Shown piece by piece: positions 1 to 64,000 of a stretch of DNA of 64,000 nucleotides; position 1 is the first letter of the stretch; each line of letters begins with the position of its first letter. The stretch spans positions 410,860-474,859 of the forward strand of contig JARFNK010000002.1 in NCBI GenBank assembly GCA_029167225.1. The letters are read 5' to 3'. The notes beneath the pieces are model-generated. The model was not told the DNA's origin and made no database searches. It was given only the letters and a program-made list of their open reading frames with translations. The stretch comes from Sphingobium arseniciresistens. Its GTDB lineage: Bacteria > Pseudomonadota > Alphaproteobacteria > Sphingomonadales > Sphingomonadaceae. A program made the position numbers and the translations under genes.

Positions 1-121
1 GCGTGACGACCGTCATTGCGCTGCTTTGCCGGATATTCCAAGAGCGCCTTTGACAGATACGATCGAACCGGGTGGTCGAGCTTTCAGCAGACCGCCTCAA
101 GACAAGAAACATGGTGTCGAA

Positions 122-1126
122 ATGAAGCCTTCTGGCGTCTCAAGCCTTGCAGAACTCGCGCTTTTGGCTGGCGTGTCCGTGTCGACGGTATCACGCTCGC
201 TTGCCGGCAATCGCATGATTGCGCAGGCGACGCGCGAGCGAATCGAAGCGCTGGCCGATGAACATGGTTTCCAGATCAATCGCGCCGCCCGTAACCTGCG
301 CCTCAAGCGGACCGGGGCGATTGGCGTGGTCCTGCCGCTGGGGCATGAAGTCGGCCAGCATCTGTCCGATCCCTTTTTCATGAGCCTGATCGGCCCGCTC
401 GCCGATGCATTGACGGAGCGCGGCTATGACCTGCTGCTCTCGCGCGTCATCCCTACCGATGAGCGTTGGCTTGATGACATCATTCGGGCCGGACGGGTCG
501 ATGGTGTCATCCTGATCGGCCAGTCGAACCAGATCGATACGATCGAACGTGTTGCGGAATCCTATTCTCCGATGGTCGTCTGGGGGGCTGCGGTCGATGG
601 CTACACGCAACTGACGGTGGGGACGGAAAATATGGCTGGCGGTCAAATGGCCGCCGATCACCTGCTGGCACAAGGGCGCGAGCATCTGGCCTTTTTCGGG
701 CATCCCGATGTGCCGGAGTTTGCTGCGCGTTTCGCCGGCTTCCGGCAGGCGCTGGAGCGTGCCGGCAAAGGGCCAGGCCTGTTGCTCCCGACCCATCTGA
801 CAGCTGAGGAAGCTTACGCCGTCATCCGCGCATTCCTGGCTGATCGCCCGCAGATCGATGGCATCGTGGCAGCGTCGGACGTTATCGCGATGAGCGCGCT
901 GCGGGCTTTGACGGAAGCTGGGTTGCAGGTGCCGGGCGATGTGGCCGTCATCGGTTATGACGATGTGATGATCGCGGTCCAGACCACGCCGCCATTGACG
1001 ACGATCAGGCAAGATGTGGTGCGCGGCGCCAAGTTGATGGTCGATCTGCTGTTCCAGCGGATGGCAGGGCATGATGCGCAGCCGGTCTGCATGACGCCGA
1101 CCCTCATCAGGCGCGCGTCGGCCTGA
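122..1126 (+). CDS. LacI-family transcriptional regulator
   Basis: This is a DNA-binding repressor or activator of the LacI/GalR family (about 334 aa). The N-terminal helix-turn-helix contains LAELALLAGVSVSTVSRSLAG, followed by a hinge and a periplasmic-binding-protein-like sensor domain that starts near TGAIGVVLPL and ends near TTIRQDV. I chose the ATG at 122 because it places the HTH about 7 residues from the N-terminus, as is normal in the family. A TTG start at 26 would add 32 residues of low-complexity sequence. The effector is unknown. The nearest sugar-related gene is the GH127 glycosidase at 4.5 kb, which may be a target, but the fdh pair lies between them. The gene runs convergently with fdhD. 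Confidence 0.88.
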   Translation: MKPSGVSSLAELALLAGVSVSTVSRSLAGNRMIAQATRERIEALADEHGFQINRAARNLRLKRTGAIGVVLPLGHEVGQHLSDPFFMSLIGPLADALTERGYDLLLSRVIPTDERWLDDIIRAGRVDGVILIGQSNQIDTIERVAESYSPMVVWGAAVDGYTQLTVGTENMAGGQMAADHLLAQGREHLAFFGHPDVPEFAARFAGFRQALERAGKGPGLLLPTHLTAEEAYAVIRAFLADRPQIDGIVAASDVIAMSALRALTEAGLQVPGDVAVIGYDDVMIAVQTTPPLTTIRQDVVRGAKLMVDLLFQRMAGHDAQPVCMTPTLIRRASA

Positions 1127-1195
1127 AATCCGTCAGCCGGCGGTCGCTGGGGCAGTCAGCCAGGCGCGGCCGCCTAGCAAGAGGTAGCCACCGCA

Positions 1196-1996
1196 CTACG
1201 CTTCAACGGGCAGGCGGAGAAGCGCGTCGTGGCGGGCCAGGACGACAAGGCCGACACCGGCTTCGCGTGCGCGCCTCACCGCAAGGCCGGTTGGGGCGGA
1301 GAGGGTGACGAGCAGCGGGCAGCCGGCGAGCGCCGCCTTTTCCACCAGTTCGAAGGAGCAACGCGAGGAGAGGAGGGCAAAGCCGCCATCCCAGTCCTGC
1401 CCGGCCCGGAGCATCGCGCCGATCAGCTTGTCGAAGCCATTATGCCGCCCGACATCCTCCCGTACCAGCAACAGGGCGCCGTCGGCCGAACAGAGGGCGG
1501 CGGCGTGCATCGCGCCGGTCGCCTGATTATGAGGCTGGGCGGCGTCGAGCGCGGTGAGGGCGCGGAAAATGGCCGTGTCGGCAACATCCGCACGGTTGCC
1601 GATGGGTGGGAGTGGCCGGAGCGCCTGCGCCAGATTTTCGATCCCGCACAGGCCGCAGGAGGAGTCCGCGACGCGGTGCCTGACGCGATCGACCACCTTC
1701 GCGGCACATGCCTCCACCAACTGGACGCGCACCACAATGCCTTCATCGGTATGATGAAGGTCCATGCCGATCACGTCGCTTGCGCGCGATATCAGCCGTT
1801 CGGCATGGGCAAAGCCGACGATCAGGTCATGAATGTCCGAAGGGCTGGCCATCAGCACCGCATAGCCGACGCCGTTGAACTCTATGGCCAGCGGTACTTC
1901 CTCGGCAACCATGCGGCTGATCGCCATGCGGGCACCGGAACGTGTCACGCGATCGAAGGCGATGGCGCCCACGGGCGGGCGATCGTCTTTGCTCAC
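1196..1996 (-). CDS. fdhD: Formate dehydrogenase accessory sulfurtransferase FdhD
   Basis: FdhD transfers sulfur from a cysteine desulfurase to the bis-MGD molybdenum cofactor, which activates formate-dehydrogenase-type enzymes. The protein has 266 aa, a normal family length. It carries the conserved C-x-x-C sulfur-relay motif SSCGLCG (Cys114 and Cys117) and the conserved VGRHNGFDKLIG segment. Its start codon overlaps the stop of the upstream molybdoenzyme by 4 bases (ATGA), so the two genes are translationally coupled and FdhD almost certainly matures that enzyme. Confidence 0.93.
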   Translation of the reverse strand: MSKDDRPPVGAIAFDRVTRSGARMAISRMVAEEVPLAIEFNGVGYAVLMASPSDIHDLIVGFAHAERLISRASDVIGMDLHHTDEGIVVRVQLVEACAAKVVDRVRHRVADSSCGLCGIENLAQALRPLPPIGNRADVADTAIFRALTALDAAQPHNQATGAMHAAALCSADGALLLVREDVGRHNGFDKLIGAMLRAGQDWDGGFALLSSRCSFELVEKAALAGCPLLVTLSAPTGLAVRRAREAGVGLVVLARHDALLRLPVEA

Positions 1997-4302
1997 GCGG
2001 CGGCGCGCTGGATGGTGACGGGGATGGACTTGTAGGCGGGGGTGCCGCTGTGGGCGTCATGATCGCCCAGCGGCACAAGGCAGTTCGCTTCGGGATAATA
2101 GGCAGCGAGCGATCCGCGCGCGATGGGGTGGGCGATGGCGGTAAAGCCGCGTAGCGTCGCGCCATGGGCGGCCTGCACATCGATCAGGTCGCCATGGGCG
2201 AGGCCCAGCATGTCGAGATCCTCGGCATTGAAGAACACCACGTCCCGCCGGCCCGTGATGCCGCGATAGCGATCGTTAAAGCCATAGATCGTCGTATTAT
2301 ATTGGTCATGGCTGCGAATGGTCGTGAGCAATAGCCCATCGGGGGTCGCCGCTCTTTCCGGGTGGACAAGGAAGTTCGCCTTGCCATTGGGCGTATTCCA
2401 TTGCCGGGCCGATGCGGCGACCGTCAGGCGGAAGCCGCCTCGCACCCGCACCCGGCTGTTGAAGTCCCGAAAGTCTGGAAAGACGGCCTCGATCCCGTCG
2501 CGAATGAGATCATAATTTGCGATCATCCCGTCCCAGTCGATCGTGGCTCCGCCAGCCAGCGTCGCCTTGGCCAGGCCAGCCACGATCGCCGGTTCCGACC
2601 GGAGGTCTGCCGAGGGGGCCTTCAGCTTGCCGCGCGAGGCGTGGACCATCGACATGGAATCCTCCACCGTCACCCATTGCGGGCCGCTGGCCTGCAGGTC
2701 CAGCTCGGTGCGGCCAAGGCAGGGCAGGATGATCGTCTCCCTGCCGGTGAGCAGGCAGGTCCGGTTGAGCTTGGTGACGATGTTGACCGAGAGGTCCAGC
2801 TTGCGGAAGGCGGCGAAGCAGGCCTCCGGGTCGGGCATGGCGACGGCAAGGTTGCCGCCAAGCGAGATGATCGCGCGGGATTGCCCGTCGCGCATCGCGG
2901 CCAATGCCTCGACCGCGTTGTGGCCGTGCTTGCGCGGGCTTTCGATGCCGTAGGTCGCGTCGAGCCGGGCAAGCATCGCTTCGCCGGGAATCTCAGTGAT
3001 GCCGACGGTGCGGTCGCCCTGCACATTGCTGTGGCCGCGCAGGGGGCAGATGCCGGCGCCCGGCTTCCCGATATTGCCGCGCAGCAGGAGCAGGTTGGCG
3101 ATCTGCTGGACATTCTCCGTCCCATGGCGGTGCTGGGTGATGCCCATGCCGTAGCAGATGATGACGCGATCGGCGCGGGCGTAGACTTCCGCCATGCTCT
3201 CGATCGCTTCGCGCGAGAGGCCGGATCGCTCCTCGATCCAGTCCCATGAAGTATCGGCCAGATCCTGCTTCAGGGCATCGATGCCGCTGGTATGCTCGGC
3301 GATGAAGCCATGGTCCAATATGCCGGGGCCGCCGCCGGCGATGTCGGCCGCATCTGCGTCGATCAGGGCCTTCATCATGCCCGCGAGCATGGCTGCATCG
3401 CCGCCGATCTTCACCAGATGATAGGCCGACGCCAGCGGGGTCGCGCCGGGCAGCAGCATCTCGCTGGGATGCTGCGGGGACTTGAAGCGCTCCAGCCCGC
3501 GTTCGCGCATGGGGTTGGCGACGATGATCGGCACGCCGCGCTTCGACGCGGCGGCGAGTGTCGAGAGCATGCGCGGGTGATTGGTGCCCGGATTGTGGCC
3601 GATGCAGAAGATCGCATCAGCGCTATCGAAATCCTCCAGCGTCACCGTGCCCTTGCCGACGCCGATGGACTGGGGCAGGCCGACGCTGGTGCCCTCGTGA
3701 CACATGTTCGAACAGTCGGGGAAATTATTGGTGCCAAAGGCGCGGGCGAACAGCTGATAGAGGAACGCGGCTTCGTTGGAGGCGCGGCCCGAGCAGTAGA
3801 ATTCCGCCTGGTCGGCATGGTCGAGCGCCTGGAGCGCCGCTCCCGCACGGGCAAAGGCATCGTCCCAGGCGATCGGCACGAAATGGTCGGTGGCGGGATC
3901 ATAGCGCAGCGGCGTGGTCAGGCGCCCGGCATCTTCCAGCGCATGGTCGGTCCATTCCCACAGGTCGGTCACGCTGTGGCGCGCGAAGAAATCCGGGTCG
4001 ACGCGCTTGACCGTCGCCTCCCAGGTCACGGCTTTCGCACCATTTTCGCAAAATTCGAAGGATGAGGTATGTTTTGGATCAGGCCATGCGCAGCCGGGGC
4101 AATCGAAGCCGTCGGGCTGGTTCATCTGCAGCAGGGCGCGGGTGTCCGCGCTGGCGCCCATCTGCTGGCGTACCGCGCGCGCAACCGCTTTCAGGGCACC
4201 CCAGCCACCGGCTGGCCCTGTATAGGGACGTACGCCAGCCACATCTTCCGCCACCGGATTTTCCAGGGATCCGTTGTCGGGAATGTCTTCAATCTGGGCC
4301 AT
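1993..4302 (-). CDS. FdhF/YdeP-family molybdopterin oxidoreductase
   Basis: This is a bis-MGD molybdoenzyme of the YdeP/FdhF-like group (769 aa; E. coli YdeP is of similar length). Near the N-terminus it has the group's CPGCAWPD motif. Further on are typical molybdopterin-binding stretches such as CIGHNPGTNHPR, GMGITQHRHGTENVQQ, LLRGNIGKPGAGICPLRGHSN-type and LGGNLAVAMPD, and a C-terminal dinucleotide-binding domain. I chose the ATG at 4302 because the longer reading to 4419 adds 39 residues that are not family-like. The partner fdhD follows with a 4-base overlap. The physiological substrate of YdeP-type enzymes is uncertain; formate is only assumed from the family name. Confidence 0.88.
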   Translation of the reverse strand: MAQIEDIPDNGSLENPVAEDVAGVRPYTGPAGGWGALKAVARAVRQQMGASADTRALLQMNQPDGFDCPGCAWPDPKHTSSFEFCENGAKAVTWEATVKRVDPDFFARHSVTDLWEWTDHALEDAGRLTTPLRYDPATDHFVPIAWDDAFARAGAALQALDHADQAEFYCSGRASNEAAFLYQLFARAFGTNNFPDCSNMCHEGTSVGLPQSIGVGKGTVTLEDFDSADAIFCIGHNPGTNHPRMLSTLAAASKRGVPIIVANPMRERGLERFKSPQHPSEMLLPGATPLASAYHLVKIGGDAAMLAGMMKALIDADAADIAGGGPGILDHGFIAEHTSGIDALKQDLADTSWDWIEERSGLSREAIESMAEVYARADRVIICYGMGITQHRHGTENVQQIANLLLLRGNIGKPGAGICPLRGHSNVQGDRTVGITEIPGEAMLARLDATYGIESPRKHGHNAVEALAAMRDGQSRAIISLGGNLAVAMPDPEACFAAFRKLDLSVNIVTKLNRTCLLTGRETIILPCLGRTELDLQASGPQWVTVEDSMSMVHASRGKLKAPSADLRSEPAIVAGLAKATLAGGATIDWDGMIANYDLIRDGIEAVFPDFRDFNSRVRVRGGFRLTVAASARQWNTPNGKANFLVHPERAATPDGLLLTTIRSHDQYNTTIYGFNDRYRGITGRRDVVFFNAEDLDMLGLAHGDLIDVQAAHGATLRGFTAIAHPIARGSLAAYYPEANCLVPLGDHDAHSGTPAYKSIPVTIQRAAA

Positions 4303-4469
4303 GCGCGATCCGTTCTTTGTAACCTGCCGGGCAATATAGGCAGCGTTGGATGATCGACCAACCCATGCTTTCATATGGGAGGCGTGGATCTGGATGCCGA
4401 TAACGGGATGCATTGCCAAGGTCGTGAAAAATAATTAGTCGGAGTAAATATCATAAGACGGAGGAAAAG

Positions 4470-6830
4470 ATGAGCGACTGCACGACCTGTCTCCCAAGGC
4501 CGCAAGGGATCGACGGGGTCAGGCGGGGCTTGATGCTGGGGGCAGGGCTTTCGTGGCTCGTTCCGGTCTCGACCTTGCAGGCTGCGTCGCTCGCCACGGC
4601 GCGCGCCATGCCCGTGTCGCTGAATCAGGTGCGCCTGAAGCCATCGATCTTCGCCGATGCCGTTGCAGTCAACAGCCGTTATCTGCTCTCGCTCGACCCC
4701 GAGCGGCTGTTGCATAACTTCTATGTTTCGGCGAGGCTGCCCGCTCCCGCTCCGGTCTATGGCGGCTGGGAAGGGCGCGGCATTGCCGGTCACAGCCTGG
4801 GCCACTGGCTGTCGGCCGTGTCGATCGCCATCGCCAATGGTGGCGAACCAGCGCTGGCCGCCCGGCTCGATCACGCGCTGGCGGAAATGGCGCGCATTCA
4901 GGCCGCGCATGGCGACGGCTATCTGGGCGGCACGACAGTCGACCGCGATGGCAAGACCGTCGACGGCAAGATCGTGTTCGAGGAGGTGCGGCGTGGCAAC
5001 ATCCGCAGCCAGGGTTTCGATCTCAACGGTGGCTGGGTGCCGCTCTACACATGGCACAAGGTGCATGCCGGGCTGATCGACGCGCATCGGCTGGCGGGCA
5101 ATCCGCGTGCGCTGCCCATATTGGAGGGCGTCTCCGCATATCTCGCCGGCGTGCTGGAGCCGCTCAGCGACGAGCAGATGCAGCGCGTGCTGCACGCCGA
5201 ACATGGCGGGCTCAATGAAAGCTATGCCGACGTCTATGCGATCACCGGCAATCCGCGCTGGCTGCGCATGGCGGAGAAGATCCGGCACAAGGCGGTGCTG
5301 GACCCGCTCGCCGCCGGGCGGGACCAGCTCGCCGGGCTCCATGCCAATACCCAGATCCCCAAGGTCATCGGGCTCGCGCGCCTGAACGAGGTTGCAGGCC
5401 GCACGGCTGATGGCGACACCGTGCGCTTCTTCCACCGCATCGTCACGCAGGATCACAGCTATGTGATCGGCGGCAACTCCGAGCGCGAGCATTTCGGCCC
5501 GGCCCGCCGGATCGCGACCGCGCTGACGGAAGCGACCTGCGAAGCCTGCAACAGCTACAATATGATGAAGCTAACGCGCATGCTCTATTCCTGGGCGCCG
5601 CAAGCCGATTTGTTCGACTATTATGAGCGGGTGCAACTCAACCACATCATGGCGCACCAACGGCCGTCGGATGGCGCCTTCGTCTATTTCATGCCGCTGG
5701 AATCCGGAGCGCGCCGCAGCTTTTCGACCGCCGAGGAGAGTTTCTGGTGCTGTGTCGGATCGGGCATGGAAAGCCACGCCAAGCATGCCGACTCCATCTA
5801 TTGGCAGGATGGGCGCACGCTCTATGTGAACCTGTTCGTGCCATCGTCGCTCGATTGGACAGAGGGCAAGCTGGCGCTGGATCTTGATACCCGTTTCCCG
5901 ATGGACGGGGCGGTGGCGATCACCATCCGCAAGGCGCCGCGTACCGCGACGCCAATCGCGCTGCGCCTTCCCGGTTGGGCAAGCAATCCTGTCGTCACCG
6001 TCGATGGCAAGGCTGCGGAATTCGAACGGCGCGATGGCTATGCGGTGCTGACCCGGCGCTGGCGTGTCGGCGAGACGATCGGGCTGGCGCTGGACATGCC
6101 GCTGGTGGCCGAAGCGACGCCGGATGATCCTTCGCTGGTGGCGTTTCGCAGCGGACCGCTGGTGCTGGCGGCAGATCTCGGCCCGGCGGACGCGCCTTTT
6201 GCCGGGGCGAGCCCGGTGATGGTGGCGGCAGGCGATCCGGTGGCCGCGCTCCATCCCGTGGCAGGCATGCCGCATGGCTACCGGCTGGTCGGCGCATCGG
6301 GCGCGGCCACGACCCTGCGGCCCTTCTTCAATCAATATGACCGGCGCACGGCCGTCTACCTGCCCGTCTTCACGCCCGATCGCTGGGCAAGCGAGCGGGC
6401 GGCCTACAGCGCAGCCGAGGAGGCGCGAATGGCGCTGGCCAAGCGGACAGTCGACACGATCTTCCTGGGTGAGATGCAGCCGGAGCGCGACCATGAATTT
6501 ACCGCCAGCAGGAGCGAGGCGATCCAGCTCAACGGCCGGGGTGCGCGCAAGCTGGAAGCCGGCGAGCATCTCACGCTGACGCTGAAACGGCCGGAAGGCG
6601 GCGCGGTGCTGCGCGCGACCTATTGGGGATGGGATATCGACCGGACCGCGACCTTTTCGGTCGACGGCAAGGCCATCGCCACCGAAATGCGCCCGGGGCC
6701 GGGTAAGCCGGGCTTCGTCACGGCCGATTATCCGCTGCCGGCCGGTGCGGGCGCCAGCGTCGCGGTGCGCGTGGATGCGGTGAAGGGCGACACCATGCTC
6801 TACGAACTGCGGATGATGCGCGCGGATTGA
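4470..6830 (+). CDS. Exported GH127 (DUF1680) glycoside hydrolase, beta-L-arabinofuranosidase-like
   Basis: This is a 786-aa protein of glycoside hydrolase family 127. The N-terminus has a twin-arginine-like signal (RRGLMLGAGLSWL) and a cleavable hydrophobic stretch, so periplasmic location is likely. The catalytic alpha/alpha barrel contains GHSLGHWLSA, then CEACNSYNMMKL (Cys357 and Cys360) and WCCVGSGMESHAKH (Cys427 and Cys428). In characterised GH127 enzymes three cysteines and a glutamate bind zinc, and one cysteine acts as nucleophile; those residues appear to be kept. A beta-sandwich region fills the C-terminus. The ribosome site GGAGGAAAAG precedes the ATG. The substrate is probably an arabinose-containing glycan, but family members vary. 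Confidence 0.88.
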   Translation: MSDCTTCLPRPQGIDGVRRGLMLGAGLSWLVPVSTLQAASLATARAMPVSLNQVRLKPSIFADAVAVNSRYLLSLDPERLLHNFYVSARLPAPAPVYGGWEGRGIAGHSLGHWLSAVSIAIANGGEPALAARLDHALAEMARIQAAHGDGYLGGTTVDRDGKTVDGKIVFEEVRRGNIRSQGFDLNGGWVPLYTWHKVHAGLIDAHRLAGNPRALPILEGVSAYLAGVLEPLSDEQMQRVLHAEHGGLNESYADVYAITGNPRWLRMAEKIRHKAVLDPLAAGRDQLAGLHANTQIPKVIGLARLNEVAGRTADGDTVRFFHRIVTQDHSYVIGGNSEREHFGPARRIATALTEATCEACNSYNMMKLTRMLYSWAPQADLFDYYERVQLNHIMAHQRPSDGAFVYFMPLESGARRSFSTAEESFWCCVGSGMESHAKHADSIYWQDGRTLYVNLFVPSSLDWTEGKLALDLDTRFPMDGAVAITIRKAPRTATPIALRLPGWASNPVVTVDGKAAEFERRDGYAVLTRRWRVGETIGLALDMPLVAEATPDDPSLVAFRSGPLVLAADLGPADAPFAGASPVMVAAGDPVAALHPVAGMPHGYRLVGASGAATTLRPFFNQYDRRTAVYLPVFTPDRWASERAAYSAAEEARMALAKRTVDTIFLGEMQPERDHEFTASRSEAIQLNGRGARKLEAGEHLTLTLKRPEGGAVLRATYWGWDIDRTATFSVDGKAIATEMRPGPGKPGFVTADYPLPAGAGASVAVRVDAVKGDTMLYELRMMRAD

Positions 6831-6867
6831 TGCGGGAAAGAGCGCCGGAAGGGGGGCGGCAAGCGGA

Positions 6868-6893
6868 ACGCCGGGGCATTGATGCCCCGGCGT
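6868..6893. terminator. Bidirectional hairpin between GH127 gene and arsC
   Basis: A perfect 12-bp inverted repeat (ACGCCGGGGCAT / ATGCCCCGGCGT) with a 2-base loop lies between two convergent genes. Neither side has a long T tract, so termination strength is uncertain, but the position is what is expected of a shared terminator. Confidence 0.6.
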
Positions 6894-6903
6894 CAATCAT
6901 CGC

Positions 6904-7248
6904 TTACAGGATTTCGTGGACCTTGTCCTGCGGGCGGCAGAAGCGAACACCCTTGTCCGTCTGGACGAACGGACGGTTCACATAGGCGGGGTTTGCCGCC
7001 ATTTCGTCCAATATGGCGTCGGCGTCCATCTCGGGCAGGCCGCGTTCCTCGGCATCCGTCCCCATCAGGCGCAGGGCCTCGCGCGGGCTGAGCCCAGCAT
7101 CGGCGATCAGCTGGGCCAGCTTCTCGCGCGTATAGGGCTGCTTGAGATATTCGATGACCTCAACCTCGACGTCCGGCGTTTCCTCAAGGATCGCCAGCGT
7201 CTTGCGCGACGTGCCGCATTTGGGATTGTGCCAGATGGTCGCCTTCAT
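6904..7248 (-). CDS. arsC: ArsC-type arsenate reductase (glutaredoxin-dependent)
   Basis: This 114-aa thioredoxin-fold protein of the ArsC/Spx family has the catalytic cysteine in [10 protein letters not shown] (Cys11) and the conserved basic residue in VNRPFV. It would reduce arsenate to arsenite with glutathione and glutaredoxin. There are no other ars genes nearby. It is the last gene of the aroQ-accB-accC operon, and its start overlaps the accC stop by 4 bases. Spx-like or YffB-like proteins share this fold, so an arsenate role is not certain. Confidence 0.85.
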
Positions 7249-8603
7249 GCGGCGTCCTCATTCTGCTTCGCCAGCCACTCTTCCAGCCACTTGATGGTAT
7301 AGTCGCCGTTCTGGAAGTCTGTGTCCTTCAGCAGGGCCTGGTGAAGGGGGATCGTGGTCTTCATGCCCTCGATCACATATTCCTCCAGCGCGCGCTTCAG
7401 CCGCATGATGCAGCCCTCGCGCGTGCGGCCATAGACGATCAGCTTGCCGATCATGCTGTCATAATAGGGCGGCACCTTATAGCCCTGATACAAGCCACTA
7501 TCGACACGGACATGCATGCCGCCCGGCACATGATAGCTGGTGACGGTGCCCGGAGACGGCGCGAAGGTGCGCGGATCTTCCGCATTGATGCGACATTCGA
7601 TCGCATGGCCGGTGAAGCGCAGGTCTTCCTGCTCGACCGACAGAGGCCTGCCTTCCGCGATGCGGATCTGTTCGCGAACGAGATCGACCCCGGTGATCAT
7701 CTCCGTCACCGGATGCTCCACCTGCAGGCGGGTGTTCATCTCGATGAAGTAGAACTCGCCATCCTCGTACAGAAACTCGATGGTGCCCGCCCCGCGATAG
7801 CCCATGTCGGCCATCGCCTTGCGCACGACCTCGCCCATATGCTCGCGCACTTCGCTGGAAATGACCGGCGAGGGGGCTTCCTCCAGCACCTTCTGGTGCC
7901 GGCGCTGCAACGAACAGTCGCGCTCGCCCAGATGGATGGCGTTGCCCTTGCCGTCGCCAAACACCTGAAATTCGATATGGCGCGGGTTGCCCAGATATTT
8001 TTCCATGTAGACGGTGTCGTCGCCGAACGCCGCCTTGGCCTCGCTGCCCGCCTGCTTCATCAGGGTTTCGAGCTGGTCTTCGGACGGCACGACCTTCATG
8101 CCGCGCCCGCCGCCGCCCGAGGCCGCCTTGATGAGGACGGGGTAGCCGATCTCAGCCGCGATCGCCTTTGCCTCGGCCACGTCGCTGATCGCGCCGTCGG
8201 AGCCGGGGACGAGCGGCAAGCCGAGGGCACCGGCGGTCTTCTTCGCTTCCACCTTGTCGCCCATGATGCGGATATGCTCGGGCTTCGGGCCGACAAAGGC
8301 GATGCCATGCGCTTCCACGATCTCGGCGAACTGGGCGTTTTCCGACAGGAAGCCATAGCCGGGGTGGATCGCGTCCGCGCCGGAAATCTCGGCAGCGGAG
8401 ATGATGTTGGCGATGTTGAGATAGCTGTCCTTGGCCGCGGGCGGCCCGATGCAGATCGCCTCGTCTGCCAGGCGCACATGCATGGCGTCGGCATCCGCCG
8501 TGGAATGGACCGCCACCGTCTTGATGCCCATTTCATGGCAGGCGCGGTGGATGCGCAGGGCGATCTCGCCGCGGTTGGCGATCAGCAGCTTCTCGATGGT
8601 CAT
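7245..8603 (-). CDS. accC: Biotin carboxylase subunit of acetyl-CoA carboxylase
   Basis: AccC carboxylates the biotin carried on AccB with ATP and bicarbonate, the first step of fatty acid synthesis. The protein has 452 aa, the normal length. It contains the N-terminal [12 protein letters not shown], the ATP-grasp glycine-rich loop [25 protein letters not shown] and the active-site region [16 protein letters not shown]. It is cotranscribed with accB, which lies 10 bases upstream, and overlaps the arsC start by 4 bases. Confidence 0.97.
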
Positions 8604-8613
8604 CTGGCGCGCC

Positions 8614-9093
8614 TTACTCGACCACGATCAGCGGCTGGTCGAACTCGACCGGCTGGCCGTTCTCGACAAGCACGGCCTTCACGGTGCCGGCGGAGGGCGC
8701 AGTGATGGGGTTCATCACCTTCATGGCCTCGACGATGAGCAGCGTGTCGCCGGCCTTCACCTGCGCGCCGATCGCCACGAAGGGCGGGGAGCCGGGCTCT
8801 GCCGCGAGATAGGCGGTGCCGACCATGGGCGACTTCACGGCGTTGGCCGCGACGGGCGCCTCAGCAACGGCGGCAGTGGGCGCTGCCGCGACCGGCGCCG
8901 CTGCAGCCACTGCGGACGCAGGGGCATAGACGGGCGCCGCGGCGACGGCGGCCGCCTTGCGCGCAACGCGGATCTTGCGATCGCCATCCTCGACCTCGAT
9001 CTCGGTCAGGTGGGTGACGTCCAGCAGTTCGGCCAGCTGCCGTACCAGTTCCACATCGACGTTCATGGCGTCCTTTTCATTCTTGTCGTTCAT
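8614..9093 (-). CDS. accB: Acetyl-CoA carboxylase biotin carboxyl carrier protein
   Basis: AccB is the biotin carrier of acetyl-CoA carboxylase. The 159-aa protein has an N-terminal domain, an Ala/Pro-rich flexible linker around residues 50-85, and a C-terminal biotinyl domain with the [10 protein letters not shown] signature whose lysine is biotinylated. The start at 9093 has a GAGGG ribosome site five bases upstream; an internal ATG at 9066 is possible. accC follows directly. Confidence 0.96.
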
Positions 9094-9168
9094 ACCGACC
9101 CTCGAAATCTTGTACGTTCTGTGAATTGGCGCCAGCGCCTATTGCGCTTTGGCGCCGAGTGCAACCGC

Positions 9169-9609
9169 TCAAAGTTCCAGTGCGGCCTCAAGTGCGAGCA
9201 TATAGGACATCGGGCCGAACCCCGCGATGGTTCCCTTCGCGCCCATCCCGACATAGCTTTTATGGCGAAAAGCCTCGCGCGCATGCGGGTTGGAGAGGTG
9301 GATCTCGATCACCGGCACGGTGATGGACTTGATCGCATCGAGCAGGGCGACGGACGTGTGGGTCAGCCCGCCGGGGTTCATGATGACGGCATGCGCGCCT
9401 TCGGCATGGGCCTCGTGCAGCCAGTCGATCAGGTGGCCTTCATGGTTGGACTGGCGAAAGTCGATGGTCACATGCGCGCGCGCGGCGGCGTCATCCATCC
9501 GCTCGGCGATATCGTCCAGTGTATCATAGCCATAAATATCGGGCTCGCGGGTTCCCAGCAGGTTGAGATTGGGACCGTTCAGCACGTAGATTTTCCGGGC
9601 ATCGGCCAT
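9169..9609 (-). CDS. aroQ: Type II 3-dehydroquinate dehydratase
   Basis: AroQ converts 3-dehydroquinate to 3-dehydroshikimate in the shikimate pathway. The protein has 146 aa, as usual for type II enzymes. Conserved parts are [15 protein letters not shown] (with the catalytic arginine and the tyrosine of YGYDTL), [26 protein letters not shown], and the catalytic histidine in [12 protein letters not shown] chose the ATG at 9609; the longer reading to 9792 is non-family sequence that runs through the thiSG promoter. accB lies 75 bases downstream, probably in the same operon. Confidence 0.95.
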
Positions 9610-9772
9610 CGGCGCATCCTTGTCTGTTGCGGGTGGGCCTGCGCTGTCCCTATATGCGGTCAGCGGCGCGTCCCTTGGGGACGTCCTTAGCCGCTCGTGT
9701 CGCGCCAAGTCGAGACATGATGTGATATGCAGGCTGTGCCTGCATCGGGAATAAGCAGCGACAGGATCAGGC

Positions 9773-10777
9773 ATGAGCGTTGACGGCACCATTTCGATTT
9801 ACCTGAACGGCGAGCATCGCCGCGTGCGCGCGGGCATCACGCTGGCCGGCCTGGCCAGCGAGCTGGGACTGGTGCCGGAAAAGGTCGCGGTGGAGCGCAA
9901 TCTGGAAGTCGTGCCGCGCTCGACCCTGGCGCAGGTGCTGGTCGAGGATGGCGACGAGCTGGAAATCGTGCATTTCGTGGGCGGGGGTGATCATGTCGCG
10001 ACGCTTGCCGACGACAGCTGGACCGTGGCGGGGCAGACATTCCGCTCGCGGCTGATCGTGGGCACGGGCAAATATAAGGATTTCGCCCAGAATGCCGCCG
10101 CGCTCGAGGCCTCCGGCGCGGAAATCGTGACCGTGGCGGTGCGCCGGGTGAACGTGTCTGATCCCAAGGCGCCGATGCTGACCGATTATATCGACCCGAA
10201 GAAGGTGACATATCTGCCGAACACCGCCGGCTGTTTCACCGGCGACGAGGCGATCCGCACGCTCCGACTGGCGCGCGAGGCGGGCGGATGGGATCTGGTG
10301 AAGCTGGAAGTGCTGGGCGAAGCCCGTACCCTTTATCCTGACATGCACGAGACTCTGCGCGCGACCGAGATCCTGGCCAAGGACGGGTTCAAGCCGATGG
10401 TCTACTGCGTCGACGACCCGATCGCGGCGAAGCGCCTGGAGGATGCCGGCGCTGTGGCCATCATGCCGCTGGGCGCGCCAATCGGCTCTGGGCTCGGTAT
10501 CCAGAACAAGGTTACGATACGCCTTATCGTGGAAGGCACGAGCCTGCCGGTGCTGGTGGATGCCGGTGTCGGCACGGCATCGGACGCGGCCGTCGCGATG
10601 GAGCTGGGATGCACCGGCGTCCTCATGAACACGGCCATTGCCGAGGCGAAAGACCCGGTGATGATGGCGGCGGCGATGAAATCGGCGGTAGAAGCAGGGA
10701 GACTCGCCTATCGCGCCGGACGCATGGGCCGCCGGATGTATGCGGACCCTTCGAGCCCGCTTTCGGGGCTTATTTGA
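9773..10777 (+). CDS. thiG: ThiS-ThiG fusion: sulfur carrier protein plus thiazole synthase
   Basis: This 334-aa protein joins a ThiS ubiquitin-like domain (about residues 6-71) to a complete ThiG TIM barrel (about residues 75-334). ThiS normally ends in a free Gly-Gly that is thiocarboxylated; here the glycines at about 70-72 (HFVGGGD) run straight into ThiG. The ThiG Schiff-base lysine is about Lys177 (LVKLEVLG), and the phosphate-binding GAPIGSGLG and VGTASDAA segments are kept. Together they make the thiazole phosphate of thiamine. No TPP riboswitch is recognisable upstream. How the internal Gly-Gly is activated is not obvious from sequence. The other thi genes are not in this window. Confidence 0.93.
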
Positions 10778-10969
10778 CGTTTACTTGCCCTCCAGAGGCG
10801 ACAAATATTCGATACGCCTTGACAACGCTTGCCATCGCAAGGTTAATCATGGCGTCAACTTATTGTGAATGCCGGATATTCTGGAAAGCGCGGGGGCGCG
10901 TGGCGTTAGGGAGCTGGCGATGATGAGCATGATCGAGGCAGATTTTCCCGTTGTGCGTGGCTTCAAGCG

Positions 10970-11407
10970 ATGGCGAGCGGCTTTATGAGCCCGGCCAAGG
11001 AGCGAAGCCCGCACTGGCCGTTCATCGAATCCGACGAGCCGCCAGCCCCGCAAAGTGGCCGCAGAGCGCGGGCCAAGGCGATCGAGCGCTTTTGCGAAGT
11101 GCGCCAGCAGGTGTTCGATGGGTTGATCCGCGATGCGGAATTCAACCTGCTGATCGACGCCTTCCTGCATGACGAACTCAACAAGCGCGTAACGGTCGGT
11201 GACGCCTGTATCGCCGCGCGCGTACCGCAGACGACAGCGTTGCGCGCGATCCAGACGCTGATCGATTCGGGGTTGATGGCGCGGAAGACCGATCCGAGCG
11301 ACAACAGGCGCAAATTATTGTCGATTACCGACTCAGGGCGAGAGATGGTGGCTCGGTTCATCGACATCTTTGACGCAATGGGCGGATTTGACGCCAAAAA
11401 GACCTGA
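10970..11407 (+). CDS. MarR-like winged-helix regulator
   Basis: This 145-aa protein has a winged-helix domain. Its DNA-recognition region is RVTVGDACIAARVPQTTALR, followed by a wing in ARKTDPSDNRRKLLSITDSG, which is the MarR-type arrangement. The first about 40 residues are Pro/Arg-rich and probably disordered; an ATG at 10985 is an equally possible start. The ligand and targets are unknown. The gene is isolated, after thiSG and before the CsbD-like gene. Confidence 0.78.
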   Translation: MASGFMSPAKERSPHWPFIESDEPPAPQSGRRARAKAIERFCEVRQQVFDGLIRDAEFNLLIDAFLHDELNKRVTVGDACIAARVPQTTALRAIQTLIDSGLMARKTDPSDNRRKLLSITDSGREMVARFIDIFDAMGGFDAKKT

Positions 11408-11483
11408 GCGGACGGAACATGTAGCGCCGCCCGCGCTTCTCTTCATGACGGCACGACGCCGCATATCGAAGAGGAGAAACCCG

Positions 11484-11666
11484 ATGGGTGAACTGATCGA
11501 CAAGGCCAAGGGCCTCGCCAACGAAGCCATTGGCAATGCCAAGCAGGGGCTGGGTGAAGCCCGCAATGATCCGGCGCAGAAGGCCGAAGGCAAGGCGCAG
11601 GAGCGCAAAGGCGAAGCGCAGAATCTTTCCGGCAAGGTCAAGGGCGCCTTGGGCGACAAGATCTGA
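11484..11666 (+). CDS. CsbD-family small stress protein
   Basis: This is a 60-aa hydrophilic, Lys/Ala/Gly-rich protein of the CsbD family. It begins MGELIDKAKGLANEAIG and carries repeated K-A-E-G-K motifs predicted to form amphipathic helices. CsbD proteins are general-stress proteins of unknown biochemical function. The ATG at 11484 has a strong GAGGAGAAA ribosome site; the longer open frame from 11370 is out of character with the family. A hairpin terminator follows. Confidence 0.85.
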   Translation: MGELIDKAKGLANEAIGNAKQGLGEARNDPAQKAEGKAQERKGEAQNLSGKVKGALGDKI

Positions 11667-11690
11667 ACGAACAGATTCGTTTGAAGTGAC

Positions 11691-11733
11691 GGGAAGGCGC
11701 GGCTGGAAACGGTACGCGCCTTTCCCGCGTTTT
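11691..11733 (+). terminator. Rho-independent terminator after CsbD gene
   Basis: A GC-rich stem (GGGAAGGCGCG / CGCGCCTTTCCC with one bulge) is followed by GCGTTTT. It lies 25 bases after the CsbD-like stop codon. Confidence 0.65.
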
Positions 11734-11870
11734 GGATGAAAGTTGCGCGTGATGGCGATTTAGCAGTTGCGAAAATTGACCCGCGCTGTTCCCGGCCTTA
11801 TTCGCGATCCGTGCCGGCGGTTCGTCTCTGCCGTCGGCGCACGCGAATCATAGGGAAGGGGAGCGCAAGC

Positions 11871-12578
11871 ATGAAGAAACTCTACGCCGATGCCGCGTCC
11901 GCGCTGGACGGATTGCTGTTCGACGGGATGCAGATTTGTGCCGGGGGCTTCGGCCTGTGCGGTATCCCCGAACGGCTGATCGACGCGATCCTCGCGCACG
12001 GCGTCAAGGACTTGACCATCGCCTCCAACAACGCCGGTATCGACGGCGAGGGGCTGGGCAAGTTGCTCCGCACGCGGCAGGTCAAGAAGATGATCTCCAG
12101 CTATGTCGGCGAGAACAAGGAGTTCGAGCGGCAGTATCTGGCCGGTGAATTGGAAGTCGAGTTCTGCCCGCAAGGGACGCTGGCGGAACGCTGCCGCGCC
12201 GGCGGCGCGGGCATTCCGGGCTTCTATACCAAGACCGGCGTGGGCACGCAGGTTGCCGAGGGCAAGGAAGTGAAGAATTTCGACGGGCAGGATTATATCC
12301 TGGAACGCGGAATCTTCGCCGATCTGGCGATCATCAAGGGCTGGAAGGCGGACGAGAGCGGCAACCTGATTTTCCGCAAGACCGCCCGCAATTTCAACCA
12401 GCCGATGGCGACGGCCGCGAAGATCTGTGTTGCGGAGGTGGAGGAAGTGGTGCCCACCGGCAGCCTCGATCCCGATGCGATCCATCTGCCCGGCATCTAT
12501 GTGAAGCGCATGATTATCGGCGCACCCTATGACAAGAAGATCGAGTTCAGGACGACAAGGCCGCGCGAGGCCGCCTGA
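11871..12578 (+). CDS. scoA: 3-oxoacid CoA-transferase subunit A
   Basis: This is the alpha subunit (235 aa) of a succinyl-CoA:3-oxoacid CoA-transferase, which moves CoA from succinyl-CoA to acetoacetate or a related 3-oxoacid. It has the family glycine-rich motif [15 protein letters not shown] near the N-terminus and the conserved [11 protein letters not shown] and [19 protein letters not shown] segments. I chose the ATG at 11871 (ribosome site AGGGAAGGGGAGCG) over an upstream one at 11736. The beta subunit is 0.9 kb downstream, separated by an acid phosphatase gene in the same tight operon. Confidence 0.92.
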
Positions 12579-12581
12579 ACC

Positions 12582-13478
12582 ATGCGGGGGGCGCTGGCGA
12601 TCCTATCGGTGTTGATGGCGGGTGGCTGCGCGATGCAGCCGCAAGCGGCGCCCGTCGCTGCGCCATCCGCCGTTATGCCGCCTGCTGCTGCTCAATCTGC
12701 AAAGCTGCCATCGGGAATGCAGTATCTCTATGGATCGGGCGAGGCCGGCGCGCTTTCCATCCAGGCATTTCGGTCGCTGCTCGATTATGCCGAAGCCGTT
12801 GCCGGCAAGCGGCCAGTCAATAGCGTGGTCTTGGCGCAGGGCGCGTCGCTGGACGCGCCTTCCTTCACGCCCTGCGGCAACAGGCCGCTCGCGGCAGTGT
12901 TCGATGTGGATGAGACGCTGATCCTCAATCTGGGCGCGGAATATGCTGATGCGAAGGCCGGCACGGGCTTTGATCCCGCGCGCTGGTATCGCTGGGAAAG
13001 GACCGGCGCGGACAAGGTCGCACCCGTGCCGGGGGCTGTCTTTGCCGTGAACGCCCTGCGCAAGATGGGCGTCACCGTCATCTTCAATTCCAACCGCGCG
13101 AAGGACAATGCGGCCTTTACCATAAAGGCCATCGCCAATGCCGGGCTGGGCAAGGCGGTGCCGGGCGAGACGCTCTTCCTGATGGGCGACGACGCCATGG
13201 GATCGAAGAAGGAGGGCCGCCGCTGGACCATCTCAGCCAAATATTGCGTGATTGCGATGGGTGGCGACCAACTGGGCGACTTCAGCGACCTGTTCAATCA
13301 GATCGGCTCCGTGCCCGCGCGAAGGGCGGCGGCAATCCGTGGCGCGGCGGCGCAGATGTGGGGACATGGCTGGTTCGTCCTGCCCAACCCGGTTTATGGA
13401 AGCGGCCTGAAGGGCGGCTTCGACGATATATTTCCAATCGACAAGCGCTGGGAAGATCCCGGCGCGCCCAAGGAGTAG
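12582..13478 (+). CDS. Class C (HAD IIIB) acid phosphatase lipoprotein, P4-like
   Basis: This 298-aa protein begins with a lipoprotein signal peptide (lipobox around LMAGGC), so it is probably anchored in the outer membrane or periplasm. It then carries the HAD phosphatase motif FDVDETLIL, with the nucleophile aspartate, and NSNRAKDN as motif II. These features fit the class C nonspecific acid phosphatases (e(P4), 5'-nucleotidase/NMN-type). It sits between the two CoA-transferase subunits, with 3- and 4-base gaps on each side, so it must be cotranscribed with them although its job is apparently unrelated. Confidence 0.88.
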
Positions 13479-13482
13479 CACG

Positions 13483-14118
13483 ATGCCCTGGACCCGTGAC
13501 GAGATGGCCGCCCGCGCCGCGAAGGAATTGCAGGACGGTTTCTATGTGAACCTTGGCATCGGCATCCCGACGCTGGTGGCGAACCACATCCCCGAAGGTG
13601 TGGAAGTAACGCTGCAGTCCGAAAACGGCATGCTCGGCATCGGCCCCTTCCCCTATGAGGGCGAGGAGGACGCCGACCTCATCAACGCGGGCAAGCAGAC
13701 GATCAGCGAACTGCCGCAGACCGCCTATTTCTCGTCGGCGGACAGTTTCGCGATGATCCGTGGCGGCCATATCGACCTGACCGTGCTGGGCGCGATGGAA
13801 GTCGCGGAAAATGGCGACATCGCGAACTGGATGATCCCCGGCAAGATGATCAAGGGCATGGGCGGCGCGATGGACCTGGTCGCGGGCGTCAAGAAGATCA
13901 TCGTGGTGATGGAGCATACGTCCAAGAATGGCGATCCCAAGTTCATCCCGGCCTGCACCCTGCCGCTGACCGGCAAGAATGTCGTGGACATGATCATCAC
14001 GGATATTGCCGTGTTCCAGCGGCCCGATCATGACAGCCCGTTCAAGCTGATCGCCACCGCGCCGGGCGTGACGGCCGAGGATGTCGCCGCCAAGACCACG
14101 GCGCATTATATCAGCTGA
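13483..14118 (+). CDS. scoB: 3-oxoacid CoA-transferase subunit B
   Basis: This is the beta subunit (211 aa) of the CoA-transferase. The catalytic glutamate is in the SENGMLGIG motif (about Glu48), which forms the glutamyl-CoA intermediate. The N-terminal [14 protein letters not shown] and the later [16 protein letters not shown] are family hallmarks. It acts with the scoA product at 11871. An AAGGAG ribosome site lies just before the start, inside the end of the preceding phosphatase gene. Confidence 0.94.
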
Positions 14119-14165
14119 TAATCGCGAGATTCTCGGCCGGAGGATCTTAGCAGGGGAGGGGCGAC

Positions 14166-15140
14166 ATGCGCTTACTCTTGACCGGATCGTCGGGCTGGCT
14201 CGGGCGCTGCCTCGCGCCTCGTTTACGGGCGGCACGGCATGAGGTCGTCGGGCTCGACGTCGCGCCGGGCGCTGATACCCATGTGCTGGGCAGCGTTGCC
14301 GACAAGGCGTTGATCGAGCGTGTCTTTTCCGATCATGCGATAGAGGCCGTCATCCATGGCGGCGCCCTGCACAAGCCGGATATCGCGCGCTATCCGGCGC
14401 AGGCCTTCGTCGATACCAATGTGACGGGCACGCTCAACCTGCTCACGGCGGCCGTGGCGGCGGGGCACGACCGGTTCGTCTTTACCTCCACCACCTCGCT
14501 GATGATCTCCCGTGCGATCCGCGCGGGGAAATCGGGCGGCGCGCGGGCGGCGGCATGGCTGGACGAGGCAAGCGGGCCGCTGGAGCCCCGCAACATCTAT
14601 GGCGTGACGAAACTGTCGGCGGAGCATCTTTGCCGGCTTCATCATCTGGAACATGGCATCAACATCGCGATCCTGCGCACCGGGCGGTTCTTCCCGGAGG
14701 ATGACGACATGGCGCACGAGATCAGCCATGATGGCCCCAACAGCAAGGCGAACGAGTTTCTGGGGCGGCGGCTGACCGTGGAGGATGCGGCGCAGGCGCA
14801 TGTGGTCGCGCTGGATGCCGTGCCTGGCCTTGGCTGCGAAACCTTCATCCTGTCCGCGCCGACGCCTTTCTCTCCCGACGAGGCGGAGGAACTGATGAAC
14901 GACGCGCCGGCGGTGATCGCCAGATATTTCCCCGATGCCGCGGCGCTCTATGCAGGGGTCGGCTGGCATCTGCCGGCGCATGTCGACCGGGTCTATGACG
15001 CGAGCAAGGCGGAACGGCTGCTGGGCTTTCGCTGCCGCACGGATTTTGGCGCGATCCTTTGTGCCCTGCGCGATAGGACGCCGTTGCCCTTTGCCCATGA
15101 TCCGGCCTATGTGCCCCCGAAGGAAACACGCAGCGCGTAA
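14166..15140 (+). CDS. NAD-dependent epimerase/dehydratase family protein
   Basis: This is an extended short-chain dehydrogenase (324 aa). The N-terminal Rossmann motif is LLTGSSGWLGRCL, and the catalytic Tyr-x-x-x-Lys is in IYGVTKLSAEHL. The substrate cannot be inferred; members act on nucleotide sugars or small carbonyl compounds. It lies 47 bases after scoB and 35 bases before adhC, so it may be cotranscribed with either. Confidence 0.8.
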   Translation: MRLLLTGSSGWLGRCLAPRLRAARHEVVGLDVAPGADTHVLGSVADKALIERVFSDHAIEAVIHGGALHKPDIARYPAQAFVDTNVTGTLNLLTAAVAAGHDRFVFTSTTSLMISRAIRAGKSGGARAAAWLDEASGPLEPRNIYGVTKLSAEHLCRLHHLEHGINIAILRTGRFFPEDDDMAHEISHDGPNSKANEFLGRRLTVEDAAQAHVVALDAVPGLGCETFILSAPTPFSPDEAEELMNDAPAVIARYFPDAAALYAGVGWHLPAHVDRVYDASKAERLLGFRCRTDFGAILCALRDRTPLPFAHDPAYVPPKETRSA

Positions 15141-15175
15141 TCGCGCCATATTGACCGAACAGGAGCCCCGCCCTC

Positions 15176-16285
15176 ATGAAAACCCGTGCCGCCGTCGCCT
15201 TCGAGGCCAAGAAGCCGCTGGAGATCGTGGAACTGGACCTTGAAGGCCCCAAGGCGGGCGAGGTTCTTGTGGAGATCATGGCGACGGGCATCTGCCATAC
15301 CGACGCTTATACGCTGGATGGCCTCGACAGCGAGGGCATCTTCCCCAGCGTGCTCGGCCATGAGGGCGCGGGCATCGTGCGGGAAGTCGGCGTGGGCGTG
15401 ACCTCGGTGAAGCCGGGCGATCATGTGATCCCGCTCTACACGCCCGAATGCCGCCAGTGCAAAAGCTGCCTGTCGGGCAAGACCAACCTGTGCACCGCGA
15501 TCCGTGCGACGCAGGGCAAGGGGCTGATGCCGGACGGCACGACCCGCTTTTCCTACAAGGGGCAGCCGATCTTCCATTATATGGGCTGCTCGACCTTCTC
15601 CAACTTCACGGTGCTGCCGGAGATCGCGGTGGCGAAGATCCGCGAGGACGCGCCGTTCAAGACCAGCTGCTATATCGGCTGCGGCGTGACGACGGGCGTG
15701 GGCGCGGTGGTGAACACGGCCAAGGTGCAGGTGGGTGACAATGTCATCATCTTCGGCCTTGGCGGCATTGGCCTCAACGTGCTGCAGGGCGCGAAGATGG
15801 CGGGCGCGAACATGATCGTCGGCGTCGACATCAACCCCGACCGCGAGGAGTGGGGCCGCAAGTTCGGCATGACGCACTTCGTCAACCCGAAGGACGTGGA
15901 CGGCGACATCGTCGCGCATCTGGTGGCGCTGACCGACGGCGGGGCGGATTATACGTTCGACTGCACCGGTAACACCACGGTGATGCGCCAGGCGCTGGAA
16001 GCCTGCCATCGCGGCTGGGGGACCAGCATCATCATCGGTGTCGCGGAAGCAGGCAAGGAAATCAGCACCCGGCCGTTCCAGCTGGTGACGGGGCGTAACT
16101 GGCGCGGCACCGCGTTCGGTGGCGCGAAGGGACGGACCGACGTGCCCAAGATCGTCGACTGGTACATGAACGGCAAGATCCAGATCGACCCGATGATCAC
16201 CCATGTCCTGACACTGGATGAGATCAACAAGGGTTTCGACCTGATGCATGCGGGTGAGAGCATCCGCAGCGTCGTGGTTTTCTGA
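15176..16285 (+). CDS. adhC: S-(hydroxymethyl)glutathione dehydrogenase (class III alcohol dehydrogenase)
   Basis: This 369-aa zinc-dependent dehydrogenase oxidises S-hydroxymethylglutathione (from formaldehyde plus glutathione) to S-formylglutathione with NAD. Catalytic-zinc ligands appear in GICHTDAYT and GHEGAGIV, and the structural-zinc cysteines in [17 protein letters not shown]. The coenzyme fold has [14 protein letters not shown]. The class III substrate signature [15 protein letters not shown] is present. With purU and fghA downstream it forms a formaldehyde-to-formate module. Confidence 0.96.
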
Positions 16286-16317
16286 ACCAAGAGATCTGAA
16301 GAAAAGGGACGAGCAGG

Positions 16318-16701
16318 ATGTATACGCATGTTTGCCTGAGCGCGAAGGATCTCGACACTTCGGCGAAATTCTATGATGCGGTCCTTGCGCCTCTGGGTAT
16401 CGGCTCCATGGGGCGCTTCGGTGACCGGATGATAGGCTATGGCGATGGTACGGGCGGGATGCTCCTCATAACCCTTCCGGCCGATGGCGGGACTGCAACC
16501 CACGCCAATGGCGGCACGATCGGTTTCGGTGCCGTGGACAAGGCGGCGGTTGACGCCTTCCACGCCGCGGGCATCGCCAATGGCGGCCGTTGCGAAGGCA
16601 CGCCGGGGCTGCGGCCGCAGGCGCCGGGCAATGCCTATGGCGCCTATCTGCGGGATCCCGTGGGCAACAAGATCTGTGCCTATTGCCAGCTTCCGGCATG
16701 A
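16318..16701 (+). CDS. VOC-family (glyoxalase-like) protein
   Basis: This 127-aa protein is a single vicinal-oxygen-chelate domain. It starts MYTHVCLSAKDLDTSAKFYD and ends YLRDPVGNKICAYCQ, the typical pair of beta-alpha-beta-beta-beta modules. The exact reaction is unknown. It sits between adhC and purU, so a role in glutathione-adduct chemistry is a reasonable inference. Confidence 0.82.
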   Translation: MYTHVCLSAKDLDTSAKFYDAVLAPLGIGSMGRFGDRMIGYGDGTGGMLLITLPADGGTATHANGGTIGFGAVDKAAVDAFHAAGIANGGRCEGTPGLRPQAPGNAYGAYLRDPVGNKICAYCQLPA

Positions 16702-16708
16702 TGACGTC

Positions 16709-17572
16709 ATGAGTGAGACGGGCTGGATACTGACGCTGACCTGTGATGATCGCGTGGGTATCGTGGCGGCCGTCAGCGGATTTCTGGCGGGCCGGAACGG
16801 CTTCATTCTCGATAGCCAGCAATATGCCGACCTTGAAACCGGGCGCTTCTTCATGCGCGTGCTGTTCAGCGGCGGGACCGGAGAGGGTGCGGACGAAGGC
16901 GAGGAATTGCGCGCGGCCTTTGCGCCGGTTGCGGCGCGTTTCGCCTTCGATTGGTCGCTGACGCGGGCCACCAGCAAGCCGCGCGTGATGATCGCGGTGT
17001 CGAAGGGATCGCACTGCCTCAACGACCTGCTGCACCGCTGGCGCACGGGCACGCTCGCGGTGGAGATCGGCGGCGTCGTCTCCAACCATGAGAGCCTGCG
17101 GCCGCTGGTCGAATGGCATGGGCTGCCCTGGCACCATCTGCCTGTCGATGCCGGCAATCGCTATGCGCAGGAACGCGCGATCGAAGCGCTGATGGATGAG
17201 GCGGAGACCGAGCTTCTGGTGCTGGCGCGCTATATGCAGGTGCTCTCGGAGGACTTCTCCCGCCGGCTGGAAGGGCGCTGCATCAACATCCATCACAGCT
17301 TCCTGCCGGGCTTCAAGGGCGCAAGGCCCTATCATCGCGCGCATGATCGCGGCGTGAAGCTGATCGGCGCGACGGCCCATTTCGTGACCGGTGACCTCGA
17401 CGAGGGGCCGATCATCGAACAGGCGGTGGAACGGGTCGATCACCGGGCATCGGTGGAGGATTTCATCCGCATCGGTCGCGATATCGAGGCGCAGGTGCTT
17501 GCACGCGCCGTCAACGCCTTTGGCGAACGGCGCTTGTTTCTGAACGGCGGAAGGACGGTTGTTTTCCAATGA
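16709..17572 (+). CDS. purU: Formyltetrahydrofolate deformylase
   Basis: PurU hydrolyses 10-formyl-tetrahydrofolate to formate and tetrahydrofolate. The 287-aa protein has an N-terminal ACT domain (LTLTCDDRVGIVAAVSGFL) and a C-terminal formyltransferase-like domain with the catalytic segment INIHHSFLPGFKGARPYH, followed by GATAHFVTGDLDEGPII. I chose the ATG at 16709; the longer frame from 16484 is a shadow of the VOC gene. It overlaps fghA by 4 bases, which links one-carbon folate salvage to formaldehyde detoxification. Confidence 0.95.
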   Translation: MSETGWILTLTCDDRVGIVAAVSGFLAGRNGFILDSQQYADLETGRFFMRVLFSGGTGEGADEGEELRAAFAPVAARFAFDWSLTRATSKPRVMIAVSKGSHCLNDLLHRWRTGTLAVEIGGVVSNHESLRPLVEWHGLPWHHLPVDAGNRYAQERAIEALMDEAETELLVLARYMQVLSEDFSRRLEGRCINIHHSFLPGFKGARPYHRAHDRGVKLIGATAHFVTGDLDEGPIIEQAVERVDHRASVEDFIRIGRDIEAQVLARAVNAFGERRLFLNGGRTVVFQ

Positions 17573-18414
17573 CGCTTGAAACGCTTTCCCTCAACCGCGC
17601 CTTTGGCGGCGAGCAGGGTGTCTATCGCCATGCGTCGAGCAGCACCGGTACGGCCATGACCTTTTCCGTCTTTGTGCCCGATCATGCGCCGGGGGCGAAG
17701 CTGCCGGTGGTCTGGTATCTCTCGGGCCTTACCTGCACCCATGCCAATGTGACGGAAAAGGGAGAGTTCCGGCGTGCCTGCGCCGAACTGGGGCTGATCT
17801 TCGTGGCGCCGGACACGTCTCCCCGCGGTGACGGCGTGCCCGACGATGCGAACGGCGCCTATGATTTCGGGCTGGGCGCCGGCTTCTATGTCGATGCGAC
17901 GCAGGCGCCGTTCGACAAGCATTACCGGATGTGGTCCTATGTGACGGAGGAACTGCCCGGGCTGGTCGGCGCTGGCTTTCCCGCCGATATGAGCCGCCAG
18001 TCGATCATGGGGCACAGCATGGGTGGCCATGGCGCACTGACCATTGGCTTGCGTTTTCCCGATCGCTACCGGGCCGTGTCTGCCTTTGCGCCGATTGTGG
18101 CGCCGGGGCAGGTGCCCTGGGGCGAAAAGGCGCTGGGCGGCTATCTGGGGGACGATCGGGCGGCATGGCGCCGGCATGATGCCGTTGCGCTGATCGAGGA
18201 TGGTGCGCGCGTGCCTGAACTGCTGGTTGACCAGGGTGCGGCGGATAGCTTCCTTGAAAAGGAGTTACGGCCCGAACTGCTCCAAACCGCCTGCGATGCA
18301 GCCGGCATCGCGCTGACGCTGCGGATGCGGCCGGGCTACGACCATAGCTATTATTTCATCTCCACCTTCATGGAAGATCATCTGCGCTGGCACGCCGAGC
18401 GGCTGGGGTGCTAG
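17569..18414 (+). CDS. fghA: S-formylglutathione hydrolase
   Basis: This 281-aa alpha/beta-hydrolase (esterase D family) hydrolyses S-formylglutathione to formate and glutathione. The nucleophile serine is in GHSMGGHGAL, and the catalytic histidine is in RPGYDHSYYFISTF near the C-terminus. The conserved LSGLTCTHANVTEKG oxyanion region is present. It completes the pathway begun by adhC and overlaps the purU stop by 4 bases. Confidence 0.96.
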   Translation: MTLETLSLNRAFGGEQGVYRHASSSTGTAMTFSVFVPDHAPGAKLPVVWYLSGLTCTHANVTEKGEFRRACAELGLIFVAPDTSPRGDGVPDDANGAYDFGLGAGFYVDATQAPFDKHYRMWSYVTEELPGLVGAGFPADMSRQSIMGHSMGGHGALTIGLRFPDRYRAVSAFAPIVAPGQVPWGEKALGGYLGDDRAAWRRHDAVALIEDGARVPELLVDQGAADSFLEKELRPELLQTACDAAGIALTLRMRPGYDHSYYFISTFMEDHLRWHAERLGC

Positions 18415-18604
18415 CAGCAGGGGGCAAGCGTGCCGCTGGCGACGGTGCCATGGTGCCTTTTCGGTAGGCTCCATCCGGTACGTCAACGTTGCTGGTTGGT
18501 AACATGCTTTTGCTGTCGCATGGTTCGCTGTAGGCTGTCGCAGGTTTCACGCTTGCTCAGGGACAGGCGTCAAGCCACAGAGGTGCTACGGGAGCTTTCA
18601 GGCG

Positions 18605-19381
18605 GTGTGGTTCGGCAGGTCGACAAAGCGTGTGCTCATGAACCCGGCGACCAATGCCGGCGCGCGGGTCTATGCCATTGGCGACATTCACGGTCGCTTT
18701 GACTTGCTTACTGCGCTTCTTGAGCGAATCACGGTACATGCAGCGGCGCTGGATGAGGCGGTGGACACCCGTATCGTCATCCTGGGTGACATGATCGACC
18801 GCGGCCCGGATTCCGCGCTGGTGGTCGAGCATCTCCACAGCCTCCAGCAGCAGGACGATCGCATCGTCATATTGCTGGGCAATCATGAGGAATTGATGCT
18901 GCGTGCCATGGCGGACGAGCCAGGGCTGATGCGCGCATGGGTTCGCGCCGGCGGGGACAGTACGTTGCTGAGCTTCGGCGTGGAGCCGCCGCGCGGCGCG
19001 GACGATATCAATCGCTGTGCCTCCGACCTCCGACTGGCGATGCCCATGTCCTGGATCGAGTGGATGGGCACATTGCCGCTCACCGCGCGGTCGGGCGACT
19101 ATCTGTTCTGCCATGCAGGCATCAGGCCCGGTGTTGCGATCAAACGGCAGCGGCGAGGCGATCTGCTCTGGATCCGCGACGAGTTTCTGGAGGATGACCG
19201 GGATCACGGCGTGGTCGTCGTCCATGGCCATAGCATCTCGGAAGATGTGGAGGACCGGGGCAACCGGATCGGCATAGATACAGGCGCCTATCGCAGCGGT
19301 GTGCTTACGGCGCTCTATCTGGAAGGGGAAGCGCGCGACGTCCTCACGGTCTATGGCGTTGAGGGCATGGATCGGGGCTGA
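18605..19381 (+). CDS. Calcineurin-like metallophosphatase (serine/threonine phosphatase family)
   Basis: This 258-aa protein has the two-metal phosphoesterase motifs in order: GDIHGRFD, GDMIDRGPD and GNHEE, then HAGI and GHS. These place it in the PPP-type bacterial protein phosphatase or ApaH/PrpE-like group. The reported start is a GTG with GGGAGC upstream; an ATG at 18638 is the alternative and removes 11 residues. The target (phosphoprotein or dinucleoside polyphosphate) is unknown. The gene is isolated, with 190 bases of featureless sequence before it. Confidence 0.85.
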   Translation: MWFGRSTKRVLMNPATNAGARVYAIGDIHGRFDLLTALLERITVHAAALDEAVDTRIVILGDMIDRGPDSALVVEHLHSLQQQDDRIVILLGNHEELMLRAMADEPGLMRAWVRAGGDSTLLSFGVEPPRGADDINRCASDLRLAMPMSWIEWMGTLPLTARSGDYLFCHAGIRPGVAIKRQRRGDLLWIRDEFLEDDRDHGVVVVHGHSISEDVEDRGNRIGIDTGAYRSGVLTALYLEGEARDVLTVYGVEGMDRG

Positions 19382-19691
19382 TTGCGGATGTATCTGAAAT
19401 GCTGCGGCAATGGCGTTGATCCTCGCCCGTCAGTCATGACGGATGGTCTGCATCTGCAGGTTTTCATCCGATGATCCGGGCATGATCAAGCGAGGCTGAC
19501 GCCGTGGCCGCATCATGGCGGGGCTTTCCTGCTCCTTGGGTGGTGCTTCCCCGCCACGCGCCGATTGGGACGCCTTGTAGAAGGCCGCAGCACCCAGCCA
19601 CAGAAGTCGATCACGCCGATCACGACGGCTCCGCCGCAGTGTTGGCCGAAGGATTGCGCATCCGGCAAATGGGCTTCGGGTCATCGGCACA
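19382..19691. other. Intergenic stretch without recognised gene
   Basis: This is 310 bases between the metallophosphatase and the glnA terminator. A short open frame on the minus strand (19430-19690) is Arg/Pro-rich and has no recognisable family or good ribosome site, so it is not called. Confidence 0.5.
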
Positions 19692-19725
19692 AAGAAAAAG
19701 GCCCGGTTGCGTGTGCAACCGGGCC
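19692..19725 (-). terminator. Rho-independent terminator of glnA
   Basis: Read on the minus strand, a perfect 11-bp stem (GGCCCGGTTGC / GCAACCGGGCC, 4-base loop) is followed by TTTTTCTTT, just after the glnA stop codon. Confidence 0.9.
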
Positions 19726-19748
19726 TCGTCCAGCAGAACCTGAAAAAA

Positions 19749-21161
19749 TCAGGCGCTGTAGTACATGTCGAATTCGACCGGCGAAGGCGCCATTTCCCAA
19801 CGGTACACTTCGGGCCACTTCAGCTCGATATAGGCTTCGATCTGGTCCTTGGTGAACACGTCGCCCTTCAGCAGGAAGTCGTGGTCGGCGCTAAGGCTGT
19901 TGAGCGCTTCACGGAGCGAACCGCAGACGGTCGGCACTTCCGCCAGCTCTTCCGGCGGAAGGTCGTACAGGTTCTTGTCCATTGCGGCGCCCGGATGGAT
20001 CTTGTTCTCGATCCCGTCGAGGCCAGCCATCAGCAGTGCCGCGTAGCACAGATAGGGGTTGGCCATCGCGTCGGGGAAGCGGAACTCCACGCGCTTCGCC
20101 TTGCTGCCCGCACCGTAAGGGATGCGGCACGAAGCCGAACGGTTGCGGGCCGAATAGGCCAGCAGCACGGGGGCTTCGAAGCCCGGCACCAGACGCTTGT
20201 AGCTGTTGGTGGTCGGGTTGGTGAAGGCGTTCAGCGCCTTGGCATGCTTGATGACGCCGCCGATGAAGTACAGGCACATGTCGGACAGGCCGGCATAGCC
20301 GTCACCGGCGAACAGCGGCTTGCCGCCATCCCAGATCGACATGTGGGTGTGCATGCCCGAACCATTGTCCTGCGCGATCGGCTTCGGCATGAACGTCACG
20401 GTCTTGCCATAGGCCTGGGCGACCATCCAGCAGACATACTTATAGATCTGCATGCGGTCGGCGGTCTGCACCAGCGTACCGAAGGTCAGGCCCAGCTCAT
20501 GCTGGGCGGCGGCGACTTCATGGTGGTGCTTGTCGCAGGGCAGGCCCATTTCGAGCATGGTCGAAACCATCTCGGCGCGGATGTCGGTGCAGGGGTCGAC
20601 CGGCGCGACGGGGAAGTAGCCGCCCTTTGCGCGCGGACGGTGGCCAAGGTTGCCGCCTTCATATTCCTTGCCGGTGTTGGTCGGCAGCTCGACATCGTCG
20701 ATCTTGAAGAAGGAGCCGGCATAGTTGGTGTCGAAGCGCACGTCGTCGAACATGAAGAATTCAGCTTCGGGGCCGACATAGACGGTGTCGCCGAAACCGG
20801 CCGACTTGACGAAGGCTTCGGCGCGCTTGGCGGTCGAACGCGGATCGCGCGAATACAGCTCGCCGGTGTCGGGCTCCACGATGTCGCAGAAGATGATCAT
20901 CATCGGCGTCGCGCTGAACGGATCGAAATACACCGCGTCGAGATCCGGCTTCAGGATCATGTCGGACTCGTTGATTTCCTTCCAGCCCTCGATCGAGGAA
21001 CCATCGAACATCAGGCCCTGGGTCAGCTCATCCTCGCCGATGACACCGGCGCACATCGTCAGGTGCTGCCACTTGCCCTTGGTGTCGGTGAAACGAACAT
21101 CGACCCACTCGATCTCCTTTTCCTCGATCAGCTTGAGAATGTCTTTGGGCGTATTCGCCAT
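19749..21161 (-). CDS. glnA: Type I glutamine synthetase
   Basis: GlnA makes glutamine from glutamate, ammonia and ATP. The 470-aa length and the motifs FDGSSIEGW, the ATP/Glu-binding region [13 protein letters not shown] and the [13 protein letters not shown] signature identify a GSI-beta enzyme. The adenylylation site [10 protein letters not shown] is present, so activity is probably controlled by GlnE. It lies downstream of glnB on the same strand and ends in a strong terminator. Confidence 0.98.
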
Positions 21162-21273
21162 GGTCGCTTACCTTCCTTGTTCTTGCCCCCGCGGGCGTAG
21201 GTGGTCAGTAGATCCCCGCCGGTGGAAACCGCCGGGAAAAGCCTGAAATTGAGAGCAGCGCTTCCCCCGCTGC

Positions 21274-21714
<441 letters not shown>

Positions 21715-21720
21715 TTAACA

Positions 21721-21736
21721 AACAATAACCGTGCCA
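21721..21736 (-). promoter_or_regulatory. Candidate sigma-54 promoter of glnB-glnA
   Basis: On the minus strand the sequence reads TGGCACGGTTATTGTT. It matches the sigma-54 consensus TGGCACG-N4-TTGCT except that the -12 GC is GT. It is about 110 bases upstream of the glnB ATG. Confidence 0.6.
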
Positions 21737-21818
21737 GATCACGACTCGGGTTGAGACCTTCGGCGATGCAGCAATATTTGTCCAGAATGCCCGGATTGAA
21801 GGCAATTATCGCAATCTG

Positions 21819-21835
21819 TGCCTATTTTTTAGGCA
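21819..21835 (-). promoter_or_regulatory. Candidate NtrC enhancer site
   Basis: The inverted repeat TGCCTATTTTTTAGGCA fits the NtrC pattern TGC-N11-GCA. It lies about 85-100 bases upstream of the -24 element, a normal enhancer distance. Known glnBA operons of alphaproteobacteria are NtrC-controlled. Confidence 0.5.
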
Positions 21836-22136
21836 TTGCATTTTCCCGGCGGGAAATGGACGTGCGTGCCTCCTTTTTTCAAATCTAATTGACCTTTCAG
21901 CTATGGAATTGATGCTCCGCACAAGGCTCTGATATTTTTGTGCGTTTGCGTGAGCGCACGATGGCGCGCGGCATCACGCCGTCCCATGTGAAGGCATCCA
22001 TGCTGCCCCTGCATCGGTATCGCGTTCAGCCGAGCGAACCGCTGACATAATTTAATCGGAAACGGACTCGCATGGCGGAAGGCGAAATGGCGTTGTTTTC
22101 GGCCATTCCTTGCCGACGCACGCTTCGGTCGGCCGC
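21836..22136. other. Intergenic stretch upstream of the glnB regulatory region
   Basis: About 300 bases separate the NtrC-like site from the end of map. No convincing gene, RNA or repeat was seen here. Confidence 0.4.
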
Positions 22137-22967
22137 TCACCCCAGATAGGGTGGAGCGTCCAGGCCCTTGGGGCTCTTGGTGAAAATCTCGCAGCCCGTC
22201 TCGGTGATGCCAATCGAATGCTCGAACTGGGCGGAAAGGGTGCGGTCGCGGGTCACGGCCGTCCATCCATCTTCCAGCATCTTCACACCCGGCTTGCCGA
22301 TGTTGATCATGGGCTCGATCGTGAAGAACATGCCCGGCCGCAGTTCGGGGCCGGTGCCGGGGCGGCCGACATGAACCACTTCCGGGCTGTCATGAAAGAC
22401 CTGGCCCAGGCCATGGCCACAAAAGTCCCGTACCACGCCGTAGCGGTGCTTTTCGGCGAATGTCTGGATCGCGTGGCCGACATCGCCCATCGTATTGCCG
22501 GGCTTGGCCTGCTCGATGCCGAGCATCAGGCACTCATATGTCACCTCGACCAGGCGCTTCGCCTTGATCGGTGGTTCGCCGGCAATGTACATCCGGCTGG
22601 TATCGCCATGCCAGCCATCGACCATCGGCGTGACGTCGATGTTGAGGATGTCGCCATCCTTGAGTTCGCGGTCGCCGGGGATGCCGTGGCAGATCACCTG
22701 GTTGATCGAGATACAGCAACTGTGCGTATAGCCGCGATAGCCCAGCGTCGCCGGCACGCCGCCGCCCTCGATCGTCATGCGCCGCACGATATCGTCCAGC
22801 TCGCCCGTCGTCACGCCGGGAACGACATGGGGCACCAGCGCGTCCAATATCTCCGCGGCAAGCCTGCCTGCCTTGCGCATGCCGGCAAAGCCTGCCTCGT
22901 CGTGGAGCTTGATGGCATTGCTGCGCGCAAGCGCATTTTCACTGGTGGCGGTGATATAGGTTGTCAT
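22137..22967 (-). CDS. map: Type I methionine aminopeptidase
   Basis: Map removes the initiator methionine from nascent proteins. The 276-aa protein has the dinuclear metal ligands in the expected order: DGDILNIDVTPMVDGWHGD, the histidine of CGHGLGQVFHDSP, the glutamate of FTIEPMINIG and the glutamate of QFEHSIGIT. I chose the ATG at 22967 (MTTYITATSENAL), which matches family N-termini; the open frame continues to 23180 without family similarity. It diverges from the Gfa-family gene. Confidence 0.95.
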   Translation of the reverse strand: MTTYITATSENALARSNAIKLHDEAGFAGMRKAGRLAAEILDALVPHVVPGVTTGELDDIVRRMTIEGGGVPATLGYRGYTHSCCISINQVICHGIPGDRELKDGDILNIDVTPMVDGWHGDTSRMYIAGEPPIKAKRLVEVTYECLMLGIEQAKPGNTMGDVGHAIQTFAEKHRYGVVRDFCGHGLGQVFHDSPEVVHVGRPGTGPELRPGMFFTIEPMINIGKPGVKMLEDGWTAVTRDRTLSAQFEHSIGITETGCEIFTKSPKGLDAPPYLG

Positions 22968-23068
22968 GCAGTTGATATAGTCGCTGTGACCCGGCATGGC
23001 GAGACCCTTGATTGCGATCATGCTTTCGGCGTCAAATGCCGAATGGAACGATGGGCGGAGGATGAGAT

Positions 23069-23551
23069 ATGTCCATGGAAGGCGGATGCGCGTGCGGAGA
23101 GGTTCGCTACCGTATCGATGTGGAGCCGATCGTCGTGAATAACTGCTATTGCACCTTCTGTCAGAGACAGAGCGGTGCAAGCTCGGCGGTCAATCTCTTC
23201 GTCGAGACGGAGAATGTCACGCTGCTTTCGGGGCGCCTGAGCGAGCATGACGTGCCTACGGGCAGCGGCAAGATCCAGACGATCGTGCGTTGTGCCGCCT
23301 GTGGAACGGCTTTGTGGGGGCATTATCCGCGCATGGGGCGCCTTGGTGCCGGGGTTCGTGCGGGCACGCTCGACGCGCCTTCGTCCATCCGGCCCGATGC
23401 GGCGATCTTCGTGGCGGACCGGATGCCATGGGTCACTCTCCCGGAAGGCGTGCCGGCATATGACAAGACATATCCTGCGGCGGAAGTTCTTCCCCCCGAG
23501 CGGATGGAGCGGATGAAGGCGCTTGTGGCGCGTGCGGAGCAGGACAGATGA
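23069..23551 (+). CDS. GFA-family zinc protein (glutathione-dependent formaldehyde-activating-like)
   Basis: This 160-aa protein of the Gfa/CENP-V fold has the zinc-binding cysteines in GGCACGEVRY, NCYCTFCQRQSG and VRCAACGTALW. The prototype Gfa was proposed to speed condensation of formaldehyde with glutathione, but most family members are uncharacterised. It is not linked to the adhC cluster 5 kb away. It overlaps the next gene by 4 bases. Confidence 0.85.
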   Translation: MSMEGGCACGEVRYRIDVEPIVVNNCYCTFCQRQSGASSAVNLFVETENVTLLSGRLSEHDVPTGSGKIQTIVRCAACGTALWGHYPRMGRLGAGVRAGTLDAPSSIRPDAAIFVADRMPWVTLPEGVPAYDKTYPAAEVLPPERMERMKALVARAEQDR

Positions 23552-24303
23552 CGGAACGGATATGGACAGCGGCCTTGGCGATCATCGGCGACGAGATCCT
23601 CTCGGGGCGGACACAGGACAAGAATATCGCGCAGATCGCATCATGGCTGAATGTGCAGGGTATCCGCCTGCGCGAGGTCCGCGTCGTCCCCGATGACGAG
23701 AACGCGATCGTGGAGGCCGTCAACATTTTGCGGGCGCGAAATGACTATCTCTTCACGACGGGAGGCATCGGCCCGACGCATGACGACATCACCGTGGACG
23801 CCATCGCCGCCGCGCTGGGCGTATCGGTGGTCGTCCATCCGCAGGCGCGCGCCGTGCTGGAGCATTATTACGAGACGCGCGGCGGCCTGACCGAGGCGCG
23901 ATTGCGCATGGCGCGGGTGCCCGATGGCGCGGACCTGATCGAAAACCGCATGTCGGGCGCGCCAGGCATCCGTCATGGCAACATCTTCATCATGGCGGGC
24001 GTCCCGCATATTACTGCCGGCATGCTCGAAAATCTCACGGGCAAGCTGGAGGGCGGGCTGCCGCTCATCTCGCGGCAAATCGGCTGCTGGGTGCCGGAAA
24101 GCGAGGTCGCGGGCCTGCTGGGCGATATGGAGCGCACCCATGAAGGGTGCCAGATCGGCAGCTATCCCTTTTTCAAGGAAGGGCGCGTGGGGGCGAATTT
24201 CGTGGTGCGAGCGACCGATGGCGCTCTGGTGGATCGTTGCATCGCGGATCTGAGCGCTGCGCTCGAACAGGCCGGCTGGCCGGTCACGATGGACGGTATC
24301 TGA
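23548..24303 (+). CDS. CinA N-terminal/MoCF-type molybdopterin-binding domain protein
   Basis: This 251-aa protein has the competence-damage (CinA) N-terminal fold: IIGDEILSGRTQDKN, then FTTGGIGPTHDDIT, then VPHITAGMLEN-type segments. It lacks the C-terminal deamidase domain of full CinA, so it may be a stand-alone nucleotide pyrophosphatase (FAD or ADP-ribose type, as in some CinA/COG1058 proteins) or bind molybdopterin. It overlaps the Gfa-family gene by 4 bases. Confidence 0.85.
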   Translation: MTERIWTAALAIIGDEILSGRTQDKNIAQIASWLNVQGIRLREVRVVPDDENAIVEAVNILRARNDYLFTTGGIGPTHDDITVDAIAAALGVSVVVHPQARAVLEHYYETRGGLTEARLRMARVPDGADLIENRMSGAPGIRHGNIFIMAGVPHITAGMLENLTGKLEGGLPLISRQIGCWVPESEVAGLLGDMERTHEGCQIGSYPFFKEGRVGANFVVRATDGALVDRCIADLSAALEQAGWPVTMDGI

Positions 24304-24313
24304 TCGAGGAAGG

Positions 24314-24337
24314 GGTGAGGGCGCTGTCGCCCTCACC
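24314..24337. terminator. Bidirectional hairpin between cinA-like and UrcA genes
   Basis: A perfect 10-bp stem (GGTGAGGGCG / CGCCCTCACC) with a 4-base loop lies between two convergent genes. There is no long T tract on either strand. Confidence 0.6.
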
Positions 24338-24347
24338 GCTGGTCCTG

Positions 24348-24689
24348 TTAGCGCGAAGCCGTCTGGGTGAGCCGGACCTGGTCGTTCGCCTGGCTCACTG
24401 CCTTGTTGTAGCAGCGCTCATAATCCCTGAGCTGCCTCTCACCGAAAATCTCTTTCCGGTCGCACACGGTCCGCGCGGCGAAATCGATGCGCCGATTGAG
24501 CTTTGCGCGCCCCCTGGCGGATGCCAGGCTGAGATCGGAAATATCGACTTCCATCGAGCGCGTAATGGTGCCCGCGCTGGCATCATGTGTCACCACGAAG
24601 TCGGTCTGGGCGAGGGCGGGGGTGGTGGCGCCCATTGCCAGAATGGCAACAAGAGCCGCGGCTCGGGACGAGCGGCGAGAAATAGACAT
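24348..24689 (-). CDS. UrcA-family exported protein
   Basis: This 113-aa protein has a Sec signal peptide (ISRRSSRAAALVAILAMG ending near ALAQ) and the UrcA domain. Hallmarks are VDISDLSLASARGRAKLNRRI, then two cysteines (TVCDRKE and RCYNKAV) that may form a disulfide. UrcA proteins are common in sphingomonads and caulobacters and have unknown function. I chose the ATG at 24689 because an AGGAGG ribosome site lies six bases upstream; ATGs at 24695 and 24740 are less well placed. Confidence 0.82.
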   Translation of the reverse strand: MSISRRSSRAAALVAILAMGATTPALAQTDFVVTHDASAGTITRSMEVDISDLSLASARGRAKLNRRIDFAARTVCDRKEIFGERQLRDYERCYNKAVSQANDQVRLTQTASR

Positions 24690-25367
24690 TGGCATCCTCC
24701 TGGCGAAGCCGGCATTGCGCCGGTCTTCTGTCTTAGACATTGCCCGCCTTTTGGGCTGGGAACGGCTATATGATCCGCGGAAGAGCCTGTTTCAAGCGCT
24801 CTCTTGCGCCAACTGTTCCGCGGGTGTTCCGGTTCAAGGTCGATGCTGCATGGCAATGCCGTTCATGTCGCATCTGCGGTCTCTCGAACTTTGCCGAGAG
24901 CTCGTTCTTTCCGGCGTGAAGCGACATGCTATGCGGGCCTGACCGCGTCGCGCCGTGGACTGAAATCATCGGCATACGGCAGAATATTTGCGGTCTAGCG
25001 GTGCGGCCTGACCTCTGTGCCCGCATCACGTCCCTGGGAGCGCTGCAATTGGCCATTTTTGAAGAGGCTGATTTGCTTCGAAAAAACGCGATTTCCTTCG
25101 CATCTGCCGCAAGCGGCATTGTGCAGATGCCCAAGGCGGAATTTTTTCTCGATTTGTGGATCGCCCGCAGGCGGAACGTGGCGGGTTTGTGAATGAGGAT
25201 CGTTTGTTCTGAAAGTTGGGGCTTCAAAGGGATGAAATCGAACAAAAAAGGGGGCTGGGAAATCGGTGTCTCAAGGCGCCGCTCAGCGAACATGCACCAC
25301 TCAATCAGAAAACAAGAAAAGCGCGCAGGAGAGGGCAGGGAGAACAGCAACAGAAGGGGCTTTATTC
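24690..25367. other. Intergenic region before TonB receptor 1
   Basis: This is about 680 bases with no recognisable gene. Open frames on both strands (for example 24766-25350 on the minus strand) lack family similarity, signal features or convincing ribosome sites. It presumably contains divergent promoters for the UrcA gene and the receptor. Confidence 0.45.
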
Positions 25368-28022
25368 ATGCGAAAACTGGGTCTTATTTCCATTAGCGCA
25401 ATGGCTGTCGCTTTGTCGGTATCGCTGCCGGCATATGGGCAGGAAACTCCCCAAGCGGCCGAGGCAGATCCCGGCGCTACCATCATTGTTACAGGCACGC
25501 GGCGCACCGACCGCACCGTTGCGGAATCGCCCACGCCGATCGATGTCTATTCAGGCGACGAACTGACCAAACAGGGTTCCGCCGACATGAACCAGGTTCT
25601 CCAGAACCTCGTTCCTTCCTTCTCCGTTGCCCGCTACGCCATCGGCGACGGCTCCAGCTTCGTGCGACCGCCCAACCTTCGCGGCCTTCCGCCAGACGAG
25701 ACGCTGGTGTTGCTCAACGGCAAGCGCATGCATCGCTCGGCGCTCGTCCAGATCGGCGCGAACGCACTCAGCGCCGGCGCGCATTCGGCTGACCTTGCCC
25801 AGGTGCCGGCCGTGGCCGTGAAAAGCGTGGAAGTGCTGCGCGACGGCGCATCCGCCCAATATGGTTCGGACGCGATCGCCGGCGTCATCAACATGACGCT
25901 TAAGGACGCTTCCGACGGCATTTCCGGCTATGCCCGATACGGCCAATATTATGAAGGCGACGGCAAGGACTATCAGGTCGCGCTCAACGCCGGCTTCAAG
26001 CTGGGCGACACCGGCTTCATCAACTTCAGCGGCGAATATGTGAATTCGGGCAAGACCAGCCGCGGCGTGACCCGGGCAGGCGCCTTCCAACTCGCGATCG
26101 AGCAGCCCAATATCGGCGTGCCCGAACTCGCCCAGCGCTATGGCAACCCCAAGCTGGAATCGGAGCGCTTCTTCGTGAACGGCGGCTTCGACCTGGGGGA
26201 TGCACAGGTCTATTTCTTCGGCAACTACGGCCACAGCTTCCAGGAGGAAAGCTTCAACTACCGTCAGTCGGTCAATGCCACCGGTTTCGGCAAGAACGGC
26301 ATCTTCAACGACATCTTCACGGATTTCGACAATACACGTCCGGGTATCCAGACCGGGGCGGCCGGCGGGAACGTGTACGCGCCTAACGGCTATGAAGTCA
26401 CCGGCCCAACGGCGCGCGACTATACGCGGGTATCGACCTGTTCCGACCCGCTGGTGCAGAACTGGTCCTGCGTCTATCCCGGCGGGTTTACGCCGATTTT
26501 CTTCGGCAAGATCGACGATATTTCCGGCACGGTCGGTTACAAGGGCGAGCTGGATTTCGGCCTAACCTACGATTTGAGCGCCGGCTATGGCCAGAGCACG
26601 CTGCGCTACACCATGAACGGGACGATGAACCCGTCGCTGGGCATCACCTCACCGACCGAGTTCTACCTCGGCAAGCTGCAGCAGCGCGAAACGCTGCTGA
26701 ACGCGGATCTTGCCTATCCATGGGAGGTGGGTTTCGCGAGCCCCGTGACGGTTGCTTTTGGTGGCCAGTTCCACCGGGAATCCTATGAAATCGGCCTTGG
26801 CGATGCCGCGTCCTATGCTGTCGGGCCTTATACCGGGAATCTGGTATTCCATCAGGATGGGACGCCGGTGCTGAATGCCGATGGCAGCCAATTGTCCACC
26901 GGCCAGCCCGTGGGCGCCAACGGCTTCCCCGGATACAGCCCCGCCATTGCCGGCGAAAGCAGCCGCAGTTCGCTCGGCGCCTATCTGGATATCGAAACGG
27001 ATATCACCGAGCAGTTCTCGGTCGGTCTTGCGGGCCGGTTCGAGCATCTGAGCGATTTCGGCAACACGACGACCGGCAAGGTTTCGCTGCGCTATGCGAT
27101 CACGCCGGCCATCGCCCTGCGCGGTACGGCCAGCACCGGTTTCCGTGCACCGACGCCGGGCCAGGTGAACACCAGCAGCATCGCGACGACCTTCAACCCC
27201 GGCAATCCGAACGCGATCGAATCGATGACCCTGCCGGTTTCGAGCCCCGTCGCCCGTTACCTGGGCGCCAAGTCGCTGACGCCGGAAGAATCCACCAACT
27301 TCAGCGGCGGCGTGGTGCTGACGCCGATGTCGGGGGCGACGCTGTCGGTCGATTACTACAACATCAAGGTGCGTGACCGCATCGGCACGTCCGGCGTGTT
27401 CACGGTCACGGATGCGCAGCGCCCGACCCTGCAGTCGCTGGGGCTGGCCAACTATGCCACCGTCAACGAGGTCGTGTTCCTGACCAACGCCTTCGACACG
27501 CGGACGCAGGGCATCGACGTCGTCGGCACCTATCGCCTGGTCGCCGGCGACATGGGCGTGTTCAACTCCACGCTGGCGCTCAACTGGAACAAGACGAAGG
27601 TCACGTCCTTCGACCCTGACGTCATCAGCGCGACACGCATCCAGCAGCTTGAGAAGACCCTGCCCAAATATCGCGCCGTGTTTACCGAAAACTGGACGAT
27701 GGGCGCATTCTCGGTACTCGGCCGGGCCAACTGGTACAGCAAGTTCACCGTGACTGATGACGGCCCTGTCCAGCAGACCTTCGGCAGCGAGTTCGTCTTT
27801 GATCTCGAAGCGAGCTACGAGTTCAACGAAAACTTCACGATCTCCGTGGGGGCCAACAACATCTTCGACAATTATCCGGACAAGTTCTCGAATACCGCGG
27901 GCACATTGGGCCCCGTCTATGCCTCGACCGGCGGTCGCTTTACCGGCGACGTCTATCCCGACACCTCGCCCTTCGGCTTCAACGGTGGCTTCTGGTACGC
28001 CAAGGTCGGTTTCAAGTTCTGA
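25368..28022 (+). CDS. TonB-dependent outer-membrane receptor 1
   Basis: This 884-aa receptor has a signal peptide (MRKLGLISISAMAVALSV, cleaved near AYGQ), a TonB box-like TIIVTGTRR, and a plug domain containing RGLPPDETLVLLNGKR and SVEVLRDGASAQYGSDAIAGVIN. A 22-strand barrel follows, with the typical TASTGFRAPTPGQ and ending in phenylalanine (KVGFKF). It imports an unknown nutrient with TonB energy. I chose the ATG at 25368 because the signal peptide starts there; the frame extends upstream to 25266. Another receptor of the same subfamily follows in tandem. Confidence 0.93.
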   Translation: MRKLGLISISAMAVALSVSLPAYGQETPQAAEADPGATIIVTGTRRTDRTVAESPTPIDVYSGDELTKQGSADMNQVLQNLVPSFSVARYAIGDGSSFVRPPNLRGLPPDETLVLLNGKRMHRSALVQIGANALSAGAHSADLAQVPAVAVKSVEVLRDGASAQYGSDAIAGVINMTLKDASDGISGYARYGQYYEGDGKDYQVALNAGFKLGDTGFINFSGEYVNSGKTSRGVTRAGAFQLAIEQPNIGVPELAQRYGNPKLESERFFVNGGFDLGDAQVYFFGNYGHSFQEESFNYRQSVNATGFGKNGIFNDIFTDFDNTRPGIQTGAAGGNVYAPNGYEVTGPTARDYTRVSTCSDPLVQNWSCVYPGGFTPIFFGKIDDISGTVGYKGELDFGLTYDLSAGYGQSTLRYTMNGTMNPSLGITSPTEFYLGKLQQRETLLNADLAYPWEVGFASPVTVAFGGQFHRESYEIGLGDAASYAVGPYTGNLVFHQDGTPVLNADGSQLSTGQPVGANGFPGYSPAIAGESSRSSLGAYLDIETDITEQFSVGLAGRFEHLSDFGNTTTGKVSLRYAITPAIALRGTASTGFRAPTPGQVNTSSIATTFNPGNPNAIESMTLPVSSPVARYLGAKSLTPEESTNFSGGVVLTPMSGATLSVDYYNIKVRDRIGTSGVFTVTDAQRPTLQSLGLANYATVNEVVFLTNAFDTRTQGIDVVGTYRLVAGDMGVFNSTLALNWNKTKVTSFDPDVISATRIQQLEKTLPKYRAVFTENWTMGAFSVLGRANWYSKFTVTDDGPVQQTFGSEFVFDLEASYEFNENFTISVGANNIFDNYPDKFSNTAGTLGPVYASTGGRFTGDVYPDTSPFGFNGGFWYAKVGFKF

Positions 28023-28033
28023 TGATGATGATG

Positions 28034-28070
28034 ATGCCGGCTGCTTCTCCAGGGAGGCGGCCGGCATTTT
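28034..28070 (+). terminator. Rho-independent terminator after TonB receptor 1
   Basis: The stem starts ATGCCGGC and closes GCCGGCAT, with further imperfect pairing inside, and is followed by TTTT. It begins just past the stop codon of receptor 1. Confidence 0.75.
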
Positions 28071-28189
28071 GCTGATGAAGCGCATCGGGCGGCGGGGGCT
28101 GCCCGGTGCGCATGACGCATAACAAACGGTCGCAAAGGCCGTGGGGCAACGGGAGAGGCAATGGGTGAGACCAAAAACAGGGGAAAATA

Positions 28190-30805
28190 ATGAAGTGTTT
28201 GAGTATGACTTCTCTCGGCGCCTTGGCCATGGCGCTGAGTGTGCCGGGTATTGCGTGCGCTCAGGATGAGGCGCCGCAGGCGGCAGGGGGCGAGAGTACC
28301 GACACCATCGTCGTCACGGGCACGCGCACCGTGGGTTTCAAGGCTTCCGACAGTCCCGCCCCGATCCAGGTCCTTGGCAGTGATGCGCTCAAGCGCGTCG
28401 GCCAGACCGATATGGTCCAGGCGCTCGCGCAGCAGCTTCCGTCCGTACAGGCTCAGGGGTTCGGTTCCGACCAGGCGGCATTCCATCCGTCGGTCAAGCT
28501 GCGCGGCCTCAATCCCAATCACACGCTGGTCCTGATCGACGGCAAGCGTCGCCACGGCACTTCCAGCGTCGTCGTCACCGGCGGCCCCTTCGGCGGCAAC
28601 GCCGCGGCCGACATCAGCCTGATACCGCAGGACGCGATCGACCATGTGGAAGTGCTGCAAGACGGAGCCGCCGCGCAATATGGCACGGACGCGATCGCAG
28701 GCGTCCTCAACTTCATCCTCAAGCGCAAGGACCATGGCGGCGACATCAACCTGACCGCGGGCAAGTTTTTCGATGAAGGTGGCCAGAGCTGGTCCGTGAT
28801 GGGCAATTTCGGCTTTGCGCCGATCGAGAATGCGTTTGTAAACATCACCGCCGAACGGAAGTTCAAAAACTATACCTTCCGGGGCGACCTTGATCCGCGC
28901 GTCGTGGACACGGGGCTCAATACCTCTGCCAATACCGGCGCAAATGGCGGCCGGACGATCCTGCGGCTCTGGCCCGGTGTTGCGAGCCAGGACGACTATC
29001 CTTATGTCAACCGCATCTCGGGTGACGGTCGCCTGCAGCTCACCAACATCATGTATAATTCAGGATGGCAGGTTGCGCCGGAGGTCGAGATCTATGCTTC
29101 GGGCAGCTATTCGCGCAAGAAGGGCAAGACGTGGCAGAATTACCGCCTGCCCAACGTGGTGTTCGGCAAGATGCCGCGGACCGGCACTGCCCCTGCGACC
29201 AGCGCCGCGAACTCGGCCGACGTTCCGTTCCAGCAGGGCTTCCGCCCGCAGGAACTGCTGGTTGAAACCGATTTTGCCCAGACGCTGGGTGTTCGTGGTG
29301 AATTCGGCAAGACGACCTGGGATCTCTCGTCGACCTATGGCCTCAACAAGAGTGAGATCTACGTCATCGGCTCGGCCAATGCCGCGCTCTATTATGACAC
29401 CTCGACGACCACGACCCGCGGGATTTCGCCCAGCGAGACCCACAATGGCGATTTCATCGCATCGCAGTGGACCAATACGCTGGATGTGACCCATGAATTC
29501 GATGTGGGTCTGGCAGAACCCGTCACGCTGGCGGGCGGCCTGGAATATCGCCGGGAGGTGTTCCAGCTCAAGGCAGGCGAGGTTGCTTCCTACTATACCG
29601 GCTCGGGCGTGGCGCAGGGCGGCATCCAGTCGTTCTTCGGTTATGCGCCTTCGAACGCCAGCCGGAACATCCGCAAGAACTTCTCGCAATATCTGGATGT
29701 CTCCGTGAAGCCGGTCGAAGCGGTCTTGCTGGATGGCGCGGTTCGCCATGAGCATTATGACGATTTCGGTGATACCACCGTTTTCAAGCTGACCGGCCGC
29801 TATGACATTTCGCCGGTCATCGCCATTCGCGGTACGGCGTCCACCGGCTTCCGAGCGCCCACTCTGGCGGAGGGCTTCTATTCGGGCATCAACGTCAGCG
29901 TCTCTTCGCTCTCGGGGATCTTCGCACCCAATTCGGCCGGTGCGGCGGCACTTGGCATTGCAGGGCTGAAGCCGGAGAAATCGACCAACTTCAGCGGCGG
30001 CTTCGTGTTGAAGCCGCTGTCCGGCCTGACGATCACGGTTGATGCCTATTCCATCCGCATCCGTGACCGCATCGTCCGTTCCAGTTCGTTCGTCGGCTTC
30101 TCTTCGGCGGCCAACACCATCACTTCTCCGTCGGTCATTGCCGCCCTGCGCGCCAATGGTGTGCCGGTGGATTCCGTGATCGCCGCGATTCAAGGCGGTG
30201 CAAGCGGCAGCGTAGGCGTCAACGCCTTCGTGAACGGCGTGACCAGCCTGACGCAGGGGCTCGATGTCATGGCGACCTATACCAGCGACCTTGGCAACTG
30301 GGGTTCGATCGATTGGTCACTGGCGGGCAACTATAACAAGACCGAGATCAAGAAGGTCAATGCGCCGCCGTCCAACATCGACCAGCGCGTGCAGTTGCTC
30401 GATGTCTATGCCCAGGCCGATCTTACCAAGACCACGCCAAAATATCGTGCAACGGCCAGTGCCTTCTGGAGCCTCGACAAGTTCAGCGTGAACCTGCGTG
30501 AATCCTATTATGGATCCCATTATACGATCATTTCCACACCCACGAACGGCTCCGCGCGAGAACGGCTGGGCATCCATCCGATGTTCATCACCGACCTTGA
30601 GCTGTCATACAAGCCGATCGATCCGGTGAAGCTGTCGATCGGCGCAAACAACCTGTTCAACAAATATCCGACCAAATATCCAAAGTTCATCCGGGATCAG
30701 CAATATGCGGCAAGTTCGACCGCATTTGTCGCGCAATATCCCGGCTTCTCCGCCATCGGCATCAACGGGGGCTATTACTATGCCCGCGCCACGCTGAGCT
30801 GGTGA
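28190..30805 (+). CDS. TonB-dependent outer-membrane receptor 2
   Basis: This 871-aa receptor has a signal peptide (SMTSLGALAMALSVPGIA, cleaved near ACAQ), a TonB box-like TIVVTGTRT and a plug with LRGLNPNHTLVLIDGKR and VEVLQDGAAAQYGTDAIAGVLN. The barrel includes TASTGFRAPTLAEGF and ends in an aromatic residue (ATLSW). It shares the layout of receptor 1, so the pair probably arose by duplication. A terminator separates the two genes, so each may be expressed alone. Confidence 0.93.
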   Translation: MKCLSMTSLGALAMALSVPGIACAQDEAPQAAGGESTDTIVVTGTRTVGFKASDSPAPIQVLGSDALKRVGQTDMVQALAQQLPSVQAQGFGSDQAAFHPSVKLRGLNPNHTLVLIDGKRRHGTSSVVVTGGPFGGNAAADISLIPQDAIDHVEVLQDGAAAQYGTDAIAGVLNFILKRKDHGGDINLTAGKFFDEGGQSWSVMGNFGFAPIENAFVNITAERKFKNYTFRGDLDPRVVDTGLNTSANTGANGGRTILRLWPGVASQDDYPYVNRISGDGRLQLTNIMYNSGWQVAPEVEIYASGSYSRKKGKTWQNYRLPNVVFGKMPRTGTAPATSAANSADVPFQQGFRPQELLVETDFAQTLGVRGEFGKTTWDLSSTYGLNKSEIYVIGSANAALYYDTSTTTTRGISPSETHNGDFIASQWTNTLDVTHEFDVGLAEPVTLAGGLEYRREVFQLKAGEVASYYTGSGVAQGGIQSFFGYAPSNASRNIRKNFSQYLDVSVKPVEAVLLDGAVRHEHYDDFGDTTVFKLTGRYDISPVIAIRGTASTGFRAPTLAEGFYSGINVSVSSLSGIFAPNSAGAAALGIAGLKPEKSTNFSGGFVLKPLSGLTITVDAYSIRIRDRIVRSSSFVGFSSAANTITSPSVIAALRANGVPVDSVIAAIQGGASGSVGVNAFVNGVTSLTQGLDVMATYTSDLGNWGSIDWSLAGNYNKTEIKKVNAPPSNIDQRVQLLDVYAQADLTKTTPKYRATASAFWSLDKFSVNLRESYYGSHYTIISTPTNGSARERLGIHPMFITDLELSYKPIDPVKLSIGANNLFNKYPTKYPKFIRDQQYAASSTAFVAQYPGFSAIGINGGYYYARATLSW

Positions 30806-30844
30806 TTGCCTGTAGCGGCAGTTGATCTTGCCGTGATAACGTTA

Positions 30845-30884
30845 AAGGCGAGGGGGCTTGGCTCCCTCGCCTTCGCTCTTTTCC
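30845..30884 (+). terminator. Rho-independent terminator after TonB receptor 2
   Basis: A perfect 10-bp stem (AAGGCGAGGG / CCCTCGCCTT) with a 9-base loop is followed by CGCTCTTTTCC. Confidence 0.8.
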
Positions 30885-30908
30885 TCAATTCTCGCAGATC
30901 CGAACGTC

Positions 30909-31439
30909 ATGCTGACTTATCGCCTTGCCACGAACGATGATGCCCACGCCCTGCGCGTCATGATCGGGGCCGCCATCGAAACCCTGCAACAGAATTTCCT
31001 CAGCAAGGAACAGATCGCAGCCAGCCATGGCTTCATGGGGCTGGACATGCGCCTGATCGAGGACGGCACCTATTTCCTGGTCGAGCGTGACGGCGTTCTG
31101 GCCGGATGCGGGGGCTGGAGCAGGCGCGAGACGCCCTATGGTCATGATGGCTCGCCGGGTCGCGACGACAGGCTGCTCGATCCCGCCACCGAGCCGGCGC
31201 GCATAAGGGCGATGTACACCCATCCCGATCATGCGAGGCAGGGGGTCGGGCGCATGATCATTGCTCTATGCGAGGAGGCCGCCGTCGCAGAGGGCTTTGC
31301 CCGGCTCCAGCTTTCTTCGACCCTTTCGGGCGCACCGCTCTATCGGACGTGTGGATTTATCGAAGTCGTTCGTTTCATGGATAGTGGCGTTCCGCTGATC
31401 ACCATGGAAAAACAACTCGAGTTGCAGGTTCCCCATTGA
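30909..31439 (+). CDS. GNAT-family N-acetyltransferase
   Basis: This 176-aa protein of the GNAT fold has the acetyl-CoA-binding motif A as IRAMYTHPDHARQGVGRMII (R-Q-G-V-G-R). A C-terminal segment APLYRTCGFIEV is typical of the family. I chose the ATG at 30909; the frame opens at 30858, inside the upstream terminator. The substrate is unknown. Confidence 0.85.
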   Translation: MLTYRLATNDDAHALRVMIGAAIETLQQNFLSKEQIAASHGFMGLDMRLIEDGTYFLVERDGVLAGCGGWSRRETPYGHDGSPGRDDRLLDPATEPARIRAMYTHPDHARQGVGRMIIALCEEAAVAEGFARLQLSSTLSGAPLYRTCGFIEVVRFMDSGVPLITMEKQLELQVPH

Positions 31440-31518
31440 TGCCGACAATGACGACATACGGTGCTGCGCCTTTGGCGGCCGCCGTTCAGAGCCCATCCAC
31501 TTCACGGAAGGGCAACTG

Positions 31519-32352
31519 ATGGACTGGACGCAATTCTCCAATTTCGCCATCCCGCTGGCGGCAATGCTCGCGGCGGGACTGTTTGCAGGCTTTGCCGCGG
31601 GCATTTTCGGCATTGGCGGCGGCTTCGTCGTCGTCCCGGCCTTGTTCATCGTGTTGCCGCTACTTGGCGGCACGCATGACGGCATCGCCCATGTCGCGAT
31701 CGGCACCTCCGCCGCAACGATCATCGTGACCTCCATTCGATCGCTGATGGCGCATGCCAAGCGAGGCGCGGTGGAGTTTGAGATACTCAAGACATGGGCG
31801 CCGTGGATCATCCTGGGCGATGGCATCGGCGTGTTGCTCGCGGGCCATGTGAACGGCCATGTGCTGACCATGATCTTCGCCGTCGGCGTGTTCTTGATGT
31901 CGCTGAATTTCCTGCTGCCGAAGGTCGGCGGCAAGGTGATCAGCCAGAACATGCCCTCTGGCGTCGTGCGCATGGGCATAGCCGGCGGCCTAGGCACTTT
32001 TTCAGCGCTGCTCGGCATCGGGGGCGGTACGATCGCCATCATGGTGATGACATTGTGCGGCCGTTCGATCCACCGTGCCATCGCCACGGCTTCCGGGATC
32101 GGTACGTTGATTGCCATCCCCAGCGCGATTGGCTTTGCCATCATCGGCCTGGGGGAGGGCGGTCTGCCATGGGGATCGCTGGGATATGTGAATATTCCCG
32201 CAACGCTGGCCATCGCCTCCATGTCGGTCCTGACCGCTCCGCTGGGTGTCGCCGTTGCCCATAGCCTGCCCGCCGGGCCGCTGAAAAAGGTGTTCGGCGT
32301 CTATCTCGTCATCATCGCCTTCGTGATGTTCCGCAACTCACTCAAAATGTGA
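31519..32352 (+). CDS. TauE/SafE-family membrane permease
   Basis: This 277-aa polytopic inner-membrane protein has about eight hydrophobic segments and two repeated glycine-rich motifs: FAAGIFGIGGGFVVVPAL in the first half and SALLGIGGGTIAIMVM in the second, as in the TauE/SafE (DUF81) family. Some members export sulfite or sulfoacetate, but most are uncharacterised, so the substrate is open. Confidence 0.9.
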   Translation: MDWTQFSNFAIPLAAMLAAGLFAGFAAGIFGIGGGFVVVPALFIVLPLLGGTHDGIAHVAIGTSAATIIVTSIRSLMAHAKRGAVEFEILKTWAPWIILGDGIGVLLAGHVNGHVLTMIFAVGVFLMSLNFLLPKVGGKVISQNMPSGVVRMGIAGGLGTFSALLGIGGGTIAIMVMTLCGRSIHRAIATASGIGTLIAIPSAIGFAIIGLGEGGLPWGSLGYVNIPATLAIASMSVLTAPLGVAVAHSLPAGPLKKVFGVYLVIIAFVMFRNSLKM

Positions 32353-32407
32353 GCGAAGATGTGAATCGGGGCCAGTCTACGATCCTTTGAGGGAAGGGAA
32401 ACATGCC

Positions 32408-33523
32408 ATGACCATCGCCATGAACCGTCGTGCATTGTTGGGCGCCACCACCGTGGGAACCGCGCTTGCCATCGGCAGCAGCCGGGCCTTTGCCGCGGCG
32501 CCGCAAAAATCGGTCTTCGGCCCCGCACCGGGCGTGGCGCTGCTCTCTCGCAATGAAAACCCCTATGGACCCGCGCCAAGCGCGGTCAAGGCGATGGCCG
32601 AGAGCGCTTCGCTTGGATGCTATTACGCCAATGGCGGGACAGACCGGCTGACAGCGATGATTGCCGAGCGCTTTGGCGTCGGCACGGACCAGGTCGTGGT
32701 CGGCAGCGGATCGACCGAAGTGCTCAATGCCACGATCATGGCCTATATGAACCGTGGCGCAGTGCTGGCGCCGGAATTGTTCTGGGACACGACAGTCAGA
32801 TTTGGCGTGCGAAAGGGCGCCAAACTCAAATCCGTGCCGCTCACGGCGGACATGAGCATCGACCTGGACGGGCTGGCGGCGTCCTATGGCCCGGATGTGG
32901 GCATGATCCACCTGTGCAACCCCAATAACCCGACAGGCATGGTGCTGGACGGCGACAAGCTGCGCGCCTTCGTGCGGAAACTGTCGCCGCAGACGATCGT
33001 CATCGTGGATGAGGCTTACAACGAACTGACGGACCGGCCGGATTATACCTCCGTCTCCAGCCTGGTGAAGGAATGTCCGAACCTCATCGTGTTCCGCACC
33101 TTCTCCAAGATCTACGGCATGGCGGGATTGCGGCTCGGCTATGCGATCACATCGCCCGAACATGCGACGGCGATCAGGGGCTATTTGATGAATGGCGGCC
33201 TGAATGAAGCCGGTCTGGCGGCAGCAATCGCCTCCTATAACGACACCACCTTCCTGAACTTCTCCAAGCAGAAGATCGTCGAGGCACGCGGGATCATTTC
33301 CGATGCGGTCAAGACGGCAGGGCTGACCGCGCTGCCATCCCAGACGAACTTCGTCTTTGTAAAGGTTGCGGACGCCAATGCCGTACAGAAGGGGATGGCC
33401 GCGCAGAAGATCATGATCCGCGGCGCCTATGGCAAATGGACCGAATGGTCGCGCGTCTCGACGGGCAAGATCGAGGACGTGAAGCGCTATGCGATGGCCT
33501 TGCCGCAAGTGGTGAGCGCCTGA
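32408..33523 (+). CDS. Tat-exported PLP aminotransferase, histidinol-phosphate aminotransferase-like
   Basis: This 371-aa class I/II aminotransferase starts with a twin-arginine signal (MNRRALLGATTVG ... RAFAA), so the folded enzyme is probably exported to the periplasm. Fold-type I motifs are present: SRNENPYGPAP at the substrate end, GSGSTEVLN, HLCNPNNPTGM, the PLP-binding aspartate region VDEAYNELTD, and the Schiff-base lysine in TFSKIYGMAGLRLGY. I chose the ATG at 32408 with a GGGAAGGGAAA ribosome site. HisC itself is cytoplasmic, so this is a specialised paralogue with unknown substrate. Confidence 0.88.
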   Translation: MTIAMNRRALLGATTVGTALAIGSSRAFAAAPQKSVFGPAPGVALLSRNENPYGPAPSAVKAMAESASLGCYYANGGTDRLTAMIAERFGVGTDQVVVGSGSTEVLNATIMAYMNRGAVLAPELFWDTTVRFGVRKGAKLKSVPLTADMSIDLDGLAASYGPDVGMIHLCNPNNPTGMVLDGDKLRAFVRKLSPQTIVIVDEAYNELTDRPDYTSVSSLVKECPNLIVFRTFSKIYGMAGLRLGYAITSPEHATAIRGYLMNGGLNEAGLAAAIASYNDTTFLNFSKQKIVEARGIISDAVKTAGLTALPSQTNFVFVKVADANAVQKGMAAQKIMIRGAYGKWTEWSRVSTGKIEDVKRYAMALPQVVSA

Positions 33524-33685
33524 GGAGAGGAGGAAAAGCTGACGTCGCTCCCTTCCGCGGATGCCCATCCATGAGCAGGAAATGACTATATGGGGAACGG
33601 CGCGATCGAGATTTTCGTGAATGGCGAGCTTTGCCTTGCTTCGGAGGAAGAAACTCGGTAGCTGCCGCGAACCAACCGGCCGTGT

Positions 33686-33762
<77 letters not shown>

Positions 33763-33889
33763 CATATCAAGCGCTACCCAAGTGCGCGCCGGTCCTGGGG
33801 CAGAGCGGAGAAGAAGGGGCGATTGCTTCCCGCTCAGGCGCCAGGGATAACGGAATGATTGCGGACGGATTTCGTGCGAACCGCTAAGC

Positions 33890-34345
33890 TTACTCGCCGC
33901 AAATCTTCCTCAGAAGATAATCGAGTGCCACGCGCTCGGCATCGTTCAACGGGGCAAGGGTGGCCTCCGTGATGGTCTTGCCTGTCTCGCCAACAGTCTC
34001 GGCGATTTTTCGCCCTTCCTTCTCCAGCACGATCCTGAGTTCGCGCTTGTCTTCAAGGCTCGGCTCGGTCCGCACCAGCTTTCGCTTGCGCATACGCTCC
34101 ACGACCCCTCGCGTCGTGGCGGGATCCATGGCGGCGGTGCGTCCCAACTCAGCTAGAGAACAGGGGCTGTGATCTTTAAGTGCAAGCAATGCCGCGGCCT
34201 GTACGGCGGTCAAATCCGGATCGGATGAAAGCTGGCCGAACAAAACCATATTCCGCTGATAGGCTTTGCGTAACAGAAATCCGATACTTGCATCTAGGGC
34301 GGGGGATTTCATCACTGACTTCTTCGGACGAGCTTCCTTCTTCAC
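33890..34345 (-). CDS. MarR-family transcriptional regulator
   Basis: This 151-aa winged-helix protein has the MarR layout. The recognition helix region is SLAELGRTAAMDPATTRGVVERM, the wing is RTEPSLEDKRELRIVLEKEG, and dimerisation helices lie at both ends. The ligand is unknown. A copy of the GTATAC element found at the catabolic promoters lies about 70 bases upstream of its start, so it may regulate itself and belong to the same regulon, or be the regulator that binds that element. Neither is shown. Confidence 0.88.
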   Translation of the reverse strand: MKKEARPKKSVMKSPALDASIGFLLRKAYQRNMVLFGQLSSDPDLTAVQAAALLALKDHSPCSLAELGRTAAMDPATTRGVVERMRKRKLVRTEPSLEDKRELRIVLEKEGRKIAETVGETGKTITEATLAPLNDAERVALDYLLRKICGE

Positions 34346-34413
34346 ATCAAAACTCCCCGATAAAGATGATTCGTTCTCCCATAACAGCTTTTGCTATATG
34401 GACAAAATAGGGC

Positions 34414-34426
34414 GTATACGCTGAAT
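34414..34426 (+). promoter_or_regulatory. GTATAC element A (upstream of MarR gene)
   Basis: The site reads GTATACGCTGAAT. It matches the shared element seen at the catabolic promoters in 10 of 13 positions or better. It lies 69 bases upstream of the MarR start. Confidence 0.4.
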
Positions 34427-34451
34427 ATGCCCGTCCAGCGGACCAGACTGC

Positions 34452-36023
34452 CTAAGTTTTGGCGTGCAAGGCAGCCGAAAGCGGATCGAGATGCGATCCA
34501 TAGTGCCGCCACTTGTCGACCGATCGCGCATGTATGGCGCTTCGCACCTGGACTGCGCTCGCTGTCGAAACCGAACCGCCCGCTTGGCTGAAAGACAGGC
34601 AGCTCTCTGCCCAGGGGAGGTCGCAGAAATCCAGGAGCCGGCGTATGTGCCTTTCGGGTTCGCTCACCAGATCTTCATAGGCCAGTTCGAACAATCTGGC
34701 CGGCAACATATTGATCCAATGGTCTATCAGTCCATGCCAGCACGCCATATATGCCCCCAGTTCATCCAGCGCATAGCCAAATGGGTATGCGTCGCCGAAC
34801 AGGGTGGAATAAATGGCAAAACCGTTGGCCATTGGATCGCGGCGAAGAATGATGATTTTTGCATCAGGGATCGCCCGGCTAATCAGGCCGACGTAAAGAG
34901 AGTTGAACGGCAACTTGTCCGTGAAATATCGCGTGGCGCCCCGGCGGTCACCGACTTCGCGAAAATAGGCGTCAGCCAGTTGCTCGGGTGGTACGGCAAG
35001 TGACCGACCGACGAATTGCTGTTTTGAAAGGTTGCCGGCATTCACGCAGCCGACGGCCGCACGTGGGAACGCGTCGAGCTCGCCACCTGCCGTTACGTCG
35101 GGATGTGCGGCTAGAATACGCTCTACAAGAGTGGTCCCGCTGCGGGGTAAGCCCACTATGAAGATCGGCGTGGCGGGTGCATCGATCGCTGATGCGTCAT
35201 CTTGGGTGAGGCTCGACGCGTGATGTTGCGCCTTCAGTGCTTGCATGGTGTCGATATCCGACTGGACGTCATAATCGAACATCGCGCGTCGAATGCGATT
35301 GCCCTTCTGGAAATGTTGGAAGGCCGACCCGAACGCGCCGAGATCCTCAAATTCCTTGCCAAGGGCAAAATGAAGTTCCGGGCTGGGAGCGTCAGGGCCT
35401 CTCTTGGCTATCTTGGCCTCCAGTGCCTCGATATGATTATGCTCCGGGGTTTGGGTCTGCAGGTTGGAGCGGAAGTGATAAGCCTCCACATCGTCCGGGC
35501 TTAAACGCAGGACGGCTTCGATGCTGCTGCTGGCCTGTTCGAGCAAGCCGTTGGTCCGCTGGGCCGTTGCAAGATTGTATAGGATACGCGGATCATCGGG
35601 CGCCAGCTTCGCTGCGCGTTCGAACAGGGGCAAAGCCTCTTCCCCCGCGTCGCAATGCGCCAGAACCGATGCGAGCTGAGAATAGTCGATCGCATGGCGT
35701 GGCCTCCTTTTGAGCGCGGCCCGAGCACTGTGCAACGCGCTGACCCTGTCACCCAGAAGGAACTGTTGATGAGCCAGCATTATGACCGGGGCGGCCTCTT
35801 CCGTGAGTTCGGCGGCCTTACGAAAGCAGTCCAGGGCGCTGGCCTGTTGCAGGCGTACGCCGATCCAGCCAAGCTGGGACCACAGCCGCCAGTCCAGATC
35901 ATCCCGTTGGACCGCGGCACGCCAGGCATTGATGGCATCGCCGATCCGGTGGGCGGCGATCATCCCTTCGATATTTTCAAACGCTCTCAACATCTGCCTG
36001 GCGCTCCGGTTCGCCCATTTCAT
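34452..36023 (-). CDS. TPR-sulfotransferase fusion protein
   Basis: This protein of about 523 aa has tetratricopeptide repeats in its N-terminal half (for example the segment RILYNLATAQRTNGLLEQA) and a sulfotransferase domain from about residue 265. The 5'-phosphosulfate loop is FIVGLPRSGTTLVERIL, and the 3'-phosphate region IILRRDPMANGFA follows. It would transfer sulfate from PAPS to an unknown acceptor. I chose the ATG at 36023 because AAGGA lies six bases upstream; an ATG at 36026 and a GTG at 36041 are alternatives. It follows a TonB receptor on the same strand, a pairing often seen in sphingomonads and caulobacters. Confidence 0.88.
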   Translation of the reverse strand: MKWANRSARQMLRAFENIEGMIAAHRIGDAINAWRAAVQRDDLDWRLWSQLGWIGVRLQQASALDCFRKAAELTEEAAPVIMLAHQQFLLGDRVSALHSARAALKRRPRHAIDYSQLASVLAHCDAGEEALPLFERAAKLAPDDPRILYNLATAQRTNGLLEQASSSIEAVLRLSPDDVEAYHFRSNLQTQTPEHNHIEALEAKIAKRGPDAPSPELHFALGKEFEDLGAFGSAFQHFQKGNRIRRAMFDYDVQSDIDTMQALKAQHHASSLTQDDASAIDAPATPIFIVGLPRSGTTLVERILAAHPDVTAGGELDAFPRAAVGCVNAGNLSKQQFVGRSLAVPPEQLADAYFREVGDRRGATRYFTDKLPFNSLYVGLISRAIPDAKIIILRRDPMANGFAIYSTLFGDAYPFGYALDELGAYMACWHGLIDHWINMLPARLFELAYEDLVSEPERHIRRLLDFCDLPWAESCLSFSQAGGSVSTASAVQVRSAIHARSVDKWRHYGSHLDPLSAALHAKT

Positions 36024-36109
36024 CATCTGTCCTTGTTCCACTCCGGCCTGGCGATCTCAAGCCGGGCAGAAAGGGACATAGCGAATGCTGACAGGGCGCA
36101 TGGCAATGT

Positions 36110-36135
36110 GGCGGGCCGGTGTGCGCCGGCCCGCC
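36110..36135 (-). terminator. Hairpin between TonB receptor 3 and sulfotransferase gene
   Basis: A perfect 10-bp GC stem (GGCGGGCCGG / CCGGCCCGCC) with a 6-base loop lies 70 bases after the receptor stop codon. There is no clear T tract, so it may terminate only partly. Confidence 0.5.
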
Positions 36136-36205
36136 ATCATTCCGGGTCAGGAAAAGACCTGATCACCACGGTTGATTGCCGACACTGCTGTCCGCGCGAC
36201 CGGCT

Positions 36206-38815
36206 TCAAAAACGGTAGCGCAGACCCAATCCATATGTCCGGGGCCGCATTACGATGCGTCCCGCGAAGCTGTTCGGCGCAAATTGCTGCCCGACGGCAC
36301 CGGTATAGCCGAGGGCGTTCGTGATGTTGTTTACGAACAGGTCGGCAGCCCAGCTTTTCTTGCTGTCGAGCGAGATCCGGCCGTTCATGGTGAAGATCGG
36401 CGCGATCTTCCAATACATCGGGTCGATTGTCGAAATGGCGCCCTCTGCACTGCTCCGATAGGACGCGTCCAGATGCGTAGTCAGCGCCATGTCATCGACG
36501 GGGATGGTGTAGTCACCCGATGCGCTGAAGGTATGTTTCGGGACGCCGGGGAGCCGTTGTCCCTTGGGCAGTGTCAGGAACGTATATGGCTGGGCGCCCG
36601 AGACGATGGAGAATGACGGATAGTCGACGAACGAACTCGGCTTGCTGACCGTCGCATCGGTATAGGTATAGGATCCCGTCATGGTGAAGTTGGGCGATAT
36701 CCGCGCGCTCAACTCGATCTCGCCACCCTTCGACCGTGCCTGCTGGCCGTTGAATGCGCCATAGGCATAGGATGGGGTGGATGCATTGAATTGAAAATTG
36801 TCCAGGTTGATCAGGAAGAGATCGGCAGAGAATTGCAGCTTCCTGTCGAGGACGCTTCCCTTCACGCCGACTTCATAAGTCTTCGCGACGTCCGGCGCAT
36901 ATGTTGTGTATATAGGCAGCGATCGATAATAGCCTGACGTTGGAATTCCGTTGGCGCCGCCACGACGGAAACCTTCCGCATATGTCGCGTAAACTTTGAA
37001 GCTGCGTGAGAAATCGTAGGAAGTGTTGATCTTGATCACATGATCGCTGACGTCACTGGTATTGCGCGATTCAAGAATGCCAAGGCTCGCCGGCTCAGAA
37101 ATGCCGTCACTGCACGGCGCGCCGCAATAGGGGTTTATCGTGCGGGCATGATATTTGAACTTCTGCCAGAAGAACCGCGCGCCACCGGTGACCTGTAATT
37201 TGGGCGTCACATGATAGGTCAATTCGCCGAACAGCGCGCGGTCGACAAAGACGCTGTTTCGGACAGGGCTATAGGTCAAGTCGCCTTCCTCGGGGCTTGC
37301 CGAGGGGAAGCCCGCCAAAACACCGAACGCGGCCATTCCTGGCGATGTCTGCGTCTGAGAGAAGAAGGTTTTCTGCCGCTGGAAATAGCCTCCGATGACA
37401 TAGTCGATCGGCTTGTCCCACTTGGAAACGAGGCGAACTTCCTGGGTGAAGCTCTTGTCGTGCGTGATATAGTCGGTGACGGCGACAAAGCGGGGAAACC
37501 CGCCATAGTTGCTGATGTTGCCGCCCAGGCCGTTGGCCGTCCGGATCCAGAAATTCGAATATTCATAGATCGCGGAGGTCTTGTTGTCGACGTAGGACGA
37601 CACCGAGGTAAAGGTCGCGAGCCCGAAGTCTACGGTGGCCGTTCCGCTGATCAGGTCAATGTTGTTCTTGGAAGGCAATCTGATCGGGAAGGTGCTTTCG
37701 TAATTTCCGCCCGGCCGCTTGATGAAGCCGCTGTCCGGATACTGGAAGTCATATCCCGCATCGACCAGTCCGCCACCATAAGTGGGGTTGGAGGCCTGTA
37801 TATCATCGACCTTGGTCTCTTGATGGGCATATGTCAGGTCGAGGTCCAACATATCGACGGGCTGCCAACGGACGGCCAGGCGGCCGAAATACTGGTCTGA
37901 ACTGTTGACGTCATGCTGCACCGGGGCAAGCACGGGCGCGCTTGTCAGGCTTGCAGGGTTTGCCGATACGATGCCCGCATATTTCCCGGGGCCGTCGCGC
38001 TCCAGCAGATCGACCGCATCGATGAAGCCGCCAAGATGGGCGACGCCCCCTACTGCGCGGATGGCAAGTCGCGGCGTGATCGGCATATTGAGCACGGCGT
38101 CGAAATTGCCGTTGGCCTTGCTGGAATGCTCGCTGATGCCCCCGCCGACATTCATCTCGCCGGAGATGCTGTTGAAATCAGGTCGGTTGGGAATGAAGCG
38201 TATCGTTCCGCCCTGTGCGCCGCTTCCGTACAATGTTCCCTGGGGCCCCCTGAGCACCTCGACCCGCTGAATATCCTTGAGGACGATCGGGAAGAAAACT
38301 GGCGTATCGCCAAAATAGGTGGACACCGAGGACACCGTTGCCGGCATTTCATCGGCGCCGTTCGGGCCGTCGGTCCGAAGGCCGCGCAGCGAGAAGTTAT
38401 TCGTTCCGCCGCGCGCCGCAGGGCCGTTGTCGATCGTGGTCAGGCCCGCCACGACCTGGGTCAGGCTGTTCACGTTCACCACGCCGCTTTTGGCCAGGTC
38501 AGCGCCGCTGACTGCCGATATGTTATAGGGCACGTCCTGGATCGACTGATCGCGCCGCTGGGCGGTCACGACAATCTCACCACTCTGATCGCCGGAGTTC
38601 TGGTCCGGCACCGCCTGCGCGACGGCGGGCGCTGCGAGCCAAAGTGGGATCAGCGCAACCGTGGCTGCCAATGTGGCGCGCAATGCGTCAAGTCGCTGAT
38701 GTATCCTTGCTGGTTGCGCTTCATGGTGGCGCGTATCGGGCGTGAGGGCGTATTCATCATGGATGTCCAAATATTGATCCATGGAAATTTCACGGAGCGG
38801 AATATTTATTGACAT
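36206..38815 (-). CDS. TonB-dependent outer-membrane receptor 3
   Basis: This 869-aa receptor belongs to a different subfamily from receptors 1 and 2. Features are a long N-terminus with a hydrophobic signal segment (ATLAATVALIPLWLAAPAVAQ region, residues about 47-67), the TonB box-like EIVVTAQRRDQSIQDVP, and a plug with FSLRGLRTDGPNG and VEVLRGPQGTLYGSGAQGGTIRF. The barrel ends GLGLRYRF. An ATG at 38782 is an alternative start. Its promoter region carries element B, which suggests it imports the substrate of the adjacent catabolic locus. This is inference. Confidence 0.92.
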   Translation of the reverse strand: MSINIPLREISMDQYLDIHDEYALTPDTRHHEAQPARIHQRLDALRATLAATVALIPLWLAAPAVAQAVPDQNSGDQSGEIVVTAQRRDQSIQDVPYNISAVSGADLAKSGVVNVNSLTQVVAGLTTIDNGPAARGGTNNFSLRGLRTDGPNGADEMPATVSSVSTYFGDTPVFFPIVLKDIQRVEVLRGPQGTLYGSGAQGGTIRFIPNRPDFNSISGEMNVGGGISEHSSKANGNFDAVLNMPITPRLAIRAVGGVAHLGGFIDAVDLLERDGPGKYAGIVSANPASLTSAPVLAPVQHDVNSSDQYFGRLAVRWQPVDMLDLDLTYAHQETKVDDIQASNPTYGGGLVDAGYDFQYPDSGFIKRPGGNYESTFPIRLPSKNNIDLISGTATVDFGLATFTSVSSYVDNKTSAIYEYSNFWIRTANGLGGNISNYGGFPRFVAVTDYITHDKSFTQEVRLVSKWDKPIDYVIGGYFQRQKTFFSQTQTSPGMAAFGVLAGFPSASPEEGDLTYSPVRNSVFVDRALFGELTYHVTPKLQVTGGARFFWQKFKYHARTINPYCGAPCSDGISEPASLGILESRNTSDVSDHVIKINTSYDFSRSFKVYATYAEGFRRGGANGIPTSGYYRSLPIYTTYAPDVAKTYEVGVKGSVLDRKLQFSADLFLINLDNFQFNASTPSYAYGAFNGQQARSKGGEIELSARISPNFTMTGSYTYTDATVSKPSSFVDYPSFSIVSGAQPYTFLTLPKGQRLPGVPKHTFSASGDYTIPVDDMALTTHLDASYRSSAEGAISTIDPMYWKIAPIFTMNGRISLDSKKSWAADLFVNNITNALGYTGAVGQQFAPNSFAGRIVMRPRTYGLGLRYRF

Positions 38816-39430
38816 AATTCTTGATCCCCATTTTCAGAATTTGGCGAGTGTCCTCATTCCGTCCTGCCGCAGCCATGTTTTTGATTATTGGCTGCGTTTA
38901 TCGATGCAAGTTGATCAAATGAATATTATGAATTATTCTTTTTGATCGCATCAATGGTGTTGAGATATTCGAAGAAAAACATCTGATCATTTGAAGTTTT
39001 GGAAACGCAACGGCTCTTCGTCTTTTATGAAGTCGCGCCCTCCACTTACATGTTCCCGGCAGTGCCAGAGTTTCCTGCCGCGACATGTCGAACAGCCTGC
39101 CGTTGCAAACTGATCAAATGGAGCGCGAACGGTGTTCCTGAAGGCCGGTGTAAATGAGAGTATACATTGAATAAGGCAGTCGTCCAGAGTGCCTGTCCAT
39201 TAAAAAAATGTTTAAAATCAAATATATAATACAAATCACTGAGGTATGGTTTGTCCATATATGATGTATGCACCTGTTGATGGAATCGGATTCATGCATC
39301 GAATCGCTGACGCCGCTCATTCACGGGAGCCTCTGCGTGGAGCGTGGCCTCTTAGGAACCGGCACAGCGGCGTTCGCTCCGATGGCGTTGATCTACCAAG
39401 GGAGTGCTGAGGCATTCCCACCCTTTTCTC
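38816..39430. other. Intergenic regulatory region of TonB receptor 3
   Basis: This is about 615 AT-rich bases. It holds GTATAC element B at 39160. The 10-mer TGATCAAATG occurs near 38912 and again near 39110, and the related TGATCATTTGA occurs near 38983; these could be a second regulator's half-sites. No gene is recognised. Confidence 0.45.
39160..39172 (-). promoter_or_regulatory. GTATAC element B (upstream of TonB receptor 3)
   Basis: The plus strand reads GTATACATTGAAT, a clean match to the shared element, 345 bases upstream of the receptor start. It is close to element H (GTATACATTGATT). Confidence 0.45.
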
Positions 39431-40147
39431 TCAATCTCTGCCTGCCTCGACAATCTTGTGGGCGAGGAGCGCGGGGTTGGAGAACATCAACTCGTGCGAT
39501 CCGGGCATTTGGACAATGCGGCAGAAACCAAGTCGTTCGGCCATGCCCGGCACCCAGCCCCCGTGACCCGCTGCGAAATCGTCGGTCGCATTGAGATAGG
39601 ATATTGGGATCTCGAGATCGAAAAAGTGCTTCAGCGTCAGCTTGTCGGTTTGTGTCCGACGGGGGGTGTCGGACAATGTCGCAAATGCCGCCTTGGTCGT
39701 TTCGAGATCTGCGTCATTCATGAACAGATCGCGAAACAGGGGGAAGGGCAGGGGGACGCCGCCATCCGGCTTGGCGAGCTGTTCGAACATCGATGCCGCA
39801 TCGTTCGGGATGACGTCGGACAGGCTTTCGCCATCACGCAAGACAAAGGCATTGTGGAAGACGAGGCGACGAATCCGGTCCGGAATGCGTTCTGCAACGG
39901 CCTGGATGACGGTTCCGCCGAAACTGTGGCCCAGGAGCACGAAATCTTCCAGCTGCTGTTGCAGAACAAAATCGATGACCGAGTCCACGCACTGGGCATG
40001 GGTTACGCCCTTGTCATCCGCCGGGCCGTGGCCTGCGAGGGTTGGCGCATAGGCGAAATGACCAAGGCTGTTGAGTCGTTCGACCACATTGTCCCAGGCT
40101 CGGCCGCTGTGCCAAGAGCCATGGATGAGAACGAACGTGTAACCCAT
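39431..40147 (-). CDS. Alpha/beta hydrolase, MES/HNL esterase-like
   Basis: This 238-aa alpha/beta hydrolase resembles the plant-type methylesterase/hydroxynitrile lyase group and bacterial EstC-like esterases. It begins FVLIHGSWHSGRAWDNVV, has the nucleophile in LLGHSFGGTVIQAV, and the catalytic histidine in MPGSHELMFSNP. It may hydrolyse an ester or amide of the catabolic substrate. It is also one of three candidates for the N-formylmaleamate deformylase step that the pyridine route would need. It diverges from the CocE-like hydrolase gene. Confidence 0.85.
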   Translation of the reverse strand: MGYTFVLIHGSWHSGRAWDNVVERLNSLGHFAYAPTLAGHGPADDKGVTHAQCVDSVIDFVLQQQLEDFVLLGHSFGGTVIQAVAERIPDRIRRLVFHNAFVLRDGESLSDVIPNDAASMFEQLAKPDGGVPLPFPLFRDLFMNDADLETTKAAFATLSDTPRRTQTDKLTLKHFFDLEIPISYLNATDDFAAGHGGWVPGMAERLGFCRIVQMPGSHELMFSNPALLAHKIVEAGRD

Positions 40148-40330
40148 TCCTGTTCCTTTCTTCGGATATACGGAAATTTTACGGATATTGATCGCTGTGG
40201 TCGTTTTATTCCGATGACCCTGTGATCCAAGACCTCATATTTTGAAGGGCTACCTCAAAGGTGGCCGACAAAGTGCCGGGCGTGTGAAGGTGCGCTTCTG
40301 AGCTGCAGCTATTGCACAACGCAATACGGT

Positions 40331-40343
40331 GTGTACACTCTAT
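40331..40343 (+). promoter_or_regulatory. GTATAC element C (CocE-like hydrolase promoter)
   Basis: The site reads GTGTACACTCTAT and lies 41 bases before the chosen ATG of the CocE-like gene, in the divergent region with the alpha/beta hydrolase. Confidence 0.45.
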
Positions 40344-40371
40344 TTATTCGAAGGCCTGTCCTTCGTTGCTG

Positions 40372-42228
40372 ATGCCGAAAAGGATTTCGGGCGTGAGGTG
40401 CTTTTCGGTCAAATTGTTGATGCTTTTCATCGCTGGAATCATTCTGGCCGATGTCGGCGCGGGCTGCGCGCGGGCGGGGACGCCTTATCCGGGTGGGCAA
40501 TGGGAGCCTGGTCCGGAGAAATATGGGGTGGCACTGATCGAGCATCTGAAGCTGACCATGGACGATGGCGTGATACTGGATGCGACGGCGGCTTACCCTG
40601 CCGATCCGGCGACTGGTAAGCGGGTGCCCGGGCGATTCCCCGTCGTGATCGAGGACACGCCCTATACATTCGAAAGCATCCCGCCGAACGCGGCGGGCGG
40701 GCCGGTAAACAGCTATTACACGCATTATGGCTATATTTCGGTGCGCGTTTACTCGCGCGGAACGGGTGAGTCCGGAGGCCGGCATGATTATTGGAGCCCC
40801 CGTGAGGCGAGGGATGGCGCGCAGATGGTCCGATGGGCCGCGTCCAAGCTGGATGGTTCCGACGGCCGCGTGGCGCTGGTTGGTTGTTCCTTTCCCGGCG
40901 GACATGCGCTGGGGGATGCTGCGATGGTCGGGAAAAACTCGCCGCTCAAGGCCGTTGTCGCGGCTTGCATCGCGCTCGACAATGTCGATCGCAACGACAT
41001 GCTGGTGTCTGGCGTTCCGACTCAGGACATCAGCTTCATGTATTATGGCCCCGCTCTGTGGATGGGCGGAAATCCTGAAACGATCCGCCAATATCGCGCT
41101 TTTGCCGAAGAGATGATGCGGGGCGGAGCGGTTGCCTATGATGGCGCCTATTGGAAGCAAAGGCTGCCGATGAGCCTTGCCCGGAACATTGTCGACAACG
41201 GCGTTCCGGTTCTCCTGTGGACAGGATGGAAGGATCCTGTCGGAATCGGAGCAATCCGAACATATGCTGCCTTCCAGAATTCCGTCGCCGGGCGGCCGCT
41301 CTATGCGGCCATGACGCCCAAGCAGAAAGTCAGTCCGCGCTACCAGATCATCGTCGGAAACAATAGTCATGGTGAAGCGCTGGACAACGGCATCATGCTG
41401 CAATGGCTAGAGACCTGGGTGAAAGGGGTGGATACCGGCCTGCAGGAGACGGACAAGCCGATGCATTTGTTCGAGGTCGGCAGCAACCGATGGGTAAATG
41501 CGGCTAGGGTGCCGATGGTGGACCGCTATACGGCCTTTAATCTCGGCGGGGACGGCAGCCTTGCACCCGTTTCCCCATCGCAGCCTGCCAGCCGTGACCT
41601 GGCGTGGGGAGATCCTGGGGCGACGGGGACCAAGCTCGAATTCGTCACGGCGCCGTTCGCCGAGAAAGCTCTGCTTTCCGGTGCCGCTGCTCTTTCTATC
41701 GACAGCGAAACGAGCAACCGCAATCTGGAATTGATTGCGGCGCTGTTTGATGTCGCGCCCGACGGTACCAGCAAGCGCATAACCCAGGGCGTCATGATCG
41801 GAAGCCTCCGGCGACTCGATGCGGCGAAATCATGGCGAGACGAAAATGGCCTGCCGATCTGGCCCTGGCAAACATTGGACAAGGATCAATTTCTAAAGCC
41901 TGGCCGAGTCTATACGCTGGATATATATTTGGAGCCGCGACAGTGGGCGATCCTGAGCGGACATCGGCTGAAGCTGCAGCTGACGACGGCTGCCGATCCT
42001 TCCGCCTGTCCGGGGCCGGAGAAAGCAAGCCCCGGCAACGATCCCTGTTATCTCACGGATATCCAGAAAGGGACGATCCCTGGAGGCAAGTACAGGATTC
42101 ATTTCGGCCCGAAGTCGGCATCCAGGCTGATGCTGCCCTTGGCGCAGCCGGGGCCGGGCGATGGACCCAACTGCAAGGTGACGCCGACCAGTGACAAGGC
42201 TTGCCTGCCACATGATTGGCGCAACTGA
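40372..42228 (+). CDS. CocE/NonD-family (X-Pro dipeptidyl-peptidase S15-like) hydrolase
   Basis: This 618-aa exported hydrolase has an N-terminal hydrophobic segment (VKLLMLFIAGIILADVG) followed by a Cys or Ala-rich cleavage region. The serine nucleophile is in ALVGCSFPGGHALG, a histidine candidate is in NNSHGEALD, and a C-terminal jelly-roll (X-PRO C-terminal) domain follows. CocE relatives cleave esters, amides or peptides. I chose the ATG at 40372 rather than 40312, because element C lies between them and the signal segment then begins near the N-terminus. It could release a pyridine-type core from an ester or amide; the substrate is unknown. Confidence 0.87.
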   Translation: MPKRISGVRCFSVKLLMLFIAGIILADVGAGCARAGTPYPGGQWEPGPEKYGVALIEHLKLTMDDGVILDATAAYPADPATGKRVPGRFPVVIEDTPYTFESIPPNAAGGPVNSYYTHYGYISVRVYSRGTGESGGRHDYWSPREARDGAQMVRWAASKLDGSDGRVALVGCSFPGGHALGDAAMVGKNSPLKAVVAACIALDNVDRNDMLVSGVPTQDISFMYYGPALWMGGNPETIRQYRAFAEEMMRGGAVAYDGAYWKQRLPMSLARNIVDNGVPVLLWTGWKDPVGIGAIRTYAAFQNSVAGRPLYAAMTPKQKVSPRYQIIVGNNSHGEALDNGIMLQWLETWVKGVDTGLQETDKPMHLFEVGSNRWVNAARVPMVDRYTAFNLGGDGSLAPVSPSQPASRDLAWGDPGATGTKLEFVTAPFAEKALLSGAAALSIDSETSNRNLELIAALFDVAPDGTSKRITQGVMIGSLRRLDAAKSWRDENGLPIWPWQTLDKDQFLKPGRVYTLDIYLEPRQWAILSGHRLKLQLTTAADPSACPGPEKASPGNDPCYLTDIQKGTIPGGKYRIHFGPKSASRLMLPLAQPGPGDGPNCKVTPTSDKACLPHDWRN

Positions 42229-42327
42229 TCCGCGATATTCTGCACTGTCTATCGCCATTGGCTTCCCTTGCATCTCACCGCTTCGTGCCCCATCCGAATG
42301 GAAAGGGTGGATCAACTACAAGGCGGT

Positions 42328-43335
42328 ATGAGCGTGACGAAACGCAGTCCTCAGCGCGTGGCAACAACATATGATGTCGCGCGGCTTGCGGGCGTCTCGC
42401 AATCTGCAGTGTCGCGTGCCTTTACTGACGGGGCCAGCGTGTCAGCCAAGATGCGTGACAAAATCCTGCAAGCGGCAGATGAACTTGGATTTCGACCCAA
42501 TATCCTGGCGCGGGGGCTGACAAAGAAGACGAAGATCGTCGGCGTCGTCTGCGGTGATTTCGACAATCCCTTCTTTTCCACGGCCCTGGATCGGCTGGCC
42601 GCGATGTTTGCGGTCAAGGGCATGAGGATTTTGCTCTTTCCCGCGGAGCCCGACACGTCAGCCGATGCCCAGGTGTCCGAGCTGCTCAGTTATAAGGTGA
42701 CGTCGGTCATATTGATGGCCGTAAGCCTGTCGTCTGACCTTGCCGCCGAATGTGAAGCCTACGGCATTCCCGTCGTGATGTTCAACCGGACTGCGCTCGC
42801 AAGCCGTGACGCCTTTGCGGTGACCGGAAACAATGTCGCGGGGGGCGAGGCGATTGCTCGACATTTCCTTGCCACAGGCCGCAAGCGCATGGCGTTCATC
42901 GCCGGCTACCCGCTCAGCTCGACAAGCGCCGAGCGCGAGCATGCGTTCATGCATACATTGTCTGCCGCCGGCGCCGGGCCTGTGCGCCGCGTGGTCGGCG
43001 GATATGCGCGCGAGGGTGCCGTCGCGGCGACGCGCGAATTGTTGGATGATCGCGCAGCCGTGCCCGACGCGATCTTTTGCGCCAATGACTTCATGGCGAT
43101 CGCAGTGATCGAAACATTGCGCGCAGAATTCGGCCTGCGTCCTGGCGTCGATTGTGCGGTCGCAGGGTTCGATAACATTCCGATGGCGTCCTGGCCCAGC
43201 TTCTCCCTGACAACATATTCGCAGCCGATTGAAGCGATGGTCTCCGAAGTCGAACGCTTTGTCGATGGGCCGGAATCGGGCTCGGCTCGCCATGTCATCG
43301 TCGATGGAGAACTCATAATACGTCAAAGCGCTTGA
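42328..43335 (+). CDS. LacI-family transcriptional regulator
   Basis: This 335-aa regulator has the HTH TTYDVARLAGVSQSAVSRAF and hinge KKTKIVGVVCGDFDNPFF, followed by a sugar-type sensor domain (AIFCANDFMAIAVIE, AVAGFDNIPMASWPS). I chose the ATG at 42328 with an AAGGCGGT ribosome site; the frame opens at 42268. A perfect 20-bp palindrome lies immediately downstream, before the HpsN-like gene, and has the central CG expected of LacI-family operators. It probably controls that gene pair. Confidence 0.9.
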   Translation: MSVTKRSPQRVATTYDVARLAGVSQSAVSRAFTDGASVSAKMRDKILQAADELGFRPNILARGLTKKTKIVGVVCGDFDNPFFSTALDRLAAMFAVKGMRILLFPAEPDTSADAQVSELLSYKVTSVILMAVSLSSDLAAECEAYGIPVVMFNRTALASRDAFAVTGNNVAGGEAIARHFLATGRKRMAFIAGYPLSSTSAEREHAFMHTLSAAGAGPVRRVVGGYAREGAVAATRELLDDRAAVPDAIFCANDFMAIAVIETLRAEFGLRPGVDCAVAGFDNIPMASWPSFSLTTYSQPIEAMVSEVERFVDGPESGSARHVIVDGELIIRQSA

Positions 43336-43360
43336 GTGGAGGAAGCTATCTGCTAATGAT

Positions 43361-43380
43361 TTTTGCATCCGGATGCAAAA
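43361..43380. promoter_or_regulatory. Perfect 20-bp palindrome, candidate LacI-family operator
   Basis: TTTTGCATCCGGATGCAAAA is an exact inverted repeat with a central CG. It lies 25 bases after the LacI stop codon and 12 bases before the GTG of the HpsN-like gene. LacI-family operators are even palindromes with central CG, so the adjacent regulator is the natural candidate. Confidence 0.6.
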
Positions 43381-43392
43381 TTGAGGTGGAAC

Positions 43393-44715
43393 GTGGCGAT
43401 TTACCTGAAGCGTGGCTCCAAGGTCGAAAGCAAAGTCGCACGGGATCAGCAAGTTAGGTCTGTTGTCGAAGGCGTTCTCGAAATGATCGAGCAACGTGGT
43501 GACGAGGCCGTCCGCGAGCTGTCGATCAAGTTCGATCGCTGGGACAGGGAGAGCTATCGACTAACGGCTCGCGAAATCCAGGAATGTATCGATCAGCTCA
43601 GCGGTCAGGATCTGAAAGACATCGAATTTGCACAGGCGCAGGTCCGCAATTTTGCGCAGATCCAGCGAGACAGCATCGCCGATGTCGAGGTGGAAACGCT
43701 CCCCGGCGTCGTTCTGGGGCACAGGAACATTCCGGTAAACGCCGCAGGATGCTATGTGCCCGGCGGCAAATATCCCCTTCTCGCGTCCGCGCATATGAGC
43801 GTTATAACCGCCAAGGTTGCTGGGGTTGCACGGGTCGTATCCTGCGCGCCTCCTTTCAAGGGAAAGCCTGCGCCGGCGATCGTCGCCGCCCAGGCAATGG
43901 CTGGCGCCGACGAGATTTACTGTCTGGGCGGTATTCAGGCCATCGCCGCCATGGGGGTAGGCACGCAGTCGATCGCGCCGGTCGATATACTGGTCGGACC
44001 CGGCAACGCCTATGTGGCGGAGGCCAAGCGTCAGCTGTTCGGCCGCGTCGGCATCGACCTGTTTGCCGGACCAACGGAAACGCTCGTGATTGCAGATGAG
44101 ATTGGTTGTGATCCTGAGCTGGCCGCGACCGACCTGCTCGGCCAGGCCGAACATGGCCCTGACAGCCCCGCCATCCTCCTCACGACATCCGAAAAACTGG
44201 CCCGCGAGACCATCGTCGAGGTCGAGCGCCTTCTGCAGATTCTCCCTACCGCCGAGTATGCCCGGCTGGCCTGGGAAGGCTATGGAGAGGTCATCATTGC
44301 CGAAAGCGACGAGGAAATGTGCGCGATAGCCGATCAGATCGCGTCTGAGCATGTCCAGGTGATGACGGCGGATCCTGACTATTTCCTGCGTCACATGACG
44401 AATTTCGGAGCTTTGTTCCTCGGCGCGCGTACCAACGTCAGTTTCGGCGACAAGGTCATTGGCACCAATCACACTCTGCCGACAAAAGGTGCTGCGCGAT
44501 ACACAGGCGGCCTTTGGGTGGGGAAGTTCTTGAAAACCTGTACATATCAACGGGTGACATCGGATGAGGCATCTGCTCTCATCGGTGAATATTGTTCTCG
44601 CCTCTGCGCGCTGGAGGGGTTCGCCGCGCATGGGGAGCAGGCCAATATCCGGGTTCGCCGATATGGTCATCGGGACGTTCCCTACGCCGGCAAGGCCGAG
44701 CCGGCGCTCGTCTGA
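43393..44715 (+). CDS. Histidinol dehydrogenase-family NAD-dependent dehydrogenase, HpsN-like
   Basis: This 440-aa protein is a HisD homologue, with [31 protein letters not shown] and [17 protein letters not shown]. The segment after the last motif ([14 protein letters not shown]) resembles the HpsN group, which oxidises 2,3-dihydroxypropane-1-sulfonate to sulfolactate in two steps, more than true histidinol dehydrogenases. I take the GTG at 43393 as start, with GAGGTGG upstream. It is followed by an SDR and preceded by a candidate LacI operator. True histidine biosynthesis genes are absent, so a catabolic two-step alcohol-to-acid oxidation is likely. The substrate is unproven. Confidence 0.82.
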
Positions 44716-44719
44716 ATCG

Positions 44720-45487
44720 ATGGCTGTTCTTCCGAAAACGCCGAGTTTCAGGCTGGATGGTCGACGGGCTCTTGTCACCGGCGCCAGTCGGGGCATTGGT
44801 GCGGCGTTAGGCGTAGCACTGGCGGATGCCGGTGCTGCTGTTACGCTCGTGGCGCGCGGCATGGAGGCCGTGCAGGAGCTTGCGTCTGCGATCCGGGCTG
44901 GCGGCGGCCAGGCGGAGGCCGTTTCCCTCGATGTTCGTGATCTTGAAGCGGTCTCTGCCTATTTGGGGCAGGCCGAGGCTTTCGATATCCTGATCAACAA
45001 TGCCGGCACCAATCGCCCCATGCCGATGATGCGTGTCTCAGAGGCAGACTATGATGCCGTCCTCAACCTCAATCTGAAGTCGTCCTTCTTCATCGCGCAA
45101 GGTGTGGCAGGGCGTCTCATAGAGAGCGGCAAATCCGGGAGCATGATCCATATCGGATCGCAGATGGGCCATGTCGGTGGCCCCAATCGCTCACTCTACT
45201 GTGCCTCTAAATGGGCGATAGAGGGGATGAGCAAGGCCTTCGCGCTTGATCTGGCCCAATATGGCATTCGATCGAACGTTATCGCCCCGACATTCATCGA
45301 AACCCCGATGACCAAGCCTTTCTTCGAGGATCCGGCCTTCAAGGCAAGCGTCTTGCAGAAGATCAAAATCGGCCGGCTCGGTCAGGTGGAGGATCTGATG
45401 GGGGCGGCGCTGTTCCTCGCGTCGGATGCATCGGCGTTGATGACAGGTACGAGCCTTGTCGTTGATGGCGGGTGGACAGCCGAATGA
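44720..45487 (+). CDS. Short-chain dehydrogenase/reductase
   Basis: This 255-aa classical SDR has the cofactor motif TGASRGIGAALG, the NNAG motif, and the catalytic serine with YCASK, and it ends DGGWTAE. I chose the ATG at 44720, four bases after the HpsN-like gene; the longer frame from 44564 is a shadow. In sulfonate pathways an HpsN enzyme is accompanied by other dehydrogenases that invert the alcohol centre, which this SDR could do, but the pairing is only suggestive. Confidence 0.87.
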   Translation: MAVLPKTPSFRLDGRRALVTGASRGIGAALGVALADAGAAVTLVARGMEAVQELASAIRAGGGQAEAVSLDVRDLEAVSAYLGQAEAFDILINNAGTNRPMPMMRVSEADYDAVLNLNLKSSFFIAQGVAGRLIESGKSGSMIHIGSQMGHVGGPNRSLYCASKWAIEGMSKAFALDLAQYGIRSNVIAPTFIETPMTKPFFEDPAFKASVLQKIKIGRLGQVEDLMGAALFLASDASALMTGTSLVVDGGWTAE

Positions 45488-45802
45488 TCGGGATCGTCAT
45501 GCCGAATCCGCGGCCTTCGTCCCATGTGGGACCGATTTGCGCTGCCAACAGGACCGGATGATGCATTGGAACGGCGAGGGATGATCTGCCCGATCGGGGG
45601 CGGGGGGCGGCCTCATTGTGAGCCCGCCGCGGGTTCAAATGTTCCCTACCCTCAGGCTCCGCGGGTTTGCGCGTGCCGTTGGAAGCGCCCATCGGTCGGA
45701 CGGCGACATGGCCGGTCAAGGGAGTTGCGCTGAGGCGTCCCGTCCAAGTTTCTCGGCATGCGCCATGCAACTCCCCCGGTCGGCTGTCTGCGTTGGGCGC
45801 CT

Positions 45803-46035
45803 TTGCAGGCAGTAGCGGCCGTTCGGGACAATCCAGGACTGGAAATGATGGCGGACAGGCTCGCCGGCTATCGGATGACGTCCGCGTTCGTCGTCTCCAA
45901 ACGGAGCCGGAACTCGAGATGGCGCTCTCCCTTGCCTTGAAAGGTGCGGTAGCCGACGGGAGCGATCCTGCCATTCTTCGCAAATATGGCCGCGAAGACC
46001 GGGCTTTGGATGCTGTCACATCCGGGCTCCCGTAG
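45803..46035 (+). pseudogene. Frameshifted 3' remnant of an ABC solute-binding protein
   Basis: One frame reads DNPGLEMMADRLAGYRMTSAFVVSK up to about 45905. A second frame, one base off, continues as PELEMALSLALKGAVADG, then PAILRKYGREDRALDAV to a stop at 46035. Joined, these look like the C-terminal part of a family 3 (amino-acid-type) periplasmic binding protein, where the sequence normally ends with an ADGTY...IL.KWG-like motif. No start or N-terminal half was found. The similarity is by eye and the call is tentative. Confidence 0.42.
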
Positions 46036-46134
46036 CGCACGCCGGGCGGGCGACGATGATCCGGATGCCGCCACGATCGAGCGGATGATTGCCAAAGCGG
46101 CCAGGTGTCCATCGATCCTGTGCGTCAATATAGT

Positions 46135-46147
46135 GTATACATTCTAT
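46135..46147 (+). promoter_or_regulatory. GTATAC element D (flavin reductase promoter, distal)
   Basis: The site reads GTATACATTCTAT, the best match to the shared element, and is flanked by the inverted arms ATATAG and CTATAT (46129-46150). It lies about 200 bases upstream of the flavin reductase ATG. Confidence 0.5.
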
Positions 46148-46266
46148 ATAAGGTTCGTTTCCGCTTGTGGAAATTTGCGAGTGGCCTATCATTATGCCAT
46201 ATAAAGTGCGAGATAATGGATGATGCGATCCTGCCATTGTCGGATCCCAAGATTGGCAAAAAGAGT

Positions 46267-46279
46267 ATGTACATTTTAT
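46267..46279 (+). promoter_or_regulatory. GTATAC element E (flavin reductase promoter, proximal)
   Basis: The site reads ATGTACATTTTAT, 69 bases upstream of the flavin reductase ATG. With element D it makes a double site in one promoter. Confidence 0.45.
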
Positions 46280-46335
46280 TTTGAGTGTGCGGTTGTGGCT
46301 TTGGAACGGCCGGATGCGGAAAGAAAGGGGAAATT

Positions 46336-46824
46336 ATGGACAGCTTGAAGGGAGCGCTTCGTCGTCTCGCAAAGGCGGTTGTCGTAATCACGAGTGCCGA
46401 GAACGGGGAAAGGTTTGCGATGGCAGCAACCGCCGTGAGCGAACTCAGTCTCGACCCGCCCTCAATGCTGATCTGCGTGAACAGGACAGCCTCGATCCAT
46501 CCGGTCCTCTCTCGCGGAATGTCGTTCGCCATCAATATCCTTCACCACGACCATGCGGACATTGCGGCGAATTGCTCCGGAAAAATGAAGGGCGAGGAGC
46601 GATTTTCGGTCGGGGAATGGCAAATGACGCCACAGGGGGTTCCGTTTCTGGCGGACTGCCAGGCCGCGATAATATGCCACAACGACAAGCAGCTGGATTA
46701 TGGGACGCACAGCCTCTTCATCGGGCGCGTCGCCGATGTCTCGTTGCACGGCGACGTCTCGCCCTTGATCTATGTCGATGGCCGCTTCACGCGCGCGATG
46801 GAACGGGATACGGTCAATGGCTGA
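46336..46824 (+). CDS. Flavin reductase (HpaC/NtaB-type small component)
   Basis: This 162-aa FMN-binding split-barrel protein of the flavin reductase-like family has VVVITSAENG, MAATAVSELSLDPPSMLICVNRTASIH and AINILHHDHADIA. It would reduce free FMN with NAD(P)H and feed the two LLM monooxygenases at 58.9 and 61.2 kb. I chose the ATG at 46336 with an AAAGGGGA ribosome site. It overlaps the RibBA-like gene by 8 bases. Confidence 0.92.
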   Translation: MDSLKGALRRLAKAVVVITSAENGERFAMAATAVSELSLDPPSMLICVNRTASIHPVLSRGMSFAINILHHDHADIAANCSGKMKGEERFSVGEWQMTPQGVPFLADCQAAIICHNDKQLDYGTHSLFIGRVADVSLHGDVSPLIYVDGRFTRAMERDTVNG

Positions 46825-47923
46825 CTGCGCGACGCTCGCATTGCCAATGATCTCTTCGATCGAAACGATCATTGATGAGGCCAGGAATGGACGGATGTTC
46901 ATTCTGGTTAACGATGGCGCTGCTGACGATGATGGTGATCTGGTTCTTCCAGCCCAGCTGACCACCCCGAACGCCATCAACTTCATGGCTCGGCATTGCC
47001 GTGGCCTCATCTGCCTCGCGCTGACAAAGGAGCGCGTCGACGAGCTTGCCCTGCCTGCCATGAATCCCAAAGCGGACGAGACGGGCCGGCCGTCCTTCAC
47101 GCTCTCCATAGAAGCGAAAAACGGCGTCTCCACTGGGATTTCTGCCGCCGACCGCGCGCGGACCATCCTTGTCGCGGCGGACCGGTCATACGGACGCGAT
47201 GCCATCGTGTCTCCCGGTCATGTCTTTCCCGTAACGGCTCATCCCGGCGGTGTGCTCATGCGGGCCGGACGAACGGAAGGTGCGACAGATGTCGTCCGAC
47301 TGGCGGGGTTGAACGCCGCCGGCGTGATGTGCCGTATCCTGCGCCAGGACGGTGGGGTGGCGCGGCTCAAGGACCTGCACGAATTTGCCGCCATCCATGG
47401 GTTGAAGATCGGCACTATCCGTGATTTGATTGCCTTTCGGCGACTGCACGATAAGCTGATCGAGCGCGATCATGAGGAACATATCACGCTCGCTGGCGGT
47501 CAGGTCTGGACTTCCATAACCTATCGCAACCGCATCGACGGCCTTCGCCACGACGTCCTGGTGAAGGGGGATATCCTCCCGAATATTCCCACGCTGGTAC
47601 GGATGCACCGCTTGTCGCTCTTCGACGATGTGCTGGGTGTTCCGGGCGCCAGAAGCCGCTTGCTGCAGCGGTCCATCGACTTGATCGAGCAGGAGGGGGC
47701 AGGGGTGATCGTTCTGCTATATCCCGCCGCCGACCACGCCTACGCCTATGGCCGGGCACCGCTCAACGACGAGACCGACCTGCGCTCCTATGGCCTTGGC
47801 GCGCAGATCCTTTCGGATCTGGGTGTTCAATCGATGGTCCGGCTGACCGATACGCAAAATTCCGTCGTTGCAGTCCAGGGCTTCGGCATCGACATCATCG
47901 GCGCCCGCCCGATTTTGGCCTAG
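46817..47923 (+). CDS. RibBA-like protein with altered catalytic residues in both domains
   Basis: This 368-aa protein has the layout of bifunctional RibBA. The N-terminal domain resembles 3,4-dihydroxy-2-butanone-4-phosphate synthase (LTTPNAINFMARHCRGLICLAL, GVSTGISAADRA, SPGHVFPV). But the acidic loop, normally DRENEGD, is GAADDDGD here, and the metal-ligand histidine of GHTEA is arginine in GRTEG. The C-terminal GTP cyclohydrolase II-like domain lacks the three zinc cysteines (HSECLTGD is replaced by HRLSLFDD). It overlaps the flavin reductase gene. It may have lost riboflavin synthesis and serve flavin handling, or catalyse something else. Confidence 0.85.
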   Translation: MADCATLALPMISSIETIIDEARNGRMFILVNDGAADDDGDLVLPAQLTTPNAINFMARHCRGLICLALTKERVDELALPAMNPKADETGRPSFTLSIEAKNGVSTGISAADRARTILVAADRSYGRDAIVSPGHVFPVTAHPGGVLMRAGRTEGATDVVRLAGLNAAGVMCRILRQDGGVARLKDLHEFAAIHGLKIGTIRDLIAFRRLHDKLIERDHEEHITLAGGQVWTSITYRNRIDGLRHDVLVKGDILPNIPTLVRMHRLSLFDDVLGVPGARSRLLQRSIDLIEQEGAGVIVLLYPAADHAYAYGRAPLNDETDLRSYGLGAQILSDLGVQSMVRLTDTQNSVVAVQGFGIDIIGARPILA

Positions 47924-48222
47924 GGTATCGCCCGAGCTGACATCGGGATTGCCCGGCGGCTTTCCGGAGGCCGGGTGGCTTGAAGCTCCAGGCGTACGCG
48001 GCAAGCGGCAGGCGGCGGGAAGAGCAGGTGGCGGCGGTGGCCTAAGAGTCGATGCCATCGCCGGCGTCGAACGTGCCGCCGCGCTCCTTGCGATCTGTCG
48101 TACAGTTGGCTTTGCCGCGTCTCGACGACCTCCCGACATGCTCGTCATGCCGGCTTGGCCATGGAAATGGCAGGCGGCGACCATGCCGACGACCAGCCGT
48201 GGTCGTCAGTGCCTGTTCTGCA
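47924..48222. other. Convergent intergenic region
   Basis: About 300 bases lie between the RibBA-like and MetX-like genes. There is a short GC hairpin near 47952-47975 (CCCGGC / GCCGGG) that could terminate either transcript weakly. No gene is recognised. Confidence 0.45.
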
Positions 48223-49227
48223 TCATGCCTTCAGCAAGTCTGCAATTGCTGTCTCGAAAAAGGCAATGTCCCGCGGGTCACTGCCGGGAGATGCGCCGCG
48301 ATGACCCCAGATGGATGGCAGGACGCGCAACTCAGCGTTGGGCATGTGGGCTTGCTCGATCACGCTGTCATCGGGCGGGAAATACATGTCGGTCTGCGAA
48401 GGCATGATGATCGTCCGGGCCGTTATCGCACGCAAGGCGGCATGGAAATCCTTCGCGAAGCGGGGATTGTCGCTGATGTCGGCGCTTTCCCAGGTGCGGA
48501 TTTGGGCAAGGACATCATTGACGTCGCCAAAGGCATAGGGGTCTGCCCTGTCGAGATAGGCCTGCGTGCTGTCATGACCCTCGGCCAGGTGGAGGCCTGC
48601 CCTGTAAAAGGACTGGGAGAAGCCCCAGGCATCCGTGGTAAGCCGCATCCGGCGGAGCGACTCGACCGGATTTGTTTCATAATCCCCGCCTTGCCATTCA
48701 CATGGCGATGTCAGCGCCAGTTTCAGCGCCGCAAGATAGACATAATTGTGCGGAGATGTCCGCGCCGAGCCTGCCAGAGCCAGGATGCCGTCCATCTCAT
48801 CGGCATAATAGGCGCCCCACTGGAAAGCGATCTGCGCGCCCATGGACCGTCCAACGATCAGGCGCAGCCTCTCGATCCCAAAATGCTCGTGAAGCAAGCG
48901 CCGCTGAAAGCTGACATTGTCGAGCAGGCTGACATGGGGGAAGCGCATGCGCTCGCTTGGCGCAGGCATGTTGCTCGGTGAGGACGACATGCCATTGCCG
49001 AAAATGTCCACGACGACGATGAAATAGCGCGTGGGATCGAGGGGGCGGCCTTCGCCGATGATATAGCGTGCGGCCTCATGATTGCCCGCGCACCACGTCG
49101 GAAAGAGGATCGCATTGTCCCTGGCGGCATTCAGCTTGCCATGGGTCTCGAAGCCAATGAAGGCGGATGGCAATATCCCTCCATATTGAAGGGATACGTC
49201 GCCCAGTTCATAGCTTCCCACAGACAT
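48223..49227 (-). CDS. MetX-like alpha/beta hydrolase
   Basis: This 334-aa protein is related to homoserine O-acetyltransferase and acylase-type hydrolases. It has the N-terminal FETHGKLNAARDNAILFPTW, the nucleophile serine in IVGRSMGAQIAFQWG, an aspartate candidate in PSQTDMYFPP, and the catalytic histidine in SIWGHRGASPGSD. It follows the NicC-like monooxygenase by 41 bases on the same strand. True MetX is somewhat longer and acts in methionine synthesis; the context suggests a catabolic acyl or amide hydrolase instead. It is a candidate deformylase for N-formylmaleamate. Confidence 0.85.
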   Translation of the reverse strand: MSVGSYELGDVSLQYGGILPSAFIGFETHGKLNAARDNAILFPTWCAGNHEAARYIIGEGRPLDPTRYFIVVVDIFGNGMSSSPSNMPAPSERMRFPHVSLLDNVSFQRRLLHEHFGIERLRLIVGRSMGAQIAFQWGAYYADEMDGILALAGSARTSPHNYVYLAALKLALTSPCEWQGGDYETNPVESLRRMRLTTDAWGFSQSFYRAGLHLAEGHDSTQAYLDRADPYAFGDVNDVLAQIRTWESADISDNPRFAKDFHAALRAITARTIIMPSQTDMYFPPDDSVIEQAHMPNAELRVLPSIWGHRGASPGSDPRDIAFFETAIADLLKA

Positions 49228-49268
49228 TCACACGCCTCCGCAAATTCGCGCATATGCAAGGATGAACG

Positions 49269-50465
49269 CTAAGCGGCGGACGCAGTGTCGATGTGCTCGC
49301 TCTGCTGATCTGTCGCCGCCGTGCTGACAAGGGGCACGGTCATGGCATCATAGCCATAGCACCAGGTTGGATCGGTGGGATAACGCATCCAGATGTTCCT
49401 GTTGGACAGTGCCTGAACGCGCGACGTCCGCTCGAAACGGTTGGTGCGGTAGAGATCGAATGCACCCGCATAATCGCCATCGGCTCCATCGATGCAGCGG
49501 AAGAGCACTGCGGCATCCTCGATCGCCATGCCTGCGCCCTGGCCCATATGGGGCTTCATCGGGTGGCAGGCATCGCCCAGGAGAACAATGCGTCCGCGGC
49601 TCCACAGAGATAGCGGCTTGCGAACCAGCAGCGGCCATTTGCTGATCTGGGGCGCGGCCTTGATCAGGCGGATAACGTCTTCATGGAAGCCTTCATAATG
49701 CGCGAGCATCTCGGCATTCGTGGCTTCGACTGGATTGAGCCCTTCAAAATTCGGGTCGGGCGAACCCGTGACGAAATAGACTTCGTCTCGGACCTTGGTA
49801 AGGTAATACATGATGAGGTGCCGGTCTTCCTGGGCTGGATGCCGGTCATCCGACCAGAATTTCGCGCCGTCCGAACCAAGCTTATAGTCGCCGAGCAACT
49901 TGGTGGGGAAAATCGATCGGTAGGCGACGAAGCCCGAATATGTCGGAAGTTCGGGCCCGAGCAGGATGTCTCGCACGACGGAATTCACCCCGTCCGCGCC
50001 GATGACGATGTCTGCGTCGGCGGTGGTGCCATCGGCAAAGGTCAGCCGTGTTGATCCGCCCTTTTCGTCCAGGCCGGTGAGGCAGTGGCCGAAACGGATC
50101 CGATGCGCCGGGACCGCATTGCTCATGATGCTCTGCAGATCGCCGCGATGCAGATGGAGATGCGGGGCGCCATATTGCTCCTCCCACTCATCTTCCAACT
50201 GGGCGAAGTAGATCCGTCCTGTATCCCACTCACGGTTCAGCCAGCTTTCGGGCCGATTTCCTATCGCACATAGTTGGTCGAGAATGCCCAGGCTTTTCAT
50301 GACCTTTGTCGTATTGGGATAGATGTTGATCCCTGCACCCATGCGCGCGAGCTGGGGCGCCTGTTCATACAACGTATAATTATATCCGGCCTTCTCGAGC
50401 AGGATGGCAAGCGTCAGTCCGCCAAGTCCCGCGCCAACAATGGCGATATTGAGCTTCTTCTTCAT
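49269..50465 (-). CDS. FAD-dependent hydroxypyridine monooxygenase, NicC/HspB-like
   Basis: This 398-aa class A flavoprotein monooxygenase has the FAD motif AIVGAGLGGLTLAILL, the DG motif DIVIGADGVNSVVRD and the GD motif IVLLGDACHPMKPHMGQG. Many stretches recall 6-hydroxynicotinate 3-monooxygenase (for example KFWSDDRHP, DEVYFVTGSPDPNFEG, ISKWPLLVRKPLSLWSRGR, DPTWCYGYD). NicC decarboxylates and hydroxylates its substrate to 2,5-dihydroxypyridine, which fits the NicX gene upstream. I chose the ATG at 50465; a longer frame would include element F. The exact substrate may differ from 6-hydroxynicotinate. Confidence 0.87.
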   Translation of the reverse strand: MKKKLNIAIVGAGLGGLTLAILLEKAGYNYTLYEQAPQLARMGAGINIYPNTTKVMKSLGILDQLCAIGNRPESWLNREWDTGRIYFAQLEDEWEEQYGAPHLHLHRGDLQSIMSNAVPAHRIRFGHCLTGLDEKGGSTRLTFADGTTADADIVIGADGVNSVVRDILLGPELPTYSGFVAYRSIFPTKLLGDYKLGSDGAKFWSDDRHPAQEDRHLIMYYLTKVRDEVYFVTGSPDPNFEGLNPVEATNAEMLAHYEGFHEDVIRLIKAAPQISKWPLLVRKPLSLWSRGRIVLLGDACHPMKPHMGQGAGMAIEDAAVLFRCIDGADGDYAGAFDLYRTNRFERTSRVQALSNRNIWMRYPTDPTWCYGYDAMTVPLVSTAATDQQSEHIDTASAA

Positions 50466-50501
50466 CTCTCGAAATCCCATGACGATCTTTGAACCGTAAT
50501 A

Positions 50502-50514
50502 AAAGGGTGTGTAC
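50502..50514 (-). promoter_or_regulatory. GTATAC element F (NicC-like promoter)
   Basis: On the minus strand it reads GTACACACCCTTT, preceded by ATATAAC. It lies about 37-49 bases upstream of the NicC-like ATG. Confidence 0.4.
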
Positions 50515-50828
50515 GTTATATTTTTGCCCGAGGAAAGAGCGAGTACCGCAATTTTGGCAGAATCTTGCGCAGAAAAATGTGAGGCGATGCCGGTGTTCTG
50601 AACAACGAAAATCAAATAAAAATATTATATATCAAATTGATAAATAGATATCGATGCATCGCGCGACGGAGCAGATCCACGCCTGATCATATTACTCGCC
50701 GGCGGTCCAATTGGCGTGCTGGGCTGGATGGGACGCGATTTGCAATGCTTGCATCTGATTTTGAAAAGCGCCCGGCGCGACGTGCGCCGCCAGCCATGCT
50801 CGCTGTCGCGCCGGGCTGGTCCTTTCGC

Positions 50829-50871
50829 TTGCCCCATTCGTTCGCTGCCACTGCAACGCCGAATGGGGCAA
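50829..50871 (-). terminator. Hairpin downstream of the nicX-type operon
   Basis: A perfect 12-bp inverted repeat (TTGCCCCATTCG / CGAATGGGGCAA) with a 19-base loop lies 35 bases after the amidase stop codon. There is no T tract on the minus strand, so it may be a partial terminator or an RNA-stability hairpin. Confidence 0.4.
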
Positions 50872-50905
50872 AATTCTTCCGCCCCGTTGTGCGATGTCCG
50901 CTGGG

Positions 50906-51559
50906 TCAGCGGGCCTGTACGCCGGCAAGATAAGCCAGGGTTTCTTCTTCGCTGACAACGTCGCCATATTTCGCGTCGATGTCGAACAGATTGGCCTTGT
51001 GCGGTTCAGGGTGGCGATCACCCACGGCTTCGCGCACGACCATCGGACGGAAGCCCATGGAGCAGGTGTCCACCGCGGTTGCCCGGACGCAACCGCTCGT
51101 GGAAACCCCGCCGATGATCAACGTGTCGATGCGCTGCGAGGTCAGCAGGGCTGCCAGCGGCGTGCCGCAGAAGGCACTGGCATAGCGTTTCGAGATGATC
51201 ACCTCGTCGGCCCTGGGGACGATATTCGGTGGAAAATCGCCCAGCGGATTGCCCTTTTCAAAGCAAAGCAGCGGCAGCCGGATTTTCTCGAAGAATATGC
51301 CGCCGTCGGCGCCGCCCTTGGTATATTCGACATTGGTGAGGATCACGGGAATGTCGGCCTTGCGGCAAGCATCCATCAGGCGGACGGAGGATGCGAGCGC
51401 CGGCGCGAAATTCCGGTGATATAATGGCGATCCTTCCCGGAAATAGGCTTCTACCAAGTCGATCAGGAGAAGGGCGGGCTTTGCGCCGAACCCCAGCCGA
51501 TGTCCGAAGCCGGTCGTTTCATAATTGTTTGCGAGCAGTTCGCTGATATCAGGTTCCAT
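50906..51559 (-). CDS. Isochorismatase-fold amidohydrolase, NicF (maleamate amidase)-like
   Basis: This 217-aa cysteine hydrolase of the isochorismatase/N-carbamoylsarcosine amidase superfamily has a complete Asp-Lys-Cys triad: Asp34 in LLIDLVEAYF, Lys124 in IISKRYASAF and Cys157 in GGVSTSGCVRATAVD. In the nicotinate and picolinate pathways the homologous NicF/PicF converts maleamate to maleate and ammonia. It follows the NicX-type gene by 29 bases on the same strand, which supports that role. Confidence 0.85.
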   Translation of the reverse strand: MEPDISELLANNYETTGFGHRLGFGAKPALLLIDLVEAYFREGSPLYHRNFAPALASSVRLMDACRKADIPVILTNVEYTKGGADGGIFFEKIRLPLLCFEKGNPLGDFPPNIVPRADEVIISKRYASAFCGTPLAALLTSQRIDTLIIGGVSTSGCVRATAVDTCSMGFRPMVVREAVGDRHPEPHKANLFDIDAKYGDVVSEEETLAYLAGVQAR

Positions 51560-51588
51560 GTTTCTAGATATCCTTGTTCGTCAGCCGA

Positions 51589-52659
51589 TCAATCGAACGG
51601 CGGTTGATAAGCTGGAACGGCCTGGTCAGCCGGGATGACATTCCCGTCCGTGACAATAGGCTCGTCGTCGAGTTGAATGGAGCAGCGCCGCAAGGGGATA
51701 TCCATGTGGCAGGCGGTGTTTCTGGTGCCGCCGGCTTCGGTATTCGGCCCAGTGGAAAAGAGAAAATTGCCGTAAAAGGCGCGGCCGTCGATGGCCTGGG
51801 ACTCGGACTTTCCATAGAGCCCAAGGGCCGTCCACTGCGCGCGGTTCTGTAGGCCCCAGCCAAGATGGGAGAGCGCGAAGACCTCCGGATCGTTGAACGT
51901 CATCATGTAGGTCTTGAGATATTCGGCGTCGAAACCGCCCGAGAATTTGCGGATATACCCGCCCTCGAAGTCCAGCGTGATCGGGGACTGGGCATAGCGT
52001 TTGAAGGGGAGGATGATGTCGCCTGTGTCGATCACGATCCTGCCCGTGGCGGTCCCTTCATTGGCCCAAGTGAATAGAAAGCCGCTCGGCCAATTGTCCC
52101 AATGTCCCGGTTCGTCGGAGAAGCCATATTCTCCCACGCTGGGATACTGGCCGACTTCACAACGAAAATCGGTGCCGGCGCGCGATTGCACCGTCATGGT
52201 GCGCGCCTGCTCCAGCCTCTTTACGCCGGCCAGGACACGGCGCTTGTCGTCTTCATTCGGGAGCATGCGTGCGAGAACTTCAGGCGGCTCGATCACCGCC
52301 AGCATGCGCGATCCGCTATTGAGCAGTTCCTGCTGCTCGGGCGAATGGAGCAACAGCATCGTATCGATGATGAGATCCGCCGCCGCGAGCGCCTTCTTGG
52401 CGGCCTCGTGGCCGGAAAGGGCGGTTTCGCCCACATATCCGGTCGGATCATAGCTCGTATAGGTCACATAATTATGGCAGGGCAGCTCGACGCCATAGAC
52501 TTTCGCCTTCAGTCGCTGCGCTGCCTCCATCGCTGCCCACACGACACGAGGATTCGAGTTCCCGCTCTTGAGAATGGCGACCGATTGCGTTTCGTCGACG
52601 CGCGAGAGACGAAGAATATGCTCGAACATTTCGAGAAGTTCATTGTCACCTATGAGCAT
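51589..52659 (-). CDS. nicX: 2,5-dihydroxypyridine 5,6-dioxygenase
   Basis: This 356-aa enzyme closely matches Pseudomonas putida NicX. Shared stretches include LRLSRVDETQSVA, MEAAQRLKAKVYGVELP, IEPPEVLARMLPNEDDKRRVL, WPSGFLFTWANEG and NFLFSTGPNTEAGG. The four published iron ligands fall at the same numbers here: His265, Ser302, His318 and Asp320. The enzyme opens 2,5-dihydroxypyridine to N-formylmaleamate. It is the firmest evidence that this locus handles a pyridine ring. It is preceded by the lyase gene and followed by the amidase gene. Confidence 0.94.
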   Translation of the reverse strand: MLIGDNELLEMFEHILRLSRVDETQSVAILKSGNSNPRVVWAAMEAAQRLKAKVYGVELPCHNYVTYTSYDPTGYVGETALSGHEAAKKALAAADLIIDTMLLLHSPEQQELLNSGSRMLAVIEPPEVLARMLPNEDDKRRVLAGVKRLEQARTMTVQSRAGTDFRCEVGQYPSVGEYGFSDEPGHWDNWPSGFLFTWANEGTATGRIVIDTGDIILPFKRYAQSPITLDFEGGYIRKFSGGFDAEYLKTYMMTFNDPEVFALSHLGWGLQNRAQWTALGLYGKSESQAIDGRAFYGNFLFSTGPNTEAGGTRNTACHMDIPLRRCSIQLDDEPIVTDGNVIPADQAVPAYQPPFD

Positions 52660-52770
52660 GCCTCACTCCCATGCCGTAATGGCCATTCCATTGTGTCGAA
52701 GGCGAAGATTGATCGGGTGGTGCGGAACATTGTCCGCGAAGCCTGCCGCACGAGGCTGTTGCGCTTGCGG

Positions 52771-53643
52771 TCAATTTTCCGCCGCATTGACGAGATATTT
52801 TCTTTCGAATTCCCAGATGTCTTCAAAACCGAGCATGCGGGTGAAAGCCGGGAAGTCGTACATCGCTGTCTCGCCCGTCGATGTGCCGTGGTTGCGCAGT
52901 TCGCCATAGGCCGCCTCCAGCGCCGCGCCGGCGGACAGGAAACCGGCAGCCGGAAAAATGGCGATCTGATAGCCGAGTTCAGCCAGCTTCGCCGCAGGGA
53001 GCATTGGTGTCTTGCCGCCATTCACCATATTCGCAAGCAGAGGGGCGTCGATCCTTTCGCCAATCAGCTTGAGTTCCTCTTCGGTTTCGGGGGATTCGAT
53101 GAAGATCACATCGGCGCCGGCCGCAGCATAGGCCTGACCACGCTTTATGGCTTCGTCGATGCCATAACCCGTCCGCGCGTCTGTGCGCGCGACGATCAGG
53201 AAATCGTCGCTTGACCGGCTGTCGCAGGCGACTTGGATCTTCCGGGTCATTTCATCGATGCTGACGACTTCCCGATAGGGTGTGTGGCCGCATTTCTTGG
53301 GTGAAACCTGATCCTCGAACTGGATGGCGGTGACGCCGGCATGCTCATACCCGCGAACCGTGTGGCGGATGTTCAGCAATCCGCCATAGCCGGTGTCCGC
53401 GTCGGCGATGATCGGAGTCTTAGTCTTTTCCGCGATCTGCGCGACGCGGGTGAGCATGTCGGTGTAGGTCGCAAGGCCCGCATCCGGAAGGCCGAGATAA
53501 GATGCCACCGTGCCATAGCCGGTCACATAGAGGGCCTTAAAACCCATATTGTCGGCAATAAGCCCCGAAATCAGGTCATAAATGCCAGGAGCAACGATCA
53601 TTTCTCCATTTTTCAATGCGGCTTTCAAAGCTCCGTCGGCCAT
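52771..53643 (-). CDS. Isocitrate lyase/PEP mutase-family lyase
   Basis: This 290-aa TIM-barrel protein has the family start VAPGIYDLISGLIADNMGF, the metal-binding DADTGYGG, FEDQVSPKKCGH and IARTDAR. The KKCGH motif with its catalytic cysteine points to a lyase (2-methylisocitrate lyase or 2,3-dimethylmalate lyase type) rather than a PEP mutase. In the anaerobic nicotinate pathway a dimethylmalate lyase is used, but here it stands beside an aerobic dioxygenase, so its substrate is uncertain. It lies 23 bases after the 3-hydroxyacyl-CoA-dehydrogenase-like gene and 111 bases before nicX. Confidence 0.88.
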   Translation of the reverse strand: MADGALKAALKNGEMIVAPGIYDLISGLIADNMGFKALYVTGYGTVASYLGLPDAGLATYTDMLTRVAQIAEKTKTPIIADADTGYGGLLNIRHTVRGYEHAGVTAIQFEDQVSPKKCGHTPYREVVSIDEMTRKIQVACDSRSSDDFLIVARTDARTGYGIDEAIKRGQAYAAAGADVIFIESPETEEELKLIGERIDAPLLANMVNGGKTPMLPAAKLAELGYQIAIFPAAGFLSAGAALEAAYGELRNHGTSTGETAMYDFPAFTRMLGFEDIWEFERKYLVNAAEN

Positions 53644-53666
53644 ACCAAATGCTCCCTTGTTCGTGT

Positions 53667-54620
53667 TTACCTCGAAAGAATCGTAGGGCCGGCATTGCGC
53701 ATGGCGATGAGGTCGATAAGAAACTGATCTCGTTGACGGCTAAGCATCTCGATGGACTCGCCGTCAGTTTCTGCTTGGATGTCGGTCGCCAAACGGTGGC
53801 GGAGTTCTTCGCTCAGTCGGGGCGTCGGGCTGTCGTTCCACATCGTCTCCAATGTCTCGCCGAGATGCGAAAGGAAATGTGCGAGCCCCCCTTCGCCACC
53901 GCCAAGATGATAGAGAAGGTGAGGGCCCATGCCGCCCCATCTCAGGCCAGGCCCCCATGAGACCGCGCGGTCTGCATCGCCGGTGCTCACAAAACCCTGC
54001 TCAACGAGCCAGACGGCCTCGCGATACATGGCGTAGGCGATCCGGTTGGCGACATGGCCCTGAATTTCCTTGTTCAGCCGAATGCACTTCTTGCCCAGCC
54101 CGTCAAAAAAAGCCTGCGTGAAATCCACGACGGCAGCGCTCGTCGCGCGACCGCCCGCAATTTCCACCAGCGGCATGATATGGGGCGGATTAAAGGGGTG
54201 GGCGATGATGCAGCGTTCGGGATGATGATCGCAATCCCGCTGAATGTCGCTCATCATCAGGGCCGAGCTGCTGGAAGCAATTACGACCGATTCCTGAAGG
54301 ATCCGGTCCATTTGCTGGAACAGCGCCTGCTTCAGGGGGAGGCGTTCCGGGCCGCTCTCCTGCACGAAGTCAGCTGAAGCAAGGGCCTCTTCCAAGTCTT
54401 CATGAAACGAAAGGCGGTCGAGAGATGCGCCAGGAGCAAGGCCGATGCGTTCCAGATGCGGCCACATGCGCGCGACCTGGGCAAAAGTACGGCTGCCGCC
54501 GTCGGGTGCCGGGTCGGTGGCGCGTACGTCGAAACCCTTTGCGAGGAAGAATGCCGCCCAACTTGATCCGATCAGGCCGGTTCCTACGATCGCCACTGTT
54601 TTTACGGTCTTAAACGCCAT
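53667..54620 (-). CDS. 3-hydroxyacyl-CoA dehydrogenase-family protein
   Basis: This 317-aa NAD-dependent dehydrogenase has the Rossmann motif AIVGTGLIGSSWAAFFL and the catalytic histidine region IIAHPFNPPHIMPLVEI, then GHVANRIAYAMYREA. Single-domain relatives of this length include carnitine and L-gulonate 3-dehydrogenases, so the substrate may be a hydroxyacid rather than a CoA ester. I chose the ATG at 54620 over a TTG at 54635. Element G lies 34 bases upstream, and this is the first gene of the nicX-type operon. Confidence 0.88.
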   Translation of the reverse strand: MAFKTVKTVAIVGTGLIGSSWAAFFLAKGFDVRATDPAPDGGSRTFAQVARMWPHLERIGLAPGASLDRLSFHEDLEEALASADFVQESGPERLPLKQALFQQMDRILQESVVIASSSSALMMSDIQRDCDHHPERCIIAHPFNPPHIMPLVEIAGGRATSAAVVDFTQAFFDGLGKKCIRLNKEIQGHVANRIAYAMYREAVWLVEQGFVSTGDADRAVSWGPGLRWGGMGPHLLYHLGGGEGGLAHFLSHLGETLETMWNDSPTPRLSEELRHRLATDIQAETDGESIEMLSRQRDQFLIDLIAMRNAGPTILSR

Positions 54621-54653
54621 GGTTTCCACATCCAATATCCATCATAATATAAC

Positions 54654-54666
54654 GTACACATTCTAT
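54654..54666 (-). promoter_or_regulatory. GTATAC element G (nicX-type operon promoter)
   Basis: The plus strand reads GTACACATTCTAT, preceded by ATATAAC as at element F. It sits directly upstream of the 3-hydroxyacyl-CoA-dehydrogenase-like gene that heads the operon. Confidence 0.45.
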
Positions 54667-54961
54667 TGTGCAACACGGATTCCGTCGTGCTGCGAGGGGG
54701 CGATCAATGTCTAGGCCAGCCATTTCAGATATTTCCGTGTTTATAAGAATTTTGAACTGGATGGAGTGACGGGAAAAATAACCCGATCAAAAGGCCAATC
54801 CAAAATTCCACGGTATGCATTGTAATTGTAAAATTCACACGACCCCGGAACTACCATCGAAGGCGAATTGCGCGGCTTGCGCTTCCTCAGATTTCGGGGA
54901 TGAAACATCATTGTCGGAACGGTGGTCATGTCATCGGGTCGCGAACGCTCTCGAAGGACCG
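54667..54961. other. Intergenic region between nicX-type and transporter operons
   Basis: About 295 bases upstream of element G and downstream of the ABC ATPase gene. It is AT-rich near 54730-54840. No gene, clear terminator or repeat was seen. Confidence 0.4.
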
Positions 54962-56050
54962 TCACGACGACAGGATCGTGCTTTCTGTCGGCTCCCAATG
55001 CGCCACGACTTGTGTGCCTTCCGGCCATTGTGGATCGCTGGCGCCCTGTACGCACTGTTTCAGTGCGACAATCTCGACTCCGCCCTCGGCGGCGATCACA
55101 TATTTTCGTGATTTGCCCAGATAGACGACGGTCTTTAGCTGGCCGGTGACGGAGTTCATGCCGTCGCTGGCGCGCACATCGGTACTGACGTGAACGCGTT
55201 CGGGGCGAACGACCAGGGTGGCTTTCTGTCCGACGGATATCTGATCGCCTCCGCGTCCACGCAGAAGCGATGAGCCCGCCCTGCCGGCAAGATAGCCGTC
55301 CTGGCGGCCCAGAATGTCGATGGGGATAAAATTTGAATCACCGATGAAGCCTGAAATGAAGAGCGACTGGGGGTTTTCGTAAATGTCATTCGCCGTGCCG
55401 ACCTGCTCGATCTTCCCCTTGTTGAAGACCGCGATCCGATCGCTCATGACCAAGGCCTCATCCTGGTCATGTGTCACATAAACAATCGTCATCCCCGTCT
55501 CACGATGAAGGCGTACAATCTCGAGCTGTATCTGCTCTCTCAGCTTCTTGTCGAGCGCGCCGAGCGGTTCATCCATCAGCAACAGGCGCGGCCGAAAGAT
55601 CATGGCGCGGGCAAGCGCGACGCGCTGTTGCTGGCCGCCTGAGAGCTGGGCTGGATAGCGGTTGCCGAAACCCGGCAGGCCGACCGTCTCGAGAGTTTCT
55701 TCCACGCGCCGCTGGATTTCAGACGCTGGGACCTTTCGCACCTCGAGAGGGAAGGCAACGTTTTTTGCCACGGTCATATGCTGGAAAAGCGCATAGTTCT
55801 GGAAAACGACACCGATATTGCGCCGATAGGGAGGCAGCCGATGTACCGGCTTGTCATCGAGCCGGATCTCCCCGGCGGAAACCGACGTAAGGCCGGTTAT
55901 CATCTGGAGTGTTGTCGTCTTGCCCGATCCGGATGGTCCGAGCAGGGTAAGAAACTCACCAGATGGCATCGAAAAGGAGATGTCGTCGACTGCTACGAAG
56001 TCGCCGTGCGTTTTGCGAAGATCTTTGACTTCAAGAATCGAGTTGTTCAT
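54962..56050 (-). CDS. ABC transporter ATPase, PotA-like (spermidine/putrescine family)
   Basis: This 362-aa ATPase has Walker [13 protein letters not shown], the Q-loop in [12 protein letters not shown], the signature [14 protein letters not shown], Walker [13 protein letters not shown] and the switch histidine in VTHDQDE. A C-terminal TOBE domain (about residues 280-350) follows. It energises the two permeases encoded upstream. Transporters of this family carry polyamines, organic cations or small organic acids. Confidence 0.95.
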
Positions 56051-56098
56051 CGGAAACCTTCAGGAAGAAGTTTTGACGGCGCTGTTTTGGCGATAACT

Positions 56099-56887
56099 TT
56101 AACTGCGGCTGCGACGGTTGATCACATGCTCCAGGATCAGCACGAACACGGTGAAAAGGAAGATCGAGGTGGCGACCGCGGCGATTGTCGGATCGACGGA
56201 GCCGCGCACGTTGGACCACATCTGGACCGAGACAGGTCTGATCATTGGGCTGCTGAGAAACATGGAAATGACCAGTTCCCCGAAGGACATCACTGCGGCG
56301 AACAGGAAGCCAGACAAGATGCTCGGCAGGATCATGGGCAGTGTTACGCGAAACAAGGTTCGGGCCGGTGTTGCGCCCAGGGTCAACGCTGCGCCTTCGA
56401 CATCGCTGTTGAGCGTCTGTAGCGAGGCCCGCACCACCGAGAAGACATAGGGAATGGAGAGGACAATGTGGGCCAGGATCAGGCCGCTATAGGTCCCCTG
56501 CAAGCCAAGCGCCCCGAATGCCCCGGATATTGCCGCGGCGGCGACGATGATCGGAATGATGAGCGGGAGCATGATAAGCCCCGAAAGAGCAGCCGCTGCC
56601 GGCAAGGCGCAACGGCAGGCGGCGATGGCCGCCCCGGTGCCGATCGCGGTCGCAATTATGGCGGTTGGGACGGTGATCAGGATCGACGTCACGATGGAAC
56701 TGCTCCAGTCGGGATCGCTCCAGATCTGATAATACCATCGCAGCGAAAACCCCGGTGGCGGAAAGGTCAGAAACGGCGCTGAACTGAGCGACAAAATCGC
56801 GACGATGATCAGCGGAGCCAGGAGATAGACAACAGCGGCTCCGGTGACGAAGCGCCGCAATATCGTCCAGATATTGATCTGCATCAT
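56099..56887 (-). CDS. ABC transporter permease, PotC-like
   Basis: This 262-aa inner-membrane permease has six predicted transmembrane segments. It carries the EAA loop typical of importers in VEGAALTLGATPARTLFRVTLP, which contacts the ATPase. It lies 13 bases after the PotB-like gene and 48 bases before the ATPase gene. Confidence 0.94.
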   Translation of the reverse strand: MMQINIWTILRRFVTGAAVVYLLAPLIIVAILSLSSAPFLTFPPPGFSLRWYYQIWSDPDWSSSIVTSILITVPTAIIATAIGTGAAIAACRCALPAAAALSGLIMLPLIIPIIVAAAAISGAFGALGLQGTYSGLILAHIVLSIPYVFSVVRASLQTLNSDVEGAALTLGATPARTLFRVTLPMILPSILSGFLFAAVMSFGELVISMFLSSPMIRPVSVQMWSNVRGSVDPTIAAVATSIFLFTVFVLILEHVINRRSRS

Positions 56888-56900
56888 GCCGGCTTCTCCG

Positions 56901-57800
56901 TCATTTTTTCGCCCCTCGAAGGGCTCGCCGATTGATAAGGTTCATCGCGCAGAAGATGAGGATCATTCCGAAAAGGAGAACGAGCGAGAGCGCGCTGGCC
57001 ATGCCCCATTCGCCAAGCTCCTCGATCTCGACGACGATAAGCTGGCTGATCATGGTATCGGAATGACCGCCGACCAGAGCGGGGGTGATGTAATAGCCAA
57101 GGCAGAGAGCGAACACGAGCGAGCAGCCAGACAGGATGCCGGGCACGGTCTGGGGCAAATATACGCGCAGGAAAGTCGTTACCGGACCAGCGCCCAGCAC
57201 GGATGCTGCCCGGGTGAGATTGTTGTCCAGCCTCGACATGACCCCGTAGAGCGGAAGGACCATCAGCGGCAGCTGCGCCTGGGTCATGGCGATCAGCACG
57301 CCGGTCCTATTGTAGATCAGCGGGAACGGTTCGGTAAGTATCCCCAGCTTCATCAGGGAGCGATTGATGACGCCATTGTCCTGCAAAAGGACCACCCACG
57401 CATAGCCCTGAACCAGAATACTGGTCCAGAGCGGGATCATGATGATGACCACCAGAACCTTGCGAACAGCCGGGCTCGCCTCGACGAGCGAATAAGAGAG
57501 TGGGAAGCTGATCAGCAGGCTCAGCAAGGTGACGCTGGCGCTGATGGCGACTGTGTTCCAGATGATTTTCCCGTAGACCGGCTCTTTGAGCAGCTCGATG
57601 AAATTGCCAAAGCCAAGCGCAGGGTCAGAGAAACCGCGCAGCAGGAACCCGCCCACTGGAAGCGTGAAGGTGATGAGAACAAGGATCACAGCGGGGAGGA
57701 TCAGCCATGCCCGTGGATCAATGTCCTTTCCGGCACGGATGTTGGAGCCGGTGCCTTTGCCGATCGACATCCTTTTTGCCGCAATTCGCTCCATCATCAT
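56901..57800 (-). CDS. ABC transporter permease, PotB-like
   Basis: This 299-aa permease has six or so transmembrane segments starting at ILPAVILVLITFTLPVGGF and an EAA loop (LTRAASVLGAGPVTTFLRVYLP). I chose the ATG at 57800, which overlaps the stop of the binding-protein gene by 4 bases; the frame extends to 57854 but would overlap more. Confidence 0.92.
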   Translation of the reverse strand: MMMERIAAKRMSIGKGTGSNIRAGKDIDPRAWLILPAVILVLITFTLPVGGFLLRGFSDPALGFGNFIELLKEPVYGKIIWNTVAISASVTLLSLLISFPLSYSLVEASPAVRKVLVVIIMIPLWTSILVQGYAWVVLLQDNGVINRSLMKLGILTEPFPLIYNRTGVLIAMTQAQLPLMVLPLYGVMSRLDNNLTRAASVLGAGPVTTFLRVYLPQTVPGILSGCSLVFALCLGYYITPALVGGHSDTMISQLIVVEIEELGEWGMASALSLVLLFGMILIFCAMNLINRRALRGAKK

Positions 57801-58846
57801 ACCAGCTTCCACAGCTGCCAGCGCTTGTTGATGGCCCGATAATTGGTTCCCCAATACTGGCCATCGACATCGACGCCGATCGCAAGATTTTTGGGGCTGG
57901 TCGGGATCCAGGGCATGATTTCCGGACGTATCAGCTTGAGGGCTGCAAAGTTGGTCGGGGAAATCGACTGGTCATTGGCCAGATAGGCCTGGTTCACCGG
58001 ATTGAGGCTTTCATTGACCAGACTCCACGCCATGTCCTGATTCCTGCCGCCAGCGGGGACGACGATCGGAGTGAAATCGCGCAGATTGCCGCGCCAGCTG
58101 ACTCCCACCCTGGCGCCATCCTTCACGCAGGCGAAGGCGCGACTGCTGAACATCATGCCGCACGTGACGACACCATCGACGATGAGTTGCTGGGCCTGGG
58201 AATAGGACTGATAGAAAATCGTCTTGTCCTTGATGCTATCCAGTTTTCTCAGCGCTCGGCCAATGTCGAGAGGGTAGAGCTGATGTGGCGGGACACCATC
58301 GGCGAGCAACGCGGTTTCGAGCGTGAACCTGGGGTCGCCTGGCAACATGCGCTTGCCGGGATAGCGTTTCAGATCGAACAGATCCTGCCATTCGCCGGGG
58401 GCTTTGCGATTGTGGAACGCGTCCATGGAGTAGGCGAGCACCATTGCCCCCGCGTCGCAACTCACGCCATGTTCCCAGCGAAACCGGGGCGGGACCTGCG
58501 ACAGATCGACGATGCTGGTATCGACCTTTTCGAGACGGTTGCCGAGACTGAACAGAATTGCCGGATTTCCGACCACGACATCCCAGTCGATCGAACCCGA
58601 ATCGAGCATGACGCGCAAACGTGCCGCACTGACCGGCCCGTCCTGGACGATCTTTGCGCCTGTCTTGCGCGTGAACGGCACGCAGAAGGCCTGCCTCTGG
58701 GCATTTTGGTAGACGCCGCCCCAGCTTGCGAAAACAAGCGTGCGACCGGAGAATTTGCCCGCTGCCTCGCTGCGGGTTGCGGGCAGGACGCTGCAGGCAA
58801 GTACGCCCGCCGCCTGCCTGAGTGCGTTTCGACGATCAATCAGCAT
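57797..58846 (-). CDS. ABC transporter substrate-binding protein, PotD-like
   Basis: This 349-aa extracytoplasmic solute-binding protein (family 1/PotD-like) has a signal peptide with an arginine pair (MLIDRRNALRQAAGVLACSV), then TLVFASWGGVYQNAQRQAF and a C-terminal lobe with SISPTNFAALKLI. I chose the ATG at 58846 over a TTG at 58867. It is 53 bases downstream of an LLM monooxygenase gene, so transporter and enzyme are probably cotranscribed and share a substrate. Confidence 0.9.
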   Translation of the reverse strand: MLIDRRNALRQAAGVLACSVLPATRSEAAGKFSGRTLVFASWGGVYQNAQRQAFCVPFTRKTGAKIVQDGPVSAARLRVMLDSGSIDWDVVVGNPAILFSLGNRLEKVDTSIVDLSQVPPRFRWEHGVSCDAGAMVLAYSMDAFHNRKAPGEWQDLFDLKRYPGKRMLPGDPRFTLETALLADGVPPHQLYPLDIGRALRKLDSIKDKTIFYQSYSQAQQLIVDGVVTCGMMFSSRAFACVKDGARVGVSWRGNLRDFTPIVVPAGGRNQDMAWSLVNESLNPVNQAYLANDQSISPTNFAALKLIRPEIMPWIPTSPKNLAIGVDVDGQYWGTNYRAINKRWQLWKLV

Positions 58847-58899
58847 GGGCCTGTCCAGATAGAGCAAAAGATCGGCGAGCTGGGCATGTTACGGGCTGC

Positions 58900-60204
58900 T
58901 TAGCTGGCCAGATTCCCGCGCAAGGTCGTTGCGCTATATTCTGTGCGGAACAATCCGCGGCGCTGCAACTCCGGCACGACAGCTCTGCAAAACTGTTCGT
59001 GGGACGTAGGAAATGTTGTGGGCATGATGACGAAGCCATCGCAATAGCCGGATTCGAACAGGTCCTGAAGCTCGTCGGCGATCATGCTTGGCGTGCCGAC
59101 GACGGCAGAATTCTCGCGCCGTTTCTTGGCGGCTTCGGAAAAGGTGACATTCGACTGATCGGCGACGCGCTGGATGAGCGCGGACGTCCCGTGGGTGCCC
59201 TGGTTTCCACGCACCTGCACGACTTCTTCCGCCGTCTGGTGCTTGCTCAAATCCGCGCCCACTTCAAGGGAGGCATAAGCAAGATCATATTCCGGATCCT
59301 TGAGCGCGTTCAAATAATCCGCGCGTTCGCGCGCAATGGATGCGGTTTCGCCGATGATGGGCGTGAAGCCCGGCAAAATCTTGCAGGATGAGGGATCGCG
59401 GCCGATGGCTCTCATGCGCTCGTGAAGGTCTTGCCGGAAAGCGAGCATCTGTTCCTTGTCGCTCCGCCCGGTAAACACGACTTCTGCCCAGCGCGCGGCA
59501 AATTCCCGCCCGCGGTCGGATCCTCCTGCCTGCATGATGACAGGATGGCCCTGGGGACTGCGCGGGGAGGGCAGGGGACCGCGTGTCTTGGTCCACTGAC
59601 CTTCATAATCCGCATAATGAACCTTTGCAGGATCGGCGAATATGCCTTTCTCCTTGTTGAAGATGAAGGCGTCCGGCTCCCAGCTGTTCCACAGCGCAAA
59701 GCAGGCCTCCATGACCTCGTCCGCGCGATCGTAGCGCTCATCGTGCGGCGGCATTGACGGCATGCCGGCGTTCTTCGCCTCAAGATCGCTGGCCGACGTC
59801 ACCACATTCCACGCGACGCGCCCACCGCTCAACAGGTCGACGGATGCCAGGCTGCGGGCAAGGTGGAAGGCGGTGTGGAAGCTCGTCGAAATGGTTGCTC
59901 CCAGGCCCAGATGACGCGTGACGCGCGCCATGATCGGCAGTACCGCCATCGGATCCAGATAGCTGTTTTGCCCGCCTGTCCGGACAAAGGTTTCGAGCCC
60001 CTTATAGGTATCTGCGACACCGAAGAGGTCAGCAAAAAACGCGCCATCCAGCTTTGCCGCCTCCATGACCTGGGCGATCTGCTCATATCGAACGGGGTTG
60101 AAAATGTCGTCCAGCGTCGCTTCCGGGTGGCGCCAGCCGCCGACATGCAGGGCGGTAGGGCCAGTCTTCAGATAAGCTACCAGATTCATCTTCCGCTTAG
60201 ACAT
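58900..60204 (-). CDS. LLM-class flavin-dependent monooxygenase (NtaA/SnaA/DszA family), first copy
   Basis: This 434-aa luciferase-like TIM-barrel monooxygenase uses FMNH2 from a separate reductase. Family features are HVGGWRHPEAT near the N-terminus, LGLGATISTSFHTAFHLARSLASVDLLSGGRVAWNVVTSAS, and MQAGGSDRGREFAARWAEVVF. Related enzymes oxidise nitrilotriacetate, EDTA, dibenzothiophene sulfone and pyridine-type compounds. It heads the potDBCA-like operon. The substrate is unknown. Confidence 0.92.
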   Translation of the reverse strand: MSKRKMNLVAYLKTGPTALHVGGWRHPEATLDDIFNPVRYEQIAQVMEAAKLDGAFFADLFGVADTYKGLETFVRTGGQNSYLDPMAVLPIMARVTRHLGLGATISTSFHTAFHLARSLASVDLLSGGRVAWNVVTSASDLEAKNAGMPSMPPHDERYDRADEVMEACFALWNSWEPDAFIFNKEKGIFADPAKVHYADYEGQWTKTRGPLPSPRSPQGHPVIMQAGGSDRGREFAARWAEVVFTGRSDKEQMLAFRQDLHERMRAIGRDPSSCKILPGFTPIIGETASIARERADYLNALKDPEYDLAYASLEVGADLSKHQTAEEVVQVRGNQGTHGTSALIQRVADQSNVTFSEAAKKRRENSAVVGTPSMIADELQDLFESGYCDGFVIMPTTFPTSHEQFCRAVVPELQRRGLFRTEYSATTLRGNLAS

Positions 60205-60432
60205 GAATAGAGCACCTTTATAAGGGGATGTGTTTGAATTTTATCGGAATTATTTACTCTATGGCGTGATATATGTTCGAATTTTCGAAGGATTTTGATC
60301 AATACTCGGAAAAGTTCGGCTGTTTTTGTTATTGCAGACCTTCCCGACAATGATGTCGAGCCTGTAGGAAGCAGTCGAACTTCGCCCCGAGCCGGTCACA
60401 AGGGGTAAGCGTTACTGCCTCGCCGAATCAGA

Positions 60433-60445
60433 GTATACATTGATT
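60433..60445 (-). promoter_or_regulatory. GTATAC element H (first LLM operon)
   Basis: The plus strand reads GTATACATTGATT, 229 bases upstream of the first LLM gene. Confidence 0.45.
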
Positions 60446-60578
60446 TTTCCTCGCGTCCATTGGTGCGCGCGTCGTTCTGGAAAGAGAGGCGGTCTTCAGG
60501 AAACTGTGGCCCGGAAAATGGCTTCGGGCAGAGTCTCGGTTTAACCGAGGCGATAGGCAATCATAAGGAAATACGTAT

Positions 60579-60619
60579 CCCTTCCCGCGCCGCCTTTTAG
60601 ATATCCGGCGCGGGAAGGG
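60579..60619. terminator. Perfect 14-bp GC hairpin in the divergent region
   Basis: CCCTTCCCGCGCCG pairs exactly with CGGCGCGGGAAGGG across a 13-base loop. It lies far from either gene end and has no T tract, so it may end an unseen transcript, insulate the two promoters, or belong to a small RNA. Confidence 0.4.
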
Positions 60620-60684
60620 GATTTCTGCTAGCGTAGCGAATGTTCATATTTATTTTACGGCATTAAAAATCAGCAATATAGAAT

Positions 60685-60697
60685 GCTTGCATTGAAT
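60685..60697. promoter_or_regulatory. Weak GTATAC-like element K
   Basis: The site reads GCTTGCATTGAAT: the right half matches elements A and B, but the GTATAC core is degenerate. It is listed for completeness. Confidence 0.2.
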
Positions 60698-60864
60698 AAT
60701 GAGGTCCGTGCCTGATCTATGGGCTATTATATGTTGCTCCCGCCTGAGGCGGTAACACTCTCCTTTTCGCGAATATTTTTAGCAGCAAAAAAGGAGTGTT
60801 AGGCCGGAGTTGAAGGCGGGCACTTACCGCTTGCCCGAATGTGACAGCCTCAGAGGCATAAAAT

Positions 60865-60877
60865 GCATACATTCTTG
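60865..60877 (+). promoter_or_regulatory. GTATAC element I (second LLM promoter, distal)
   Basis: The site reads GCATACATTCTTG, about 310 bases upstream of the second LLM gene. The core differs in one base from GTATAC. Confidence 0.35.
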
Positions 60878-61143
60878 TTCGAACTGAAGTCTTGGCCCAT
60901 CGCAATGTGTCGTGGGCGTAGTCGGGCATGCTGATGATCGTGTGCTCCCGCATGCTCGCATTTTCGCTGTTCGACACCCAAATGGGTAAGGAATTCTGCT
61001 CTTCCGGGGATGGACTATGGCAAGAGGCGAAGGCGATTTATTGATAGTCGCTATCTATCATATGGTCGAAAACTTTTATTGGAACAGGGCATCTGTCTAT
61101 GAAATCTATTGACGGAGAATGCGGTTACGTTGTCAGATAATGA

Positions 61144-61156
61144 ACGTACACCCTAT
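61144..61156 (+). promoter_or_regulatory. GTATAC element J (second LLM promoter, proximal)
   Basis: The site reads ACGTACACCCTAT and lies 38 bases before the second LLM ATG. Its position and CTAT end match elements C and G. Confidence 0.4.
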
Positions 61157-61181
61157 GGTTTCAACGTGCTTGGAGTGCCTT

Positions 61182-62504
61182 ATGACCGACAAGATGATGC
61201 GCTTGGCCATGTTCCTGTTTCCCGGCTATCATTTTGGCGCATGGCGGCTGCCTGAGGCAATTCCCGAGATCGATCTTGGGATCGAGCATTATGTCAGAGC
61301 GGCGAAACTCGCGGAGGAAGGCAAGTTCGACGCCATCTTCTTTGAAGACCAGGCGGCTGTTCCGCGCAGCAACAACATCATGAAGGGGGATTTTTTCGGC
61401 GGGGCGTCTCCCCGCGCTATCCACTATGATCCGATGATGCTGCTGCCGGCGCTGGCCCGGGAAACCACCCATCTGGGGCTCGTGGCAACGGCCAGCACGA
61501 CCTTCAACGAGCCTTATAATCTCGCCCGGAGGTTGTCTTCCATCGACTTCATTAGCCACGGACGTGCCGGTTGGAACCTGGTGACATCGTTCAATGAGAA
61601 TGAGGCGCAGAATTTCGGGCTGGACGTTCTTTCCGACCATGCTGTGCGCTACGAACGCGCCAATGAATTTTTCGATGTCGTGGCAGGCCTGTGGGAAGGC
61701 TGGGAGGAAGGAGCCCTGACACGCGACAAGGAGAGTGGAGTATTCTTCGACCTCAGCAAGATGCATTTTCTCAAGCATGAGGGGAAGTTTTTCAAGGTCC
61801 GCGGACCTCTCACCATGGATCGTTGTCCCCAGGTCCGTCCCGTGATCTTCCAGGCGGGTTCGTCGGAGCCCGGCCGCGCGCTGGCGGCTCGAACCGCCGA
61901 TGTCGTCTTTACCGAACAGCCCAGCCTTGCTGCGGCCAAGTTGTTCCGCGACGATATCCGGGCGCGCGCCGCAGCCTTCGGGCGAGACCCCGACAAAATC
62001 AAGATCCTTCCCAATTTCATGCCGATTGTCGGAAAAACCGACCAGGAGGCGAAGGACCTCCACAAGAGGATGCGAGATCTTGTTCCCGATGATCTGGCGA
62101 TCGCCTGGCTGATGCAGAATGCCGGAGGACTCGATTTTCGGGATTATGACCTGGATGGTCCCATGCCCGATCTGCCGGAGACAAATGCAGGCAAGACCAT
62201 GCAGGCCAACATCATGAGCGTCGCGCGGCGTGACAATCTATCGATACGCGAGACTGCCAGATATTTCGGTGAGACGCCCGCCCAGCGGTTGATTGGGTCG
62301 CCCACGACCATCGCGGATATGATGCAGGAATGGATGGAAGGGGAAGGCTGCGACGGCTTTGCCATATCACCGCCCTATTTCCCCGCCGGCGTGGAGGATT
62401 TCGTCCATCTGGTAGTGCCGGAGTTGCAACGGCGGGGGATCTTCCGCACGGAATATTCCGGGAAGCATCTTCGGGATCATCTGGGCGTCACCAGCTACAT
62501 CTAG
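61182..62504 (+). CDS. LLM-class flavin-dependent monooxygenase (NtaA/SnaA/DszA family), second copy
   Basis: This 440-aa luciferase-like monooxygenase has MRLAMFLFPGYHFGAWRLPEA near the N-terminus, LGLVATASTTFNEPYNLARRLSSIDF, RAGWNLVTSFNENEAQNFG and FQAGSSEPGRALAARTADVVF. I chose the ATG at 61182, downstream of element J; the frame opens at 61119. It is clearly related to, but not a close copy of, the LLM enzyme transcribed in the opposite direction. The two could act in sequence on one substrate or on different ones. A LysR gene follows. Confidence 0.92.
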   Translation: MTDKMMRLAMFLFPGYHFGAWRLPEAIPEIDLGIEHYVRAAKLAEEGKFDAIFFEDQAAVPRSNNIMKGDFFGGASPRAIHYDPMMLLPALARETTHLGLVATASTTFNEPYNLARRLSSIDFISHGRAGWNLVTSFNENEAQNFGLDVLSDHAVRYERANEFFDVVAGLWEGWEEGALTRDKESGVFFDLSKMHFLKHEGKFFKVRGPLTMDRCPQVRPVIFQAGSSEPGRALAARTADVVFTEQPSLAAAKLFRDDIRARAAAFGRDPDKIKILPNFMPIVGKTDQEAKDLHKRMRDLVPDDLAIAWLMQNAGGLDFRDYDLDGPMPDLPETNAGKTMQANIMSVARRDNLSIRETARYFGETPAQRLIGSPTTIADMMQEWMEGEGCDGFAISPPYFPAGVEDFVHLVVPELQRRGIFRTEYSGKHLRDHLGVTSYI

Positions 62505-62619
62505 GGTAGCGGAATGCGCCATGTCGGTGACGGAGCGGTGGGCGCGGCACGCGAAAATCCGCCCCGCGGTCTTCGGGCAGGTTTCGATTTGACAATATGT
62601 TGATGCGGAGGTTGGTGGG

Positions 62620-63519
62620 ATGCTCATCCGTCATCTTTCCTATTTTGTCACTCTGGCGAGGGAGCGACATTTCGCGCGCGCTGCGGACGCGTGCCACGTC
62701 GCTCAGCCCACCCTATCGGCAGCCATCCGCAAGCTGGAAGAAGATATGGGAGCCCCGCTCGTCGAGCGGGGCCGTCGCTTCATTGGGCTCACCCCAGAGG
62801 GCGAAAAATTGCTGACATGGGGAAGGCAGATCCTCATCGACTATCAAAGCCTGCGCGAGACTCTTTCCGGGAAGGGGCTGGTCGGGGAAATGCGTCTCGG
62901 CGTCATTCCCGCCGCGCTCCCGGCGGTGGCTTTCCTGACCGAGCGTATTTGTGCCGCCAACCCCGGCGCGACGATCGATATCCGCTTCATCGAGCCGCGG
63001 GCCATTGCCAAAGGCCTCGACGCATTCGAGCTGGACGGCGGGATCACCTATCTCGAAAACCAGCCTGCTGCCAATGTCGAGTGCATTCCGCTTTATGCCG
63101 AGCGATATAAGTTCGTCGTCAACCGTAGCCATCCACTCGCCGCGCGCCGGAGCATCAGCTGGCACGAAGCCGCGGGTGAGCGGCTATGCCTTCTCAGCCA
63201 TGATATGCAGGATCGCCGCGTTATTGACCGGCTGGCGACCTCGATCGGTCTCGCCGTCAGTCCCGTGGTGGTCTCCAATTCCTTCCTGGCCGTCTTCGCG
63301 CACCTGCGCCAGGGCGGATGGGCGAGCATCATGCCTTTCAGCTTCTTCCATGTGTTGAGGCTTGAGCCGGACCTTGTCGCCGTCGATTTGGTCGAGCCCG
63401 TGCATATGGAGACCATCGGGCTGATCATCTCCGGGCGTGCGCCGCGTTCGCCAATGACCGCCGCGCTTGTCGGCGCTGCGCTCGAGACGGACATCGATGC
63501 AGCATTTGCCAATCTCTAG
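62620..63519 (+). CDS. LysR-family transcriptional regulator
   Basis: This 299-aa regulator has the N-terminal winged HTH (IRHLSYFVTLARERHFARAA, then QPTLSAAIRKLEEDMG and LVERGRRFIGLTPEG) and a C-terminal substrate-binding domain beginning EMRLGVIPAALPAVAF. It could control the adjacent LLM gene or the whole locus, but no LysR box (T-N11-A) stands out. It is 115 bases downstream of the second LLM gene on the same strand. Confidence 0.92.
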   Translation: MLIRHLSYFVTLARERHFARAADACHVAQPTLSAAIRKLEEDMGAPLVERGRRFIGLTPEGEKLLTWGRQILIDYQSLRETLSGKGLVGEMRLGVIPAALPAVAFLTERICAANPGATIDIRFIEPRAIAKGLDAFELDGGITYLENQPAANVECIPLYAERYKFVVNRSHPLAARRSISWHEAAGERLCLLSHDMQDRRVIDRLATSIGLAVSPVVVSNSFLAVFAHLRQGGWASIMPFSFFHVLRLEPDLVAVDLVEPVHMETIGLIISGRAPRSPMTAALVGAALETDIDAAFANL

Positions 63520-63690
63520 GATCCGTGAGGCGTTTGCAGCCGGGGCAAGTTTGCGAGGGAATACCGGCATGGGAACCGCCGGACCCGTCATGACAAAATG
63601 CGATGCTTTCCGGGGTGGATTGGCCAGTTTGCCGGAGCGGGGGTTCAGCGTTGTAAGAAAAAATGGCTGATGTCACATCATGGTCATTTT
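63520..63690. other. Spacer between LysR gene and rRNA promoter
   Basis: About 170 bases in which no gene is recognised. No terminator for the LysR gene stands out. Confidence 0.35.
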
Positions 63691-63695
63691 TCCGC

Positions 63696-63724
63696 TTGAC
63701 CGAATCCATCGACCCTCCTAAATG
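63696..63724 (+). promoter_or_regulatory. Candidate rRNA operon promoter
   Basis: TTGACC (-35) and TAAATG (-10) are separated by 17 bases. It lies about 125 bases upstream of a boxA-type antitermination site, the arrangement of rrn promoters. Confidence 0.65.
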
Positions 63725-63734
63725 CCGGCCTCCC

Positions 63735-64000
63735 AGACGGGGCGCTGCTGAAAAGCGACGCTTCGGACGGCCACCAATAAAGGGTCGGACAGATATTCCC
63801 CGGTAGCGATAGCGGGTAGAAAATTTGTCTTCACCGACATTTGGTATGGCTCTTTGACATTGTAGGTTAGATGAAGGGACATGTGGGCGGCGGCTCCGGG
63901 TTCTACGGTTTTTAAGGCGTAGGTACTCGTAGTAAATCAAGCCGTTCCTATATGTCTCAATACATATCCACAGTAATATGTAATGTGCAGGAATGGCTCC
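63735..64000 (+). ncRNA. rRNA operon leader with boxA; 16S gene expected past window edge
   Basis: The segment contains the boxA-like TGGCTCTTTGACA (63847-63859), followed by AAGGGACATGTGGGCGGCGG-type sequence as seen in sphingomonad 16S leaders. The window ends before any 16S rRNA sequence. The transcription start is taken about 10 bases after the -10 box. The identification rests on the boxA, promoter and remembered leader sequences. Confidence 0.6.

Follow-up and report, generated by a model that had tools for sequence, protein, structure and literature searches.

A NicC-NicX-NicF operon of Sphingobium arseniciresistens that may degrade a substituted hydroxypyridine through a hydratase-lyase ending

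Described pyridine pathways and the layout of the locus

Nicotinate degradation in Pseudomonas putida KT2440 proceeds by the nic pathway, NicABCDEFX. Eubacterium barkeri ferments nicotinate anaerobically, using dimethylmaleate hydratase and 2,3-dimethylmalate lyase. The ndp nicotine cluster of Sphingomonas melonis TY includes, in the available part of its description (PMC5343071), an HSP monooxygenase and the dioxygenase NdpE, and it ends via the deformylase NdpF, the maleamate amidase NdpG, and the maleate isomerase NdpH.

Here, we describe a locus within a 64-kb stretch of S. arseniciresistens DNA (64,000 nucleotides, hereafter the window), whose six core genes lie on the minus strand in ORFs that were confirmed at the following coordinates. 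They encode a dehydrogenase of the 3-hydroxyacyl-CoA dehydrogenase family resembling carnitine dehydrogenase (HCDH, 53667 to 54620, with an ATG start); a C-C lyase of the PEP mutase/isocitrate lyase (ICL) superfamily, proposed to act on an (alkyl)malate (52771 to 53643); NicX, of the 2,5-dihydroxypyridine 5,6-dioxygenase family (51589 to 52659); a NicF-type maleamate amidohydrolase with an isochorismatase fold (50906 to 51559); a NicC-type FAD monooxygenase resembling 6-hydroxynicotinate 3-monooxygenase (49269 to about 50465, the start being placed from homologs); and a MetX-like α/β hydrolase of the PRK07581 subfamily, a candidate N-formylmaleamate deformylase (48223 to 49227).

With the nic pathway, the window shares homologs of NicC, NicX, and NicF and a NicR-like MarR protein, its likely regulator (33890 to 34345, minus strand); it differs in lacking NicAB, NicD, and NicE and in having the MetX-like hydrolase, the lyase, and HCDH. 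A further difference is that an LLM monooxygenase (LLM2) and a RibBA-like protein are kept alongside a window-type core in a related locus of another genome, L004. Like ndp, the window has a dioxygenase and a maleamate amidase, whereas its monooxygenase is NicC-like and it has no isomerase. The E. barkeri route is similar in that a nicotinate route ends with a hydratase of the aconitase/LeuCD type and then a lyase of the ICL superfamily, but it is anaerobic and uses other ring chemistry, while the ending proposed here would follow an oxygenase-based route.

The initial annotation, made from the letters of the window, had placed the core among LLM monooxygenases and a PotABCD-like importer, and this description holds. 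LLM2 (61119 to 62504, plus strand) and LLM1 (58900 to 60204, minus strand) both exceed the cut-off of the NtaA/DmoA subfamily of FMN monooxygenases. LLM1 heads a minus-strand run with the importer PotDBCA (54962 to 58867), in which PotD spans 57797 to 58867, PotB 56901 to 57854, PotC 56099 to 56887, and PotA, which exceeds the potA subfamily cut-off, 54962 to 56050. On the plus strand lie a RutF/HpaC-type flavin reductase that scores below the family cut-offs and is proposed as partner of the LLM monooxygenases (46285 to 46824), and the RibBA-like riboflavin biosynthesis protein (46772 to 47923), proposed to supply flavin.

NicX-bearing gene sets occur in this genome in the window and on contigs C30 and C51. 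The nic operon on C30 is of the ordinary kind and complete, encoding NicA, B, C, D, E, F, and X; NicA and NicB are also encoded on C51. Queries from C30 for NicA, NicB, NicD, and NicE and from L004 for LeuC and LeuD gave no match within the 64-kb window (tblastn, E ≤ 1e-5). The earlier statement that NicAB and NicE are missing is thus true of the window but not of the cell, where both C30 and C51 encode NicA and NicB and C30 also encodes NicE. The C30 NicE could process plain maleate, a point that stands against the reading that we favor below.

Core enzymes and the candidate deformylase

As initially annotated, NicX retains all four Fe(II) ligands, H265, S302, H318, and D320, positions established in NicX (PMC7910607, available part). 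It matches the solved 2,5-dihydroxypyridine dioxygenase 7cn3 at E = 1.4e-151, without gaps over residues 3 to 346, and the alignment shows that the substrate-site residues L104, H105, E177, and R293 are kept. Residue 189, a substrate-contacting histidine in P. putida NicX, is asparagine in the window. The P. putida H189A variant retains 6.9% activity, and the available text reports plain 2,5-dihydroxypyridine as the only NicX substrate (PMC7910607). The window NicX forms a single clade (support 100/98) with those of L004, L005, and L006, all of which have histidine at this position; asparagine recurs in 1 of 12 canonical loci (L021).

The monooxygenase had been called NicC/HspB-like. Its best PDB match is 6-hydroxynicotinate 3-monooxygenase (2.1e-105), which upholds the first half of the name; HspB matched at merely 6.7e-12, and a nicotine-type HspB role was dropped. 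In the alignment, the window NicC keeps H211, Y215, and H302, which we take to be active-site positions of 6-hydroxynicotinate 3-monooxygenase. All three aligned members of the clade carry asparagine at position 47, where 10 canonical rows have histidine or glutamine, and also have phenylalanine in place of W205 and a gap at position 202. The NicF-like amidase of the initial annotation was borne out by its isochorismatase fold and amidohydrolase matches, the best in the PDB being N-carbamoylsarcosine amidohydrolase (26st), followed by 3ot4/3uao, labeled putative isochorismatase and presumably Bordetella NicF. Together, these comparisons provide good support for a NicC-NicX-NicF core predicted to act on a hydroxypyridine.

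The window indeed has no match to the C30 NicD, in line with the earlier note, but the MetX-like hydrolase at 48223 to 49227 had been overlooked. It carries the motifs GRSMG, TDMYFPPD, and WGHR and gave no BLASTP alignment with the C30 NicD. A hydrolase of this kind stands in the place of NicD in all three longer loci of the window NicX clade (window, L004, and L005) and at three loci whose NicX is of a second type (L009, L057, and L058). It is the likely deformylase, proposed to replace NicD.

The lyase and related loci

The lyase carries QVSPKKCGH, which fits the pattern K-[KR]-C-G-H, the catalytic motif of ICL/PEP mutase superfamily C-C lyases. Against the PrpB methylisocitrate lyase model TIGR02317, it scored 271 bits (cut-off 354.4), and it has NGG where the TEFG loop would be; a methylisocitrate/propionate role was dropped on both grounds. 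Its loop, ANMVNGGKTP, resembles ANMIEGGKTP of the petal death protein, while methylisocitrate lyases have TEFG, as does the top-scoring solved relative, 4iqd (annotated as a phosphorylmutase). The lyase has the superfamily and the CGH motif in common with the petal death protein, 2,3-dimethylmalate lyase, and methylisocitrate lyase (1zlp, 3fa3, and 1mum) and the GG loop with the first of these, but it is distant from all three (phmmer, 1e-49 to 1e-52).

The initial annotation had listed the lyase among the neighbors of the core. It is not a stray one: at other loci, its relatives are repeatedly accompanied by NicF-type amidases and by LeuCD. In an unbiased count over all 30 outside matches (L059 to L088), a NicF-type gene lay within 1.5 kb of the lyase relative at 6 loci, against about 0.03 expected from the density in 19 of these genomes (E ≤ 1e-30), and LeuC/LeuD lay within the same range at 3. 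A regular expression for the loop pattern matched 18 of the 30 loci, two of them lacking the GG, and found no match in 12. Twenty regions were picked with their neighbors already seen and do not form an unbiased count. The genome surveys were samples of 397, 385, and 398 genomes; among plasmid records, 8 of the 460 that matched the lyase and 6 of the 206 that matched NicX were opened. LeuC-LeuD adjoined the lyase or lay within 3.5 kb of it at five of the eight opened lyase loci, two of which are near-copies, and L107 shows the run ICL-LeuC-LeuD-NicF-amidase.

A search of genomes for the same gene set, as the initial annotation had suggested, found it again in L004: the six genes, LLM2, and the RibBA-like gene occur together in this one other genome at 64 to 88% protein identity. 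The L004 order is HCDH-lyase-NicX-NicF-(MarR)-NicC-hydrolase-LLM2, with 71 to 88% identity over the seven genes (HCDH 71%, lyase 82%, NicF 82%, NicC 87%, and LLM2 88%); LLM2 comes right after the hydrolase, and the RibBA counterpart (64%) lies beside the cluster. The window MarR protein is 66% identical to the one between nicF and nicC in L004 and 35% identical to the C30 NicR. Upstream of the L004 cluster, on the same strand, are LeuC and LeuD. A 743-residue protein beside them had no match in NCBIfam (1e-10), Pfam (1e-3), or the PDB (E of 1), and the label CehA is unsupported for it.

NicD and NicE are absent from the window, L004, and L005, all of which have the MetX-like hydrolase, a GG-loop lyase, and an LLM gene. 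By comparison, in canonical loci of 17 to 29 kb (n = 12: L007, L008, L016 to L021, L051 to L053, and L055; NicC is missing from the stretches of L021 and L053), NicD was found in 12 and NicE in 11, with no lyase and no MetX-like hydrolase in any; two (L020 and L053) also lack NicAB. The ending by deformylase, amidase, and maleate isomerase known from ndp is shared by 11 of these 12. NicX loci as short as 4 kb did not enter this comparison, and L006, which is 4.2 kb with CoxL, NicX, NicF, and the start of NicC, was not counted among the longer loci of the clade. No NicE homolog was found in the L004 or L006 genomes (E ≤ 1e-5), and two, at 27 to 28% identity, were found in that of L005; all three are MAGs of unstated completeness. 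L005 (16.3 kb) has neither LeuCD nor HCDH, and its lyase, on the opposite strand, is 38% identical to that of the window. LeuCD therefore lies inside the cluster in one of the three longer clade loci.

In our genome, contig C49 encodes LeuC and LeuD (78 and 58% identical to those of L004) beside another HCDH (67% identical to that of the window) and a truncated lyase copy (82%); the genome holds four LeuC copies at 63 to 78% identity to that of L004. The C49 pair may belong with the window operon, a tie made by homology only. A three-subunit CoxLMS hydroxylase was rejected as upstream step: CoxL is on C49, the best CoxM match (27%) is on a different contig, and CoxM found no match in the L004 genome. 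An integration site at tRNA-Pro was also discarded, as no att copy was found: with at most one mismatch, the 3' tail had its sole other match in tRNA-Pro(CGG).

A proposed route and competing readings

In the reading that we favor, held with no more than even confidence, the operon would serve catabolism of a 6-hydroxynicotinate-type pyridine, probably ring-substituted, with a rewired hydratase-lyase ending. NicC would decarboxylate and hydroxylate the substrate to a 2,5-dihydroxypyridine, NicX would open the ring at the C5-C6 bond, yielding an N-formylmaleamate, from which the MetX-like hydrolase would remove formate, and NicF would release ammonia to leave a maleate. A LeuCD-type hydratase, encoded in the L004 cluster and here on C49, would replace NicE and add water to give an (alkyl)malate, which the lyase would cleave to a short acid plus a 2-oxoacid, either pyruvate or glyoxylate. 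A candidate role for the LLM monooxygenases, served by the flavin reductase and RibBA, is an earlier oxidation, and one for HCDH is oxidation of a hydroxyacid. Such an ending fits a ring that bears an alkyl group at C3 or C4, since isomerization alone cannot bring an alkylmaleate into the TCA cycle. Besides the C30 NicE, several observations weigh against this reading: LeuCD is missing from the window and lies inside the cluster in one of the three longer loci, this genome has four LeuC copies similar to that of L004, the C49 lyase copy is truncated, the L005 lyase is distant, 4iqd has the TEFG loop, and plain 2,5-dihydroxypyridine is the one reported NicX substrate (PMC7910607). The lyase loop and the linkage to LeuCD and NicF point to a substituted maleate and therefore to a substituted hydroxypyridine; the gene content suggests that the substrate is a decorated pyridine and not plain vitamin B3, and an unusual substrate for the locus is plausible. 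If true, this would show how bacteria mineralize pyridines that carry substituents, a task that plain nic enzymes should be unable to complete, and would explain what the orphan LeuCD and isocitrate-lyase-like genes recurring in the class do. In a broader version, which we offer as tentative, alkyl- and dialkylmaleates from various rings would drain through a common funnel, widespread and undescribed, that consists of the lyase, a LeuCD-type hydratase, and a NicF-type amidase; the window operon would be an aerobic pyridine branch of it, with an ending that resembles that of anaerobic nicotinate fermentation. Elsewhere, the feed would perhaps be maleimides such as tetrapyrrole breakdown products. 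Polysaccharide-deacetylase-family proteins, a family that includes cyclic imide hydrolases, stand alongside at some lyase/LeuCD/NicF-type loci.

The locus might instead be a second, ordinary gene set acting on plain 2,5-dihydroxypyridine, fed by the NicAB of C30 or C51 and drained by the C30 NicE, with the lyase and HCDH belonging to another process and adjacent by chance. NicX shares its catalytic residues and most of its substrate contacts with the P. putida enzyme, and C30 encodes the whole of NicA, B, C, D, E, F, and X; yet L004 has the same operon with NicE not found in its genome (a MAG), the lyase and HCDH directly precede nicX in both, and lyase and NicF are linked at other loci. We regard this reading as rather unlikely. 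Plain maleate might also be drained by the new ending, a LeuCD-type maleate hydratase giving D-malate and the lyase glyoxylate and acetate, with no ring substituent required. Bacterial LeuCD-type maleate hydratases exist, in the gentisate pathway of Pseudomonas, and count for this scheme, although a literature search did not find them. The gene evidence is identical to that for the favored reading, and NicX is reported, in the available text, to be strict for plain 2,5-dihydroxypyridine (PMC7910607); nevertheless, the scheme would duplicate what C30 already offers this genome, and malate reaches the TCA cycle without any lyase, and we consider it unlikely.

It is more doubtful still that HCDH and the run from LLM1 to PotA handle a compound of the carnitine or polyamine kind, have no part in the pyridine pathway, and precede the core by chance. 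The nearest NCBIfam model of HCDH is indeed L-carnitine dehydrogenase (NF005471; 286 bits, below the cut-off of 414), the ORF list of the 17.5-kb L004 stretch showed neither LLM1 nor PotDBCA, and HCDH is absent from the 16.3-kb L005 locus, but in L004 HCDH adjoins both the lyase and nicX, and on C49 it adjoins the lyase. Least probable, to the point of being nearly negligible, is a decaying island in which NicX with N189 is a weakened relic and its partner genes lie elsewhere. The 6.9% activity of H189A (PMC7910607, available part) and the truncated lyase copy on C49 agree with decay; however, all six genes are open and 71 to 87% identical to those of L004, and the asparagine occurs in the canonical locus L021 as well (1 of 12).

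A link through RibBA to riboflavin breakdown was dropped, as the available part of PMC12746152 gave no common intermediate or enzyme. Also in the window, a LacI regulator (42268 to 43335) precedes a HisD-like dehydrogenase (43363 to 44715) and an SDR (44564 to 45487), both on the plus strand and of uncertain membership in the pathway. The same trio is found in L117 near lyases, LeuCD, and an HCDH, and on contig C2 of this genome, a HisD 79% identical to that of the window adjoins a lyase.

The putative pyridine operon and its relatives

The six minus-strand genes of the initial annotation (48223..54620) were verified at their coordinates, and the families named were mostly right, with two corrections. 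The monooxygenase described as NicC/HspB-like is NicC-like (2.1e-105 in a PDB search) but not HspB-like (6.7e-12). At 48223-49227, the alpha/beta hydrolase falls into PRK07581, a MetX-like subfamily, with 390 bits (cut-off 332). The 3-hydroxyacyl-CoA-dehydrogenase-family gene (HCDH) lies 23 bp from the PEP mutase/isocitrate lyase (ICL)-superfamily lyase, which is separated from NicX by 111 bp; the NicX-NicF and NicC-hydrolase gaps are 29 and 41 bp, and the NicF-NicC gap is 440 bp, assuming that NicC starts at 50465. The reported absence of NicAB, NicE, and NicD also held, as NicA, NicB, NicD, and NicE queries found no match in the window at E<=1e-5. LeuC and LeuD queries likewise gave no match in the 64-kb window at E<=1e-5.

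A scan of genome contigs returned four loci. The outside locus L004 carries LeuC, LeuD, a TonB receptor, and a 743-aa protein with no family match, followed by HCDH, lyase, NicX, NicF, MarR (on the other strand), NicC, the MetX-like hydrolase, an NtaA/DmoA-family FMN monooxygenase (LLM2), and RibBA. Identities of its proteins to those of the window are HCDH 71%, lyase 82%, NicX 85%, NicF 82%, NicC 87%, hydrolase 78%, LLM2 88%, and RibBA 64%. In L005, NicX, NicF, NicC, and the MetX-like hydrolase are 66-72% identical to the window proteins, and around this core lie CoxLMS-type subunits, an LLM, an SDR, an amidohydrolase, and a lyase that has the GG loop and is 38% identical to that of the window; neither HCDH nor LeuCD was found in this locus. 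The L006 contig, 4.2 kb long, covers CoxL, NicX, NicF, and the beginning of NicC. The NicX proteins of the window, L004, L005, and L006 form one clade (support 100/98), neighbored by canonical-cluster NicX of Pseudomonas, Pantoea, Azospirillum, and two other genomes.

The window MarR gene (33890-34345) is separate from the operon and adjoins a tRNA-Pro. tRNA-Pro(TGG) is directly followed by MarR (33686-34345), and G+C per 2 kb is 0.595-0.657 ahead of this pair and 0.530-0.610 between 34 kb and the window's end, which is also the end of its contig. The region looks like an acquired island, but a search for a second att copy found none.

Among 12 canonical nic loci, NicD is present in all and NicE in 11 (L021 lacks it), while lyase and MetX-like hydrolase are missing from all 12. 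The reverse holds for the window, L004, and L005, each of which has lyase and hydrolase and neither NicD nor NicE. No NicE homologue was detected in the whole L004 and L006 genomes at E<=1e-5; the L005 genome has two matches of 27-28% identity at this threshold. Judging from this co-occurrence in three loci, the leading deformylase candidate is the MetX-like hydrolase, and something other than NicE would end the route.

The lyase and its association with NicF and LeuCD

The window lyase has the motif QVSPKKCGH and the loop ANMVNGGKTP, which corresponds to ANMIEGGKTP in petal death protein and NMVEHGATP in dimethylmalate lyase, whereas methylisocitrate lyases have a TEFG loop. Known substrates cleaved by petal death protein and dimethylmalate lyase are 2-alkyl- and 2,3-dialkylmalates. 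The top-scoring solved relative, 4iqd, is annotated as a phosphorylmutase and has the TEFG loop; with a profile built from nine such lyases, petal death protein ranks second. Close relatives (E<=1e-105) occur in 27 of 385 genomes of the class survey and 6 of 398 of the phylum survey, this genome included in both.

In 30 outside loci (L059-L088), a NicF-type gene (49-57% identity) lies within 1.5 kb of the lyase in six, against 0.03 expected, and LeuC/LeuD in three. In 20 regions picked afterwards, a biased choice, a NicF homologue was within 10 kb of the lyase in 8 of 19 outside genomes (0.15 expected) and LeuC was present in 4 of these 20 regions. In L107, ICL, LeuC, LeuD, NicF, and an amidase run head to tail; three of the junctions have spacers of 23, 3, and 28 bp, and the remaining one is a 4-bp overlap. 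LeuC-LeuD was found at five of the eight plasmid lyase loci examined, and two were without it. The pair adjoins the lyase in Skermanella, Pseudoroseomonas, pJE1, and TomTYG65 plasmid loci, the last two being near-copies of each other, and lies within 3.5 kb of it in Azospirillum, with a second lyase adjacent; in an unannotated Allorhizobium locus, NicF was present and no LeuCD was found. The reading that the lyase acts after NicF and a hydratase draws mainly on this recurrence beside NicF-type genes and LeuCD. Since the Skermanella unit combines a tricarboxylate-type transporter with LeuCD and the lyase, the pair may suffice for an imported acid.

Other loci (L092, L105, L119, L098, and L099) combine the lyase with a NicF-type amidase and an Asp/Glu-racemase-family protein, together with an FAD monooxygenase in L092 and L119 and polysaccharide-deacetylase-family proteins in L092, L098, and L099; these sets possibly serve imide or other maleamate-forming routes.

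LeuCD is inside the L004 cluster and absent from the window. Contig C49 of the window's genome encodes LeuC, LeuD, and a homologue of the 743-aa protein (78, 58, and 66% identity to L004), as well as another HCDH (67%) and a lyase copy, truncated (82% over 209 aa), next to CoxL. Similarity of this copy to the lyase ends 77 bp from the contig start, and the contig (L045 1-15051) also carries an amino-acid-type ABC importer, an amidase, and an LLM. On contig C2, LeuCD occurs with a lyase (51%) and with a HisD sharing 79% identity with that of the window, and the comparison locus L117 has LeuCD, two lyases, HCDH (33%), LacI (45%), SDR (54%), and HisD (71%). Because these homologues stand alongside LeuCD and lyase, the LacI-HisD-SDR block of the window may be part of the same pathway. 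The genome has four LeuC genes (on C1, C2, C49, and C66; 63-78% identical to L004 LeuC), which exceeds what leucine synthesis should require.

Three NicX sets and the ring substrate

The genome (6.6 Mb, 120 contigs, 6% contamination estimate), in which the window corresponds to C33:410860-474859, contains three NicX genes. Contig C30 carries a complete operon (NicB, NicA, NicF, NicX, NicE, NicD, NicC, and MarR), and C51 carries NicB, NicA, a MetX-like hydrolase, an amidase, NicX, and NicC; NicE and NicD are missing from this set. A similar set is found in L058, and in L057 with no NicC within the stretch. In these C51-type sets (L009 1-20000, which is C51, L057, and L058), the amidase is GatA-type and NicX is of a further type with Leu at residue 293, the site of an Arg without which the P. 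putida NicX fails to bind iron.

Window NicX gives a gap-free alignment with the solved NicX 7cn3 over residues 3-346. All four iron ligands (H265, S302, H318, and D320) are kept, as initially described, and so are L104, H105, E177, and R293. Position 189 is Asn in place of His, as in L021, while L004, L005, and L006 have His. According to an excerpt of PMC7910607, H189 contacts the 2-oxygen of the substrate and H189A leaves 6.9% activity.

We favor, with about even confidence, a hydratase-lyase ending for a ring that bears a substituent. The C30 NicE could finish a plain maleate, in which case the second and third NicX sets would look redundant; an alkylmaleate could not be finished by NicE, and hydration and cleavage would be needed. 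Residues of NicC in the window, L004, and L005 hint at an unusual substrate, as judged from the alignment: W205F departs from all 10 canonical rows, F199S and H183Y fall at positions constant in nine of the 10, and position 47 is Asn where the 10 have His or Gln (P. fulva numbering). Against a substituted ring counts that 2,5-dihydroxypyridine alone is reported as NicX substrate in the excerpt of PMC7910607. That the same hydratase and lyase enzymes end the breakdown of plain maleate is improbable in our estimate. In an excerpt of PMC9875883, P. putida with the PA0878-0883 cluster made no use of citraconate or (R)-citramalate. In an excerpt of PMC13230308, a Serratia hydrolase of the Ser-His-Asp kind is shown to have N-formylmaleamate deformylase activity. 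Among the papers listed by the searches made of the open PMC library, none connects, in its title or the beginning of its abstract, a cluster containing NicX with either an ICL-type lyase or a LeuCD hydratase.

NicX is uncommon in the genomes sampled. At E<=1e-60 it occurs in 7 of 397 genomes of the family survey, and at E<=1e-100 in 7 of 385 genomes of the class survey and in 9 of 398 of the phylum survey, this genome included each time. In another class genome (L054 1265-2320 and 2263), a distant NicX (46%) is followed at once by an aconitase/LeuC-like stretch (28%).
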